Below, one piece after another: positions 1 to 64,000 of a stretch of DNA of 64,000 bases (position 1 is the first letter of the stretch; every line of letters begins with the position of its first letter). Source of the stretch: Pseudomonadota bacterium (GTDB lineage Bacteria > Pseudomonadota > Gammaproteobacteria > Pseudomonadales > Pseudohongiellaceae); NCBI GenBank assembly GCA_027592275.1, contig JAQCKF010000001.1, positions 124,001 through 188,000 of the forward strand. Reading direction: 5' to 3'. The notes beneath the pieces are model-generated. The model worked only from the letters and a program-made list of their open reading frames with translations, did not search any database and had not been told where the DNA came from. Both the position numbers and the translations under genes were made by a program.

Positions 1-38
1 TGGCAGATAAGAACTGGTATCCGAAAGATCATAAAACT

Positions 39-632
39 ATGGCGCAATCGACTACTCAAAAAAACAACAGCGTTCGCATTATCGCAGGCGAATACAGAAG
101 CAGAAAACTAGAATTTCCAAACGTGGAGGGATTGCGGCCCACTGCGGACAGGATTCGAGAGACTCTCTTCAATTGGCTGCAGGACAGTATCGCAGGAGAA
201 ACTTGTCTAGATTTGTTTGCAGGAAGTGGAGCGCTCGGCTTCGAAGCTCTTTCAAGAGGTGCAAGCCAGGTTGATTTTATCGAGCAGAATTCAGCGGCAG
301 TAAACTCGATCCGAGATAATATCGAACGATTAGGTGCCAAACATGGCAACGTGTATTGTTCCGACGCGTTCGAGTGGCTAGACAGATGTACGCAAGACTT
401 AAGGCAATATGGCTTGGTGTTTCTCGATCCTCCTTTTAAAGGCGAGACGCTCGCTCGCGCAATCGTAAAACTCGAGAGTGCAAACTTGCTAAGAGAAGGC
501 GGGCTTGTGTATATCGAAAAAGAGAAGCAATCAATCGATGATAATTTGCCCAGCAATTGGATTGAAGTGAAAAGTAAGAATGCAGGGTTAGTTCAATTCG
601 GTTTGTACAATGTTATAAGAAGCAGCAAATAA
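39..632 (+). CDS. rsmD: 16S rRNA (guanine(966)-N(2))-methyltransferase RsmD
   Basis: RIIAGEYRSRKL...LRPTADRIRETLFNWL, LDLFAGSGALGFEALSRGA, FLDPPF motifs of RsmD. Confidence 0.95.
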   Translation: MAQSTTQKNNSVRIIAGEYRSRKLEFPNVEGLRPTADRIRETLFNWLQDSIAGETCLDLFAGSGALGFEALSRGASQVDFIEQNSAAVNSIRDNIERLGAKHGNVYCSDAFEWLDRCTQDLRQYGLVFLDPPFKGETLARAIVKLESANLLREGGLVYIEKEKQSIDDNLPSNWIEVKSKNAGLVQFGLYNVIRSSK

Positions 633-634
633 AA

Positions 635-1621
635 ATGACAACGGGCACTAGTGAAAACGAATTCATTCCCACCTGGTGGTTGCCGGAGGGCCATAGTCAA
701 ACTCTATGGAGGAAATTCTCTCCTACAAAAATGGTTGCGCATAGACGGCAGCGAATCGAGCTTGATGACAGTGACTACATTGATCTCGATTGGACGACTC
801 TCGATCCTAAAGAATCTAAAGACAATACGATCGTGTTTTTTCTCCATGGCTTGTGTGGATGTTCGAGATCGTCTTACATTTTAGCCATGCAGTCCCTGTT
901 GAATGATCAGGGTATCTCTTCGGTAGCGATGAACTTTCGTGGCTGCAGCGGGGAAATGAATAGACTCGCCCGGGCGTATCATTCAGGTGTCTCAGAAGAC
1001 GTTAACGAAGTGTTTAGCAAATTGGCCGCTGAATATCCTGCGCACAAGTTTGTATTTGTAGGCTACTCGCTAGGCGCCAATGTACTCTTAAAATGGTTAG
1101 GTGAGATTGAATCACACCCCAACATTCGCAAAGCTGTAGCTGTGTCGACTCCGTTTGATTTGGAGTATTGCTCACAGGCTATGTTGCAGGGTGTAAGCCG
1201 AATATACGGGCAATATTTTGTGCGCCGCCTAGTGAAAGACTTTCAGCACAAGCAACAGCACCTGCAATCGTTTAATCCAGATCAGGCTGCGCGTATCGCC
1301 CAGCTAGGCGATACGCGCAGCATCTCATCCATATGGGAATTCGATGATCGGATAACCGCGCCGCTTCATGGATTTGGAGGAGCGGAAGATTATTACCGAA
1401 AATGCAGCAGCTCTGCCTTTCTAAACTCGATAGCAGTCGATACATTGCTGATACAGAGTAAGAACGATCCCATGATTCCTCCTAAATCGATCCCGGATAG
1501 AGAGATGCTCTCGCCTCAAGTGCAGATGCTGCTAACCGAGAAGGGTGGTCATGTGGGCTTCGTTTCCTCAAATCCCGATAATTGGCTTGAACAGAGAATA
1601 TTGAATTTCGTGCAGGTGTGA
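635..1621 (+). CDS. YheT-like alpha/beta hydrolase
   Basis: WWLPEGHSQTLWR N-terminus, HGLCGCSRSSYI, GYSLGANVLLKWLGE nucleophile elbow. Confidence 0.88.
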   Translation: MTTGTSENEFIPTWWLPEGHSQTLWRKFSPTKMVAHRRQRIELDDSDYIDLDWTTLDPKESKDNTIVFFLHGLCGCSRSSYILAMQSLLNDQGISSVAMNFRGCSGEMNRLARAYHSGVSEDVNEVFSKLAAEYPAHKFVFVGYSLGANVLLKWLGEIESHPNIRKAVAVSTPFDLEYCSQAMLQGVSRIYGQYFVRRLVKDFQHKQQHLQSFNPDQAARIAQLGDTRSISSIWEFDDRITAPLHGFGGAEDYYRKCSSSAFLNSIAVDTLLIQSKNDPMIPPKSIPDREMLSPQVQMLLTEKGGHVGFVSSNPDNWLEQRILNFVQV

Positions 1622-1731
1622 GTGATCATGAGCGCGATCTCTTAGTTTGAGACATAAGCTCGAGATAGGGTTTCAAGCCAGAGCTGCAAACCAAGGCCAC
1701 AGAGCCTGTCCATGATAAAAATGAGAATGTT

Positions 1732-2217
1732 ATGATGAAAATTGCTGTCTACCCGGGGACGTTTAATCCAATCACCAATGGCCATATGGATCTAGCAGAA
1801 CGAGCTGCCGGTTTATTCGACAAAATTATTGTGGCAGTAGTCGGTAAGAATCAGCAGAAGCCCAATGCGTTGCCACTACAGCAACGGGTGGAGCTCACTA
1901 AAAAAGTTCTGGGTCATCTAGAAAATGTGGAAGTTAGGTCATTCGATAGTCTGATCACGCAATTTGTTAAGGAGTGTGACGCCAAAATCATCCTGCGGGG
2001 GCTGCGTACGGTTGCCGATTTCGAGTACGAGTTTCAGCTAGTTGGCATGAATCGCATTCTGGAACCGAGTATAGAAACTGTGTTTCTAGCACCTGCGGAA
2101 CATCTCTCCTATATCTCGTCTACGTTGGTGCGCGAGATCGCAGCCTATGGCGGCGACATCTCCAAGTTTGTCCATCCGGCTGTGGCCGAAGCCATGGCAG
2201 ATCTGCAAAAGCCTTAG
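1732..2217 (+). CDS. coaD: Phosphopantetheine adenylyltransferase
   Basis: [53 protein letters not shown]. Confidence 0.97.
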
Positions 2218-2229
2218 TCTTAGCCAATA

Positions 2230-3045
2230 TTATTTTTGGCATTGGGAGCAATACACCGTGCTGCGCTGTCCCTGGCGTATCTCTTTCAAAGTATCTTTAC
2301 ATACATGGCAGGGCTCGCCCTTGCGGCCATAGACGTGCAGCGACTGTGCAAAGTATCCGGGCTCCCCGTCGCTGCCTGTGAAGTCCTTGAGCGTTGTGCC
2401 GCCGACATCGATCGCGCGCTGCAAAACCTGCTGAATACACTCCACTAGTTTCTCGTAGCGTGGCTTGGAAATTTTTCCTGCGTTGCGCTTCGGGCTGATA
2501 CCAGCAAGAAATAGCGATTCATTCGCATAGATGTTTCCTACGCCAACGACTACTTTGCTATCCATGATGAAAGTCTTAACAGCAACGTTTCGGGTACGGC
2601 TCTTCTGAAACAAATAATTGGTATGAAATTCGTCACTCAACGGTTCGGGACCGAGAGAGGCTAAGAGGGGGTGTGATTCTATCGGCTCAGTATTCCACAA
2701 TATGCAACCGAAGCGACGTGGATCTGTGTAGCGCAGCACCTTGTTGTTCGCAAATACGATATCGACATGATCGTGCTTCGCCGCCGCTCGATTAGTATCG
2801 ACGATCCTTAGACTGCCTGACATTCCAAGGTGAATGAGCAAGCATCCTTTCTTGGTTGTGAGCAGCAAATATTTTCCGCGCCTGGAAACGGATTTAATAG
2901 TTTCCCCCGGCAGATCTTTGCTAAGCGCGGGAGTAATTGGCCAACGTAATGTCTTGCGGCGCAGTATGACTTTGCTGACTTTCTTATTCTCGATGTGTGG
3001 CACGATGCCGCGACGGGTGGTCTCTACTTCAGGTAATTCCGGCAA
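2230..3045 (-). CDS. mutM: Formamidopyrimidine-DNA glycosylase (Fpg/MutM)
   Basis: MPELPEVETTRRGI N-terminus, GVGNIYANE, C-terminal zinc finger CHVCKDTLKEIRQGQRSTVYCSQCQ. Confidence 0.97.
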   Translation of the reverse strand: MPELPEVETTRRGIVPHIENKKVSKVILRRKTLRWPITPALSKDLPGETIKSVSRRGKYLLLTTKKGCLLIHLGMSGSLRIVDTNRAAAKHDHVDIVFANNKVLRYTDPRRFGCILWNTEPIESHPLLASLGPEPLSDEFHTNYLFQKSRTRNVAVKTFIMDSKVVVGVGNIYANESLFLAGISPKRNAGKISKPRYEKLVECIQQVLQRAIDVGGTTLKDFTGSDGEPGYFAQSLHVYGRKGEPCHVCKDTLKEIRQGQRSTVYCSQCQK

Positions 3046-3124
3046 TTCGCACCTCGGTTGTATGATTGCTAGCAGCTTGCGCAGACTGCTTTATAATCTT
3101 TCCCTTAGTTGAAAGGAAGCAGCC

Positions 3125-5131
3125 ATGAGTTCGCAGCAGCAAATGTTATTAGGGATCGATGCGGGTGGAACGTTTACGGACTTTGTTCTGGTGCGGCTTG
3201 AGCCGATCGTCAGCATCAGCGTATACAAAACCTTATCTACTCCCGACGCACCCGAGCGGGCAATTCTGAATGGCATAAAGGCAATGGGTCTGGAGTCTCA
3301 TTTGGATGATGGTAGCTTGCAGCTCGTCCATGGGAGCACTGTCGCGACCAACGCCGTTTTGGAAGGCAAGCTTGCGCGGACTGCTTTCATTACCAATCAT
3401 GGCTTCGCGGACATGTTACAACTCGCGCGACAGACTCGCCCAGAGCTCTATGCATTGGAGACTCCCGCAGTGCCGCCTCCGGTTCCACCTGAGCTATGTC
3501 TCGAGACGGGCGGCAGAGTCGCCGCTGATGGCGCTGTGGTCTTGCCTCTTTCCGAAATAGAGCTCGATGAGCTGCTTGCCAAAATAGAGTCCCTTGCCCC
3601 CGATGCCGTTGCTATTAATTTACTCTTCTCGTTTCTAGACGACAATTTTGAGCGCCGCATTGAATCTGCGATTAAGGCGAAATTTGGCGAGTGCTTCGTT
3701 AGTCGCTCCTCCACCGTACTGCCCGAATACAAAGAGTATGAGCGTGGCATAGCGACTTGGCTCAATGCAGCACTGGGTCCGGTTATTAGTGGATACCTCA
3801 GTGTGCTAGAACGCGAGCTAGGCAATTCCTCGCTGCAGGTCATGCAGTCGAGTGGTGAGACGATGTCTGCTGGCATGGCAGCGCAATCGGCGGTAAATCT
3901 TTTGCTGTCCGGCCCCGCGGGCGGACTTACGGCAATCGCCTATCTGGCGAAGCAAGTTGGTAAGTCGAAGTTTCTGAGTTTCGACATGGGAGGCACTTCT
4001 ACGGACGTTGCGCTATTGGACACAAAGATTCGCACCAGCAATGAATCCTCAATTTCGAATTATCCGATTGCCGTGCCCATGGTTGATATGGAGACAATCG
4101 GAGCAGGAGGAGGCTCGATCGCCTATGTCGATAGCGGAGGAATGCTTCAAGTTGGTCCGCGCTCGGCAGGAGCAGACCCAGGGCCTGCGTGTTACGACCG
4201 CGGAGGCCTTGATGCCACGGTCAGTGATGCGAACGTGGTGCTTGGTCGGCTGCAATCGGATTCCACGCTCGCCGGCGATCTGAAGCTCAGCCTCGAGCGA
4301 GCTCGAGCGAGCTTAGAACCGCTCGCGCAGAGAATCGGCCTTTCGATTGAGGAAACAGCGCTTGGCATTATTGATATAGCCAATGAACACATGGCAAAGG
4401 CGATAAGGCTTATCTCCGTGAACAAGGGCCATGATGCGAAGGATTTTATACTTGCGAGTTTTGGTGGTGCCGGCGGTTTGCATGTGTGCGCACTAGCTGA
4501 TGCTATGGCTATGAAGAATGCGCTAGTGCCAGTGCATGGAGGCGTTCTCTCGGCGCTGGGCATGGTGGTAGCGGATCAGGGTAGGCAGTTTTCCAAGACA
4601 CTGAGCCTGGATGTGCAACACATTGATGAAAAACCCCTAGAAGATCAGTTTGCCCAATTGGAGGCTGGAGGGATGGAGCAATTGGCCTTAGAAGGTCTAG
4701 ACTCATCGATGCTGGTTTCTAAGCGCAGCGCAGATCTGAGATATATGGGCCAGTCTTACACGCTGAATCTAGACTGGGATACCCTAGCCGGAGTGCTAGA
4801 TGCTTTTGAGCGACTTCACGAGCAGCGCTACGGATATAGTCACGATGGCCCAATTGAGTTGTTGACGATTCGCGTTAATTTATCGACTGAAAAAACTCCA
4901 TTTGTTTTACCGCAACTTATTGCACAGGCACACTGCAATAATATTCGACACTGCAAGGTCCATGGAGAGTCGGAGCAGGCAAGGCTATTGGCGCGCGAAG
5001 AGTTGTATCCGGGCGAATCGGTTGAGGGTCCTGCAGTTATTACGGAATATTCAGCCACGACATTCGTCGCTGCCAACTGGTCGGTAGCTGTCGATGGTTT
5101 CGGCAATCTGGTACTGCAGAAACAAAACTGA
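3125..5131 (+). CDS. Hydantoinase/oxoprolinase family protein (HyuA-like)
   Basis: GIDAGGTFTDFVLV, HGSTVATNAVLEGK, LLSGPAGGLTA, SFDMGGTSTDVAL. Confidence 0.9.
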   Translation: MSSQQQMLLGIDAGGTFTDFVLVRLEPIVSISVYKTLSTPDAPERAILNGIKAMGLESHLDDGSLQLVHGSTVATNAVLEGKLARTAFITNHGFADMLQLARQTRPELYALETPAVPPPVPPELCLETGGRVAADGAVVLPLSEIELDELLAKIESLAPDAVAINLLFSFLDDNFERRIESAIKAKFGECFVSRSSTVLPEYKEYERGIATWLNAALGPVISGYLSVLERELGNSSLQVMQSSGETMSAGMAAQSAVNLLLSGPAGGLTAIAYLAKQVGKSKFLSFDMGGTSTDVALLDTKIRTSNESSISNYPIAVPMVDMETIGAGGGSIAYVDSGGMLQVGPRSAGADPGPACYDRGGLDATVSDANVVLGRLQSDSTLAGDLKLSLERARASLEPLAQRIGLSIEETALGIIDIANEHMAKAIRLISVNKGHDAKDFILASFGGAGGLHVCALADAMAMKNALVPVHGGVLSALGMVVADQGRQFSKTLSLDVQHIDEKPLEDQFAQLEAGGMEQLALEGLDSSMLVSKRSADLRYMGQSYTLNLDWDTLAGVLDAFERLHEQRYGYSHDGPIELLTIRVNLSTEKTPFVLPQLIAQAHCNNIRHCKVHGESEQARLLAREELYPGESVEGPAVITEYSATTFVAANWSVAVDGFGNLVLQKQN

Positions 5132-5174
5132 AAGCACAACAGCCCTAGCGGCGCTAATAGCGTTATTAGCATTG

Positions 5175-5310
5175 AGAGATGAACTGGTTTGCTCTGAGAA
5201 GCCGTATAGATGTAGATACGACTAATTATTAGGCGGCAGTCATTTACAGGCCAAATTGTCAGGTGATATAACTGAATAGCTCGCAGGTTCGATTCTGCGT
5301 ATTTCTCCCA
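5175..5310 (+). other. tRNA-like remnant (T-arm-like hairpin plus encoded CCA)
   Basis: CGCAG-GTTCGATT-CTGCG (5282-5299), then TATTTCT, C, CCA; 5' AGAGATG (5175-5181) can pair with TATTTCT (two G-U). T-loop is 8 nt and total length ~136 nt, so not a canonical tRNA. Confidence 0.3.
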
Positions 5311-5353
5311 AACCACCGGCTATAAGTAGGAACGAGGGCAGATCTAAATTACC

Positions 5354-6748
5354 ATGAGACGACGCTTTCTTCAGCACATTTACTTTGTTTCTGGCTTGGC
5401 CCCTGGCCTAATCGCCGCACTAGCTGGATCATTGGTGCATGCACAGGAAGCAGTGGAGCCAGAAGAGAGCGTTCGCTCGCGATCGCCACTTCTGTATATC
5501 GATACACCGGTCTTCTTTGAGGACGGGGTGGATCCAGTAATGCCCCAAAAGGCAGCGTTCGCCGAACCAGAGTTCGACCCAGAGTCCGACCCGGCCTTCA
5601 GTCAGCGCTCGGATAGTATTCGGCAATACAGCAACATATTGACAGATATTGAACTGGATGGAGGTGCCTGGGATCGTGGTCTCGTAGAGGAACTTGCCTC
5701 CCTAGGACGATTGCAGCAACAGCAGGGTGATCATGTTGGCGCAATTCAGACGCTAGATAGAGCGATCCATGTAAATCGAATCAATTCCGGCCTCTATAGC
5801 CTTGAGCAAGTCCCCGATGTGGAACAGTTAATACAGAGCTATATGGCATTGGGCGATTGGGAACAGGCGGATATCTACAATAATTATCTTTTCCATGTGC
5901 AGCGGAAGGCTTTTGGCGTAGATGATCCGCGTCTTATACCCGTGCTGGACCGCCTGGCGACATGGAATATTCAGGCTTTCAATATTGGCTATGGGGACTT
6001 ACTAGGGATTAGGCTGCGACAGTCTCAGATGATGTTTAACGCCGCCGCACGTATGGTTGGCCTTCACTTCGGTAAGGCCGACGAACGATTTGTAAATTAT
6101 CAGAGAAACATCGCAAATTCTGCCTATTTGGCAGCGAGAAACCCAGACCTGATGATGGAGATTGAGAGGCCTGAATATAGAAATATGCAGCAGATGATGG
6201 CGGAGGGCTTAGCGGAGCAGCGACAGGTATTGCCTGCTGGTTTCCGAACCGGCGAGCGCGCGCTTCTAGAGATAGTGGTGCATTATCAAGAACAGAATGA
6301 TGATACATACGCCTTAGCCGAAGCGATTACTCACTTAGCCGATTGGTATCTGATGTTTGGCCGGCACCGGGACACCTTGGAAAACTATAAACTTGCTTGG
6401 GACATGCTCCAGGAGTTGGAAGACAGTGAAGAGTTAACACAGCGATTATTTGGCAAGGTAACTCCACTTCCCGCATTCGAGTCATCCATTGAGGCGCCTG
6501 ATGCGTTCTATAGGAATGAGGACGGCACCGAAGCATTGAGCTTCGATTATGCGGACCTAACCTTTGATGTAACAGAACACGGCCTAGCTAGGAAGATAGA
6601 AAGCATCTCTGAGGAAACCGCGGACAATCAGGCGCAACTAAGCAAATTGCGCATATCAGTTCGCTCCGAGTGGTTTCGGCCGATGATCGTTGACGGCGAG
6701 CCGGAACGTTCTTTTGAGAACCATTTTAGGTATCGGTATTGGTACTAA
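5354..6748 (+). CDS. Secreted/periplasmic TPR-type repeat protein of unknown function
   Basis: Signal peptide-like N-terminus ending LAGSLVHAQE; TPR-like stretch ELASLGRLQQQQGDHVGAIQTLDRAIHVNR. Confidence 0.65.
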   Translation: MRRRFLQHIYFVSGLAPGLIAALAGSLVHAQEAVEPEESVRSRSPLLYIDTPVFFEDGVDPVMPQKAAFAEPEFDPESDPAFSQRSDSIRQYSNILTDIELDGGAWDRGLVEELASLGRLQQQQGDHVGAIQTLDRAIHVNRINSGLYSLEQVPDVEQLIQSYMALGDWEQADIYNNYLFHVQRKAFGVDDPRLIPVLDRLATWNIQAFNIGYGDLLGIRLRQSQMMFNAAARMVGLHFGKADERFVNYQRNIANSAYLAARNPDLMMEIERPEYRNMQQMMAEGLAEQRQVLPAGFRTGERALLEIVVHYQEQNDDTYALAEAITHLADWYLMFGRHRDTLENYKLAWDMLQELEDSEELTQRLFGKVTPLPAFESSIEAPDAFYRNEDGTEALSFDYADLTFDVTEHGLARKIESISEETADNQAQLSKLRISVRSEWFRPMIVDGEPERSFENHFRYRYWY

Positions 6749-6950
6749 TTTATTAAGCGAACGGGTAGCATCGGGCTAATAATCGGCAGAAATAGAGGGC
6801 TTGCGGCGTAATCGTTAAGCTTTGGTTAAGGCGCTTCAGACTATTAATGGTGATAATTTTATCCTTACTATGAATTTTGTAACAAGCTAGAAAAGTCATC
6901 AAATTTCGAAAACCGGCCATTGCTGGAACTCGAGAACAGGAATACAAAGT

Positions 6951-8024
6951 ATGGAACTCAGGCAACTGAGGAACACCGAGGGCAAGCAGCATTTGCCCCT
7001 ACAGCCTCTGTCACGACTTATAGCTCTAGCGGCGCTAAGCCTTAGCATAGTGGCATGTCAGTCTAGTAGCTCGAGCTCGAGCAGTTCACCATCTATGCCT
7101 TCGCTGCCATCTAGCTCTAGTAGTAGTTCTTCAAGTTCTAGCCAGAGCCAGAGCCAGAGTGGGCAACAATCTAGTCAGAGCAGTACTGCAGGCAGTCAGC
7201 CGTCAGCGAATTCAAGCAGTGCGGGTCAGCAACCTGGGCAAGAAAGCAGAGATGGATCAAGTCCCGGAGAACAGGGTGCGCAGCAGGGTAGTCAATCGGC
7301 CGGTAGCGCAGCAGGATCAACGCCAACAGGTACATTAGGTAACAGTACTGGTCAGGGAACGGGTTCTCAGGCCCGATTGCCAGAGGCGGGAAGTCAGTCA
7401 GGCAGCGGCGACAGAGATGGATCTACTGGCGATCTCGGCGCTGGCGCAAGCCAATCGTCTGGTGGCGGATTAGGTCGTCCAAGTGGAGATTATAGTTTAG
7501 ATACGCTGCCAGATGGCGTATTAAGTGGGGGAACAGGCGCCGGCAGCCAAGACTCAAACGGCCAGGTTCGTTCGGGAAGTGGAGATGGCGGAGCACAACC
7601 TAGTGGTAATGTTGCGATGACGGCGCAAGAGCGCGCAGAAGTATTGGATGAACAGCTACGCCGCGGCTACGAGACATTCGACGGATTTATTCTTAGTGAG
7701 AGAGAACGAGCGCAGGCCGAGAGCAATGCGGCGGGGTCATCTGCGGCAGGCGGTTCGGCAGGCGGCGGAAGCAGTTCTTCACAACCACAGACAATGCCTG
7801 AATCGGGTGCTGCGGCAGTATTGGCATCCTCACTACCGCCTGGAGTATCTAATTCGCCACCGCAAGAAACTTTTCCTGCCCCGGAAGACATTCCCAGTGG
7901 ACGTGACGATGATGTTGTAGCGAGACAACTTCGCGAGGCAGCAATGAGTGAGCCCGATCCACAATTGCGCGAAGCCCTTTGGCAGGAATATAGAAACTAC
8001 ACAGGTTTAGGTGAAGACCAATGA
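6951..8024 (+). CDS. Ser/Gly/Gln-rich low-complexity predicted lipoprotein
   Basis: Lipobox-like LSIVAC followed by poly-Ser/Gln/Gly; stop overlaps next start. Confidence 0.65.
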   Translation: MELRQLRNTEGKQHLPLQPLSRLIALAALSLSIVACQSSSSSSSSSPSMPSLPSSSSSSSSSSSQSQSQSGQQSSQSSTAGSQPSANSSSAGQQPGQESRDGSSPGEQGAQQGSQSAGSAAGSTPTGTLGNSTGQGTGSQARLPEAGSQSGSGDRDGSTGDLGAGASQSSGGGLGRPSGDYSLDTLPDGVLSGGTGAGSQDSNGQVRSGSGDGGAQPSGNVAMTAQERAEVLDEQLRRGYETFDGFILSERERAQAESNAAGSSAAGGSAGGGSSSSQPQTMPESGAAAVLASSLPPGVSNSPPQETFPAPEDIPSGRDDDVVARQLREAAMSEPDPQLREALWQEYRNYTGLGEDQ

Positions 8025-9226
8025 GTTCAATGACAGCTTTAACGGTCCATCAGGCAAAGAACATATTGGGTGTTGGGCTTCTAGCACTCATGCTGGCGGC
8101 TTGTAATGCACATACAATTAAGACCACCAGCTATACGCCCATCGTTCAAGATAGTCAGAATGTGTTGGAAGATTTACTTCTCGATGTTGGCGTCGCGGTG
8201 TTCGATCCGGGTATAGATGAAATTGATAAACGCGACGAAGAAACTACTAATCATGAAATTCGTGTAGCCGAGTCGCGCTATGCGCCCTTCCTCTTGGCGG
8301 AAACACTGCAGCGTTCGGCGAACTGGGGCATCGTGCGTTTGATGCCCAATAACGAAAGCCCAATGGACGTTACTGTAAATGGCACTATCTTGCAGTCAGA
8401 TGGCGAGGCCATGCAGATCCGCATCCAGGTTACCGATTCGAGTGGTCGTGAGTGGTACACCAAGGTTTATGATGAGGTAATCAGTCAGTTCAGCTACGAG
8501 CCTTCGCAGCGACAGCAAGCCGATCCCTTTCAGGTTATCTACAACAAGATCTCCAACGATCTATTGGAGTATAGAAAACGCAATTTGACGAACCGGCAGA
8601 TCGTAGAGATTCGCACGATATCCGAATTACTGTTTGCTCGTCGATTCTCACCGGAAGTATTTGATTCGTATTTGACGACAAATCGCCAAGGCAATCTGGC
8701 TATAACTGCTCTTCCAGCCGAAACTGATCCGGTTCTACAAAGAGTACGAGACATTAGAGAGCGGGACTTCATGTTTATTGATACCGTTCAGGATTACTAC
8801 GCTACCTATGTAAGACAGATGCGATTGCCCTATGACACATGGCGGGCATTGAGCTACGACGAAACGATTGAGCTTAGAGAGTTAAGGGCATCGGCTAATC
8901 GTCGGTTCGTTGCAGGTGCGGCGGCGGTTCTCGGCGGCTTGGCCGCGGCGACTAGCGGTGGAAATTATGCGACTCAAACTGGCGGCGCAATTGGTGTTGG
9001 CGCCGGCGCGTTCTTGATTAAGAGCGGCTTCGATAAACGAGCCGAAGCAAAATTACATTCGGACGCATTGGAAGAATTGGGCGAGTCCCTAGAAAACGAA
9101 GTTGCTCCACGCGTGTTTAGTCTGGACGATCGTACCATCACACTCACCGGTTCAGTCGAAGAGCAGTATGCTCAGTGGAAAGACGTTCTGGCAGATATCT
9201 ACGCGTCAGAAGTAGGTGATATTTAA
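8021..9226 (+). CDS. Predicted lipoprotein of unknown function
   Basis: Lipobox LMLAAC; overlaps the preceding CDS by 4 nt; Gly/Ala-rich hydrophobic stretch in the C-terminal third. Confidence 0.7.
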   Translation: MSSMTALTVHQAKNILGVGLLALMLAACNAHTIKTTSYTPIVQDSQNVLEDLLLDVGVAVFDPGIDEIDKRDEETTNHEIRVAESRYAPFLLAETLQRSANWGIVRLMPNNESPMDVTVNGTILQSDGEAMQIRIQVTDSSGREWYTKVYDEVISQFSYEPSQRQQADPFQVIYNKISNDLLEYRKRNLTNRQIVEIRTISELLFARRFSPEVFDSYLTTNRQGNLAITALPAETDPVLQRVRDIRERDFMFIDTVQDYYATYVRQMRLPYDTWRALSYDETIELRELRASANRRFVAGAAAVLGGLAAATSGGNYATQTGGAIGVGAGAFLIKSGFDKRAEAKLHSDALEELGESLENEVAPRVFSLDDRTITLTGSVEEQYAQWKDVLADIYASEVGDI

Positions 9227-9271
9227 TCGGTTCATGCATCATGGTAGGCCTCCCCACGAACAGAATTCGCT

Positions 9272-10807
9272 ATGACAGATAAAGATGTCGACAAGATTGA
9301 CGCTATCAATTTTGATCACAATGATAATTCAGTATTTTTAAATCAGGCTGCCACTGCACAAGTCGAAAAACCCGCGCCGTGGATTTGGTTTGGCTTGGGT
9401 GGCCTGCTGTTGCTTGCCTTAATAGTTATTTTTGTTCTTCCTTCTATTGTTTCCGAATATGAATTGCCTTTAGAGCGGCGAGTTGGTTTGGTTGATATCC
9501 CCGTTGCCGAAACTGTGGCTAATACTACAAGCGCAATCTCTCCCTTCGAAGAGTCGCAACGCGCTTTACAGCGCAAAGAAGCACAGGACGTGCTTGCTGA
9601 GTTATTGGCATATCAGGCTGAATTGGATGCTCTGGACGTAGCCGTTTGGGGGCAGCAAGATTACGCGGCCTCCTTGGAGCAGGCCAGTATTGGCGACGAG
9701 TATTATCGGAGGCAGGACTTTGTATTGGCTCGCGAATCCTACGAGATCGGCCGCGTGGGGTTAAGCAGTCTAATCGATTCGGTTTCCTCGGTTCTCGCGC
9801 AGACACTTATTGAAGCAGAGCAGGCGCTGATCGAACTGGATTCAGCAGAGGCGCTTACAAAATACACTTTAGCGCTGCTGCTCGATCCGGGAAACGAGTT
9901 GGCGCAGATAGGCGAGCAACGCGCGCTAACCTTGGACGAAGTCAGTGCGCTGTTGAAAGAGGCTGACGATTTAGTCGAGGACGGCGAATTGCAACAGGCT
10001 CTCGCGAACTACCGTGAAGTGTTAAATTTGGACGGCTACAATGAGGTTGCCGCGGGGGAAGTCGCTGCAGTATCTCTACTCATTACCGAAAACGAATTTG
10101 CCCAAATTATGTCGAGTGGTTATGTGTTGCTGCAAGCCGGCGAACCCGAAGAGGCAGTGGCCGCATTTCAGAGAGCCTCCCGACTTGGTATCAAGCAGGA
10201 TGAAGCACAGGCCGCAATCAACCAAACCGAGAACGAGATTGCGAATACCGAAATTAATCGATTAAGTGGGCTGATTACAACAGCGCTACAGAACGAGCAA
10301 TGGCAAGACGCGGTCGAACAATACGACAATGTCCTCGCTATCGATAGTAATCTACTTTTTGCAATCAACGGCCGTGACTACGCGGACAAGCGGGCGAGGT
10401 TAGATCGATTGTTAGTGGAAGCCGTAGATAATCCGGAACGATTTTCTGAGGACGAAGTTTTCGAAGAGACGCGCATATCCTATTTCATTGGTCGAGACAT
10501 TGAGAGTCCAGGGCCTAGGCTCACCGAGCAGCTAGATGAATTAGAAGCCTTCTTGGAATACTCGCTTGTGCCAATAGATATCTCTTTTAGATCAGACAAT
10601 GAGACTCAAGTTACATTACTAAGAATCGAGGACATGGGGATGTTTGAGAAAACGTCTCTCTCGCTGAAGCCGGGACGTTATGTTGCCATAGGTAAACGCA
10701 GTGGCTACAGAGAAGTTCGCGAAGAGTTTACTGTAGGCTTTGGCCTCACCCCAGAGGCTGTCATCGTTCAGTGCGATGAACCCATCGCTTCTTCAAGCAG
10801 GCGATAA
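9272..10807 (+). CDS. Single-TM TPR-like protein
   Basis: TM WIWFGLGGLLLLALIVIFVLPSIV; repeated helical segments (SIGDEYYRRQDFVLARESYEIGRVG, ELQQALANYREVLNLDGYNEVA). Confidence 0.7.
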   Translation: MTDKDVDKIDAINFDHNDNSVFLNQAATAQVEKPAPWIWFGLGGLLLLALIVIFVLPSIVSEYELPLERRVGLVDIPVAETVANTTSAISPFEESQRALQRKEAQDVLAELLAYQAELDALDVAVWGQQDYAASLEQASIGDEYYRRQDFVLARESYEIGRVGLSSLIDSVSSVLAQTLIEAEQALIELDSAEALTKYTLALLLDPGNELAQIGEQRALTLDEVSALLKEADDLVEDGELQQALANYREVLNLDGYNEVAAGEVAAVSLLITENEFAQIMSSGYVLLQAGEPEEAVAAFQRASRLGIKQDEAQAAINQTENEIANTEINRLSGLITTALQNEQWQDAVEQYDNVLAIDSNLLFAINGRDYADKRARLDRLLVEAVDNPERFSEDEVFEETRISYFIGRDIESPGPRLTEQLDELEAFLEYSLVPIDISFRSDNETQVTLLRIEDMGMFEKTSLSLKPGRYVAIGKRSGYREVREEFTVGFGLTPEAVIVQCDEPIASSSRR

Positions 10808-10810
10808 TCG

Positions 10811-12889
10811 ATGAGCAATAGTGATGAAATAAGGGATATAAATGGGGCAACTGATCCTATTACTCCCATAGACTTCACTCCGCACAGTGAAGAGACCCAA
10901 GTTTTTTCCTACAAATTTAAATGGCTGCATGTAGTGATAGCCAGTTTTCTGCTCGTATCGCTGTCGACGGGATGGTTTGTGTTAACTGCTCGATCTGTGT
11001 TTGTAGAGGTAAATCCTATAACCGCACAAATGAGCATCGATACCGGCACTAGTTTCAAGTTGGGCCAACGCTATCTAATGCGCACAGGTTCCTATCAGCT
11101 TACGCTGAAAAACGAGGGTTATCACGATACCGTCACTCGTTTATTGGTAAACCGAGAACAATCGCAGACGCATCCGTTCGTGATGCGCAAACTCCCAGGA
11201 ATTATTAGCTTCGATAGTGCAGATATCTTGGAGGCGAGAATCAGAATAGACGGTGTCGATATCGGGCAAACACCGTTAGTGAATGTAGAAGTAGAACCGG
11301 GCGAGCATCAGCTATCAATTTCAAAAGACCGGTATCTCGATTTTGGCGAGACAATCAATATCGAGGGCAGAACAGTCGAGCAGAGCTTTTCGGCAAGTTT
11401 GGAGCCCGCATGGGCGACTGTAAGCTTGACTACCACGCCAAGTGGAGCGGATGTCTTGGTGGACGGCGAACTTATTGGTAGCACACCAATAAACGCCGAA
11501 ATTATCCAGGGACAGCGTGACCTCGTATTAAAACTCGCAGGGCATAAGGCCTGGCAGGAAGAATTCGATGTGCTCGCTGGCGAAGACTTTTCTGTACCAT
11601 TGGTTGAGCTAGAACCTGCCGATGGGCTGTTGTTCATCCAGTCGAACCCTACTGCTGCAAGCGTAACAATCTCAGGGGAGTTCAAGGGGCTCACTCCGTT
11701 AGAAGTTGCACTGCCTCCGGGCCAGAATCATGAACTTACCTTTTTCAAGAACGGCTATAACTCGAACTCGCTCTCGATCCAGACGCAGGCGAACGAAGAG
11801 CGAGAGTTAACTATAGATTTGGAGCCAATATTGATGACAGTCAGTGTCATGGCTCAACCAGACGACGCCGAGCTCTATGTGGATGGCGAATTCAGAGGAG
11901 CTGCAAATCAGACCATCGAGTTGATGGCTGCAAGTCAGCAGATCGAAATCCGCAAGGCAGGCTTTATTCCCTACTCAACCGAATTCACTTCCCGTCCAGG
12001 GCTGGAACAAATAATTAGGGTCTCTCTCAAGTCTCTAGAGCAGGCACGCTTGGAACAGATTAAACCAGTAATCGTGTCGGCGGCGGGGCAGGCGCTTAAA
12101 CTATTTTATCCGGGTGCATTCACCATGGGTGCTTCGCGACGTGAAGCGGGGAGAAGGCCGAATGAGAATCTTCGCGACATCAAACTAGAAAGGCCTTTTT
12201 ATCTGGGTAATCGTGAGGTTACTAATGCTGAATTCAGATTGTTTAATGCAGAGCATAGCTCTGGAACCCTAGAGGGACTGACGCTCGACAACGAGGCGCA
12301 ACCCGTCGTCCGCATTACATGGGCCCAGGCAGCGCTATTCTGCAATTGGTTGAGCGACCAGGAATCATTGCCGCATTTTTACGAGGTCGCAGGCGAGGCT
12401 GTCGTTGGGTTCAATGCAGAGTCTCCCGGTTATCGCCTTCCCTCCGAGGCGGAGTGGGCCTGGGCAGCAAGAACCGATGGCAGCGGGAATCAGCTTAAGT
12501 ATTCCTGGGGAGACACAATTCCGCCGCCAGAAAATTCGGGAAATTTTGCGGACATAACTGCCCAGTCCTATCTTGGACAAATAATGTTCGATTACGATGA
12601 TGGCTATCTCGCAACCGCTCCGGTCGCGTCGTTCGATGTAAATCAATACGATCTTTATGATATGTCGGGCAATGTCGCCGAGTGGGTGCATGACTTTTAC
12701 GGCGCAGTTGGGGCTATAGGTGGAGTCGAGGTCGACCCGTTAGGATCGAGTGAAGGCCAATTTCATACGATTAGAGGGTCTAGCTGGGCGCACGGCTCGA
12801 TAACTGAACTGCGATTGTCTTTTCGCGATTTTGGCGAAGACGTGCGCGACGATGTTGGTTTTCGGGTAGCGCGTTATTTGGAGGAATAG
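10811..12889 (+). CDS. PEGA-repeat protein with C-terminal SUMF1/FGE-like (pseudo-enzyme) domain
   Basis: TM near N-terminus; repeated PEGA-like units (TTPSGADVLVDGELIGSTPI, SNPTAASVTISGEFKGLTPLEVALPPG); FGE-like GAFTMGASRREAGRRPNE...REVTNAEFRLF...YRLPSEAEWAWAAR...YDMSGNVAEWVHDFY...GFRVAR. Confidence 0.88.
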   Translation: MSNSDEIRDINGATDPITPIDFTPHSEETQVFSYKFKWLHVVIASFLLVSLSTGWFVLTARSVFVEVNPITAQMSIDTGTSFKLGQRYLMRTGSYQLTLKNEGYHDTVTRLLVNREQSQTHPFVMRKLPGIISFDSADILEARIRIDGVDIGQTPLVNVEVEPGEHQLSISKDRYLDFGETINIEGRTVEQSFSASLEPAWATVSLTTTPSGADVLVDGELIGSTPINAEIIQGQRDLVLKLAGHKAWQEEFDVLAGEDFSVPLVELEPADGLLFIQSNPTAASVTISGEFKGLTPLEVALPPGQNHELTFFKNGYNSNSLSIQTQANEERELTIDLEPILMTVSVMAQPDDAELYVDGEFRGAANQTIELMAASQQIEIRKAGFIPYSTEFTSRPGLEQIIRVSLKSLEQARLEQIKPVIVSAAGQALKLFYPGAFTMGASRREAGRRPNENLRDIKLERPFYLGNREVTNAEFRLFNAEHSSGTLEGLTLDNEAQPVVRITWAQAALFCNWLSDQESLPHFYEVAGEAVVGFNAESPGYRLPSEAEWAWAARTDGSGNQLKYSWGDTIPPPENSGNFADITAQSYLGQIMFDYDDGYLATAPVASFDVNQYDLYDMSGNVAEWVHDFYGAVGAIGGVEVDPLGSSEGQFHTIRGSSWAHGSITELRLSFRDFGEDVRDDVGFRVARYLEE

Positions 12890-12893
12890 GACT

Positions 12894-13160
12894 ATGCGTA
12901 AACTATTTTTGTTTGCACTGTTAAGTTTCTGCCAATTCACAATCGCGGCGGAGAATGATCCGCCGGCTCAAGATGTGGGTCCTCAAGAGGCTGTGCAAGC
13001 CGAGTCAGATAGTAGCATCGAGCCTCAAAAAGACGGCAGCGAGCTAATCGCCGCTGAGATTTTAGATACAAACGAAGATGAAGAAGAATCTTCGGGACGT
13101 TTTATTCCGACTGAGGAAATTTCACAGGACCTCGGCGTTTCGTTTCCCGTCGATATTTAG
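12894..13160 (+). CDS. Small exported acidic protein of unknown function
   Basis: Signal peptide-like MRKLFLFALLSFCQFTIAAE; tightly spaced within the operon. Confidence 0.5.
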   Translation: MRKLFLFALLSFCQFTIAAENDPPAQDVGPQEAVQAESDSSIEPQKDGSELIAAEILDTNEDEEESSGRFIPTEEISQDLGVSFPVDI

Positions 13161-13191
13161 ATTAGCAAAGCAGGAAAGCCAAGGAATCAGC

Positions 13192-14004
13192 ATGAAGCAA
13201 AGGTTGTTATCGGAAGCACTCTATCAAGTCGCTGCATTAATTATTGCGGTGATCGTTGTTCACGCAGCCTATGTAGCGGTGATACGGCCTAACGCCGATT
13301 TGATCCAGCAACAGCAAAACGTGTTACAACAGACGGATCCTAACTTCGAACCGGAGCGCTCGATCTATATTATCTTGCGCGACTTCGAGCAAGAGACATG
13401 CATAATTTTATTGCTTTGGGCGCTTTCGATGCTGGGCATGAAGGTACAGCAGACACTGCGAGAGAGGGCGCTGTTAGAGCGAACCCTGATCAACATATCC
13501 GATGGCATGAGTATATTGCCCGAAGATGCTCGCAACTATGCGCGTACGATTCAGGCGTTGCCGGAAAGAGAACGTCAATTCCTCTTGCCGAGAGCATTGC
13601 TAGCCGGTCTGCATAGATTTCAATCTACTAAAAATATTCAAGACGTAGCGACTACCATCAAGGTCGCTTGTGAAACCGAAGCAGATAGAATGGAAACGGA
13701 ACTGACGATTGTCCGCTATATTGCTTGGGCGATTCCGTCGATTGGATTCCTTGGCACCGTTCGAGGCATTGGTACGGCACTGGGCCAGGCCTATCAAGCT
13801 GTGAGCGGAGACATCGTGGGTGTTACTACCAGTCTGGGTGTGGCCTTTAACTCAACCTTCGTTGCACTTGTGGTAAGCATCTTGCTGATGTTTGTGCTTC
13901 ACCAATTACAATTGATTCAAGACAGGCTGGTATTGGATTGTCAGAACTACTGTGACGACAAAATGCTGAGACATTTGCAAGTACCAGAAAGAGATGCCAA
14001 ATAA
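13192..14004 (+). CDS. MotA/TolQ/ExbB-family proton channel-like protein
   Basis: ATG at 13192 preferred over the upstream in-frame start; WAIPSIGFLGTVRGIGTALGQAYQA and GVTTSLGVAFNSTFVALVVSILLMFVLHQLQ are MotA_ExbB signatures. Confidence 0.88.
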   Translation: MKQRLLSEALYQVAALIIAVIVVHAAYVAVIRPNADLIQQQQNVLQQTDPNFEPERSIYIILRDFEQETCIILLLWALSMLGMKVQQTLRERALLERTLINISDGMSILPEDARNYARTIQALPERERQFLLPRALLAGLHRFQSTKNIQDVATTIKVACETEADRMETELTIVRYIAWAIPSIGFLGTVRGIGTALGQAYQAVSGDIVGVTTSLGVAFNSTFVALVVSILLMFVLHQLQLIQDRLVLDCQNYCDDKMLRHLQVPERDAK

Positions 14005-15302
14005 TGAGTTTGAAAGTTATCGAGTTAAACGATAACGCCTTACGTGTTGGCGATGAGTCGGGAATCCTAATTGAGAGTCCGGGCTTCGCTTTGGTCGCGG
14101 AAAACAAAAAGCTGGTACTAGGTGAGGCTGCCAAACAACAGGCACGGATACACCCTACCAACAGCTATAACCGCTACTGGCACGAACTCAGTATTGACCC
14201 GTTGAATCAATCGCCCGGCATACGTCATTTTGCCGATATTGCCTACGCACATCTCCTACATTTAGCAGAAGCAGGCGAGATCGATGGGGATGTGATATTC
14301 GCCGTGCCAGGAAATTTTACCCGAGCGCAACTGGCTATCTTGTTGGGCCTCGTCAATCAGAGCCCGTTTCGGACAGCAGGCCTTGTGGATTCTGCGCTGG
14401 CGGCGGTGTCCTCCACGAATCTGGAGTTCGATTCCTACGTCTATGCCGAGTTGCAATTGCACCAAGTCGTGCTAACCAAAATCACAGTAGACAACGACAT
14501 TCTTAAACGGGAAGCAGTTATTCAAGTCCCGGGCGTAGGCAGTCAGAATTTCATGGATCTTATGATGCAGTTGGCTACGGATTTGTTCATTCAGCAGTGT
14601 CGATTCAACCCTCAACACGACGCAGAATCGGAGCAGCAACTGTATAATGTACTTCCTTCGTGGCTGCGGCAGGATGATGGAGATCAAAATAGTCTTCTGA
14701 TTGAACTAACGGCGAAAACAGCGGTTCACACAGCCAAGATGCCACGCAAGAGCCTGATCAGTAATTTGTCAGGACATTACAAGAGTATCGGACAACAAGT
14801 CGCTGAGCTCGCGGCAGTAGGTAATAGCAAACTACTATTGAGTCCCGAGTTCGCAGAGCTTCCTGGTTTTCATTCTTATCTTTGTGAGAGCATCAAAATA
14901 GAGCTGCTCCGAGTTGATGCGATTAGTAAGTCAGTATTCCAAAATCGCGCAAGCATTATCCGTGGTGATAAACAGGTCGAATTGGTTACAAAACTAGTCA
15001 AGATTGCGGATACGGCAAAGGCGAATGATAAGCGCGCCTTGAAAGTCGCGGCTAAGGAGGAAGAAGCAGCGACCCATGTACTCATTGGTAGTAAGGCGAT
15101 TCCTTTGGCCAAGATGGATCTCCCAGGGCAGCTTGGACGAATAGAAAAGCACGATGAAACGTTCTACTTAGATAGCGGTAAGCAAGAGTTTCTATTGAAT
15201 CAACTTAAAGTTGCCGGAAAACATGCGATTGGTTTGGGCGACTTGGTTCAGTGCAGCGAGGGTAGCGAGGTGATTCGACTAATACAGGTAAGCAATGTCT
15301 AG
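14004..15302 (+). CDS. Degenerate Hsp70/actin-fold (YegD-like) protein
   Basis: VIFAVPGNFTRAQLAILLGLVNQSPFRTAGLVDSALAAVSS resembles the Hsp70 VITVPAxFxxxQRxA...NEPxAAAL segment; 1-nt overlap with the MotA-like gene. Confidence 0.6.
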   Translation: MSLKVIELNDNALRVGDESGILIESPGFALVAENKKLVLGEAAKQQARIHPTNSYNRYWHELSIDPLNQSPGIRHFADIAYAHLLHLAEAGEIDGDVIFAVPGNFTRAQLAILLGLVNQSPFRTAGLVDSALAAVSSTNLEFDSYVYAELQLHQVVLTKITVDNDILKREAVIQVPGVGSQNFMDLMMQLATDLFIQQCRFNPQHDAESEQQLYNVLPSWLRQDDGDQNSLLIELTAKTAVHTAKMPRKSLISNLSGHYKSIGQQVAELAAVGNSKLLLSPEFAELPGFHSYLCESIKIELLRVDAISKSVFQNRASIIRGDKQVELVTKLVKIADTAKANDKRALKVAAKEEEAATHVLIGSKAIPLAKMDLPGQLGRIEKHDETFYLDSGKQEFLLNQLKVAGKHAIGLGDLVQCSEGSEVIRLIQVSNV

Positions 15303-16395
15303 TAGCAAAGCAAGACGCAGAAATCTAAACCCCATCAGCCTGGCATTCCTAGATGTCATGTTCTGTGGGTTTGGTGCTGTGATTTTGATTTTCCTAATTC
15401 TTGATCATAACAGCACAGTGACCCCCTCGGAGCAGAACCCCGATCTGGCCGCCGAGGTAAATTTGCTGCGGGAAGAGGTCAGGGACGGTGAGTTAGGTCT
15501 GGTTCAGCTGCGCAACATCTACTCCGATGTGAGTTTCGAAGTTGTGACTGCCGAGGGTTTGGCTACTCAGATTCAGGAGCAGCTACAAACGTTCCTGCAA
15601 GAGTTAGCAGCCCTGGAAAATTCAAGCGTTGCTACCGAAAAGAGCATCGAACAACTGCGCGCAGACGTACAAGCCCTGGAAGAGGAGCTACTGCGTCTGC
15701 AGGCGAGCGCCTTCGAGCAGGAAGGCAATAGCGTGCGGCAATTCTTAGGAGACGGAAGCCGACAGTATTTATCTGGTTTATTTTTGGGCGGCCAGCGTAT
15801 TCTAATATTGGTAGACAGCTCTGCGAGTATGCTCGACAGCACGCTGGTGAATATTATTCGTACTCGCAACATGTCAGACGATCGCAAGAAGCAGGCTCCT
15901 AAGTGGCAGCGAGTTGTTAAGACCGTAGACTGGATTAGCACACAACTGCCAATCACGAGTCGCTACCAAATCTGGGAATTCAACGAGGATCTCAAATCAG
16001 TGTTGGGTGGCTCTCTAGACAGCTGGCAAGAAGTCGCAGACCGAGATGGGCTTAACGATGCGATCGAGAATGTGAAGGATATCGTGCCGGCGAATGGCAC
16101 AAACTTGGAACAAGTTTTTAGGGCTGTCGCAAATATGTCACCAATGCCGGACAATATTTTCCTGATAACTGATGGTTTACCCACTCTAAGCGACCGCGGC
16201 TCGAATGATGCTCTGGTCACGCCCGCGGAGCGTATGGAGCTTTACGAAGATGCCTTGGAAGAGCTGCCTCGGGGCATACCGGTCAACGTCGTGCTGCTGC
16301 CCTTGGAAGGAGACCCCAGCGCTGCCGCAGCTTATTGGCAGCTTGCCCAGTACACTACTGGTTCTTTTATATCGCCCTCGAAGGATTGGCCATGA
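15295..16395 (+). CDS. TM-anchored VWA-domain protein, MotB/TolR-like N-terminus (paralog 1)
   Basis: NPISLAFLDVMFCGFGAVILIFLIL TM; coiled coil; MIDAS DSSAS in ILILVDSSASMLDSTL. Confidence 0.82.
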   Translation: MSSSKARRRNLNPISLAFLDVMFCGFGAVILIFLILDHNSTVTPSEQNPDLAAEVNLLREEVRDGELGLVQLRNIYSDVSFEVVTAEGLATQIQEQLQTFLQELAALENSSVATEKSIEQLRADVQALEEELLRLQASAFEQEGNSVRQFLGDGSRQYLSGLFLGGQRILILVDSSASMLDSTLVNIIRTRNMSDDRKKQAPKWQRVVKTVDWISTQLPITSRYQIWEFNEDLKSVLGGSLDSWQEVADRDGLNDAIENVKDIVPANGTNLEQVFRAVANMSPMPDNIFLITDGLPTLSDRGSNDALVTPAERMELYEDALEELPRGIPVNVVLLPLEGDPSAAAAYWQLAQYTTGSFISPSKDWP

Positions 16396-17393
16396 GACGT
16401 AAGCGCGGAGAAACAGATTCTTTTTCAGTATCTTTCCTTGACGTAGCTGCCTGTGGCTTCGGTGCCATGATTATCTTGCTGATGATTACGAAGTCTGGTG
16501 AGCCAGTTTCCATCGAGTTCGTAGATGTACCACCGGAGGGGGCAATCACTGAGTTGCAGGAACAGTTGTTCGCCATTCGTGGAGAAACCACAATCTATAA
16601 CCGTGACTTGAATGCCAAGCACGAGCAACTCTCCGCCATGAAGGATCGTATAGCTAGACTGCAGAGAGATCTGGATGACGCAAAGGGCCGTTTTCAAACC
16701 TCGAACCAGTTATCGACCGAAATTACCGACGAGGTGGGACGCCTTGCCATAGCACAACAAAGCATGACTCAAGAGATGCAGCGCCTGCTCGCGAACAGCA
16801 GTGCACCGGAGAACAACGCGATTGGTGGCGTGCCTGTAGATAGCGAGTACATTATCTTCGTGATCGATACCTCGGGCAGTATGTATGGCAATGCTTGGAA
16901 CAAGATGCTTGGTGTTATTGATGACACGCTGAATGTTTATCCCGAAGTTAAGGGAATTCAGATCATGAATGACATGGGCGATTATATGTTCGATTCTTAT
17001 CGGGGTCAGTGGATTCCAGATACGCCTGGGCGTCGAAACACTATTGTTTCTACGCTGCGAACCTGGAATCCCTTCAGTAACAGTAGCCCCGTAGAAGGAG
17101 TGACGCGCGCTATAAATACCTTCTACGAGCCCGGTAAGAAAATTAGTATCTATGTGATCGGTGATGATTTTCAGCCTGGCGGGTCTATTCAGAACGTATT
17201 GCAGACGATTGATCGAATCAACTTGGAAGACGAGAACGGTGATAGATTAGTCCGCATTCACGGCATCGGCTTTCCTGTCATTTTTGCGGGGCAAGCGCGA
17301 TATCGGCAGAGTGTTTATAGATATTCGACTCTAATGCGAGAGATGACGCAGCGAAATGGTGGTACATTCGTAGGTCTGAATGATTTCCAGTGA
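16392..17393 (+). CDS. TM-anchored VWA-domain protein, MotB/TolR-like N-terminus (paralog 2)
   Basis: ATG at 16392 overlaps the previous stop; DSFSVSFLDVAACGFGAMIILLMI TM; coiled coil; MIDAS DTSGS in IIFVIDTSGSMYGNAW. Confidence 0.82.
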   Translation: MRRKRGETDSFSVSFLDVAACGFGAMIILLMITKSGEPVSIEFVDVPPEGAITELQEQLFAIRGETTIYNRDLNAKHEQLSAMKDRIARLQRDLDDAKGRFQTSNQLSTEITDEVGRLAIAQQSMTQEMQRLLANSSAPENNAIGGVPVDSEYIIFVIDTSGSMYGNAWNKMLGVIDDTLNVYPEVKGIQIMNDMGDYMFDSYRGQWIPDTPGRRNTIVSTLRTWNPFSNSSPVEGVTRAINTFYEPGKKISIYVIGDDFQPGGSIQNVLQTIDRINLEDENGDRLVRIHGIGFPVIFAGQARYRQSVYRYSTLMREMTQRNGGTFVGLNDFQ

Positions 17394-17432
17394 TTTGACG
17401 GCGAGAGTTAGTCGCTTAGAATAAGGTTAATA

Positions 17433-18059
17433 ATGAGTACAGTGAGTGGATCGATGACAGGCAGGGTGAAAACGGCACTGATATTTGTGGCAGCGCTCTA
17501 CCTAACTGCCTGTGGCGTGAACAACGTAGTTATCGAGGGAAGCTTCCCTACGCCCAAGATCAATAAGCTACCTCTCAACGTGGCGGTCTATTACGATCCT
17601 GCACTCACAGAATTTGCCTATATCGAATACTCTGAAACTGGGAGTGAAGAATACAATATTGCCAGCGGGCAATCCCATATTGAGCTTTTTAGCACAGTAC
17701 TGCCCGCTATGTTTGACGGGGTCGTAGTGGTCAATTCGATCGAAGAGGCAAAGGACTTGGGCGTCGATGCGATTTTCGCGCCAATTATAGAAGAGTTTCA
17801 ATTGGCCCTGCCAGCCAAGACCAAACTCGATGTCTACGAGATTTGGATTAAATACAATATGCGTTTGATGACGGCTGATGGCGACTATATCGCGGACTGG
17901 GTGTTGACTTCGTATGGTAAGACTCCGACTGAGTCGCTACGTTCGGTAGAAGCCGCAATCAATGCGGCGGCTATAGTTGCGCTTCGTGACCTAGCTTCGA
18001 GTTTTTCTCTAAGCTTCTCACAGGTTCCGGAAGTTAAAGATTGGTTAAATACGTTGTAG
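17433..18059 (+). CDS. Predicted lipoprotein of unknown function
   Basis: Lipobox-like LYLTAC; same strand and spacing as the operon. Confidence 0.65.
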   Translation: MSTVSGSMTGRVKTALIFVAALYLTACGVNNVVIEGSFPTPKINKLPLNVAVYYDPALTEFAYIEYSETGSEEYNIASGQSHIELFSTVLPAMFDGVVVVNSIEEAKDLGVDAIFAPIIEEFQLALPAKTKLDVYEIWIKYNMRLMTADGDYIADWVLTSYGKTPTESLRSVEAAINAAAIVALRDLASSFSLSFSQVPEVKDWLNTL

Positions 18060-18104
18060 TGGAAATTAAGAGTTGTACTTGAGTCGATTGACACGAGGAC
18101 TATC

Positions 18105-18773
18105 ATGAAGCACTTTCTAGGGAAAAATAGGTTTGGCATTGCCCTGCTGCTTTTGGCTTCGCTTGCCTCCTGCACGACCACGACTATCGATGAGTTTCGC
18201 CAAGGCGAAACTGGCATAGAGAATCACGAGTCGGTAGTTATTCTTGGGCGACGACAGGCCAGCGACTACGAGACGCGTTCCAAATTTGTAGAATGTGTCG
18301 GTGAGCGGATGACTCGTGGCGAGAACTCAATCAGTGTTGTGCCGGAACAAGAATTTGTTGATGCGATGTTCCCATGGTTTGAACCAAGAACTGCGCCTTT
18401 ACGTACTCGTGATTTGGAGCGCCTGATGACCGAAGCAGTTGTCTCTGAAAGGATGACTGAGTTTGGAGTTCGTTACATAGTTTGGCTGGATGGCTTCACC
18501 GAAACAACGGATCGCAGCGGATCAATATCTTGCACAATCGGCCCAGGGGGCGCGGGCTGCTTTGGTTTTGGGTCATGGGAAGATGACGCCAATTTTGATG
18601 CTCGTGTTTGGGATGTAGGCTCTTTAACGAACGTAGGCACCATAAGCACGGATGCAACTGGCCAGTCCTATCTTCCAGCATTCATTATTCCAATACCGCT
18701 AATAGCCAGGGTTGAAGCAAACGCCTGCTCACGCCTCGCAACTCAGCTTAAAGATTTCGTAAACGGTAGTTGA
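18105..18773 (+). CDS. Predicted lipoprotein of unknown function
   Basis: Lipobox LASLASC. Confidence 0.65.
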   Translation: MKHFLGKNRFGIALLLLASLASCTTTTIDEFRQGETGIENHESVVILGRRQASDYETRSKFVECVGERMTRGENSISVVPEQEFVDAMFPWFEPRTAPLRTRDLERLMTEAVVSERMTEFGVRYIVWLDGFTETTDRSGSISCTIGPGGAGCFGFGSWEDDANFDARVWDVGSLTNVGTISTDATGQSYLPAFIIPIPLIARVEANACSRLATQLKDFVNGS

Positions 18774-18831
18774 TTTGCGGCTAATTACTTAAGTGCTTAA
18801 TGCGTTAAGCAAACTATATAGAGGTGGCACT

Positions 18832-20349
18832 ATGACGAATCTGGCTGTAACAAGCTCGGCTGAATCATCAACTCTGGTAAATCGAATCCTAGAGGCAGCT
18901 ATCCTAGTCTGCGTTTTCTGTCTGTTCCCCTTTCTGACATCCTGTGCGGTCAATCCTGCCACAGGTAGCCCAAATTTAGTTCTCATGTCCGAGAGTCGAG
19001 AGAAAGAGATCGGTTTGGAAGAGCACAATAAAGTTCTTTCTAGCATGTCTATGTTCGAAGATGAAGACTTACTCGCCTACGTTCGTGAAGTCGGCAACAA
19101 GGCGGCTGCAGTTAGCCATCGTCCAGATTTAGAATACACATTCAATATAATTGATAGTCCGGAGATAAATGCGTTTGCCCTACCCGGAGGTTATGTTTAT
19201 GTAAATCGTGGCTTGCTTACTTTTATGAATTCGGAGGCAGAATTGGCCGCCGTACTTTCTCATGAGATTGGACACATTACGGCGAGGCACGCGGTTCAAC
19301 AACAGGCCCGTGGACGCCTTGCTCAGACAGCCGCTACGGTTGGCGGTTTCGTCACTGCGGTGGCAACCGGCAGCGGCTACGTTGGAAACCAAATTAGTGA
19401 AGTAGCCTCAATTTGGGCACAAACAGGCTTAAGCGGATTCAGCAGAGAGCATGAGCTCGAGGCGGACAGCCTCGCGGCAGAATATCTAGTTAAGGCTGGC
19501 TACGATCCAGCCGCGATGATCGAAGTAATTACTGTGCTTAAGAATCAAGAAGACTTTAATAGACTAGTTTCAAATACCAGTGGAGGGTATCACGGCCTAT
19601 TCGCTACGCACCCACGAAACGATACGCGGCTGCAACAGGCGATTACTCAAGTAGGTAGTATTTCAGGGAATGAGATTACAGAAGCAGATGATACAAAATT
19701 CAGAGAAAGCCTTGATGGACTTGTAATTGGTCAGAGCCAGGGGTCGCAATCTACCGATGCGCGTAACCGTTATTATCAGACATTGCTTGGCTACACCGTG
19801 GTGTTCCCTGACGAATGGTTGATAGATGAAACCACTACGACAGTGACTGCCACTAGTGCCGAGCAGGGTTCCATACATATCGAGGTGCAGCGCATACAAG
19901 AGAATGTAGAGCCACGTATATTTATTAGAGACGAGATGGGAATAGGTGCCCTGCAAAAATCGGAGAAGCTCGAGCAGTATCGGCTGGTAGGCCATACCGG
20001 TGTAGCAGTGTCACCTGAGACTGGGAACACCGAAAGAGTTGCCGCGATCTATCTGGGGCCGAGAGTGTTCACCTTTCGTGCAGAGATAACAGATGCAGAA
20101 GCAAGCGATGAGATCGATGAGAAACTGCTCGCATCTATTCGAACCTTTAGAGCGATTCAACAAGGGGAGACCGCATCCGGAACGGAAGCGAAGATAAAGT
20201 TCGTCCAGGCAAGTGAATTCTTTGATTTCTCGGTAGTGGCTCAATCCAGCCGCATCGCGAACTATCCAGAAGAGTCGCTGCGCCTTCTCAATGGCTACTA
20301 CCCAAGAGGCACTCCCGAAGCGGGCGAGTGGGTGAAGCTGATCGAATAA
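18832..20349 (+). CDS. M48-family zinc metalloprotease, predicted lipoprotein
   Basis: ATG at 18832 with GAGGTGG upstream; lipobox FLTSC; VLSHEIGHITARHAVQQ (HExxH), REHELEADSLAAEYL. Confidence 0.9.
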   Translation: MTNLAVTSSAESSTLVNRILEAAILVCVFCLFPFLTSCAVNPATGSPNLVLMSESREKEIGLEEHNKVLSSMSMFEDEDLLAYVREVGNKAAAVSHRPDLEYTFNIIDSPEINAFALPGGYVYVNRGLLTFMNSEAELAAVLSHEIGHITARHAVQQQARGRLAQTAATVGGFVTAVATGSGYVGNQISEVASIWAQTGLSGFSREHELEADSLAAEYLVKAGYDPAAMIEVITVLKNQEDFNRLVSNTSGGYHGLFATHPRNDTRLQQAITQVGSISGNEITEADDTKFRESLDGLVIGQSQGSQSTDARNRYYQTLLGYTVVFPDEWLIDETTTTVTATSAEQGSIHIEVQRIQENVEPRIFIRDEMGIGALQKSEKLEQYRLVGHTGVAVSPETGNTERVAAIYLGPRVFTFRAEITDAEASDEIDEKLLASIRTFRAIQQGETASGTEAKIKFVQASEFFDFSVVAQSSRIANYPEESLRLLNGYYPRGTPEAGEWVKLIE

Positions 20350-20558
20350 TTAGAGCAGGAACCTGTTCTCGTAGTCTAGCGGTGACCTTCCTGATAGACC
20401 GTAATTGTGCGTACTTTGCCTGATTCAATGCGTTCGCCCTCCAATACTGCTCGAATATCACTCCAATACGTTCCCAATACTCGAGCACAGAGTTTGTTTT
20501 TGACCTGTGCGGGGTTAAACTTGGTCAATCCCACAACACTGACGCTTAGAAGAATTAG

Positions 20559-22361
20559 ATGACAGCTACAGAAGAAGTTAAAAAACCTTCCGTCAAGAAG
20601 AATTCTTTATTGGAATTGAAGGGTTTTCTGAACGGGCTGCTTAATGATGAGCGCATCAATCAAGAAGATTTTGATTATGTACTCAACAATCGTCGGTCAA
20701 TCGAAGACCGAGACAAGCACATTCTTCAATACATAGCCGATCTGAACGTGGAAGATCGTAAGTCTCAAGGCCGTAAACTGGACATCGAAAGCCTTGCGAT
20801 GGCGTTAAGTACACAGTGTGGTCAGGACTACTACCGTATCGATCCTTTAAAAATCGATGCAGCCGAAGTGACGCTGGTTATGTCTTATGCTTTCACTCAA
20901 CGTCACCATATATTGGCTGTTGAAGTTACCGCATTAGCCGTGAAAATTGCCAGCGCAGAGCCGTACATCGATTCCTGGGAATCTGACCTAGAACATGTAT
21001 TAAAAAAGAAAATAGTTCGCGTTGTTTCCAATCCCATCGAGATCAAGCGTCTCACTACAGAGATGTATAGCTTATCCAGTTCGGTCAGTCGAGCACAGGA
21101 AGCCGGCCAAGTTAAGAAAGGCATCGGCAACTTAGAACAAATGTTGGAATTGGGTCATATCAAAGACCCGGAGGCTAACGACAAGCACATAGTCAATGTC
21201 GTTGATTGGATATTGCAATATGCCTTCGAACAAAGAGCAAGTGACATTCACATCGAACCGCGTCGAGAGAAAGGCAACGTGCGTTTTAGAATCGATGGTG
21301 TGTTATACATGGTTTACTCGCTGCCAATGCAAGTGCTTGCCGCTGTTACCAGTCGTCTTAAAATTCTAGGCCGCATGAACGTCGCAGAGAAACGTAAACC
21401 CCAAGACGGAAGAATTAAGACCAAGAGCCCGAACGGAAACGAGGTTGAGCTTCGCCTTTCTACACTGCCGACCGTGTTCGGCGAAAAGCTTGTAATGCGA
21501 ATTTTTGATCCAGAAGTGCTGTTGAAACCTTTCCAAGAACTAGGGCTTATAAACGAAGACCTGAATCGTTGGAAAGAGATCATCAAGAACAACAACGGTA
21601 TCGTGATTATCACCGGGCCAACAGGTAGCGGTAAGACGACAACGCTGTATTCCACCTTGAAGATGCTGGCCACAGAAGAAGTAAACGTCTGTACCATTGA
21701 AGATCCGATAGAAATGGTTGAAGAATCATTCAATCAGATGCAGGTTCAAGAGAATATTGACTTGAACTTTGCCGATGGCGTGAAGGCATTGTTGAGACAG
21801 GACCCGGACATCATCATGATAGGTGAGGTACGTGATCTTCCAACCGCCGAGATGGCTATTCAGGCTGCGTTGACTGGGCATCTGGTTTTTACCACTCTGC
21901 ACACTAACGACGCGCCATCGGCGATCACTCGCCTACTAGAGTTAGGTGTACCTTCCTATCTCATAAAGGCCACCGTTATAGGAATAATGGCACAGCGACT
22001 CGTGCGCGTTCTTTGTCCACACTGCAAGAAAGAAACTCAGATAGAAGCAGAGACCTGGGAAGCACTAACTCGTCCTTGGAAAGTAAAGCTACCGAAGAAG
22101 ACCTTTGAGGCAGCGGGCTGTTTGGAATGTCGTGAAACAGGTTTCAAAGGAAGAGAAGGTATCTATGAAGTGATGCCATTCACCGAGCCCTTGCAACAAC
22201 ATTCCGATAATAAGGGCGATCTGACCACTCTTCGCAAGCAAGCCTATAAAGAAGGTATGCTTAGCCTGCGTTTAAGCGGGGCGCAAAAAGTAGCTGCGGG
22301 CATTACCACCGTCAAAGAAATTTTGCGCGTTACCCCCGACAACATAGACCGAAGGCATTAG
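20559..22361 (+). CDS. GspE/PilB-family secretion/pilus ATPase
   Basis: ASDIHIEPRREKGNVRFRIDG, Walker A GPTGSGKTTTLYSTL, RQDPDIIMIGEVRD, CPHC...CLECRETGFKGREGIYEV. Confidence 0.93.
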   Translation: MTATEEVKKPSVKKNSLLELKGFLNGLLNDERINQEDFDYVLNNRRSIEDRDKHILQYIADLNVEDRKSQGRKLDIESLAMALSTQCGQDYYRIDPLKIDAAEVTLVMSYAFTQRHHILAVEVTALAVKIASAEPYIDSWESDLEHVLKKKIVRVVSNPIEIKRLTTEMYSLSSSVSRAQEAGQVKKGIGNLEQMLELGHIKDPEANDKHIVNVVDWILQYAFEQRASDIHIEPRREKGNVRFRIDGVLYMVYSLPMQVLAAVTSRLKILGRMNVAEKRKPQDGRIKTKSPNGNEVELRLSTLPTVFGEKLVMRIFDPEVLLKPFQELGLINEDLNRWKEIIKNNNGIVIITGPTGSGKTTTLYSTLKMLATEEVNVCTIEDPIEMVEESFNQMQVQENIDLNFADGVKALLRQDPDIIMIGEVRDLPTAEMAIQAALTGHLVFTTLHTNDAPSAITRLLELGVPSYLIKATVIGIMAQRLVRVLCPHCKKETQIEAETWEALTRPWKVKLPKKTFEAAGCLECRETGFKGREGIYEVMPFTEPLQQHSDNKGDLTTLRKQAYKEGMLSLRLSGAQKVAAGITTVKEILRVTPDNIDRRH

Positions 22362-22368
22362 CTTTGAG

Positions 22369-23418
22369 ATGACGCAAAAGAGCCAAGAGAATATTCTGGT
22401 GGTTGGGCCCGCATGGGTTGGCGATATGGTCATGGCGCAATCCTTGTTCATGTGCTTAAAGGAACAATACCCAGATTGTCGAATTTCAGTTCTAGCGCCA
22501 GATTGGACTCGGCCTCTGCTGGAGAGAATGCCCGAAGTAGAGAAAGGGATTAGCCTGGCGATAGGTCACAGAGAGCTGCAACTAGGAAAACGCCGTGCTC
22601 TGGGAAGGTCTCTTCGTGGCGAGCAATTTACTACCGCTATCGTGCTACCGAACTCGTTCAAGTCGGCATTGATTCCCTTGTATGCCGGTATAGAGAGGCG
22701 GATAGCCTGGAAAGGTGAATGGCGCAACTTCTTACTTAGCGACTGTCGACGCCTCGATAAGAAGGCATTCCCTCTTATGGTGCAGCGTTTCGCTGCCTTA
22801 GCCTATCCGGACTCCAATGAGCCACCAGATCATATCCCTAACCCTAGATTGCAGTCCGATCCCAATAGCGTGGCCCAGACGCTGGCTACATTTGACCTAG
22901 GGGTTGAGGACAGGATATTGGCAATTTGTCCGGGAGCGGAGTTCGGTGTGGCCAAACAATGGCCTGCTGAGCATTTTGCCGCAACCTGCAAAACTAAGAT
23001 CGACGAAGGATGGCAGGTATGGATATTTGGCTCCGAAAAGGACGCTGAAGTCTCCGATAAGATTTTGCAGATGCTTGCCGAGGAGCAAAGGCAGAAATGT
23101 GTGAGCCTAGCAGGTAGGACGACCCTATCTCAGGCGATCGATCTCTTGTCGCTTGCCGAGGCTGTCGTATCCAACGATTCAGGGCTAATGCATATAGCGG
23201 CTGCACTTGATAAGCCGATTGTTGCGCTTTATGGTTCAACATCGCCCGACTTTACGCCGCCATTGAGCAACAAGTCGAAATTATTGTTCACGGATATCGA
23301 TTGTCGACCCTGCTTTCAGAGGGAATGTCCTTTGGAACACAAGAAGTGCCTAACAGAGCTTGAGCCTAGTAGAGCGGTAGCCGCTATCAATGAGCTAACC
23401 CTCGCTGGGCGCAATTGA
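22369..23418 (+). CDS. waaF: ADP-heptose:LPS heptosyltransferase II
   Basis: ILVVGPAWVGDMVMAQSLF, NDSGLMHIAAALDKPIVALYGSTSPDFTPPLS. Confidence 0.93.
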   Translation: MTQKSQENILVVGPAWVGDMVMAQSLFMCLKEQYPDCRISVLAPDWTRPLLERMPEVEKGISLAIGHRELQLGKRRALGRSLRGEQFTTAIVLPNSFKSALIPLYAGIERRIAWKGEWRNFLLSDCRRLDKKAFPLMVQRFAALAYPDSNEPPDHIPNPRLQSDPNSVAQTLATFDLGVEDRILAICPGAEFGVAKQWPAEHFAATCKTKIDEGWQVWIFGSEKDAEVSDKILQMLAEEQRQKCVSLAGRTTLSQAIDLLSLAEAVVSNDSGLMHIAAALDKPIVALYGSTSPDFTPPLSNKSKLLFTDIDCRPCFQRECPLEHKKCLTELEPSRAVAAINELTLAGRN

Positions 23419-23477
23419 CTGATGAACCTTAGGAAAAACCAGAATAGGTTAGAAGAGAACAGGAAAGGAATAGTTCA

Positions 23478-24551
23478 TTGCGAGTGCTAATAGTAAAAGT
23501 CTCTTCTCTTGGTGATGTGATTCATACGCTGCCTGCAGTCACCGATGCGCAGCGCGCGAGAAAAGATATTCAATTCGACTGGGTGGTTGAGGAAAATTTC
23601 GCCGAGGTGCCGAGCTGGCATCCCGCCGTCGAAAATGTCATACCGGTGGCGCTAAGACGTTGGCGGCGTAACATCTTGAAGACCTATATGAATCACGAAT
23701 TTCGTGCGTTCAAACGCTCATTGCAAAGCGTTCAATACGACCTTGTTATTGATGCCCAGGGACTTATCAAGAGTGGGTTTATTAGTAGGCTCTCCAAGGG
23801 ATTAACGATAGGGCTCAGCAATAGGACCATTCGTGAGCCAATGGCCACGTTGTTCTACAACAAAGTTTATTCTGTTCCCTGGACAGAACACGCCGTGGAT
23901 AGGGTTCGTCAATTGTTTTCTCGTGCGCTGCAATACGAATACGATCCGCAGGAGATCGACTACGGTGTCGATGTTAGTAGAATAGACTCCCCTAGTGGAT
24001 TTAGTGAGAAAGCGGACAAGCAGGTAGTGTTTCTTCACGGCACAACGTGGCAGACAAAGCACTGGCCTGAAAATTACTGGCGTCACCTCGCACACATAAG
24101 TACAGAGGCGGGTTATAAAGTTCTTCTGCCTTGGGGTACGCCGGAGGAAAAATTACGCGCTCAGTTTATCGCTCAGGATAACGAGCGGGTAGAGGTACTT
24201 GATAAGCAGACACTATCCGGACTAGCCAATTACATCCAGCAGTCTGATGGCGTGATCGCCGTGGATACTGGTCTGGGCCATTTAGCTGCAGCACTAGCGA
24301 AGCCAACAATTTCTCTTTATGGGCCAACGAATCCCGGACTCTCTGGGACTTTTGGTAATAATCAATTGCACCTCAATTCGAGCCTAAACTGTGCGCCTTG
24401 TGTCAAGAAGACATGTGGATACTCAGGTCCTGGAGTTACCGAGGAATATGCAGGGAATTCATTTGCGGTTACTCCACCGTGTTTTGCATCCCACGGACCG
24501 GTTGAAGTCTGGCAGCAGTTCGAGAGTTTATTGGGCAATCTTAATCGATGA
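23478..24551 (+). CDS. waaC: LPS heptosyltransferase I (TTG start)
   Basis: RVLIVKVSSLGDVIHTLPAVTDA, WVVEENFAEVPSWHPAV, VDTGLGHLAAALAKPTISLYGPTNPGLSG. Confidence 0.93.
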   Translation: MRVLIVKVSSLGDVIHTLPAVTDAQRARKDIQFDWVVEENFAEVPSWHPAVENVIPVALRRWRRNILKTYMNHEFRAFKRSLQSVQYDLVIDAQGLIKSGFISRLSKGLTIGLSNRTIREPMATLFYNKVYSVPWTEHAVDRVRQLFSRALQYEYDPQEIDYGVDVSRIDSPSGFSEKADKQVVFLHGTTWQTKHWPENYWRHLAHISTEAGYKVLLPWGTPEEKLRAQFIAQDNERVEVLDKQTLSGLANYIQQSDGVIAVDTGLGHLAAALAKPTISLYGPTNPGLSGTFGNNQLHLNSSLNCAPCVKKTCGYSGPGVTEEYAGNSFAVTPPCFASHGPVEVWQQFESLLGNLNR

Positions 24552-24562
24552 ATAGTTAACCA

Positions 24563-25690
24563 ATGCATCTGAGCTTTCTCATCTACTCCTATTTTCCGTT
24601 TGGCGGATTGCAGCGGGATTTTCTTCGCGTAGCAAAAGAATGTATGTCGCGCGGGCATAACATTACTGTCTACACGTTGAGTTGGGATGGCGATATTCCG
24701 GATGGGATAGATCTCATCTTGGTGCCCGTCACGACGCGAAACCGCATCAAACGTAACCAGGCCTACACCGAGTGGGTCCGCGCAGCGTTGAGTCAACGGG
24801 ATGACAGCCTCGTGATTGGTTTCAACAAAATGCCATTCTTGGATATCTACTTCGCCGCAGATCCCTGCTTTATGGAGAAGGCGACGGAGCAGCGAGGCTT
24901 CTACTACAAATTTACTTCGCGATACAAACATTTCAAAATGTATGAAGAGGCCGTTTTTGCAGCATCTCAGCGAACTGAAGTGTTAATCCTTTCTCTCCGT
25001 CAACGCACAGCATTCGAGAAATATTATCCTGATTGCGGGCCGCGTCTTCGCCAAGTTCCTCCTGGGATTTCGATAGATAGGAAAGTCGATACAAGAGACA
25101 AGGAAATTGGAATTCAATTACGCTCTGCTTTGGGCCTGGCTGCGACTACAAAACTGCTCCTACAAGTCGGTTCAGGCTTTCGAGTAAAGGGCGTGGATAG
25201 GTCGCTCAGAGCAATGGCAGCTCTTCCAAAGGCAGAGCTAGAGAACTGCCACTATTTGCTTGTTGGGCAGGACAATCCCCATCGCTATCTAAGACTTGCT
25301 AAGAAATTAGGCGTCGCCGAGCAATTCACTGTGCTTGGTGGTCGCGACGATATACCTAAATTCTTGGCAACAGCTGACTTGTTGCTACATCCGGCCTATT
25401 CTGAGAGTGCGGGTTATATGCTGTTGGAGGCAACTATCGCTGGACTACCGGTGCTTACGACCTCAACCTGCGGTTATGCCTTCCATATTGAGCAGGCGAA
25501 GTCCGGGCTAGTGTGCAGTGATCCCTTCGAGCAATCGCAACTGAATAGTTATCTGGCACAGATGTTAGGGAGCCTAGACACAGCCGATTGGTCGAAGAAT
25601 GGTCTGGAATATGGCAGGCAAGACGAGCTATATTCGCAGGCGTCTGCTGTGGCAGACTTTTTCGAAGAGTTTTTGGCCAGAGAAGCCTAG
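24563..25690 (+). CDS. waaG: LPS core glucosyltransferase I-like (GT4)
   Basis: FLIYSYFPFGGLQRDFLRVAKE, DLLLHPAYSESAGYMLLEA; synteny after waaF-waaC. Confidence 0.9.
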   Translation: MHLSFLIYSYFPFGGLQRDFLRVAKECMSRGHNITVYTLSWDGDIPDGIDLILVPVTTRNRIKRNQAYTEWVRAALSQRDDSLVIGFNKMPFLDIYFAADPCFMEKATEQRGFYYKFTSRYKHFKMYEEAVFAASQRTEVLILSLRQRTAFEKYYPDCGPRLRQVPPGISIDRKVDTRDKEIGIQLRSALGLAATTKLLLQVGSGFRVKGVDRSLRAMAALPKAELENCHYLLVGQDNPHRYLRLAKKLGVAEQFTVLGGRDDIPKFLATADLLLHPAYSESAGYMLLEATIAGLPVLTTSTCGYAFHIEQAKSGLVCSDPFEQSQLNSYLAQMLGSLDTADWSKNGLEYGRQDELYSQASAVADFFEEFLAREA

Positions 25691-25700
25691 GGCGCGGACT

Positions 25701-26501
25701 ATGCACTATCTGAGTGAAGACTTCGCAAAGGACCTCCCGAAAGGGGATTCGTTCCAGAACTTGCAGGCGATGCAAGGCAATGTCTATCGAGATGTACAGG
25801 GCAGAAGAACCCTGCAATTCGCGCTCGGTGGAAAGAGTTATTTTATTAAGAATCACTTCGGTGTTGGCTGGGGAGAGATTTTTAAGAATCTTGTTCATCT
25901 GCGCATGCCAATCCTGGGTGCCGAGAACGAATGGCACGCAATTAGTAAACTGAAATCCCTCGGCTTAGCGACGATGACGTCGAAGGCCTATGGCACAAGG
26001 GGCTGGAATCCTGCTCGAAGACAGTCTCTCATTGTCACTGAAGATCTGGCCGACACCATTAGCCTCGAGGACTACTGCAAAGATTGGCGACAGAATCCAC
26101 CCGAGTTTGCATTGAAGCAAAAGCTTCTGAACAAGCTCGCCAGCATTAGCAGAACGTTGCATCGCGGAGGAGTCTGTCATAGAGATTTCTATCTCTGTCA
26201 TTTCCTTATGCCGAAGGACTGTTTTGATGCCGCCTCTGAACAGGATTTCGAGTTGTTCATAATCGACTTGCATAGAGCTCTCATTAAAAATCCTCTGGGA
26301 CGGCGTTGGATAGTCAAAGACGTAAGCGGGCTTCTCTATTCAGCTATGGACATTGGATTAACGCAGCGTGATTTTTTCCGTTTCATCAAAATTTATGACG
26401 ACACGAGCTTGCGCGACGCATTAGCAAATAACGGGGCCTTCTGGGGTGCGGTGCAGAAGCGAGCGCTGTCTATGCATAAGAAACTAGGCCGGGTAAGTTA
26501 G
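25701..26501 (+). CDS. waaP: LPS core heptose(I) kinase
   Basis: FFIKNHFGVGWGEIFKNL, GVCHRDFYLCHFLM, FELFIIDLHRAL; ATG at 25701. Confidence 0.9.
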   Translation: MHYLSEDFAKDLPKGDSFQNLQAMQGNVYRDVQGRRTLQFALGGKSYFIKNHFGVGWGEIFKNLVHLRMPILGAENEWHAISKLKSLGLATMTSKAYGTRGWNPARRQSLIVTEDLADTISLEDYCKDWRQNPPEFALKQKLLNKLASISRTLHRGGVCHRDFYLCHFLMPKDCFDAASEQDFELFIIDLHRALIKNPLGRRWIVKDVSGLLYSAMDIGLTQRDFFRFIKIYDDTSLRDALANNGAFWGAVQKRALSMHKKLGRVS

Positions 26502-26505
26502 TGCT

Positions 26506-27951
26506 ATGACTTTATTCTCTAGCTCAGAACTTATCGCAATGGGTCGACACATACCCACGCCTTTCAGCATCAGCGTTGATACAGAGCAGGGCACAGTTGA
26601 GTTAAAAATTGAGTCCTTGCTACGAACGGTGCCTGGTAAGAGGTTAGTAGCCTTGTCCACCTGGCAGAATCGAACCGTCATCGTAAAAATATTTATTAGC
26701 AGTAATCGCTGGAAGCGCGGCATGCTGAAAGACATTACCGGCATCAATAGGCTCAAACAAGCGCACATTCCAAGCCCCAATCTTCTTATACAGACCACTA
26801 CCTCGGACAAAAAGGCCGGCGTGCTGGTTATCGAATACCTGCGTCAGGGAACTAGTTTGGCGACATTGTTCGATAAAGCCAAGAGTGAAGCGGCTCGGTC
26901 CGAGATATTGGAGATGGGCGTGAAGGCGGTAGCCGATTGCCATAGGGCGGGTCTTTGGCAGAATGACATTCACCTCGACAACTTCATGCTTTGTGCAGAT
27001 ATTGTCTACGTTCTGGATGGTGCCGACATTAAGAGTAAGGGAAACGCTCTCGATGCTGATACTCGGCTCGCGAACTTCGCGATGTTTCTCGCGCAGTTTC
27101 CTGTGTCTCAAGATGAGCATTGGCGCGCACTATTCGATCAATACAGCAAGCAAGCGCCGGGGCTTACGATTGATGACGCTTCTGATTTCGCCGAAAATAT
27201 AATTAGAGCGCGGCGAAAGCGACTCAACGTCTACGAGCGAAAACTCACCCGATCCACTAGCGCAAATCGCTGTGAGCAGGGCGCAAACTTCTTCTACATC
27301 TACGATAGGTCCATACACTCCCTTGAGCTTGATCGCTTTATTGCCGACCCTGATAGTTTCATCAATGAACAACAATTGCTGAAGGATGGTAATTCATCAA
27401 CCGTAGCGATGATCAAAATCAACGAGCATAACTATGTGTTGAAGCGTTACAATATAAAAGGTTTTTGGCATGGCATCTCTAGGGCATTTCGTCCAAGTCG
27501 TGCTCACCATTCTTGGCGTAATGCGTCTGTATTGGAAATGCTCGGAGTGGCTACTGCACATCCGTTTCTCTATTTAGAAGAACGCGTCTTTTGGCTTCTC
27601 CGCAAGCGTGCCTACTTTCTCTGCGAGTATATTGAAGGGCACGATCTGGGAACGGCGTGGGAGAAACAGGAACTAGAGACTCGTGAGAACGAAATCGTGG
27701 CGTTATTCAGAGGCCTATTCAAAGTAATGGCTGACTATCGGATTAGCCATGGCGACATGAAGGCAACTAATTTTTTGCTCCAAGATAAAGAACTAGTTGT
27801 GCTGGACCTAGATGCTATGGTGCGGAACAGGTCTAGGACAAGCTTCGTGGAGAAGTTCAGCAAGGACTTAAAACGATTTCGAAAGAACTGGGTGGGCACC
27901 TCAATGGAGCCCGAAATTGAGGCGCTGCTAACAGATGCGGCAAAGTTTTAG
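26506..27951 (+). CDS. LPS-core kinase-like protein with two kinase-like halves
   Basis: Two catalytic-loop-like motifs: LWQNDIHLDNFML...YVLDGADI and RISHGDMKATNFLL...LVVLDLDAM. Confidence 0.78.
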   Translation: MTLFSSSELIAMGRHIPTPFSISVDTEQGTVELKIESLLRTVPGKRLVALSTWQNRTVIVKIFISSNRWKRGMLKDITGINRLKQAHIPSPNLLIQTTTSDKKAGVLVIEYLRQGTSLATLFDKAKSEAARSEILEMGVKAVADCHRAGLWQNDIHLDNFMLCADIVYVLDGADIKSKGNALDADTRLANFAMFLAQFPVSQDEHWRALFDQYSKQAPGLTIDDASDFAENIIRARRKRLNVYERKLTRSTSANRCEQGANFFYIYDRSIHSLELDRFIADPDSFINEQQLLKDGNSSTVAMIKINEHNYVLKRYNIKGFWHGISRAFRPSRAHHSWRNASVLEMLGVATAHPFLYLEERVFWLLRKRAYFLCEYIEGHDLGTAWEKQELETRENEIVALFRGLFKVMADYRISHGDMKATNFLLQDKELVVLDLDAMVRNRSRTSFVEKFSKDLKRFRKNWVGTSMEPEIEALLTDAAKF

Positions 27952-27964
27952 TTTGGCTTAGTCT

Positions 27965-29713
27965 ATGACTATTATTACATTAGGCTTATCAGGCGCAATC
28001 GGACACGATCCCGCCGCGGCACTCTTTGTCGATGGCGAGTTGGCCGCTGCGGTAGAGGAAGAGCGACTCATTAGGCGCAAGTATGCCTATGATCAAACAC
28101 CCTATCTTTCCGCACGACGCTGTATGCAGATCGCCCGCATAAACCCTGCACAGATTGATCAGGTGGCTATTCCCTTTGCGCCAATTAGTCTGTTTACGAA
28201 AGCCCGGTGGCACTATGCCTATCGACACTGGTATGCCCCAGATAGGGCAGTAGATAGCCTACTGAATGGCAATAGGCGCTATCGAAGGTATATCACCGAG
28301 CTAAAAGGGCTGCTAGAGAGGCTCCATATTCCCGCAGATAAGGTAAAGATTGTGCCTGTGGAGCACCAGCTCGCACATGCCAGTAGCGCCTACCATCTCG
28401 ACGAAAGAGAGGGGAAGACTGCGATATTCTGCAATGACTCGGGGGGCGAATACTCGAATATTTTTCTTGGCTACGGGGAGAATGGTAAGATTGAAAGGGT
28501 CAAAGAATTCTACAATCCAGATTCACTCTGTGGCATGTACGCGGCGCTCACCGACTACCTTGGCTTCGAGATTCTCAACGGAGAAATTAAGGTAATGGGT
28601 ATCGCTCCTTTCGGCGATGCCTCCAAATATGATCTTTCCTGTCTTGCGACATTTAATGGCAAGAAGTTTAAAGTAGACAATACCTTGATTGGTACCATCG
28701 GAATTCGTCGTTACAAAGCAAAGTCGAAGGGGCACTATTTCAGTCAGAAGCTGGTAGACATGTTAGGGCCGAGACGCGCAGGCAACCTTGTTGATGATCC
28801 CTATGTTCACTATGCCGCTGCGATACAGAAACTCTATGAAGACCTCTCTGTTGAACTGATTCGGCACTACTTATCAGATGTTCTTGCGGATACCGGGCGG
28901 CTCGCCATTGCCGGAACGGGGTCAATGAATATTCGACTGAACCAACGTCTTGCGAATATGCCCGAGGTTAAGGAGCTAATCGTACACCCAGCATGCAGTG
29001 ATGCAGGTACTGCAATCGGCGCAGCCAGCTTTGCCGTGCGGCAATCAGGCACGAAGATCAAGCCCGTTACGCATATGTTTCATGGCCCTTCATATACTAG
29101 CGATCAGTGTATCGAAGCCTGTAAATCTCATCAGGATAAACCACTCTGGGAGATTCTCGAGGCGCCCTATGAGAAGGCTGCACAGATTCTCGCCCAAGGG
29201 CACCTACTTGCTTGGTTCAAAGGTCGAATGGAGTTCGGTACTAGGGCATTGGGCAATCGAAGCATATTGGCAAATCCAAACTTCCCGGAGGTCGTGGAGA
29301 AAATTAATCATCAGGTTAAATTTCGGGAAGCCTGGCAGCCGTATTCGGTATGCGCGTTGGATAGCGAGGCTGAGGAATTTATTCCTTCACAGCAACACGA
29401 CAAATACATGTGCCGTGCTGTAACTGCTAGTGATAAATGGGCTGAAAAATATCCAGCTATCGTTCATGTCGACAAGAGTACCGAAACACAAATAGTTGAT
29501 TCAGTTAGCAACCCAAACTTACACAAGCTCCTGCTTAGTTTTCAGAAGGAAACCGGTCATGGCATGCTCATCAATGCGCGACTGAATCGTCCCGGAGAAG
29601 CTTTGGTGTGTTCGCCAGAAGACGCGCTAAATATGTTTTTGGGAACGGATCTGGATTACCTAATCATGGAAGGAGTGTTGGTTAGTAGGCGCGAGCCCTC
29701 TGACGAGTGGTAA
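27965..29713 (+). CDS. Carbamoyltransferase (NodU/CmcH family), probable LPS-core modifier
   Basis: LGLSGAIGHDPAAALFVDGELAAAVEEERL, GTGSMNIRLNQRL, WFKGRMEFGTRALGNRSILANP. Confidence 0.92.
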   Translation: MTIITLGLSGAIGHDPAAALFVDGELAAAVEEERLIRRKYAYDQTPYLSARRCMQIARINPAQIDQVAIPFAPISLFTKARWHYAYRHWYAPDRAVDSLLNGNRRYRRYITELKGLLERLHIPADKVKIVPVEHQLAHASSAYHLDEREGKTAIFCNDSGGEYSNIFLGYGENGKIERVKEFYNPDSLCGMYAALTDYLGFEILNGEIKVMGIAPFGDASKYDLSCLATFNGKKFKVDNTLIGTIGIRRYKAKSKGHYFSQKLVDMLGPRRAGNLVDDPYVHYAAAIQKLYEDLSVELIRHYLSDVLADTGRLAIAGTGSMNIRLNQRLANMPEVKELIVHPACSDAGTAIGAASFAVRQSGTKIKPVTHMFHGPSYTSDQCIEACKSHQDKPLWEILEAPYEKAAQILAQGHLLAWFKGRMEFGTRALGNRSILANPNFPEVVEKINHQVKFREAWQPYSVCALDSEAEEFIPSQQHDKYMCRAVTASDKWAEKYPAIVHVDKSTETQIVDSVSNPNLHKLLLSFQKETGHGMLINARLNRPGEALVCSPEDALNMFLGTDLDYLIMEGVLVSRREPSDEW

Positions 29714-29721
29714 CGGTAGGA

Positions 29722-31242
29722 CTATTCGGAGGTACTTGAGCCTACCCTTTCAAGAATTACAATACGCGGTGTCTCAGTGTCTGGAAAATACGCAAGCACA
29801 TTCAATTTATCGATTATAGTAGTTCTCTCCAGCAAATTTTTCGTTTCGAAGGTGAGTTCGGCCGCAATCGTATCGCCTACTTCGCTAGATAGTATCTCTA
29901 GTTCAGTTAAGTTCCTTTGTACCAAATCATAGTCTTCAACCTTACCGCTAAAATAGGCAATCGCGTGATTGTTCGTCACCAGTTCGGAAGAATCGTCAGT
30001 GTTTTGCGCTATCCACTCAATTGAGTCTCTCACGTAGGACTTCGATTCACCAAAGCTATAGTAAGAGTCAATCGCGCAGTAACTGAAGAAGATAGCGACG
30101 ATGTAAACAATGCTTTTCTGCCCGGATACCCTGGCGCCATCCAAAAGATGAAGCACGATAGAGGGGACGAATAGGACTAACAAGATGCACATTAGCATCG
30201 CGTAGCGACTGGACAAATAACGGGTAACAATAATGAAACTAAGCAGTATCAAAAAATTTATGCAGAGATAGAACGCTACGGGTATGGCTACTTCTCTGTT
30301 GAGGCGAAGACGATACTTAAAGAGTCCAATAGTCAAAATGATCAGATACGGGCCGCCCACGCCCGCAAGCAAATTGGCTAGTAGAATCGAAATCATGCCT
30401 GCCAGTAAAAATACCTCAATGTATTCGCGTGAGAAAATGGCTGCGTATTCTGTAAATAGCAATGAGCCTAAGAGCGCTCTTTCTTCATCGTTCAGCGTAA
30501 AATTTCCAGAAAGAAATGGCTCGTAGATAGAAGCGAATTCAATGAAGAGCTGCGCTACATTGAGGCCCATCAGTGCGAGAAAGAGCAGCAGGCCTATGGA
30601 GAGGGAGATAACTATTGCATACATTTTGACGAGAAGAGCCTTGCGAGCGCCGACCTCGAGGCGCGTATCGAACAACAAAGCCAGAGGAGTGAATGCCAGA
30701 TAGGCAAGCGCTTCTGCACGAAACGCCGCTGCCAGAAGTAGGCACGCGCAAAAAATAATTGCATAGCGCGTTGACTGTGTTTTAGCGTAGAGCAAGTGCT
30801 GCCAAAGCGCCGCAAGAGAAAGCGCCCAGAATCCAATGTCACGAATTAATAGGTCGCGGTACTCATTCAACTGCGGGTAAACCAAGATACAAACAGCTGC
30901 GATGGCGAGCAAGGGCTTGGAGTCATTGATCTCTTTTACGATACTGAGAAAGGTGTAAACAAGAATAGCGTAGAACATCGAGTTGACGAACAAGCCAGCC
31001 GAGAATACATCCAATCCAGTTACGGATACCATGCCGATCAGTATCGAATATGTTGCCCAGGAATAGTGTTGATAAGCCGCGACGATTCCATCTGCAAGGA
31101 ATATTTCCGCAGTGCGTACATAGGTGTAGGCATCCGAATTGGGAATTTCCTGCTGGATCAAGGTGAAGATAGACAGCACGAGACTCGCCGCTACAGCGAT
31201 CCATCTGATGTCGTGTTGTCGCCAATCTAGATTCATCTTCAC
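29722..31242 (-). CDS. Polytopic membrane protein, possible GT-C-type glycosyltransferase
   Basis: Many hydrophobic segments; located in the LPS-core cluster; function inferred from context. Confidence 0.6.
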   Translation of the reverse strand: MKMNLDWRQHDIRWIAVAASLVLSIFTLIQQEIPNSDAYTYVRTAEIFLADGIVAAYQHYSWATYSILIGMVSVTGLDVFSAGLFVNSMFYAILVYTFLSIVKEINDSKPLLAIAAVCILVYPQLNEYRDLLIRDIGFWALSLAALWQHLLYAKTQSTRYAIIFCACLLLAAAFRAEALAYLAFTPLALLFDTRLEVGARKALLVKMYAIVISLSIGLLLFLALMGLNVAQLFIEFASIYEPFLSGNFTLNDEERALLGSLLFTEYAAIFSREYIEVFLLAGMISILLANLLAGVGGPYLIILTIGLFKYRLRLNREVAIPVAFYLCINFLILLSFIIVTRYLSSRYAMLMCILLVLFVPSIVLHLLDGARVSGQKSIVYIVAIFFSYCAIDSYYSFGESKSYVRDSIEWIAQNTDDSSELVTNNHAIAYFSGKVEDYDLVQRNLTELEILSSEVGDTIAAELTFETKNLLERTTIIDKLNVLAYFPDTETPRIVILERVGSSTSE

Positions 31243-31287
31243 TACTTTCTTTTGTTCACTTTTCAGCTATTTATTTGTAATACGAGA

Positions 31288-32217
31288 TCAATAGGGTCTC
31301 GCGGAAGGCCCAGCAGCCTGCGTCTTAAATCGCTTGTGTAACCAAAGGTATTGGTCGGGTTGTTTGCGTATAGCCTGCTCCACCAACTCGTTAGTGGTAC
31401 GCGCATCCGCTTCAGCGTCACCACTTGGAAACCCTTTTAGGGCGGGCGCGAAGTCGAGATGATACCCCGAGTTATCTTCATTCCGATAATGGCTATAAAA
31501 TACTACCGCGGAGTCATTTACCTTGGCGAATCGTGCCGTAGCGGTGATGGTCGCAGCCTGAACACCAAAGAAGGGGACGAACACCGAGTGCTTCGCGCCG
31601 TAATCCTGATCTGGAGCGTACCAGAGAATTCGCGCTGCCTTCAGGCTACGCATCGCGCCCCGGACATCTTTTCGGTCGTAGACATGGCGGAAATGGCGAA
31701 TGCGACCATTGAACATTGCCGCCTGAAACAGCGGGTTTTTGTTCGGTCGATAGGTTACATCCATATCCCCAACTAAATTGAACAAGAAACCACCCATTTC
31801 CAAACTAGAGAAATGTGCGCAGAGAAGCAGTACACCCTTACCTTCAGCGATAGCCGCCTCTAGGTTTTCCAATCCAGTAACAGTTGTTCGAGATCGATAG
31901 TCTTCCGGATCTCTAAACCATGCGATCGCTACTTCGATAAGCCCTATGCCGTTAGAGCGAAAAGTCTTTCTTACTAGCTTCTTATGTTCCTGCTCGGTTA
32001 GCTCGGGGAAGCAAAGACGAAGGTTAACCTCGCAGATGCGCCGTCTCGACCTAGCGAAATAGTAGCTGAGAAGCCCAAGGCCCCGTCCGATACGAATCTG
32101 CAGTGGATACGGTAGATGTGCCGTCAGCCACATTGCAGACAGGCCTATCCACGTCGGCCAATATCTTGGCGCGATGAATTGGCTTAGGGGTGTTCTGATT
32201 TGAGAGTCTTCAGCCAC
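31288..32217 (-). CDS. LpxL/HtrB-family lipid A acyltransferase
   Basis: PRYWPTWIGLSAMWL, LLLCAHFSSLEMGGF (HX4E), YAPDQDYGAKHSVFVPFFGVQAATI. Confidence 0.92.
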   Translation of the reverse strand: MAEDSQIRTPLSQFIAPRYWPTWIGLSAMWLTAHLPYPLQIRIGRGLGLLSYYFARSRRRICEVNLRLCFPELTEQEHKKLVRKTFRSNGIGLIEVAIAWFRDPEDYRSRTTVTGLENLEAAIAEGKGVLLLCAHFSSLEMGGFLFNLVGDMDVTYRPNKNPLFQAAMFNGRIRHFRHVYDRKDVRGAMRSLKAARILWYAPDQDYGAKHSVFVPFFGVQAATITATARFAKVNDSAVVFYSHYRNEDNSGYHLDFAPALKGFPSGDAEADARTTNELVEQAIRKQPDQYLWLHKRFKTQAAGPSARPY

Positions 32218-32538
32218 TTGTTACGCCAGCGAGCACCAGAATGGGTGCCGGGAGAATTAGGAAAATAATAGGTTTATCGCTATTGCTTGAGCGAATTGTA
32301 GCAGAAGCCTAGAAATAACAGCACTTTACGACGCTTCGATTGACTATCAGTGAATATTGTCATTAGCACCCCACCTTCTATATATAGAAAAGGTATAAAT
32401 GGGGCATATTCCCCACTTTAGTAGCAAAATCATGAAATCGACTCCAAAGTGCCATTATTCCAGTATTTAGCCCATGTGATATGATCAGCCGCCATAAAAA
32501 GTAGTAAAATAGCAGTCCTCGAATACAGGAAACCTCTG

Positions 32539-33966
32539 ATGAAACTTGAGATGCCTCCCTTTCACCTAGCCAAGCTATTGGTTATCGGTGATGTCATGCT
32601 GGATAGATATTGGCATGGCGCTGCCTCGCGGATATCGCCGGAGGCACCAGTACCGGTTGTGCAAGTGGGCAACCAAGAAGACCGGCCAGGCGGAGCGGGT
32701 AACGTGGCGCTGAATATTGCTGCTTTAGGATCGGCGGCTACACTTATCGGCGTCGTAGGTAAGGATGACAATGCGCAGGATTTGGAGTCTCGCCTCACCG
32801 CTGCCGGCGTCTATTGCGAATTTTTGAAATCCGAAGATAAGCCGACGATCACTAAGCTGAGAGTAATCAGCCAGCACCAACAATTAATCCGCCTCGATTT
32901 CGAAGAAAAGTTTGATGAGAAGGACGTGGCTGATCTGCAATCGCTCGCAACCTCGCTTCTTCCTAGCGCACAAGTACTCGTGCTCTCGGATTATGCGAAG
33001 GGTGCATTGCAAGATGTTGCCGCTCTGATCGAACTTGCTAGAAAACAGAATATTCCAATCATCGTCGACCCGAAAGGGACCGACTTTGGAAAGTATCGCG
33101 GCGCGACCCTGCTAACACCAAATCTTAGTGAGTTTGAAGCAGTTGTCGGACCCTGTGCGAACGAAGAGGAACTCGTGAGCAAGGGCCTGGCGCTTATGAG
33201 CGAACTCGAATTGCAGGCCATACTTATCACGCGTGGTGAACATGGCATGACCTTGCTACGCCCGAACTCAGAGGAGCTGCACTTACCTGCACGCGCACGC
33301 GAGGTATTCGACGTGACCGGTGCAGGTGACACAGTTATCTCTGTACTCGCCTCGGCACTTGCCGCTGGCGATAGCCTCGCCGATGCTACGGGGATCGCGA
33401 ATCTTGCAGCCGGGCTGGTAGTCGGTAAACTTGGTACTGCGGCGATTAGCGGCCCGGAACTCCGAAGAGCGATACTGGCCGAGCAAGATTCTGGGATGGG
33501 CGTGATGACTGCAGAGCAACTTAGCATCGCTGTGCATGATGCCAAGGCTCACGGAGAAAAAATCGTATTCACCAATGGCTGCTTCGATATCATTCATGCC
33601 GGACACGTCGGTTATCTAAGCGAAGCGAAAAAGCTCGGCGACAGACTCGTCGTAGCGATCAATGCAGACAGTTCTGTTACGCGATTGAAAGGGCCGGGTC
33701 GCCCAATCAACCCTGTTGAGCGCAGAATGGCAGTGCTAGATGGTTTGGAGGCAGTAGACTGGGTCGTAAGTTTTGAAGAGGACACGCCTGAGGAATTACT
33801 GAGATCTCTACAGCCAGACATACTTGTTAAAGGAGGGGACTACTCTTTGGAGCAGGTTGTCGGTGGCGAGTACGTTCTTTCTTATGGAGGTGAATTGAAA
33901 GCACTAGAATTTCTAGACGACTGCTCAACCTCGGCTATAGTAGAAAAAATGAAGGACTCAGGTTAG
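32539..33966 (+). CDS. hldE: Bifunctional D-glycero-beta-D-manno-heptose-7-phosphate kinase/1-phosphate adenylyltransferase
   Basis: VIGDVMLDRYWHG, DVTGAGDTVISVLA, VFTNGCFDIIHAGHVGYL. Confidence 0.96.
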   Translation: MKLEMPPFHLAKLLVIGDVMLDRYWHGAASRISPEAPVPVVQVGNQEDRPGGAGNVALNIAALGSAATLIGVVGKDDNAQDLESRLTAAGVYCEFLKSEDKPTITKLRVISQHQQLIRLDFEEKFDEKDVADLQSLATSLLPSAQVLVLSDYAKGALQDVAALIELARKQNIPIIVDPKGTDFGKYRGATLLTPNLSEFEAVVGPCANEEELVSKGLALMSELELQAILITRGEHGMTLLRPNSEELHLPARAREVFDVTGAGDTVISVLASALAAGDSLADATGIANLAAGLVVGKLGTAAISGPELRRAILAEQDSGMGVMTAEQLSIAVHDAKAHGEKIVFTNGCFDIIHAGHVGYLSEAKKLGDRLVVAINADSSVTRLKGPGRPINPVERRMAVLDGLEAVDWVVSFEEDTPEELLRSLQPDILVKGGDYSLEQVVGGEYVLSYGGELKALEFLDDCSTSAIVEKMKDSG

Positions 33967-34000
33967 AAAAATTGAGATTGCTGTAATCAATAGAGCTTCG

Positions 34001-34798
34001 TTACTGAACGGCTTCACTATTTTCCTGTAGGTGTTGCTGGTTTATAGTTCCCACAATCACGCTAGTGACACCTTCTTTATCAAGTGCGAAGCGTAGATTC
34101 CTTTGTGTGAAGTTAGTGCCAACAGGATTTTCGAAGGCATCATCAGCGATGCAGTCGTGGCCACTATTCAACGCCTTCTTAACGAGAATTCCTTTATCGA
34201 GTGCGAGTGCGTGATCGATCACAATCGCGTCTTCTTGCATCGACGGGTTGTAGGTCACCATCACCAAGTCGAGCATTTCCGCAGCCTTCATGCCACCTTC
34301 CACAGTCTTGGTAGACATGCCAACGGCCTTGATGAGGCCTTTATCCTTGAGTCGCAATAGGGTTTCAGGGCAATCGCTGGATTCGAGAATTTTGCAGTCG
34401 CCTCCATCGGAATGAATCAAAACGATATCAAGGTAGTCAGTTCCTATGTCTCGGAGACTACGTTCTATACTTCGCTGTGTGTGCGCTGCTGAAAAATCGA
34501 AGTGAGATTTTCCTGCAGTAAACTCTTCACCGACCTTGCTGCAAATAATCCAATCTTGACGTTCTTTTAGGAGGCGTCCCAAGCGTTGCTCGCTGCTGCC
34601 ATAGGCAGGAGCGGTATCAATGAAATTAATACCGAGCTCTTTGGCCCGTGCAAGCAGAGCAGATACCTCATCATCGGACGGAAGTGAGAAACTGCTCGGA
34701 TACTTCACATCTTGGTTGCGGCCTATCTTGACCGTACCCAAGCCTAGACAGGAAACCTCAAGACCGGTCTTCCCCAGTTTTCTTATTTCCAAACCCAT
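34001..34798 (-). CDS. Aldo/keto reductase
   Basis: LGKTGLEVSCLGLGTVKIGR, FIDTAPAYGSSEQRLG, DYLDIVLIHSDG. Confidence 0.92.
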   Translation of the reverse strand: MGLEIRKLGKTGLEVSCLGLGTVKIGRNQDVKYPSSFSLPSDDEVSALLARAKELGINFIDTAPAYGSSEQRLGRLLKERQDWIICSKVGEEFTAGKSHFDFSAAHTQRSIERSLRDIGTDYLDIVLIHSDGGDCKILESSDCPETLLRLKDKGLIKAVGMSTKTVEGGMKAAEMLDLVMVTYNPSMQEDAIVIDHALALDKGILVKKALNSGHDCIADDAFENPVGTNFTQRNLRFALDKEGVTSVIVGTINQQHLQENSEAVQ

Positions 34799-34804
34799 GC
34801 GTTT

Positions 34805-36004
34805 TTAATCCCAGCGTGAAGTAGCGATCTTTGCGGCTTCTAGTAAACCACTCAAACTTTGTTCTTTAGCAATACCTGACGGAACAACTCCGCTAGATAC
34901 CAAATATTCGGTAATATTATCGGCCAAATTTGGTGTAAGAGTTAGCTTAGTGGGCCATGCAACCAATACATTACTCTCTTCAACAAAGTAGGCATCTTCC
35001 GGTCGATAATTGTTGTTTACATTGGCCTCGGCCCTATCGATGGCGAAGCAATGAAATTCGGTTTCCTCAAAATTTATCCAGGGAAACAGAGTTGTTAGAA
35101 GTTTTCGTGCAGAGAGAATTTGGGCAACCGGATCTTTGCCCACACCGGACTCAGCGATCTCACCACCGAGGTACCAAACCATCTCTGCATTAGCATCGCT
35201 GTGGGAGGTAATAGTCAGTTTCGGGGTTAGACTAAAACTATCTCCTATACAGTGTACAAAAACTGGAGGAAGATCCTTTCCCTTTACATAGACCATGTTC
35301 AAAGGTCTTAGTTGTGACTTCGGCTCCGCTAGATTCGCATCATCTATGAGTTGCTGATTGCCTTTTCCGGCAGTGAAAATAAACTTCTGTGCTTCTAGAG
35401 TAAATTGGTTTCCCTTATCATTAAATGAGACGGCGTTGATCAGCCCTGACTCATTACGCGCGAATCTATAGCTCCCTGGAGTGACTTGGAATATCCAGTC
35501 GCGTTGCTTCTCGACTAACACTTCTAGTAGGGAATTCGTATCTATCACGAAGTCCGGCAATTTATAGAGAGCACCGTCGACAGTAGCTGCCTTGAAGAAG
35601 TCTGGGTAGTCCTGCTTCTCTACAGCGGTAACTCGGCCGCTTAGGCTCTTGCTGCCGAGAAAGGTTTTAAGCTTCGAGCGAAATCCAGAGTTGGACCACA
35701 TGTAGTAGTGCTCACTGAGTACGCGACATCCTCTAAGGTCGATCTCCGCCTCGCCGGCTAGACAGCTGCGCCAGCGTGCGGGCATATCGGATATGATATT
35801 CGCCGCCCCGCTGAGGGCTCCATTTAATGCATATTTGAGGCCACCGTGGATAATGCCCTGTGAAGCGAGAGTCTGACCGGATCCGAGCTTGTCAGTTTCC
35901 AGCAATATGGCTTGATAGCCTTGATTGCGTAGGCAGTTCAGCACCCAGAGGCCCGCAATTCCACCGCCAAATATGACGATGTCGGTTGAATAGCTCGATG
36001 TCAT
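34805..36004 (-). CDS. FAD-dependent oxidoreductase
   Basis: DIVIFGGGIAGLWVLNCLRNQGYQAILLE dinucleotide-binding motif; GQTLASQGIIHGGLKYAL. Confidence 0.88.
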   Translation of the reverse strand: MTSSYSTDIVIFGGGIAGLWVLNCLRNQGYQAILLETDKLGSGQTLASQGIIHGGLKYALNGALSGAANIISDMPARWRSCLAGEAEIDLRGCRVLSEHYYMWSNSGFRSKLKTFLGSKSLSGRVTAVEKQDYPDFFKAATVDGALYKLPDFVIDTNSLLEVLVEKQRDWIFQVTPGSYRFARNESGLINAVSFNDKGNQFTLEAQKFIFTAGKGNQQLIDDANLAEPKSQLRPLNMVYVKGKDLPPVFVHCIGDSFSLTPKLTITSHSDANAEMVWYLGGEIAESGVGKDPVAQILSARKLLTTLFPWINFEETEFHCFAIDRAEANVNNNYRPEDAYFVEESNVLVAWPTKLTLTPNLADNITEYLVSSGVVPSGIAKEQSLSGLLEAAKIATSRWD

Positions 36005-36159
36005 TCGTTACCTTATCTCGGAGCTGTAGGTGATGCGTGGGATGTGAGTGTCGAGTCTGTATTCGGATAGACTACAAGACTCAAATTATATCGGCATAAG
36101 GGACTATTTCCCATACTTCCCTATCTGAGCAGCAAACTAAATTATTAGACTGGATTTTC

Positions 36160-37437
36160 ATGTATCGAATTATCTACAGTGTCATTTTCTATCTCGTACT
36201 ACCTGTAATTATGATCCGTCTTTTAGTCCGATCTTTAAAAGTGCCGGCCTATCGAAAACGCATTGGTGAGCGCTTTGCTCTACAGCCGATGCCTGAAGAG
36301 TTCGATAAGAGCAAGCTTACGCTTTGGATCCATGCGGTTTCGGTAGGCGAGACAGCGGCATCCGGGCCATTGGTAAAAGAATTGCAGCGTCTCTATCCTG
36401 ATGCGCAGATTGTTATGACTACCATGACACCCACCGGCTCAGATCGCGTCCGTATGCTTTTCGGCGGGTCAGTGATGCATGCCTACATTCCCTACGACCT
36501 GCCAGGTGCCTGTAATCGCTTTCTCGATAAATATCGGCCTAGCCTTTTGATCTTGATGGAGACAGAGCTGTGGCCAAATTTAGTGAATTCCTGTCATCAT
36601 CGAGGCGTTAAGCTGTTGTTAGCTAATGGACGGTTATCGGAAAAGTCAGCCGCAGGCTATGGTCGTTTCGCGACATTCACGCGCAGCGTTGTAGAGAAGA
36701 TCGATAGCATAGCTGCTCAAGCTGCTCCCGATGCACAGCGCTTCATCGATCTCGGGGCCAATGCAGAACAGGTAGAAGTTACGGGTAGCTTGAAATTCTT
36801 AGTTGATGTTGATGAGAAAGAGAGACAAGCGTACTTCTGTGCAATCGAAAACACGGCGCGATCGGTCCTGGTTGCGGCTAGCACACGGGAGGGTGAGGAG
36901 GAGAAAGTGTTAGCGGCTTTCAAAAAATGTCTTACCGAAAACCCTTCTCTGCTCTTGGTATTGATTCCACGACATCCTGAGCGATTCGCCAAGGTTGGTA
37001 AGTTAAGTGAGGACGAAGGTTTCACTACAGTGAGGCGAAGTGACGGAGGGGTAGTAGAACCAAACATTCAAGTTGTAATAGGGAATAGCATGGGAGAAAT
37101 GTTGGACTACTACAGCGTTGCGACGATCGCATTCGTCGGTGGAAGCCTCGTCGATACCGGCTGTCAGAATATTCTCGAACCGGCGGCTATGGGCATCCCA
37201 GTTCTAGTAGGCCCCTCTCAGTACAACTTCGCGACGATCTGCAAACAACTGGAACACGCCGGTGGTCTAAAGACCGTACAGAACGAGATGGAATTAGCTC
37301 AGAGAGTTTCTACGCTGATCGCAGACGAACAGGCGAGGCAGGAAATGGGTGAGCGAGGGGAACAGCTAGTAAGAGAAAATCAGAATGCCTTGCCAGCGCT
37401 GATGAAACTAGTCGTGCCTCTTATATCCAAGCCCTAA
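36160..37437 (+). CDS. waaA: 3-deoxy-D-manno-octulosonic acid transferase
   Basis: LWIHAVSVGETAASGPLVKEL, TTMTPTGSDRV, LMETELWPNL, FVGGSLVDTGCQNILEPAAMGIPVLVGP. Confidence 0.96.
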   Translation: MYRIIYSVIFYLVLPVIMIRLLVRSLKVPAYRKRIGERFALQPMPEEFDKSKLTLWIHAVSVGETAASGPLVKELQRLYPDAQIVMTTMTPTGSDRVRMLFGGSVMHAYIPYDLPGACNRFLDKYRPSLLILMETELWPNLVNSCHHRGVKLLLANGRLSEKSAAGYGRFATFTRSVVEKIDSIAAQAAPDAQRFIDLGANAEQVEVTGSLKFLVDVDEKERQAYFCAIENTARSVLVAASTREGEEEKVLAAFKKCLTENPSLLLVLIPRHPERFAKVGKLSEDEGFTTVRRSDGGVVEPNIQVVIGNSMGEMLDYYSVATIAFVGGSLVDTGCQNILEPAAMGIPVLVGPSQYNFATICKQLEHAGGLKTVQNEMELAQRVSTLIADEQARQEMGERGEQLVRENQNALPALMKLVVPLISKP

Positions 37438-37446
37438 TGATTCTTT

Positions 37447-38781
37447 CTATTCGAATTGGCGCGTTAGATTCTCAGCGCCATCGGATGTCACGCGAATATT
37501 GTCTTCGATGCGAATACCTCCGCAGGGGTAGAGTTCATCGACGGTATTCCAGTTTATCAATTTGCCTCGATCAGAGCCTCGTTCTGCCTCTAGAATAAGT
37601 GGAATGAAGTACAGGCCCGGTTCTACTGTAAACACCATATTGGCTTCCATTACCCGTGTATTTCTCAGCGCCGGAGAGTTTTCAGGCGGGGGTAATAGGC
37701 TTCCATTGATATCAGATTGATGCCCACCTACATCGTGTACCTGAATACCTAACAAATGCCCGACTCCATGAGGCATAAATAGTTGTGGGATATTCAGCTC
37801 TATTAGGTCTGCCACTTCGCCTGTACAGATATTGTGATCAACAAGAATGCTAGCGATCCTTGTGAGTGTTGACGCATGTAATGATTGGTAGGTTTTTCCA
37901 GGCTTCACCTCGTCGACCAATGCAAGTTCTAATGTTTCCATCGCGGTAACGAGAGATCGAAATTTAGGATGGACATCTTCGCTTACCGACGTGCGCGTAA
38001 TGTCTGAACCGTAGGCTCTTACTTTACAGCCAGCATCGATCAACAAAACCCGCCCTTTGTCCTCGTTTATTTTGCGCTTGAATTGATAGTGCAATATTGC
38101 AGCCTTTTCATTGAGCGCAACAATATTGGTATAAGGACACTCGTCTTCCAAATTCTGTGTGGCTTGCAAAAAGGCCATGTGAATCTCATATTCACTTCCT
38201 CCCTCTAAAAAGCGGGCCTTTGCAGCGGCATGGCCGAGAAGGGCTAGGCGGTTAGCGGCGCGCAGCTGCTCGAGCTCATAGTCTGTTTTCACTGCTCGCG
38301 AGAAGTCCAGATAGGCTAGTAGTCTTTTTGGGTTGATCAATGAATTGTTGATGCCAAGAGAGGCGGCGATGTCGGCATGTCCGCCAATGTAGGCAATATC
38401 CGCTACACGATGCTGTTTTAACTGTGCACCGAGCTCATTCAAGCTGCTCAATCTAACGATAGTGAGCGTTTCCTCCCACTCAGATTCAATATCTATATCC
38501 TGTTCGTACCAGAAATCGCTAGGTACGATCTGGAAATAGATGGGCTTCTCATCGGGGCGGAAGTAGACGAATTGATTGGGGCGATTGACTGGTATCCAGT
38601 GCAGCAGGTGGCCGTAAGCCTGAAATGCCACTCCTCGATCATCGCCATAGTAGTGCTCTTGCGCGCCGCTATGGACAAGTACCGCCGCGGGCTGTGTGTC
38701 TTGATTGCTGAGATAGTGCAGGGCATCGGTATAGGTGCGGGTAAGTGTAGATATATGCTCGGCATAATTGTTTGTGGTCAA
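37447..38781 (-). CDS. pepQ: Xaa-Pro dipeptidase (M24 family)
   Basis: VLLIDAGCKVRAYGSDITRT, FMPHGVGHLLGIQVHDVGG, MVFTVEPGLYF, GGIRIEDNIRV. Confidence 0.92.
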   Translation of the reverse strand: MTTNNYAEHISTLTRTYTDALHYLSNQDTQPAAVLVHSGAQEHYYGDDRGVAFQAYGHLLHWIPVNRPNQFVYFRPDEKPIYFQIVPSDFWYEQDIDIESEWEETLTIVRLSSLNELGAQLKQHRVADIAYIGGHADIAASLGINNSLINPKRLLAYLDFSRAVKTDYELEQLRAANRLALLGHAAAKARFLEGGSEYEIHMAFLQATQNLEDECPYTNIVALNEKAAILHYQFKRKINEDKGRVLLIDAGCKVRAYGSDITRTSVSEDVHPKFRSLVTAMETLELALVDEVKPGKTYQSLHASTLTRIASILVDHNICTGEVADLIELNIPQLFMPHGVGHLLGIQVHDVGGHQSDINGSLLPPPENSPALRNTRVMEANMVFTVEPGLYFIPLILEAERGSDRGKLINWNTVDELYPCGGIRIEDNIRVTSDGAENLTRQFE

Positions 38782-38884
38782 GTCCGTTCCCCCGAGTGCT
38801 GTTTAATGCAATGAGTTGGAATTATACTGCGGATTGACCGTGAACAGACAGAGGTCGTTGTCGCGGCTTAAAAGGGGGGATAAG

Positions 38885-39286
38885 ATGTTACACGCAATGT
38901 TTATGTTGGTCATTCTAACTACGGTAATTATGGTGCTCACGGCTCGTGTGAGAATTGGGTCGGTAAAAAGCGGAGAGGTGCCGCAGAACTACTACAGCTT
39001 AATGCAGGGGCACGATATTCCCGATTTCGTCGCTAAGACGACACGTAATTTCAATAACCTTTTCGAAGTTCCGACACTGTTCTATGCCGGTGGTGCCGCG
39101 TATCTGGCGTTGGATCAGACAGGGCAGCTACCCGTAATCAGTGCGTGGGTATTCGTCGCTGCGCGAGTGCTGCACAGTATAATTCATCTAAGCTATAACA
39201 ATGTGCTGCACAGGCTGGTTATTTTCGCCATTGGTAATCTTTCTGTTCTTGTTATGTGGTTGGGTATAGTTAACGCTGCTGGGTAG
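38885..39286 (+). CDS. MAPEG family membrane protein
   Basis: NLFEVPTLFYAGGAAYLALDQ, VFVAARVLHSIIHLSYNNVLHRLVIF; ATG at 38885. Confidence 0.85.
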   Translation: MLHAMFMLVILTTVIMVLTARVRIGSVKSGEVPQNYYSLMQGHDIPDFVAKTTRNFNNLFEVPTLFYAGGAAYLALDQTGQLPVISAWVFVAARVLHSIIHLSYNNVLHRLVIFAIGNLSVLVMWLGIVNAAG

Positions 39287-39355
39287 TATTTGTGGTACGA
39301 CTTAATATAATGGAAATTGCGACGAATCGATATTGAGAGCAGATAGGGAGAGAAA

Positions 39356-39670
39356 ATGTCTGAAGTAGAAGTATTTGTGATAGCTAACCTCATAGTTGAA
39401 GACGCGAGTGAATACCGAAAGTATGAGAAGGGATTCTTTCCCATATTGAAAAGATTTGGCGGTGAGTTTGTGACCTTCGATGATAACCATGAGAATTTCG
39501 AAGGGGATTCTCCACTCGAGGGTCGCGTCATTATCTTTAAGTTTCCCTCAGAGGAACTAGCCAAGCAGTGGTACAACGATGGCGAGTATCAAGCCCTTTC
39601 TGAATTTCGCCGTGCGGGTACGACGTTGAAGAGTATTACACTGGTTCATGGCTTGCCACCAAGGACTTAG
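39356..39670 (+). CDS. DUF1330 family protein
   Basis: EDASEYRKYEKGFFPILKRFGGEFVTFDD...GRVIIFKFPSEELAKQWYNDGEYQALSEFR. Confidence 0.85.
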   Translation: MSEVEVFVIANLIVEDASEYRKYEKGFFPILKRFGGEFVTFDDNHENFEGDSPLEGRVIIFKFPSEELAKQWYNDGEYQALSEFRRAGTTLKSITLVHGLPPRT

Positions 39671-39758
39671 TACTTCGAGTCATTCACCTAACAGCAATTT
39701 TCTTTTTTTGCTGGGTGTTTGTAATTCTAGGATAGATGTTTAACGGAGAATAGCAGTT

Positions 39759-40079
39759 ATGATTCGATCAACTACACCAACGTTGCAGGGCAAAGAAATC
39801 ACTGACTATTTGGGGGTTGTCGTGGGAGAGGCGATTCTTGGGGCTAACATTTTCAAGGATATATTCGGTGCCATACGCGATATCGTAGGTGGTCGTGCCG
39901 GCGCCTATGAAGAAGAGATGGGCCGTGCTCGGGACATCGCGTTTATGGAGTTGGAAGATGAAGCGAGGGTGTTGGGTGCCAATGCTATTGTTGGGATCGA
40001 CCTAGACTATGAGGTTATCGGTTCTAAAGGCGGCATGATGATGGTAAGTGTCAGCGGTACGGCGGTACGAATAAAATAG
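39759..40079 (+). CDS. YbjQ/UPF0145 family protein
   Basis: [30 protein letters not shown]...[15 protein letters not shown]-type pattern. Confidence 0.9.
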
Positions 40080-40090
40080 ATTGAATAAGT

Positions 40091-40109
40091 TGCGCCAGCT
40101 TTTGGCGCA
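40091..40109. terminator. Hairpin, possible terminator after the YbjQ-like gene
   Basis: TGCGCCA-GCTTT-TGGCGCA perfect 7-bp stem; no immediate T-tract. Confidence 0.45.
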
Positions 40110-40116
40110 CGACATT

Positions 40117-40142
40117 CTAAAAAGTCAGGGATGACTTTTTAG
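40117..40142. repeat. 11-bp perfect inverted repeat (CTAAAAAGTCA-GGGA-TGACTTTTTAG)
   Basis: Direct inspection of the sequence. Confidence 0.6.
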
Positions 40143-40226
40143 TAACGAATAGATAGTCGATTGGCGAGAAGTCAGATGCTGTCCTAGACTTAGGGGAAAC
40201 TTACTGGGCAGTTAAGGACAACGTCA

Positions 40227-41138
40227 GTGACCTATTCAGCATTCCAGCACAAGCACCTGGTTCTATGTGAATCGCTAGACCTATTTCTCGAGAAGTTACG
40301 TCCCAATGCGGCGCAAAGTTTTCAAACGCTGACACAATCGCTCTTTGAGAGGCCCACTCTCGAAGACGAAAATCAGATCGCCTTTGCTTTTCGGCAATCG
40401 AGCAATGCTGTCAATTCCGTCCTCGCTAAGAATAGGCTTCATAATTGTCGGCTCGAACAGAGAAGGAACAAAGTCGAGCGAGGCTCAGTCGTTCAGCGCT
40501 ACTGCCAAGGTTTTGAATTCCCGCAGCGTGAAGACTATCTAGATCTAATTAAAAAAGATGAACGCTCACGTATTGTCGCCTCGTTTCACTGTGGCGATTT
40601 CCTGTTCGGGTCCGCTAGCCTGTTTAGTCTCGATAGCAACAAGCGCAGGAAATATGTCTTAAGCCTTAATAGGAGTAGCCATGCCTGCTACGCGAATTTG
40701 GCTGCAGGCTTTGGCCACAAGGCGGTAGGCCCAGATTGCGAACTACTGCTTTGCGAAACCGATTCGTCTAAACTCTCCCAGATACTACGATCAGGCAACG
40801 CGTCAATACTGCTATTCTGCGATGTCCCGCCTGGGCTCAATGAAGCTATCGCAGTAAAATTTCTCAACCGCTACGCGTGGTTCTCAATCGGGCCTGCAAT
40901 TCTTGCGCTCGCAAACAGGGTGCCACTACTTCCCCTCATCAACTATTCAGCTGGGAATTCTAGCTACCTAAGGTTAGGTAATCAGATAGAACCTGACCTA
41001 TTGCCTTCAGAAACACTTCGAGAGGGAGCTAAGAGAATAACACAGAGCTTGGTATCGCTCTTCGAGTCTGCATTCATTGAGAGTCCTGAGCAATGGAGGT
41101 TCCTCTCTTTGCTGCCACGCTATTTCTCTAAACCGTGA
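40227..41138 (+). CDS. LpxL/HtrB-like acyltransferase homolog with altered active site
   Basis: RIVASFHCGDFLFGS in place of H-x4-D/E; LRSGNASILLFCDVPPG...FSIGPAILALANRVPLLPLI follows the LpxL fold pattern. Confidence 0.7.
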   Translation: MTYSAFQHKHLVLCESLDLFLEKLRPNAAQSFQTLTQSLFERPTLEDENQIAFAFRQSSNAVNSVLAKNRLHNCRLEQRRNKVERGSVVQRYCQGFEFPQREDYLDLIKKDERSRIVASFHCGDFLFGSASLFSLDSNKRRKYVLSLNRSSHACYANLAAGFGHKAVGPDCELLLCETDSSKLSQILRSGNASILLFCDVPPGLNEAIAVKFLNRYAWFSIGPAILALANRVPLLPLINYSAGNSSYLRLGNQIEPDLLPSETLREGAKRITQSLVSLFESAFIESPEQWRFLSLLPRYFSKP

Positions 41139-41215
41139 TCAGGGAAAAATTGCAGACGCTAGAAATCGGCGGGAAAAAATAATATTACAGATCGAGAATA
41201 GCGAAGAGTTCCAAC

Positions 41216-41464
41216 ATGAGTTTTCGGCTAAATGAATGCACTGATGCGAGTGTTATGCAGAGTCTACGCAAGCATTGCGATGGGTTGAGCTTCGATCGAA
41301 ATACGGTGCTGAGTGAGCTTAATCTGGATTCTCTGGATCTAATAGAGAGCCTCTTCGAGTTAGAAAATTGCAATGGGAAGACATTAAGTAATGCTGAATT
41401 AGCATCACTGGTTACAGTAGAGGACTTGGTAAACGTCTTTTGCTCATCTACTACACGGTCATGA
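41216..41464 (+). CDS. Acyl carrier protein-like small protein
   Basis: 82 aa; LSELNLDSLDLIESLFELE matches the DSL phosphopantetheine motif; C-terminal TVEDLVNVF helix. Confidence 0.75.
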   Translation: MSFRLNECTDASVMQSLRKHCDGLSFDRNTVLSELNLDSLDLIESLFELENCNGKTLSNAELASLVTVEDLVNVFCSSTTRS

Positions 41465-41480
41465 GAAGAGTCAAATTATT

Positions 41481-42737
41481 ATGCAGAATACAGACCGCTT
41501 GTTTCGTGAAAGAGCTATCGCTCACAAGGTGATGGGTCCACCATCTGTACCTGTGATTACGCTAACGAATTACATCAAGCTGCAGCTAGGGTTGTGCGTG
41601 GTCTTGCTGCTTGCCGCGACGTATCTGCTGACTAAGACAACCTACAAGGAAACGGTAGCAGCCCCTGGAGTATTAGAGCCTGTACATGATACTCAGAAAA
41701 TCGTTTCTCCTGTGGCGGCGAGAGTAGAAAAAATTCAAGTTAGTCAGGGCGAATCAGTTGAGAGGGGCGACATACTCGCGTCGCTTTCTACCGGATTCTA
41801 TAACGGACGGGGAGATTCCGCTGTTCAAGAAAACATACAGCAATTGCGCACCGCTAGAGAGTTGCTGATTGAGAAATTCGAGGTTCAGCAACGGTCACAA
41901 AAGCAATCTAGGCGTTGGAGTACTCTCGCGGTAGCGAATGTTCTTAGCAGTAAGCTAAGCCTTGAAAAGGAAGCAGGATTGCTGACAACCCAAACTCAGT
42001 TGAGTGATCGGAACCTGCAGGCGGTTTCGTCACTACTTCAATCGGGAAATAGTTCAACGCGAGAATTCGATCAACAGCAACAAGCTCATTTAGAGCTTCT
42101 CGGCCGCAGGCAGGCGCTTTTACAAAGATTGTTACAATATGATTATGAATTAAATTCTCTCAATAATGCAGAACAGCTAGCTGAGTTCGACTCCGAACAG
42201 GCAAGCCTGCAGATTCAAAGGGAGTTGCAGGTAATTGATCAGGAGATCACGAGTTTAAGCAATCAAGCGCTATTCATGGTGGTTGCCCAAGGGCCGGGTA
42301 TAGTAGCGGAATTGGGATTATCCAGCGGTAAGTCAGTTTTACCGAATCAGCCGCTATTTTTCATTAACCCGCAAAATGTGGAGCTGCAGGCTACACTCTA
42401 TGTACCTGCCGCAGCGCAGGCAAAATTAGTTATTGGTCAGTCTGTTTTGCTTCGATACGACGCATTCGATTTTAGGCTGTATGGTCGGTATGAGGCCACG
42501 GTGGTTGCCATTGGAAAGGCTAGGCTGGACCCGAGGGAAACCGTGTTGACGATTTTCGGCATCAACGAGCCTGTATTCAAGATAACAGCACAGCTGCATG
42601 AAACTGCGGTACAGGGAGATTCACTGTATCGGCTGCAGAGCGGGGCGACACTTATGGCAGATTTCGTTCTGTCAGAAATGTCGCTCTTGCAGTTTATCTT
42701 CAGGCCTATCCTTGGGCTGCAGGGTAAGGTGACATGA
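41481..42737 (+). CDS. HlyD-family membrane fusion/periplasmic adaptor protein
   Basis: N-terminal TM; VVSPVAARVEKIQVSQGESVERGDILASL biotinyl/lipoyl-like half-motif; coiled coil; GKSVLPNQPLFFINP. Confidence 0.9.
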   Translation: MQNTDRLFRERAIAHKVMGPPSVPVITLTNYIKLQLGLCVVLLLAATYLLTKTTYKETVAAPGVLEPVHDTQKIVSPVAARVEKIQVSQGESVERGDILASLSTGFYNGRGDSAVQENIQQLRTARELLIEKFEVQQRSQKQSRRWSTLAVANVLSSKLSLEKEAGLLTTQTQLSDRNLQAVSSLLQSGNSSTREFDQQQQAHLELLGRRQALLQRLLQYDYELNSLNNAEQLAEFDSEQASLQIQRELQVIDQEITSLSNQALFMVVAQGPGIVAELGLSSGKSVLPNQPLFFINPQNVELQATLYVPAAAQAKLVIGQSVLLRYDAFDFRLYGRYEATVVAIGKARLDPRETVLTIFGINEPVFKITAQLHETAVQGDSLYRLQSGATLMADFVLSEMSLLQFIFRPILGLQGKVT

Positions 42738-44839
42738 TCGATATTTTTCAGCCTCGCAATACTCTACCCATGATATTCCAGACAGAAATAGCCGAATGTG
42801 GTTTAGCCTGCCTGGCCATGGTTGCCAACTACTATGGCAAGTACTCAGATATACGTACTTTGCGAGAGACTCTGTGTATGCCCGCCGGCGGGGCATCTGT
42901 AAAACACCTACAGCAAGCTGGTCGGCAATTAGATCTTCAAGCCAGGCCCCTGAAACTCGATCTCAACGATATTGGCCTACTGGCGCTTCCCGTAATTCTG
43001 CATCGGGACACGGATCATTTCGTCGTGCTTAAGAAAATTACTAGAAAGTCATTCGTTATTCACGATCCTGCGATGGGTATACGAAAATATAGTCTAGCTG
43101 AGCTGGACCATCACTTCACAGGGATTGCAATCGAGCTGTCTCCAACTATTTCTTTTACTCGGGAAACGCGGGCAAAAGAGTATTCTTTGAAGGAGCTTTT
43201 TAAGGCAACTCCTAGCTTTCGTCAAGCCATTAGGCAAGTGTTCTTTCTCTCACTTTTACTGCAAATGCTGTCGCTCATCTTCCCGCTTTATCTGCAATTG
43301 GTAATTGATCAGGGGCTCAGTAAGGGTGACATGGATATTATATTCCTCGTCGCGTTGCTTTTTTCCTTAGTCATTCTAGCTAAGGGAGGTGTCGCCTATT
43401 TCAGAGGAGTGGTGCTACTACAGTTTTCCAGCCAACTCGGTTTCCAAATGGTAAGTAATACCTTTGCACATCTGCTTAGGTTGCCATTATCGTACTTTGA
43501 GAAAAGAGAGATGGGAGATATCGTTTCCCGATTTTCTTCGCTCGACAATATCAAACAATTGGTCACCCAAGAGATGATAACGGTAATAGTAGACGGTCTT
43601 TTTTCTCTCCTAACCTTTGCCCTGTTACTTCTCTACAGTCCAGCACTAGCATTCGTTGCCCTCTTTTTCGTGATTGCGTTGTCGCTTATTCGTCTTCTGG
43701 CTATTCCCAAAGAAAGGTCGTATAGACAGGAGGTGCTACAAACTGGTGCGAAACAACAGACAAGGTTTATGGAGAATATTCGATGTATAGCGGTTACTAA
43801 GAACTATGCAATAGAATCTGAGCGCTTGTCAGAGTGGCAGAACCACTATGCCTATTTCATTAACTCGAGCTATAGACTTGGACACCTCCAACTCAGCCTA
43901 AGTACTTTGCACAGCCTTTTGTTTGGCATAGATCATGTTACGACGATCTACATAGGATCAGCCGCAATATTCAGCCGCGAATTATCCATAGGACAATTGA
44001 TGAGTTTTATTTTTCTGAAGCAAAATTTCTCCGGATCAGTGGCGGCAATGCTTCCTAAACTAGCAGAGATTAGACTCTTAAGATTAGAACTTGATCGGGT
44101 GTCGGATATTATCTTTGAAGAACCGGAACACAGTTCTCCAGATACTAGCCTTCTGCGGCTTGGGATTTCAGGGGCTATCGAGGTGAAGGATCTTGGCTTT
44201 AGTTATTCTCCGGCGCAGCCTGAATTGTTTCGGAACCTTAGCTTTAGCATCGCGGCAGGCGAATTCTTCGTGATCTCGGGTCATTCGGGATGTGGTAAAT
44301 CGACACTATTGAAATTATTGCTTTGTTTGGACTCGCCTTCAGGAGGGACGGTTCGTGTTGATGGCCATGCGATCGCTGAGCTGGGAGTTAGTCAGTACAG
44401 GGCGCAAGTGGCGGCGGTACTTCACGGAGACGGCCTGTTGTCCGGTTCCCTCGCCTACAATATTCATCTGGAGATGGAGCCGTTAAATGTAGAGCGACTA
44501 GAAATGGCGTGCCGAAGAAGTTGTATCTTTGATGACATACGCCAATTGCCGATGGGGTTTAACACACAGGTAGGCGAGATGGGAGTGGCCCTCTCTGCGG
44601 GTCAGGTTCAACGGATTCTGCTTGCAAGGGCACTTTATCGACATCCGAAGGTACTCGTATTGGATGAAGCGCTGTCCCACTTAAGTACTAATGTTGCGCG
44701 TCAGATCATTTCAGGTATTCGCAATTCTAAGACCACTCTTATTCTAGTAACACATAACCCCGATCTGGTTGATCTCGCAGACTGTTCTCTAGAATTAGGA
44801 GCAGAGAATCTGGAGCAAGAAGTGGCTGGGGATGAATGA
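42734..44839 (+). CDS. C39 peptidase-containing ABC exporter
   Basis: C39 motifs AECGLACLAM (Cys), DHFVVL (His), HDPA (Asp); ABC Walker A SGHSGCGKST, LSAGQ signature, VLVLDEALSHL. Confidence 0.93.
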   Translation: MIDIFQPRNTLPMIFQTEIAECGLACLAMVANYYGKYSDIRTLRETLCMPAGGASVKHLQQAGRQLDLQARPLKLDLNDIGLLALPVILHRDTDHFVVLKKITRKSFVIHDPAMGIRKYSLAELDHHFTGIAIELSPTISFTRETRAKEYSLKELFKATPSFRQAIRQVFFLSLLLQMLSLIFPLYLQLVIDQGLSKGDMDIIFLVALLFSLVILAKGGVAYFRGVVLLQFSSQLGFQMVSNTFAHLLRLPLSYFEKREMGDIVSRFSSLDNIKQLVTQEMITVIVDGLFSLLTFALLLLYSPALAFVALFFVIALSLIRLLAIPKERSYRQEVLQTGAKQQTRFMENIRCIAVTKNYAIESERLSEWQNHYAYFINSSYRLGHLQLSLSTLHSLLFGIDHVTTIYIGSAAIFSRELSIGQLMSFIFLKQNFSGSVAAMLPKLAEIRLLRLELDRVSDIIFEEPEHSSPDTSLLRLGISGAIEVKDLGFSYSPAQPELFRNLSFSIAAGEFFVISGHSGCGKSTLLKLLLCLDSPSGGTVRVDGHAIAELGVSQYRAQVAAVLHGDGLLSGSLAYNIHLEMEPLNVERLEMACRRSCIFDDIRQLPMGFNTQVGEMGVALSAGQVQRILLARALYRHPKVLVLDEALSHLSTNVARQIISGIRNSKTTLILVTHNPDLVDLADCSLELGAENLEQEVAGDE

Positions 44840-44896
44840 CTAGGCATATGAAGAAAGATATGTAGAAGCGACACTTGAAAGGAGAACAGTAGATAG

Positions 44897-45577
44897 ATGA
44901 CTACCAGATGTCTAATTTCAGGCGAACCCTATTTCGCTGTTATAAAAGAGAAAACCTTCGGCACTGGATTCTATGATGATGCTTGTAGAGAATTTTACCT
45001 CCGCCGCCTCCTGAACTGCCAGAACGCCTTCCGGGTGAGGTTGCATGCCTATCTTCTGATGGAGAAAGAAGTATTTCTGACATTTACGCCAATGACACCA
45101 TCTGGTTTCGACTCGTTCGTCAGGTTTCTCAATGCTAGCTATAGTAGGTACTACTCGATTCGCTTCGCCCGTAATATATCAGTATGGCAGAATGAACCGC
45201 TTGCTTGCCGAATTTCAGATAACGAGCTGGTACTCGATTGTCAAAAATATGTCGAACGTTATGTACTCGATTTTAGCAGCGAAGGTCACCCAGGGGAGTA
45301 CGGTTATTCCAGCTACTGTGCGAACGCTTTTACTCACAAGTCAGACTTCTTGACGCGCCATAGAGCAGTCCGCCAGTTCATAGGTGTGCAAGCCGATGGT
45401 TTGCAACGATATCGCAATTTTATCGCGAAGCCATTTCGTGAAGAGTATAGTCGCTACCTCCGAAGCCGGCTGCTCTGCGGGCAACCCCTATTACAGCAGA
45501 AATCTTCGTTAAGGCTTGAGAATAGTAGTACTTTGACCGATATAGAGAAAAACGGCACAATAGCCGCCACTGCATGA
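44897..45577 (+). CDS. Y1-transposase/RAYT-like protein lacking HUH histidines
   Basis: LHAYLLMEKEVFLTFTP in place of LHAYVLMPNHVHLLLTP; NASYSRYYSIRF...SVWQN...LDCQKYVERYVL. Confidence 0.7.
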   Translation: MTTRCLISGEPYFAVIKEKTFGTGFYDDACREFYLRRLLNCQNAFRVRLHAYLLMEKEVFLTFTPMTPSGFDSFVRFLNASYSRYYSIRFARNISVWQNEPLACRISDNELVLDCQKYVERYVLDFSSEGHPGEYGYSSYCANAFTHKSDFLTRHRAVRQFIGVQADGLQRYRNFIAKPFREEYSRYLRSRLLCGQPLLQQKSSLRLENSSTLTDIEKNGTIAATA

Positions 45578-45694
45578 CGGAATAGGGGTTGTTGAAAGGG
45601 TCTGATACAGTGGGATAGCCTTGGAGAAAAGGTGCCATGTTAACCGTAATCTGATTGTACTAATCTGCCATACCCTTCACTAGATAGAGCAAAG

Positions 45695-46672
45695 ATGCCA
45701 AAGTCTCAGAAATCAAACTTTTATCCTTTCTACGACCCCTATAGTGACAACGGTGGGATTGGATATGGTAGTAAGTTAGGTATTTCGTTTGGCTTTGGTG
45801 CCGGCTATGCACTGCTTCAATACTATTCCCTTCCGGATAAAATAATTTTCTTTAGAGAAAATTGCTGGATCCTTGCTCTGATAATTTCAACTTCTTCTTT
45901 CGCTCTCTACGTTGCCACAGATGTTTTTCGAAACAATCTTAACGCCATGCGTAAAATCGAAGGAAAGTATGCCGTCAGTTTAAAGGTTGTTGACGAGTGG
46001 ATGAGTGACAAATGGCTGCTGCTTGCGGGCTTTGCATTCGGCGCGGCCAATACTACTGTAGGACATCTTCTAGGCGTTCCATCAGTTTTTTTCGAATCAA
46101 CCTCTTCCTTGGTGATGGCCTATTTTGGATTTTTCCTAGCCGGGTTTGCCAGCGGCATGGGTCTGCTAGCGATCACTGCAGTGATAGTTCTCTATTTGAA
46201 ATTCGCTCCTAGTCTTCAGTACACATTGGACCCTAACGATCCTGATGGCAGCGGCGGCATTAAGAAGCTTGGAGATTCACTCTGGTTCTTCAGCGGTCTA
46301 ATTGGAGCGGTTGGAGTTTTAGTCAGCATACATATGTTCGGTGTATCCTGGACCTTCATGCACAAGCCGTATGTTCAATTCGTTTTTCTATTTTGGGTCT
46401 CTCTGCCTTATATTCTTGCGGTATCTATCGTGTTGATTCCTGGTTTGGCTGTAAGGCGTCAAGTTTCCAATTTTAAGTCTTATAAATCTGACCAGCTTAA
46501 ACAGGGAAAGGTGAAGCTGTATTCGAGCTACAAGCAGTTCGAATCTAAAGATGATGAAGAAATCATTTCGGAAAAAAAGGAGCTGGGGGAGAAATTAGAA
46601 CGAATTCAGAACGAACTAGAAACACTCAAGAGGATGCGCAATTCGCATATCGATGGAAAGAACTCGGACTAG
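45695..46672 (+). CDS. Polytopic membrane protein with C-terminal coiled coil, unknown function
   Basis: Several TM segments; C-terminal KKELGEKLERIQNELETLKRMR. Confidence 0.65.
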   Translation: MPKSQKSNFYPFYDPYSDNGGIGYGSKLGISFGFGAGYALLQYYSLPDKIIFFRENCWILALIISTSSFALYVATDVFRNNLNAMRKIEGKYAVSLKVVDEWMSDKWLLLAGFAFGAANTTVGHLLGVPSVFFESTSSLVMAYFGFFLAGFASGMGLLAITAVIVLYLKFAPSLQYTLDPNDPDGSGGIKKLGDSLWFFSGLIGAVGVLVSIHMFGVSWTFMHKPYVQFVFLFWVSLPYILAVSIVLIPGLAVRRQVSNFKSYKSDQLKQGKVKLYSSYKQFESKDDEEIISEKKELGEKLERIQNELETLKRMRNSHIDGKNSD

Positions 46673-46700
46673 TCGAGTTCCTCCACCTCATTACTGCTGC

Positions 46701-49685
46701 TTATTCATAGCTTTCGATGCTTGGGCAAGCGCAGAATAAATTCCTATCCCCATACACGTTATCAATGCGATTTACACTCGGCCAGTACTTATTCGAAGCA
46801 GCTACGCCTTCCGGCTGACTAGGATAGGCTCCTTGCATTTTACTGTAAGGCCTGTCCCAACTGTCATCCATCATGTCGGCGAGAGTGTGAGGCGCATTCT
46901 TTAACGGGTTATTCTCGGCATCGATATTGCCCGATTCGACATCCGCGATTTCTTTGCGAATCAGGATCAGTGCGTCGATGAATCTATCTATTTCCGCCTT
47001 CGACTCACTTTCGGTTGGCTCAATCATCAGCGTACCAGCTACGGGAAAAGACATAGTGGGTGCATGGAAACCGAAATCCATAAGCCGCTTAGAGACATCC
47101 TCTTCGCTGATACCCGAGCTGAGTTTCAGTGGCCGTAGATCGATAATACACTCATGCGCCACCATGCCGTTGCGGCCGGTATAAAGTACCGGGTAGTGTT
47201 CTGCTAATCTGACAGCGATATAATTCGCGCTTAGAATTGCGACCTGAGTCGCCTTCAGTAAGCCCTCGGCGCCCATCATGGCGATGTACATCCAGGAAAT
47301 TGGTAATATTCCGGAGCTACCCCAAGGAGCGGCAGAGACCGCGCTATTATTGGCCTCCGGGCCATCTAGTTTAATCAGGGAATGGTTCGCCACGTGCGGA
47401 GCGAGGTGCTTCTTCACTCCAATTGGCCCCATGCCTGGGCCGCCGCCGCCATGTGGTATACAGAATGTTTTGTGCAAGTTTACGTGAGAGACATCAGCTC
47501 CAATATCCGCGGGCTTTGCTACTCCAACCTGCGCATTGAGATTGGCACCGTCCATATATACCTGTCCACCATGACCATGAACGATCTGGCAGATTTCTTT
47601 CACGGCTTCCTCATACACACCGTGAGTGGAAGGGTAGGTAATCATAAGTGCAGCGAGACAATCAGTATTCGCTTCAGCTTTGCTGCGCAGATCTTCAACA
47701 TCGATATTGCCATTATCGTCGCAGGCTACGAGTACAACCTTCATGCCAATCATCTGTGCACTGGCAGGATTCGTGCCGTGGGCCGAGCTTGGTATTAGGC
47801 AGACATCACGAGCACTCTCACCGATGCTCGCAAGGTACTTCTTGATGGCTAGCAGACCAGCGTATTCACCCTGAGCGCCGGAATTCGGTTGCATACTTAC
47901 CGCATCGAAACCGGTAATTACCTCTAGCATCTTTTCGAGGCCGGTGATCATCTGTTGGTAGCCTTTCATCTGTTCTACCGGTGTGAACGGATGCGGCTTT
48001 GCAAACTCGGGCCAACTAATTGGAGCCATCTCTGCTGCGGCGTTAAGTTTCATCGTGCATGAGCCCAATGCGATCATCGAACGGGTAAGCGAAATATCTT
48101 TGTCTTCGAGTTTCTTCAAATAACGCATCATCTCAGTTTCACTGTGATAGTTATTGAAGTTGGGGTGTTGCAAGTATTCGCTGCGACGAACCAGGTTGTC
48201 TGGGATAACTGCTGCCTTTTCGCCACTTACGATCTGCGCATCAATGTCGGCTGCCGAAAGTTTCTGTGCGGCATCACCTAGAACTACCTGCCAAATATTT
48301 TCAACATCTTTGCTGGAGGAGCATTCGTCCAGACTTATGCCGATTGATTTGTCTTGCTCGGCTCTATCGATACGTAAGTTAATATTGCTCACCTTCGCGC
48401 GATCCAAAATAGCACCCAAGTCATCAGCGTCTACTTTCAACGTAAGAGTGTCGAAGAAATTTCCATTAACTATTTCAATGCCGGCGTTGTGTAATCCTGC
48501 TGCCATTATAGAAGTCAGTCGGTGAATTCGCTGAGCAATGTTCTTGAGACCTTTAGGTCCATGGTACATGGCATACAGGGCAGAAATATTTGCTAACAAT
48601 ACTTGTGCAGTACAAATATTGCTGTTCGCTTTCTCGCGACGAATATGCTGCTCGCGAGTCTGCAGCGCCATACGGAATGCTTGGCGCCCGCGCTTGTCAA
48701 TGGAGACGCCGATGATGCGACCGGGTACGGCACGCTTGTAGTCTTCTTTAGTAGCGAAGTAGGCGGCATGTGGGCCGCCGTATCCCATGGGTACGCCGAA
48801 GCGCTGTGCAGTGCCAGTAACGACATCGGCGCCCATCTCGCCCGGAGGCTTTAATAGAGTCAGGCTCATCAGGTCTGCTGCGACTACCGCGATAGCTTGG
48901 TGTTCATGCAGTTGGCTAATGATATCAGTGAGATCCCGGACTTCGCCGGTCACCGCGGGGTATTGAAAAATAGCACCAAACAGATCGGACAGCTCGGCGT
49001 CGACGATATCACCGATGACTAGCTCGAAGCCGAAGCACTCTGCTCGAGTCTTTATGACATCTATGGTCTGCGGGAAACAGTGTTGGTCAACGAAGAACTT
49101 ATTCGCTTTTCTGTTCTTGCACACGCGTTTCGCAAGAGACATCGCCTCCGCAGCGGCAGTAGCCTCATCAAGCAACGAAGCGTTTGCCAGATCCATTGCG
49201 GTCAGGTCCAGAGTCATCTGTTGGAAATTGAGCAGACACTCTAAACGGCCCTGTGAAATCTCAGGCTGATAGGGCGTGTATGCCGTGTACCACCCAGGGT
49301 TTTCCAACACGTTGCGCAAGATTACATTTGGAGTAAAGGTGTCGTAGTAGCCTAGCCCTATAAATGATTTCGCCGTACTGTTTTGTTCAGCGATTGCTTT
49401 TAGTTTTGCTAATGCCGCATTTTCAGTCAGCGGGTCATCCAATTCCAGGGCGCTTTTCAGGAGAATCGCTTCGGGAACAGTATTGGCGATAAGCTCATCT
49501 AGCGATTTTAAATTTAGTGCTTGCAGCATTTGCTCTATCTGAATTTTGTTTGGGCCGATGTGTCGATCGATAAATTCGCCGTTGTACTGTAGAGCCTCGA
49601 GAGACACAGCGGAGTCATTTTGTGCGGAATCGTTCTTGGTCGGCGAATTGGATTGCGTTTGCATTGCTGTCCTGTCAGAAAACAT
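46701..49685 (-). CDS. gcvP: Glycine dehydrogenase (decarboxylating), P-protein
   Basis: [57 protein letters not shown]. Confidence 0.98.
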
Positions 49686-49778
49686 AATTTATCTTTGATA
49701 TTGAAATGACTAAAGAGACGAAAAGTAAATCGATGTGCTGTAGTTGGCGAAGGTTATTCGCCTACATGACTCAGCATC

Positions 49779-50168
49779 TTAACCTTCTTCGCAGTGATCC
49801 GAGTACGCGTCGGCGTCCATTAATTCATCCAGTTCTAGCTCGTCACTAATCTGGATTTTATAAAGCCAACCGCCGTCGTAGGGTACGGCGTTGACTGTTT
49901 CGGGCGCATCGGCGAGCGTAGCATTGGTAGCGATAATTTCACCAGATATCGGGCTGTACACATCCGATGCAGCTTTCACGGATTCTACAACCGCCACTTC
50001 ATCTTTCGCGTGAATTGTAGCTCCTACTTCTGGCAGTTCCACGAATACGATATCACCTAATGCATCCTGTGCATGATTGCTGATGCCTACCGTTGCCGTG
50101 CCATCACCTTCGAGCCGAACCCATTCATGAGTGGCGGCGTATTTAAGATTGTCTGGATATGTGCTCAC
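49779..50168 (-). CDS. gcvH: Glycine cleavage system H protein
   Basis: [61 protein letters not shown]. Confidence 0.98.
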
Positions 50169-50266
50169 TAGGTATTCCTCTTTTAATCGGTGCTGGTTTT
50201 AACTCTACTAGGTAGCTGAATCGCTCTGAATTAGCAGATCTAATTTAGTTGTGAAGTCTCAATCTT

Positions 50267-51355
50267 CTACTCGAATACCTTCTTGCCGAAGCGAACGAAG
50301 TTTGGCTTTACTATCCGTACGCTGGTCAATGTGCCGCGAATATCTACTTGGCAGGCGCCGCTATCCACAGGGATTCTAGCCAATGCGATTGAATGCTTCA
50401 ATGTGGGAGAAAAGCTACCGCTGGTAATTACGCCTTCTCCATTTTCGCACAGAACCTTTTGGCCCTCTCGTAGTACACCTCGCTGTTCCAGAACTAGTCC
50501 GGTAAGGATTGGCATTGTGCAGGCCTCGTTCTCTGCCAGGTGAGCAGTAACCGCCTGCCTGCCAATGAATTCGCGGTCCTCGGGTTGCCAAGCGATTGTT
50601 TGTTTCATATTGGCGGCGATGGCTGAAGTCGTTTCATCCATGTCATGGCCATAGAGATTCATTCCTGCTTCCAGGCGCAGTGTATCTCTAGCACCCAAGC
50701 CTACGGGCTTGACGCCAACTGCTAATAGTTTATCCCAAATTTCTGGGGCCTCTTCACTGGGTAAGATTAGCTCGAGACCTTTTTCTCCCGTGTAGCCGGT
50801 GCGAGCTATGAACCAAGAGCCCGATTCGAAGCCACGAAAATTCTTCAGATCGATGCTTATTGCGGCGCGGTCACCAGCCAGTATCGAGCAGACTTTGTCA
50901 ATTGCTTCAGGCCCATGAACGGCTAGGATAGAGAGCTGTGGCTGCTCTTCAATACTGACGTCGAAGTCTGCTGCGTGGGTGCGCATCCAGGCCAAGTCTT
51001 TGTCGCGGGTAGCGCAGTTCACCACGACGCGATAGCCAAAGCTCATGCGGTAGACAATTAGGTCGTCAACAACGCCACCCGTCTCATTCAGCATGCCGCT
51101 GTATAGAGCCCGCCCAACTTCATCTAACTTCGCGACATCGTTCGCCAATAGATAGCGAAGGAATGCCTCCGCCCCATCGCCAGATACATCCGCTACTGTC
51201 ATATGTGATACGTCGAAGATACCCGCGTGGTTTCGTACCAGATTATGTTCTTCTATCTGGGAGCCATAATTAATGGGCATATCCCATCCGGCGAAATCGA
51301 CCATTTTGGCGCCGGAATCGAGATGCTTCTGATATAGCGAAGTTTGTTGACCCAT
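50267..51355 (-). CDS. gcvT: Aminomethyltransferase, T protein
   Basis: TSLYQKHLDSGAKMVDFAGWDMPINYGS, RTGYTGEKGLEL, GLGARDTLRLEAGMNLYGHDMDE. Confidence 0.98.
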   Translation of the reverse strand: MGQQTSLYQKHLDSGAKMVDFAGWDMPINYGSQIEEHNLVRNHAGIFDVSHMTVADVSGDGAEAFLRYLLANDVAKLDEVGRALYSGMLNETGGVVDDLIVYRMSFGYRVVVNCATRDKDLAWMRTHAADFDVSIEEQPQLSILAVHGPEAIDKVCSILAGDRAAISIDLKNFRGFESGSWFIARTGYTGEKGLELILPSEEAPEIWDKLLAVGVKPVGLGARDTLRLEAGMNLYGHDMDETTSAIAANMKQTIAWQPEDREFIGRQAVTAHLAENEACTMPILTGLVLEQRGVLREGQKVLCENGEGVITSGSFSPTLKHSIALARIPVDSGACQVDIRGTLTSVRIVKPNFVRFGKKVFE

Positions 51356-51493
51356 TTAATAATCCGTCTCAGTGGCGGGAAAAGAAGGTGTTATTTTACC
51401 CACAGCTCGAGTCTTTTAATAGGAGAACCTGAGGTGTTTTAGCGCTCTATCTTGGGGCAATTAATGGACGAGGATTCTTGCTAAAAAATATTC

Positions 51494-53746
51494 CTAAGGG
51501 AGCCAAGCGTAACTAAACTTAGCAAACACTGTGCGATTGGTTTTCTCGATGGCATCAAAGGTGTCGTTCTGAAAGCCAGCATCGGAATAGCCTATGAAGA
51601 AACGGGTGGCGGCGCTGAATCTATAGCTGTAGAGAAGCTGTATTGTGAGCTGCTTAGTGTGCGCCTGTACCTGTGAGAGATACAGTTCTTGATTGCGCTT
51701 GTTGTCAGTATATTGGAGCGTGAAGCGTAGAAAGCTACGTGCACTAAATTGGTAAGTCATCTTCAAGTCAGTGAGGTTCGCGGTAAATAGTCTGCCGCCG
51801 TCCACATCGAATTGTTGTAGAGTATGATCGAAATCTAGCTCCAGATGCTTGCCCCAGCGATAATTGACGCTAGGGCCGAAGCGCTTCGATTGTCCGAGGC
51901 GTGTATTGGCAAAATCGACAATATCTTCGACTCGAATTAGTGCGCTGAGGCTTAAATTCGCTCGAGGAGTAAATCCAATTCTTACTTGGTTAAACTGCTC
52001 ATCGAAATATTTGCCATTCCAGTAGGTTTCGCTGCCACCAAATAGTCCACTGAGAAAGGATTGCTTGGGACCGTTCAGATTGACGAATACCTCAAATTCT
52101 TCTTCCAACTGCAGGCCTGATTGATCTTCTGTCCTGTCGTAGTCCAGAGCTACACGGATGCGATTGAGGAAGTCGTCAGACTCGCCCCACCAAGTGCGCC
52201 CCACGGTTGCGACAACGAATTTGAAATCGACTCGATTTACGAAACCTAGATCAGCACGAAAGTCGTCACCCATGTCGGTATAGCCTAAACGCCAGTCCCA
52301 GCTCCGGTCGTTGTGTCGGTACTCTATGCGATGGCTACTATCGCTCATGCTGCTCGCCTGCCCATAGCGCTCTTGTATGGGGCTTGAATAGTCAGAGCTG
52401 GAGTGCATAGTCTGGATAGAAATTGCATCTCTGTCGCTGGGTCTCAAAACGGCATCGATGCTGCTTACAGTGTTGCTGTAGCCATCATCTGCGCGGCGGT
52501 CAGTAATCAGTGCGCCTATGGTGGAGTTCTCGAAGATATCGAATCGGTAGCGGCCGATCGCAACCTTGGACTCGACATCGCCGAGTGAGGCAACACTAGA
52601 GCCCAAGCTACGCGGAATCAGGAAGCTCGTGTTCACATCGTTGGCAGTTAGCAGAGCATAGGTGTGACCTGCGCTCTTGCCGGTGAGCTTTAGGCCATAG
52701 TCAGGGTCAGAGATGTTTCTTGTGTGAACTAGACGCTCAAAGGTATCGAAATAGTCAGCCCCATCGAGGAAGAAGGTTCTGCGTTCTGGGAAAAACAGGC
52801 TGAACGTGTTGTTGATATCAAGCTGAGCACTATCGGCCTCTACTTGAGAGAAGTCAGGATTTAACGTCGCATTTAGATAGAGGTCTTGAGCAATTCCCCA
52901 GCGCACATCGAGGCTGGCTTCTGGATCGATACTCTCGCTATCCCAACCGCCCATGGCCGGGTTTCTATTTTCTACCGCCGAAGACGTAAGAGTCGGAATA
53001 ACCTCGAGATTTCTACTTCGAGTGAGATTGGAAAAACCATCTGCCTTACTTATCTGGCAGATATAACAAGATATGTTTCTATCTTGCGGGTTGTTGGCGA
53101 TGCGCGTACTTCGATCGCGCGGATAGAACCTGACTAGATCGATGCCCCAAGTCTGACTGCTTTGGCTAGGCGTGAAACGTAGCTGTTTCATTGGAATCGC
53201 CATCTCTACAACATAGCCGTCCTCGTTAATCTGCCCGGCACTATCCCAAATCGCATTCCAGGAATCGTCCTCTTCACCATTAATGTCATCTTGAATTGCG
53301 TCTGCCTGTACACCGTAGGGATTAGCAAAGAATTCGAATGCACGGCGCTCATCATTGAAGGTATCTAGAACGATAGCGACCCAGTCATCGTCCCACATTG
53401 AGTCGCGGTCTCTATAGAAGGCACGGATTTTATTGGGTTCAGGGTCAAGGGCGATAAAGGCAACGTACAGCACCTCGCCGTCCTCCATGAGCAGGGCCTG
53501 CGCTTGCACTTCGGCGGGGACGTTGTTATTCGGATTGGTTTCTATATTGACCCAGATGCGTGTGGCCTGATTCCACTCGCCCGGATCGATTTGTCCATCA
53601 ATGCGCGGCTGGGCCTGAACTCTGGGAATGTTGTAGTTGGTCAGTGACTGAGCGTGGAGCTCCGTAGAGGGGAGTCCCATGAAAACGAGTGCGAGGAGAA
53701 CAAGACTCGCGCTGAGCTTAACGCTGGAGTATTTGGAGAATTGCAT
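51494..53746 (-). CDS. CBM9-like/DUF5916-type outer-membrane beta-barrel protein
   Basis: Signal peptide; PRIDGQIDPGEWNQATRI, FDSAGQINEDGYVVEMAIPMKQLRF-type pattern, LNPDFSQVEADSAQLDINNTFSLFFPERRTFFLDG. Confidence 0.85.
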   Translation of the reverse strand: MQFSKYSSVKLSASLVLLALVFMGLPSTELHAQSLTNYNIPRVQAQPRIDGQIDPGEWNQATRIWVNIETNPNNNVPAEVQAQALLMEDGEVLYVAFIALDPEPNKIRAFYRDRDSMWDDDWVAIVLDTFNDERRAFEFFANPYGVQADAIQDDINGEEDDSWNAIWDSAGQINEDGYVVEMAIPMKQLRFTPSQSSQTWGIDLVRFYPRDRSTRIANNPQDRNISCYICQISKADGFSNLTRSRNLEVIPTLTSSAVENRNPAMGGWDSESIDPEASLDVRWGIAQDLYLNATLNPDFSQVEADSAQLDINNTFSLFFPERRTFFLDGADYFDTFERLVHTRNISDPDYGLKLTGKSAGHTYALLTANDVNTSFLIPRSLGSSVASLGDVESKVAIGRYRFDIFENSTIGALITDRRADDGYSNTVSSIDAVLRPSDRDAISIQTMHSSSDYSSPIQERYGQASSMSDSSHRIEYRHNDRSWDWRLGYTDMGDDFRADLGFVNRVDFKFVVATVGRTWWGESDDFLNRIRVALDYDRTEDQSGLQLEEEFEVFVNLNGPKQSFLSGLFGGSETYWNGKYFDEQFNQVRIGFTPRANLSLSALIRVEDIVDFANTRLGQSKRFGPSVNYRWGKHLELDFDHTLQQFDVDGGRLFTANLTDLKMTYQFSARSFLRFTLQYTDNKRNQELYLSQVQAHTKQLTIQLLYSYRFSAATRFFIGYSDAGFQNDTFDAIEKTNRTVFAKFSYAWLP

Positions 53747-53983
53747 TTCTACGGCTGTTTTGTGAGCCAGCTGGCTCGATTGTTCTTAGTTGGCACTGGC
53801 AGGAACTGCACCTGCGGCAGGGCCATGCCTTGTGCCTTGAAGCTGGGCAGGATTATTACATTTGATGCCCACAAGAGGAAAGGGTTACAGCTAGGGCGAT
53901 CTTTACTGTAGTTAAAACGCCGCTAGATAAGCCACGCACAAAAAAGCAGGAAGCCTTTCGACTCCCCGCTAGTTTTGCGGCGC

Positions 53984-54571
53984 TTAGAGTTCGGAGATGG
54001 CCTCAAGTATGTCATCGAAAGGAGGTCGGTCTTGATACCTCTCTTCTGCAAACTTGGCCTTAATAACTCCGTTTGGATCGATCAGGAATATGCCAGGATA
54101 CGGTATGCCATGTATTCGGTGTCCTGGTTCGTAGTCCAAATTGCGAATACCGAAGGCATTCACGATTGTGACTTCTTCATCGTGCAGAAGGGGGAACTGA
54201 ATGTCCTGATCTTCTTGCACTGTCTTTAGTGTCTCCACGGAATCGTAGGTTAAGGCGACAACATTGATGCCCATTGCTTCTATCTGATCACTGATTTCGG
54301 TCAGCTGCACGAGCTGAGCTTTACAGTATGGTCACCAGTCGAAGGAGCGGCTCATCATTAAGAGCATGCCCTTTTCGCCTTTTAAGCCGTCAAATGATTG
54401 AACATTGCCATCCTGATCTTGTGCTGAGATCTCCGGAATCGATGCGCCTACTGGAAAGTCTGGAGCCCAGACGAAATCCTGTGCGATCGAAACCTGGAAA
54501 CTCCCAAGCAACATCAGGGTAAGCAAGAATCTGCTCATCACGCTGACGCGGGGTTGGGTTTTCTGATTCAT
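53984..54571 (-). CDS. AhpC/TSA peroxiredoxin-like protein with in-frame TGA (candidate selenoprotein)
   Basis: ORFs 54332-54571 and 53984-54310 are in the same frame; reading through TGA at 54332-54334 gives SRSFDW-U-PYCKAQLVQLTEISDQIEAMG, with TGA at the first Cys of a CxxC. Confidence 0.75.
54301..54317 (-). promoter_or_regulatory. Candidate bacterial SECIS hairpin
   Basis: mRNA UCAGCU-CGUGC-AGCUGA: perfect 6-bp stem, loop starts 21 nt after the UGA, G at loop position 2. Confidence 0.55.
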
Positions 54572-54799
54572 GACTACCTCACGAGTTTTAACAAAAATTT
54601 CTGCTCTAGCCTCGCTTTTTGAAGGAGTTAAAGCATTACTAACAATACCCGATTCATGCCGGTTTTATTGCAAGACAATTAAATTACTTTGAATTCGGTG
54701 AGCTGCTTCAGTGCGGTGCGCCATAGTTTGGCTATAGAAGCACTGTAAGCACTGTAGCGCTGCAGATTCAGTAGCACAGAGTTGAATTTGGATTAATGT

Positions 54800-55501
54800 C
54801 TAATTTTGATCGAGGCCTGCGAGAAATCTCTCCCCGCGCGGTAGGTAGTTATTGTCACTATCGAGAGAGAAAACCACGGAGTTTGAGCGGCCGATGATTT
54901 CTTCTCTGGGCACGAAACTGTACACACGACTGTCTGCGCTGTTATCGCGGTTGTCCCCCAGCACGAAGTATTGGCCTTCAGGCACTACGGCAGGTCCGTA
55001 GCTTCGAGCGGTTCGGCTGACGAAGCGGTTGGACAAGCGCGCTTGATGCGTCTTATCCGGGAGCTCTTCTAGAATGATAATGGAATCATCATCTGTGGAG
55101 AGAACCTCGTAATGAGCCGCCTCACCATTGATTACAAGGGCGTTGTTCTGCATGTAGATGGTGTCGCCAGGCACGCCGACAATGCGCTTAACAAGGCGCT
55201 TAGCAGCCTTCTTAGAGTCGATGATGACTACATCGCCGCCACTAGGATCGGAAAGCTGGCCTAGGGATATCTCGGTGAAGGGTATCTTTATGTCGTAGGC
55301 GAGCTTATTCACCCAGACCTTGTCGCCATCGAGTAGCGTAGGCTGCATAGAGGCGCCGGAGATAGAGCTCAAGTCGGCGATTGCGCTCTTGAAAAAGACG
55401 ATGCAGGTCAGCAATAGGAAAAATTGTCTATTTTCCTTCCAAAACAGATTCAGGTTGCTGACTAGACGTTCGGTAATACTGGCTTTATCTAGATCATTCA
55501 T
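54800..55501 (-). CDS. lepB: Signal peptidase I
   Basis: ISGASMQPTLLDGDKVWVNK, AAKRLVKRIVGVPGD, VPEGQYFVLGDNRDNSADSR. Confidence 0.96.
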   Translation of the reverse strand: MNDLDKASITERLVSNLNLFWKENRQFFLLLTCIVFFKSAIADLSSISGASMQPTLLDGDKVWVNKLAYDIKIPFTEISLGQLSDPSGGDVVIIDSKKAAKRLVKRIVGVPGDTIYMQNNALVINGEAAHYEVLSTDDDSIIILEELPDKTHQARLSNRFVSRTARSYGPAVVPEGQYFVLGDNRDNSADSRVYSFVPREEIIGRSNSVVFSLDSDNNYLPRGERFLAGLDQN

Positions 55502-55680
55502 TACTTCTACACCTTAGTGACCTCTAACCTAGCCTAGGTCCTCCAGGCATGTCAATTCGCTTGAGGCAGCTGGAGTTTGAGCGCTGATGAGTATGGAGGC
55601 TGAATGTTGGGTTCTTGCGTGTGTCCAAGCAGCTAGGGGTCTCATTACGACTATTGCAAACCTCGGGGGTCTTCATTAAC

Positions 55681-55696
55681 CTGTATGTCCGTACAG
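55681..55696. promoter_or_regulatory. Putative LexA/SOS box
   Basis: CTGTATGTCCGTACAG = CTGT-N8-ACAG, 23 nt upstream of the lhr ATG at 55720. Confidence 0.6.
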
Positions 55697-55719
55697 TAAA
55701 TTGCTTACACGAATACATC

Positions 55720-58700
55720 ATGGCATTGACGCAATTCCATCCAGCTTCTCGCGATTGGTTTACCGCACAGTTTGGTGAGCCTACCCAGGCTCAGGCAGAG
55801 GCCTGGCCTGCGATCAAAGCTGGCCGTCACACGCTTATATCAGCCCCTACAGGCAGCGGTAAGACCCTCGCCGCGTTCTATGCGGCAATCGACGATTTGG
55901 TGGTCACAGGACTGAAGCGCCAGCTTAATCCCGGGGTGCAGATTCTCTATGTCTCGCCGCTTAAAGCGCTAAGCAACGATATTCACAAAAACCTAGAAAT
56001 ACCCCTCAAAGGCATCGCCGAAAACCTGAGGCTAAGCGGGCAGGGCCCAGTCGATATTAGGATCGCAGTTCGCACAGGCGATACCCTGGCGAGTGAGCGG
56101 CAAAAGATGGCCAAGCAGCCACCGCATATATTAGTTACTACGCCTGAATCCCTCTATCTGCTGCTGACCAGCGCCAGTGGGCGAGCCATTTTGGCAAATG
56201 TGTCTACTCTAATAATTGACGAGATTCATGCCATGCTTGGTGATAAGCGGGGCTCGCATCTGGCGCTTTCTATCGAGCGATTGCAAAGATTGGTGCTGCA
56301 GAATTCGGGACAAAGGCTGCAGCGTATTGGCCTCTCGGCAACGCAGCGGCCTATTGAAATGGTTGCCAAGTTTCTAGTCGGCAACAGCAACTATAGTGAT
56401 GAAGAGATCGACTGCAAGATCGTAGATGCGGGTTTCCGCCGACAGATGGATATCCGTCTCGAAGTGCCGGGCTCACCACTATCGGCGTTGATGAGCAACG
56501 AGGTTTGGGATGAACTCTATAAACGCTTAGTTGAGTTAATTTCGACTCATGGGACGACGTTAGTTTTTGTAAATACTAGACGGCTCTCCGAACGACTGGC
56601 ATTGGCTCTCTCGGAGCGCCTAGGCAAAGATGCAGTTTGCTCCCATCACGGTAGCATGAGTAAAGAGCTGCGCCATAATGCGGAGCAACGATTGAAGGCT
56701 GGGACGCTTTCAGTGTTAGTAGCGACTGCTTCTATGGAACTGGGCATCGACATCGGCTCAGTGGATTTGGTCGTGCAGTTTTCTTCACCGAAGAGCATAG
56801 CGAAATTTTTGCAACGAGTTGGTCGCAGCGGCCACTCAATCCACGGCATACCTAAGGGAATCCTTTTCCCGTTGACTCGCGACGACCTAGTTGAAAGCGC
56901 CGCACTGTTGCACAGCATTAGGCAGGGGCAGCTGGATTGCATCGTGATGCCTCAGAAGCCGCTGGATATTCTCTCCCAGCAAATCGTCGCCGAGGTTTCG
57001 TCACAAACCCACGACCAAGTAGGCCAGACAGGCGAACTCTTCGATCACTCCGAAGGCGGTTGGAGCGTAGATGAGCTCTTTGATTTGTTTCGCAATGCTT
57101 ATCCCTATCGAAACATGCAACGGGAAGAATTCGATACCACCGTTACGATGTTAGCCCAAGGCTATAGCACTAGGCGAGGACGTCGCGGTACACACTTACA
57201 CTTTGATGCGATAAACAATCGACTGCGCGCGAGACGAGGCGCAAACCTAATCGCGCTGACAAATGGGGGCGCCATCCCCGATATGTTCGACTATCAAGTC
57301 GTACTCGATCCCGAAGACATTGTCGTAGGTAGTCTAAATGAAGACTTCGCCCTTGAGGCACTTCCAGGGGATGTCTTCACACTGGGTACTCATAGTTGGC
57401 AGCTGTTACGCGTCGATGGGCTTAAGGTTCGAGTGCGCGATGCGCAAGGTATGCAACCCACGATACCTTTTTGGTTCGGAGAAGGACTTGGGAGAACACG
57501 AGAACTGTCCGAGGCTGTTTCAAATTTACGCGAAAAAATTGCCGATTTACTCATCAACGACTCTGCGAATGCGGCGGTGCAGTGGCTAGTGGATAACGCA
57601 TGCCTTCCCCGCGAGGGAGCGACGCAATTGGTAGAGTATTTGGCCGCTGGCATGCAAGCTCTTGGAGTGATGCCTACTCGTTCTTCCATTGTGATGGAGC
57701 GCTTCTTCGATGAAGTGGGTGACATGCATGTTGTTATTCATTCACCCTTTGGGAGTCGTATCAATCGCGGCTGGGGATTGGCCCTTCGGAAGCGCTTTTG
57801 TAAGTCTTTTAATTTCGAACTGCAGGCCGCCGCCAACGAAGACAGCATTGTTATTTCCTTAGGGTCTATTCATAGTTTCCCGCTCGATGATGTATTTAAG
57901 TATTTGCAATCCGCAACTGTTAGAGACGTGTTGGTGCAGGCATTACTCGATGCACCTATGTTTGAAGTCCGTTGGCGCTGGAATGCGACCCGCTCTCTCG
58001 CCATTCAGCGAAACCGAAACGGCAAGCGAGTGCCTCCTCAATTTCAGCGTATGGATGCTGAGGACCTGGTGGCGCATGTATTTCCGGATCAGATTGCCTG
58101 TGCAGAAAACATAACTGGTCGGCGCGAAGTGCCCGAACATCCGCTTATCGATCAGACTATACATGATTGTCTGACCGAGGCCATGGACATCGATGAACTC
58201 ACCGAACTCATAGCCGATATCGAACAAGATAAGCTGACGCTAATTGCTAAAGATTTACGGGAGCCTTCTCCGTTCGCACAGGAAATTATAAATGCTCGGC
58301 CTTATGCCTTCCTCGATGATGCGCCGTTTGAAGAACGCCGCACCAATGCAATTCGCAATAGGAGTTGGGCCGACCCAGGTGAGGCGAAAGATTTTAGTGT
58401 GTTAGATGAGGAGGCGATCGCTCGCGTTAAAGATGAGGCCTGGCCCTATATAAACAATGTAGAAGAGATGCACGATGGCCTTTTTAGTCTCGCTTATATG
58501 AGCAAGCAAGAATTTGAGGGTAACAAGGATTATCAGCGCTGGAATCAAGTTCTGCTCGATAGCGGGCGCATTCTGAATTTGTCGCAACTGCCCAACGAAT
58601 TATGGATAGCCACAGAGAAACTAGGATGCTTCATGGCAATATATCCTGAGTTGGAGCAGTTGAGGGCATCGCCACACATTCCTAGCTTTGTGTTCGAGCA

Positions 58701-60240
58701 AAAGTGGGATCCGGTGGATGCACTTCGCGAGATAGTGAGGGCGCGGCTCGAATGTTTAGGACCCGTACAAGCACAGCAACTCGCGAACGAGCTAGCCGTC
58801 GAAGTCACCGCAGTAGATCTGGCCTTGATAGCGTTGGAAGTAGAGGGTTTTGCCTTTCAGGGCCAGTTCACTCAAGCGGCATGCAAGCATCAAGCTGGTG
58901 AGTGTGTTGCCGTCGAGTGGTGCGAAAGAAGGCTGTTGCAGCGAGTACATCGCTACACAATCGATGCACACCGATCGAGCATTAAGCCAGTATCGCTACA
59001 GACCTATACTGAATTTCTTTTCGATACTCATCAGCTGGTTGCCATAGCTGACCCAGCAGCGAATTTATCTTTGATTAAAGAGCCGGCACTTGATGGCAAA
59101 ACGCGCGTGCAGAACACTTTGGGCCTGTTAGACGGCATAGCTGCACCAGCGGCGAGCTGGGAGGCTGACCTTTACCCAGTGAGAGTTGCTGACTATGACC
59201 CTAGCTGGCTGGATACGATGTGCATCAGCGGCAAAATTGTATGGGGCCGCTACTGCCTACCGAAACATTCACAGCGAAAGCAGCGCAGCAGCGATGGGCC
59301 CAAGTCCAGCTCCTCGGGGCCTATAAAGTCGACGCCTATATCGATTGTCAGTCGCGCGAACCTGGATATTTTCAAGGCACTTTCGGCCGCTGCATGTAAT
59401 ACAGAGGAGGCATTGCCACTCAGCGAGCTCGGTAAGAAGATTGAATCTGATCTGGCTAAGAATGGTGCAAGCTTCTTCGATCAGATTCAGCAACGAACAG
59501 GCTTGCTTAGGGCGCAGCTCGAGCTAGGCCTCGCCGAACTTGTTTTGATGGCTAGGATAACTAGCGATAGCTTTACCGGATTACGTGCGCTGCTAACCCC
59601 GAATAAGAAGAAGCCAAGTGCGCATAAAAGGCGAGGCCGCCGGGCCATGTTTGGCGTTGAAGACGCGGGCAGATGGAGCCTGTTGGAAACAGACAAGGGG
59701 CTAGGTCAGCCTCAAACGAATAGTCGGCACTGGCATGTTCTCGATGAAGAACAACTAGAGAGACTTATCGGGATCTATTTGCAGCGCTGGGGGGCCATAT
59801 TCCGCGGCGTGCTGGAGAGAGAGTTGTTTTCGCCGCCGTGGCGCGTTTTGCTAACGGCACTGCGTAAAATGGAGCTACGTGGGACTATTCGTGGTGGCCG
59901 GTTTGTAGCAGGTGTTAGCGGCGAGCAGTTCGCTTATCCTGAAACGGTGGATGTTCTGCGTAAGTTCAAGAAACAAGTCGATTCGAACAAGCTTAGATAC
60001 TTCAGTCTCTCAGCAGTAGATCCGCTAAACCTTTTAAATCTAATTCTTCCTAACCGTAAACTATCGAGACTGAGTAAGAACCGAGTGCTCTACGAGAATG
60101 GAATTCCTATAGCCGTATTGGAATCTGGCAAAGTAATATTTCTGAAAGAAACTGAAGCAGCCCAAGAATGGAACTTGCAGCAGGCATTGATCAAGAAGAA
60201 TTTTCCAGCAAGACTGCGAAGTTATCTCGGCACTCACTAG
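55720..60240 (+). CDS. lhr: Lhr-type ATP-dependent helicase, long form
   Basis: SAPTGSGKTLAAFYAAIDDL, YVSPLKALSNDIHKNL, LIIDEIHAMLGDKRGSHL, GLSATQRPIE, VGRSGHS; C-terminal Lhr domain; start placed at 55720. Confidence 0.94.
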   Translation: MALTQFHPASRDWFTAQFGEPTQAQAEAWPAIKAGRHTLISAPTGSGKTLAAFYAAIDDLVVTGLKRQLNPGVQILYVSPLKALSNDIHKNLEIPLKGIAENLRLSGQGPVDIRIAVRTGDTLASERQKMAKQPPHILVTTPESLYLLLTSASGRAILANVSTLIIDEIHAMLGDKRGSHLALSIERLQRLVLQNSGQRLQRIGLSATQRPIEMVAKFLVGNSNYSDEEIDCKIVDAGFRRQMDIRLEVPGSPLSALMSNEVWDELYKRLVELISTHGTTLVFVNTRRLSERLALALSERLGKDAVCSHHGSMSKELRHNAEQRLKAGTLSVLVATASMELGIDIGSVDLVVQFSSPKSIAKFLQRVGRSGHSIHGIPKGILFPLTRDDLVESAALLHSIRQGQLDCIVMPQKPLDILSQQIVAEVSSQTHDQVGQTGELFDHSEGGWSVDELFDLFRNAYPYRNMQREEFDTTVTMLAQGYSTRRGRRGTHLHFDAINNRLRARRGANLIALTNGGAIPDMFDYQVVLDPEDIVVGSLNEDFALEALPGDVFTLGTHSWQLLRVDGLKVRVRDAQGMQPTIPFWFGEGLGRTRELSEAVSNLREKIADLLINDSANAAVQWLVDNACLPREGATQLVEYLAAGMQALGVMPTRSSIVMERFFDEVGDMHVVIHSPFGSRINRGWGLALRKRFCKSFNFELQAAANEDSIVISLGSIHSFPLDDVFKYLQSATVRDVLVQALLDAPMFEVRWRWNATRSLAIQRNRNGKRVPPQFQRMDAEDLVAHVFPDQIACAENITGRREVPEHPLIDQTIHDCLTEAMDIDELTELIADIEQDKLTLIAKDLREPSPFAQEIINARPYAFLDDAPFEERRTNAIRNRSWADPGEAKDFSVLDEEAIARVKDEAWPYINNVEEMHDGLFSLAYMSKQEFEGNKDYQRWNQVLLDSGRILNLSQLPNELWIATEKLGCFMAIYPELEQLRASPHIPSFVFEQKWDPVDALREIVRARLECLGPVQAQQLANELAVEVTAVDLALIALEVEGFAFQGQFTQAACKHQAGECVAVEWCERRLLQRVHRYTIDAHRSSIKPVSLQTYTEFLFDTHQLVAIADPAANLSLIKEPALDGKTRVQNTLGLLDGIAAPAASWEADLYPVRVADYDPSWLDTMCISGKIVWGRYCLPKHSQRKQRSSDGPKSSSSGPIKSTPISIVSRANLDIFKALSAAACNTEEALPLSELGKKIESDLAKNGASFFDQIQQRTGLLRAQLELGLAELVLMARITSDSFTGLRALLTPNKKKPSAHKRRGRRAMFGVEDAGRWSLLETDKGLGQPQTNSRHWHVLDEEQLERLIGIYLQRWGAIFRGVLERELFSPPWRVLLTALRKMELRGTIRGGRFVAGVSGEQFAYPETVDVLRKFKKQVDSNKLRYFSLSAVDPLNLLNLILPNRKLSRLSKNRVLYENGIPIAVLESGKVIFLKETEAAQEWNLQQALIKKNFPARLRSYLGTH

Positions 60241-60274
60241 CTGTGCACACAATTATTTTTTCCCTAAAAAGAAA

Positions 60275-60305
60275 ATCCCGTTATCACTGAACGCGATAAC
60301 GGGAT
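60275..60305 (-). terminator. Hairpin, terminator-like on the minus strand
   Basis: ATCCCGTTATC-N9-GATAACGGGAT perfect 11-bp stem; on the minus strand followed by TTTCTTTTT. Confidence 0.5.
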
Positions 60306-60404
60306 CTACTTCTTACTGGTAGCAAAGGAATCGCGAACTAGTATCGACGATGCCTCTCCAATTACCCGACCAAGTATTTAACTGCCTACTTAGATAAAGT
60401 AACT

Positions 60405-60452
60405 GGAGGCTCCCTTAATAGATTGATAATTGATGGGATCACCTCCTTTTTT
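60405..60452 (+). terminator. Rho-independent terminator-like structure with anti-SD sequence
   Basis: GGAGG-c-TCCC ... GGGA-tca-CCTCC then TTTTTT; contains GGATCACCTCCTT. Confidence 0.45.
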
Positions 60453-60825
60453 GATGCCAGGGTAGCCAAGTATTGTTAGCGAATTCCCCCCGTTAGAACT
60501 ACTAACAAAAGCCTGATGATTTTATATAACACAATCCCTGCACTGTAAAGTGGCATAGCGAATAATCGGCAGGCAAATGGTCGGCTGTTGGGGAAAATCC
60601 TCTGAAATTTAATTAAGAAGGCTCGGAACTTTATCAAAATCAATCTGATCAATTCATATGTTCGTATGTATTAAGTAGGTAATTGATTCAGATGGCGTGT
60701 AGAATTGCGCGCCAGATCACATAGTGGGACGATTAATCAATAACCACAAATTCAATTGGATTCACAAGTGACTTACACTTAGCATTGAATTCTCGCTAGA
60801 GAAGAAGTAGCGCGAGTATGAATTT

Positions 60826-61149
60826 ATGATGGAAAGAAGACGACATAAACGGGTAGATGTGGAATTCTGGGCAAACCTTAGCCACCCACTATTGGGCACT
60901 ACCACCTGTGATATCCAGGACATGTCTATTAGTGGAGTATCAATAAAACTAGACGAAGACTTAAAATTTTTCGTTATGATGGAATTGGATGTAAAAATTC
61001 GCGGTGAAGGCTGGGACGAGTCCATGCCTGCACTACCTGTCCAGGTGACGCGTGTAGACAAGTGCAATATCGGCCTGCAGTTCATCGAGAGTTGCGAAGA
61101 AATTTGGGCTCCCCCAGAAGATGGCCTCAATTTTTTGCAGACAATTTAG
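60826..61149 (+). CDS. PilZ domain protein
   Basis: ERRRHKRVDVEFWANL...TCDIQDMSISGVSIKLDED pattern of PilZ (RxxxR...D/NxSxxG). Confidence 0.85.
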   Translation: MMERRRHKRVDVEFWANLSHPLLGTTTCDIQDMSISGVSIKLDEDLKFFVMMELDVKIRGEGWDESMPALPVQVTRVDKCNIGLQFIESCEEIWAPPEDGLNFLQTI

Positions 61150-61204
61150 ACCTCCCGCTAAATTTCGCGAGTACCGATGAGCGGGATGAATTTGGTGAGC
61201 TGGC

Positions 61205-61232
61205 CTAGCTATGTAACTAGTTACATAGCTAG
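61205..61232. repeat. 28-bp perfect palindrome
   Basis: CTAGCTATGTAACTAGTTACATAGCTAG is its own reverse complement. Confidence 0.9.
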
Positions 61233-61259
61233 TTACTGAAGCGGCTCTCGAGAAGCAGC

Positions 61260-61619
61260 TCAGAAGAATACAAAGACCCGCATGTAAATAATTAGTATGA
61301 CGACAATTATCACTGAAAAGGCGATAAACCGGAGTGGATTTTCTGTAAAGCTGTGCCAAACAGTTTTCGCTTCGCCGTTCGCTCTGCTGGATTGATACTC
61401 TTTGCGTAATCGCTGGGTACGCTCAATCTGATATTCATCGATCAATTGCCGCGTTAATTCGAATTTCTCAGACTCATGTATCCAAATAGCGGGTAACGAA
61501 ATTCCCCAGTTACCTGCCGAAGTTTCGAAGTAGGCAATGTCATTGCCTTCCAAAAGCTCGCGTATATCCTGAGCTTCATCAATGGGAACGTTACGCAGTC
61601 TGAATACTAATTTTGACAT
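61260..61619 (-). CDS. DUF6164-like family membrane-anchored protein
   Basis: KLVFRLRNVPIDEAQDIRELLEGNDIAYFETSAGNWGISLPAIW; C-terminal TM. Confidence 0.7.
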   Translation of the reverse strand: MSKLVFRLRNVPIDEAQDIRELLEGNDIAYFETSAGNWGISLPAIWIHESEKFELTRQLIDEYQIERTQRLRKEYQSSRANGEAKTVWHSFTENPLRFIAFSVIIVVILIIYMRVFVFF

Positions 61620-61790
61620 AATGGGTTTGTCGGCTTGCGCCTTGATTCGCTTTTACGCTAATTGCGGGCATGCTACCTTTAACCCATAGTCGTGTAAAAT
61701 CTTAGAGCAAATATCTGAATAGATCGCTAATGCAAGTCGCGCAATGGGCATGGCCTGAGAAGTATTAGCTATTAGTAAGAGGAAGTAGAG

Positions 61791-62675
61791 ATGCAAAAAT
61801 CAGTGGGGTCGATTCTTCGAACTTGTGCAGTTTCCGTGTGTGTGGCCCTAATTGGTATTGCACAGGCGAGTGCAGATACATCCGTCTGGTCAGTACGATC
61901 TGGTGACAACGTCATTTATCTCGGCGGAACGGTGCATTTATTGCGACCTAGCGATTACCCGCTGCCAGATGAATTTGAAGAGGCCTATCAGGCAAGCTCT
62001 GAGTTGTACTTCGAGACAGATATCGCATCGATGAGCGACTTATCGACGCAAGCCCAAATGTTGCAGCAGCTTACTTATGGCGATGAGAGGTCATTGCGTA
62101 CTGTCTTGAGTGACGAGGCCTACACAGCTCTTTCTGCCTACACGCAGACGGCAGGACTGCCAATAGCCATGCTCGAAAAATTCAAACCCGGACTTCTCAT
62201 AAGCACGCTGCAGATCCTTGTATTTCAGAGCATGGGCTTTACCCCTCAAGGAGTGGATGCGTTCTTCCACACTCGGGCACTGAGTGATGGAAAAGCAGAA
62301 GGGCAATTGGAGACAGTGCAGGAACAAATAGGATTTATCGCGGCAATGGGCGAGGGCAACGAGAGCGAATTCATCCTTCTCTCCTTAAGAGATCTTGCAG
62401 AAACGGGCGACGTTATCGACGGAATGATCGGTGCCTGGCGCTCGGGTGATGCTAAGGGCTTGTCCGAGCTATTCGTGGAAGATATGAAGGTAGAAGCACC
62501 CGCCCTCTATGACACCCTATTATTACAAAGAAACCTCAAATGGGTTCCCCAGATCGATAAGATGCTACAAGACGCGGACACGGAGTTTGTTCTGGTCGGA
62601 GCGGCTCATATTGTAGGCGAGAACGGGTTGCTAGACTTGCTCTCGCAGCAGGGCTACGAGATTAATCAGCTATAG
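61791..62675 (+). CDS. TraB/GumN family protein
   Basis: VWSVRSGDNVIYLGGTVHLLRPSDYPLPDEFEEAYQAS; FVLVGAAHIVGENGLLDLLSQQGYEI. Confidence 0.92.
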   Translation: MQKSVGSILRTCAVSVCVALIGIAQASADTSVWSVRSGDNVIYLGGTVHLLRPSDYPLPDEFEEAYQASSELYFETDIASMSDLSTQAQMLQQLTYGDERSLRTVLSDEAYTALSAYTQTAGLPIAMLEKFKPGLLISTLQILVFQSMGFTPQGVDAFFHTRALSDGKAEGQLETVQEQIGFIAAMGEGNESEFILLSLRDLAETGDVIDGMIGAWRSGDAKGLSELFVEDMKVEAPALYDTLLLQRNLKWVPQIDKMLQDADTEFVLVGAAHIVGENGLLDLLSQQGYEINQL

Positions 62676-62764
62676 CTCTCGGACAGGACAAAGCGAAGTA
62701 CGTAGAGGAGTCACGCAAAGACAATGAACATCTGCTCAGAATCTCTGCGCTGCAACAGCAAGTC

Positions 62765-62941
62765 TCAAGAGCTGGTTTTGTGGCTAAGCACTATCTGTCT
62801 TGGGCCACTGGTCGAAGTTTGACCACTAACACCAGAAGGGATTTCTTGAACTTTACCGCCAGACTTTAAGAATGCGTCTACGTGTAGTGCTAGATCTGCG
62901 CGATTACTTACAGCCGCGTCTTTTTTTGATTTATTTGCCAT
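62765..62941 (-). CDS. Uncalled small ORF, 58 aa
   Basis: Translated by hand: MANKSKKDAAVSNRADLALHVDAFLKSGGKVQEIPSGVSGQTSTSGPRQIVLSHKTSS; below the ORF-track length cutoff. Confidence 0.5.
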   Translation of the reverse strand: MANKSKKDAAVSNRADLALHVDAFLKSGGKVQEIPSGVSGQTSTSGPRQIVLSHKTSS

Positions 62942-63106
62942 GCTTAACTTTCTCTAATTCCACAAAAGCCGGAAATTATACACCATTTCAGCACTTTCGG
63001 CCACATGGCGGGATGAGGGCAATTTCTATCTAGTGCTGAGGCCTGAGCAGATCCGTGAATCCGAGCCTGCTTGTTGCGCATGCCAATCTAGATTGGGTTC
63101 AGCGGG

Positions 63107-63415
63107 TTAGCGAGACTTCGATCCCAGCCTTTTTCGAGGGCGAACATAGAATTCCGAGTAATAATCTTCAGGGATTTCACCTACCAGCTCATCTAGAGAG
63201 GTCTTGTAAATGACCTTCATCTTAGCCAGCAATTCGAGGTCTAAATGGCAGCCATAATTGCGCATAGTTTCAATATCTTCTAGCTGCTTGCGAGACACAC
63301 CCAGTAGTCGTGCGCCCTCATTCATAGAGTAGCCAGCGTTCAATCGGAGTTGTCTAACATTCTTTTTTACAGAGACAGTGATTGGTGAAAATTTGGAAAA
63401 TTGGACCTGATTCAT
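63107..63415 (-). CDS. XRE-type helix-turn-helix protein
   Basis: VRQLRLNAGYSMNEGARLLGVSRKQLEDIETMRNYG. Confidence 0.75.
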   Translation of the reverse strand: MNQVQFSKFSPITVSVKKNVRQLRLNAGYSMNEGARLLGVSRKQLEDIETMRNYGCHLDLELLAKMKVIYKTSLDELVGEIPEDYYSEFYVRPRKRLGSKSR

Positions 63416-63656
63416 AATTTATTGCTCCATTGTACGGCGAGAATTGATTCTCTCGGCGAATGCAGCCCCCTCTGTATTGATGAATATTGTGTAAGTGCTT
63501 TTCTCTATATCGAATCCTATTGAATTCATAGTAAATAGAGAGATTTCAAGCTAACACAATGGAATTACTATGGTAATTAATTCTTCAATAGAGTGGGATT
63601 TAGTTAAAAATTTGGAGGATTTAGTCAACACTAAGTGGAAGTTTCAGTTTCGAAAT

Positions 63657-64000
63657 CTACTTTTTCAAGAGTATTTGCCGCACCAACCTAGCAATACTGT
63701 CTTTGAACCAAGTTTGTGAGCGTGTTTCATTCTTGAAATTGAAATGAGATTGAGCATTTTGGACGAACGGCTGCATGTTTTGTTGCATATAGCCCAGGGA
63801 GCCGGTATCTGAGATGTCAGCCAAGGTTTCTTTATAGTCATTCAGGATTATCTCATCGAGAAAATAGAACCCCGTCTTACCTAGCGCGCCAGCTGTCCCT
63901 ACACTAGTCTGATCGATCGATGCAGCGCTAACCGAGAGCATGCCCAGAACCTGCTCCGTGCTGAGGTTCTCTTGACTAGCAACCTGACTTATCTGGTTCC
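63657..64000 (-). CDS. C-terminal part of an unknown protein running off the window edge
   Basis: The 63657-63941 ORF stays open upstream to the window end (NQISQVASQENLSTEQVLG...). Confidence 0.45.
   Translation of the reverse strand, partial: NQISQVASQENLSTEQVLGMLSVSAASIDQTSVGTAGALGKTGFYFLDEIILNDYKETLADISDTGSLGYMQQNMQPFVQNAQSHFNFKNETRSQTWFKDSIARLVRQILLKK

Follow-up and report, generated by a model that had tools for sequence, protein, structure and literature searches.

A conserved gammaproteobacterial envelope operon encoding a TolQ-like subunit and paired VWA proteins, probable axle subunits of a proton-driven motor

Genes and distribution of the operon

The window, a stretch of 64,000 nucleotides from a gammaproteobacterium of the family Pseudohongiellaceae, contains an operon that encodes two paralogous VWA proteins, here termed B1 and B2, and a MotA/TolQ/ExbB-family protein, the A subunit, whose gene lies two genes upstream of B1 (Table 1). 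The sequence-only reading had described a pair of VWA proteins, each with a transmembrane (TM) helix, a coiled coil and an intact MIDAS, and both open reading frames were confirmed with this architecture. The true start of B2 is an ATG (16392), whereas the TTG further upstream (16335) is merely the first possible start of the open reading frame. B1 shares 4 nt (ATGA) with B2, and the gene upstream of B1 overlaps B1 by 8 nt and the A gene by 1 nt (TAATG). From these overlaps, the four genes for A, the Hsp70-fold protein, B1 and B2 may be translationally coupled. In Pfam searches, B1 scored above the cut-off for VWA_2 (E 3.2e-6), while B2 stayed under the cut-off, but its relatives reached E 3.3e-6 for VWA. 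The DxSxS motif is invariant in both proteins (D174/S176/S178 in B1, D159/S161/S163 in B2), and the further MIDAS residues (distal Thr/Asp) are T269 and D293 in B1 and D258 in B2.

Table 1. Genes of the operon and the adjoining peptidase gene (positions in the window).
Feature	Position	Strand	Properties
Ser/Gly-rich predicted lipoprotein	6951..8024	+	conserved first operon gene
lpB, predicted lipoprotein	8021..9226	+	Cys28 97% conserved; N-terminal TolB-N/PelC-like domain and long helical hairpin with glycine-rich tip
TPR protein	9272..10807	+	periplasmic, inner-membrane-anchored
PEGA-FGE protein	10811..12889	+	PEGA repeats and FGE-sulfatase-like domain without catalytic Cys (pseudo-FGE); inner-membrane-anchored, periplasmic
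Small predicted secreted protein	12894..13160	+	weakly conserved
A subunit, MotA/TolQ/ExbB family	13192..14004	+	270 aa; PF01618 E 1.8e-15, 57.2 bits (cut-off 22.9)
Hsp70-fold protein	14004..15302	+	cytoplasmic; C-terminal FHA-like domain; nucleotide/phosphothreonine motifs look degenerate; missing in some lineages
B1	15295..16395	+	366 aa; TM helix FLD20VMFCGFGA, predicted N-in; coiled coil; predicted periplasmic VWA, MIDAS intact
B2	16392..17393	+	333 aa; B1 paralogue; TM helix FLD17VAACGFGA, predicted N-in; coiled coil; VWA, MIDAS intact
lpC, predicted lipoprotein	17433..18059	+	kept in most gammaproteobacterial copies
lpD, predicted lipoprotein	18105..18773	+	kept in most gammaproteobacterial copies
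M48 metallopeptidase	18838..20349	+	often but not always the next gene

Gene content was compared across 45 loci spanning 20 kb or more, a set that was picked through B2 and is thereby biased to near relatives: the genes for A, B1 and B2 occurred in all 45, lpB and the genes for the TPR and PEGA-FGE proteins in 44 each, those for lpA and the Hsp70-fold protein in 43 each, and lpC and lpD in 38 each. Distant copies retain the series lpB-TPR-PEGA/FGE-A-B1-B2, with the Hsp70-fold gene missing in some. In two loci (L101, L107), the A gene was found after B2 and not before B1. Sampling of the class yielded B1 in 31 of 369 genomes; for the phylum, B2 was present in 16 of 399. Culturable carriers include Microbulbifer, Pseudoalteromonas denitrificans and Seongchinamella. 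Within the genus, B1 was near-universal (56 of 61 genomes), which argues against a Zorya-like anti-phage system. The A subunit does give a weak ZorA match (E 2.8e-4); however, at 270 aa it lacks the long ZorA tail, no match to ZorB, ZorC or ZorD was obtained among the five operon proteins scanned, and B2 had no match in phage or plasmid records. We therefore regard a Zorya-like role as scarcely credible.

Two further regions of the window were noted. Downstream of the operon, at 20559-26501, a GspE/MshE-type ATPase gene (T2SSE, MshEN) is followed by apparent genes for heptosyltransferases and other LPS-core glycosyltransferases. At 41481-44839, an HlyD-type adaptor gene adjoins that of an ABC transporter carrying a C39 peptidase domain, likely a double-glycine peptide exporter.

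An invariant aspartate in the transmembrane helices of B1 and B2

The TM helices of both proteins carry a near-invariant F-L-D-x(3)-C-G-x-G signature, and its Asp was conserved in 71 of 71 B1 and 69 of 69 B2 sequences. Among 165 non-redundant B1/B2 pairs the residue was replaced in none: D/D was scored automatically in 157, and the remaining eight comprised seven truncated, broken or misframed open reading frames and one YLDV sequence (L129) in which the Asp is present. Conservation among orthologs, on which the sequence-only reading had staked its case, was thus observed in both families. The N-termini of B1 and B2 are basic, TM prediction peaked at residues 18-36 in B1 and 15-33 in B2, and 137 of 138 proteins (70 of 70 B1, 67 of 68 B2) had a higher net charge before the helix than behind it. 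This charge pattern predicts a cytoplasmic N-terminus and an external VWA domain and would place the Asp where the helix meets the cytoplasm, the position it has in ExbD and TolR and the side of the membrane that a relay function calls for.

The A subunit provides a fitting partner. Its residues T189 and T222 align with the pore threonines in four of four TolQ/ExbB sequences and were invariant in 101 A proteins; in TolQ, the corresponding T145 and T178 form a polar ring near Asp23 of TolR (PMC12215075). Four other residues fixed in A (R142, R175, W179, R191) are mostly missing from the few TolQ/ExbB proteins aligned. No ExbD, TolR or MotB gene is present in the operon. The operons of the other loci hold no ExbD gene either, and the ExbD matches that occurred in four loci lay near the ends of the locus stretch.

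Four ExbD genes are present elsewhere in the same genome. They could supply the pore helices if B1 and B2 were transducers of the TolA/TonB type docked beside the A ring, and a separate vWA family with an SHLS motif that adjoins tolQR is described in PMC12204202. However, the TM helices of B1 and B2 contain no SHLS-type His motif, their invariant residue being the Asp; the operon is devoid of ExbD; and the A ring has its own set of fixed residues, named above. We consider side docking very improbable, and retain B1 and B2 as the candidate pore subunits.

The sequence-only reading had also expected the N-terminal regions to match ExbD/TolR/MotB profiles, and this expectation failed. PF02472 did not match B1 or B2 at E≤1 in a Pfam scan. 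An HMM of the ExbD N-terminus gave 4.6 bits against B1 (E 7.9), just under the best unrelated open reading frame and hence noise. With hhalign, the score of the B helices against ExbD was equalled by 19 (B1), 29 (B2) and 16 (both together) of 150 column-permuted controls. Scans with Pfam, NCBIfam and PADLOC yielded neither ExbD/MotB nor defence homology for B1 and B2, and profiles of the B proteins, run against PDB sequences, returned coiled-coil noise only. The periplasmic ExbD/TolR domain is absent from both proteins, and the VWA domain stands in its place. Since the profiles give no link of the B helices to ExbD, we did not class B1 and B2 as ExbD proteins, and we do not claim that they are homologous to the known B subunits. 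The proposal that the FLDV Asp is a relay of the ExbD/MotB kind was thus sustained in part: it rests on the position and invariance of the residue, the predicted topology and the cognate A gene, and draws nothing from profile similarity. On this basis B1 and B2 probably function like ExbD.

The lack of similarity to ExbD would also fit a pair of membrane-anchored scaffold proteins, or a metal-dependent adhesion module, in which the Asp merely positions the helix and no ion-driven motion takes place; VWA domains are common protein-binding scaffolds. But both paralogues have an invariant charged residue close to where their sole TM helix begins, and the same operon encodes an ExbB-type subunit with conserved pore threonines. 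A purely structural role for the Asp therefore appears improbable to us, and B1 and B2 are treated below as motor subunits.

Pairing of B1 and B2

A maximum-likelihood tree built from 69 sequences placed the B1 proteins in one clade and the B2 proteins in another (100/100 for either), and Gammaproteobacteria, Desulfatiglandales and Kiritimatiellota were present in both. Because the two clades share these lineages, a single duplication predates the spread of the system, with both copies retained. Such an ancient, kept pair favours a B1:B2 heterodimer.

The state of the TM Cys (D+4) agrees with this arrangement. Cys was present in both partners in 143 pairs and Ser in both in 13 pairs, and no mixed pair was found. 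The joint change from Cys to Ser in both paralogues is as expected of two helices that share one pore or environment. The S/S pairs seem to belong to one family outside the class, so they probably constitute a single lineage and may reflect a single event. In view of this lineage, the TM Cys was dropped as a candidate essential residue. In loci L229-L236, L252-L254 and L257, which represent one family of another class, the TM signature is altered in both proteins at once, to FLDIMASGLGA in B1 and FLDIISSAFAA in B2, and this offers a natural test of the roles of the TM Cys and Gly.

Alternatively, each ring could hold a homodimer, (B1)2 or (B2)2, resulting in two motors with different heads and one shared A subunit. 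The known B subunits ExbD, TolR and MotB are homodimers, and to our knowledge every 5:2 motor studied uses a symmetric B homodimer. B1 and B2 are also far apart in sequence, being about 23-35% identical where their N-terminal parts match. However, they occur in tandem in every complete locus, their genes overlap, their trees largely mirror each other, and their TM Cys/Ser state never differs. We consider separate homodimers unlikely, and the B1:B2 heterodimer is kept as the preferred assembly.

Accessory proteins of the operon

The AlphaFold2 model of the protein encoded between A and B1 (pLDDT 90.8) matched the fold of DnaK (E 2.7e-17), and in 8 of 38 relatives Pfam identified a C-terminal FHA domain (best 2.3e-14). 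The combination of an Hsp70 fold with an FHA domain is an unusual domain pair; the window protein itself had no Pfam match. Relatives with both parts were seen in loci L163, L169, L175, L180, L182 and L187, some of them with SRxH-type and NGT-like FHA residues. By hand alignment, the window copy has seemingly lost the phosphate-loop glycines and the SRxH residues of the FHA domain, and its nucleotide loops look degenerate. An active ATPase was therefore dropped as a candidate function, and the apparent losses led us to take the product as a putative adaptor.

The best NCBIfam match of the PEGA-FGE protein was GldK (4.7e-31) at 108.5 bits, under the equivalog cut-off of 350. In 91 of 95 relatives no Cys occurred in the last 133 columns, and the catalytic Cys pair of FGE was not found. 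PorK displays the same Cys loss, and its repurposed FGE fold builds a ring that the PorLM motor is believed to power (PMC12421860). For lpB, a structure was predicted with a pLDDT of 85.9, and its N-terminal part weakly resembled TolB (5.5e-4) and PelC (1.1e-3). Residues 295-330 of lpB form a glycine-rich hydrophobic hairpin tip, a possible membrane-inserting element.

Proposed motor

Taken together, B1 and B2 are probably the two axle (B) subunits of a proton-driven 5:2 motor with VWA heads, an A ring and partners in the envelope; the 5:2 assembly, the heterodimer, ion flow, rotation and partners are what we infer. An inner-membrane ring of five A subunits would hold one B1 and one B2 helix in its pore, with D20 of B1 and D17 of B2 at the cytoplasmic end, opposite T189 and T222 of A. 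Protonation and release of the Asp residues would turn the ring or the axle, and the coiled coils would pass this motion on to the two VWA heads in the periplasm. These, in turn, may bind the pseudo-FGE/PEGA protein, the TPR protein and the lipoproteins in a metal-dependent manner, and the Hsp70-fold/FHA-like protein may bind the motor from the cytoplasmic side.

We know of no phenotype for motor genes of the B1/B2 type; our guess is that the motor energises an outer-membrane or surface process. On the larger claim we are evenly balanced: the operon may encode a previously undescribed proton-driven trans-envelope machine in which a TolQ-like ring holds a heterodimeric VWA axle, an Hsp70/FHA-like protein acts as the cytoplasmic adaptor, pseudo-FGE/PEGA and TPR proteins form a periplasmic scaffold, and TolB/PelC-like lipoproteins are further parts. 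Such a machine would follow the plan of the T9SS and Tol as a separate system, across Gammaproteobacteria and some other phyla. A motor with fixed and different B subunits, each with its own VWA head, would allow distinct roles of the axle helices in the proton cycle to be tested directly. The conserved gene set supplies a list of parts among which the target of the motor can be sought, and it shows pseudo-FGE scaffolds alongside probable proton motors outside the Bacteroidota.

Relation to published predictions and known systems

The idea of a VWA-headed proton motor is already in print as a prediction and is not new here. Section 8 of PMC12204202 (msaf138, Mol Biol Evol, June 2025) describes 'TPH-vWA' genes that occur as heterologous pairs tightly linked to tolQ-like genes, with no tolR/exbD. 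It reports a conserved Asp in the pore helix and AF3 models that put the paired Asp in a Thr ring; in its Fig. 4c-d, with a seed from Idiomarina, the family extends over Proteobacteria and Verrucomicrobia and is proposed to turn inside the pentamer. The passages on this family state no phenotype. The function that the sequence-only reading had assigned is likely correct, although homology does not prove it. What appears to be new is the conserved multi-gene cell-envelope operon around the pair, apparently unstudied: a literature search, conducted mostly outside subscription papers and without bioRxiv preprints, found no study of it.

Likened by description, B1 and B2 share with the TPH-vWA family the vWA domain, the Asp-bearing helix, the heterologous pairing and the tolQ-like neighbour without tolR/exbD. 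The wider operon, the single ancient duplication and the co-varying Cys residues go unmentioned in those passages of PMC12204202. As in ExbBD/TolQR (PF01618 and PF02472), the A subunit carries two pore threonines and a B-type Asp is predicted to lie on the cytoplasmic side of the only TM helix; in contrast, the B proteins described here combine a coiled coil with a VWA domain, are encoded by two distinct genes and have a TM helix without detectable similarity to ExbD. With MotAB/PomAB the system would share the 5:2 motor logic, and it shares the TM Asp in B, whereas Pfam detected no OmpA-like peptidoglycan-binding domain in either B protein, a point against the motor model, as the axle has no evident anchor. 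Like GldKLMN/PorKLMN of the T9SS, it probably encodes a proton motor, alongside an FGE-fold protein devoid of the catalytic Cys; however, its B subunits are VWA proteins and not GldM, and its FGE-like protein is inner-membrane-anchored with PEGA repeats and not a lipoprotein.
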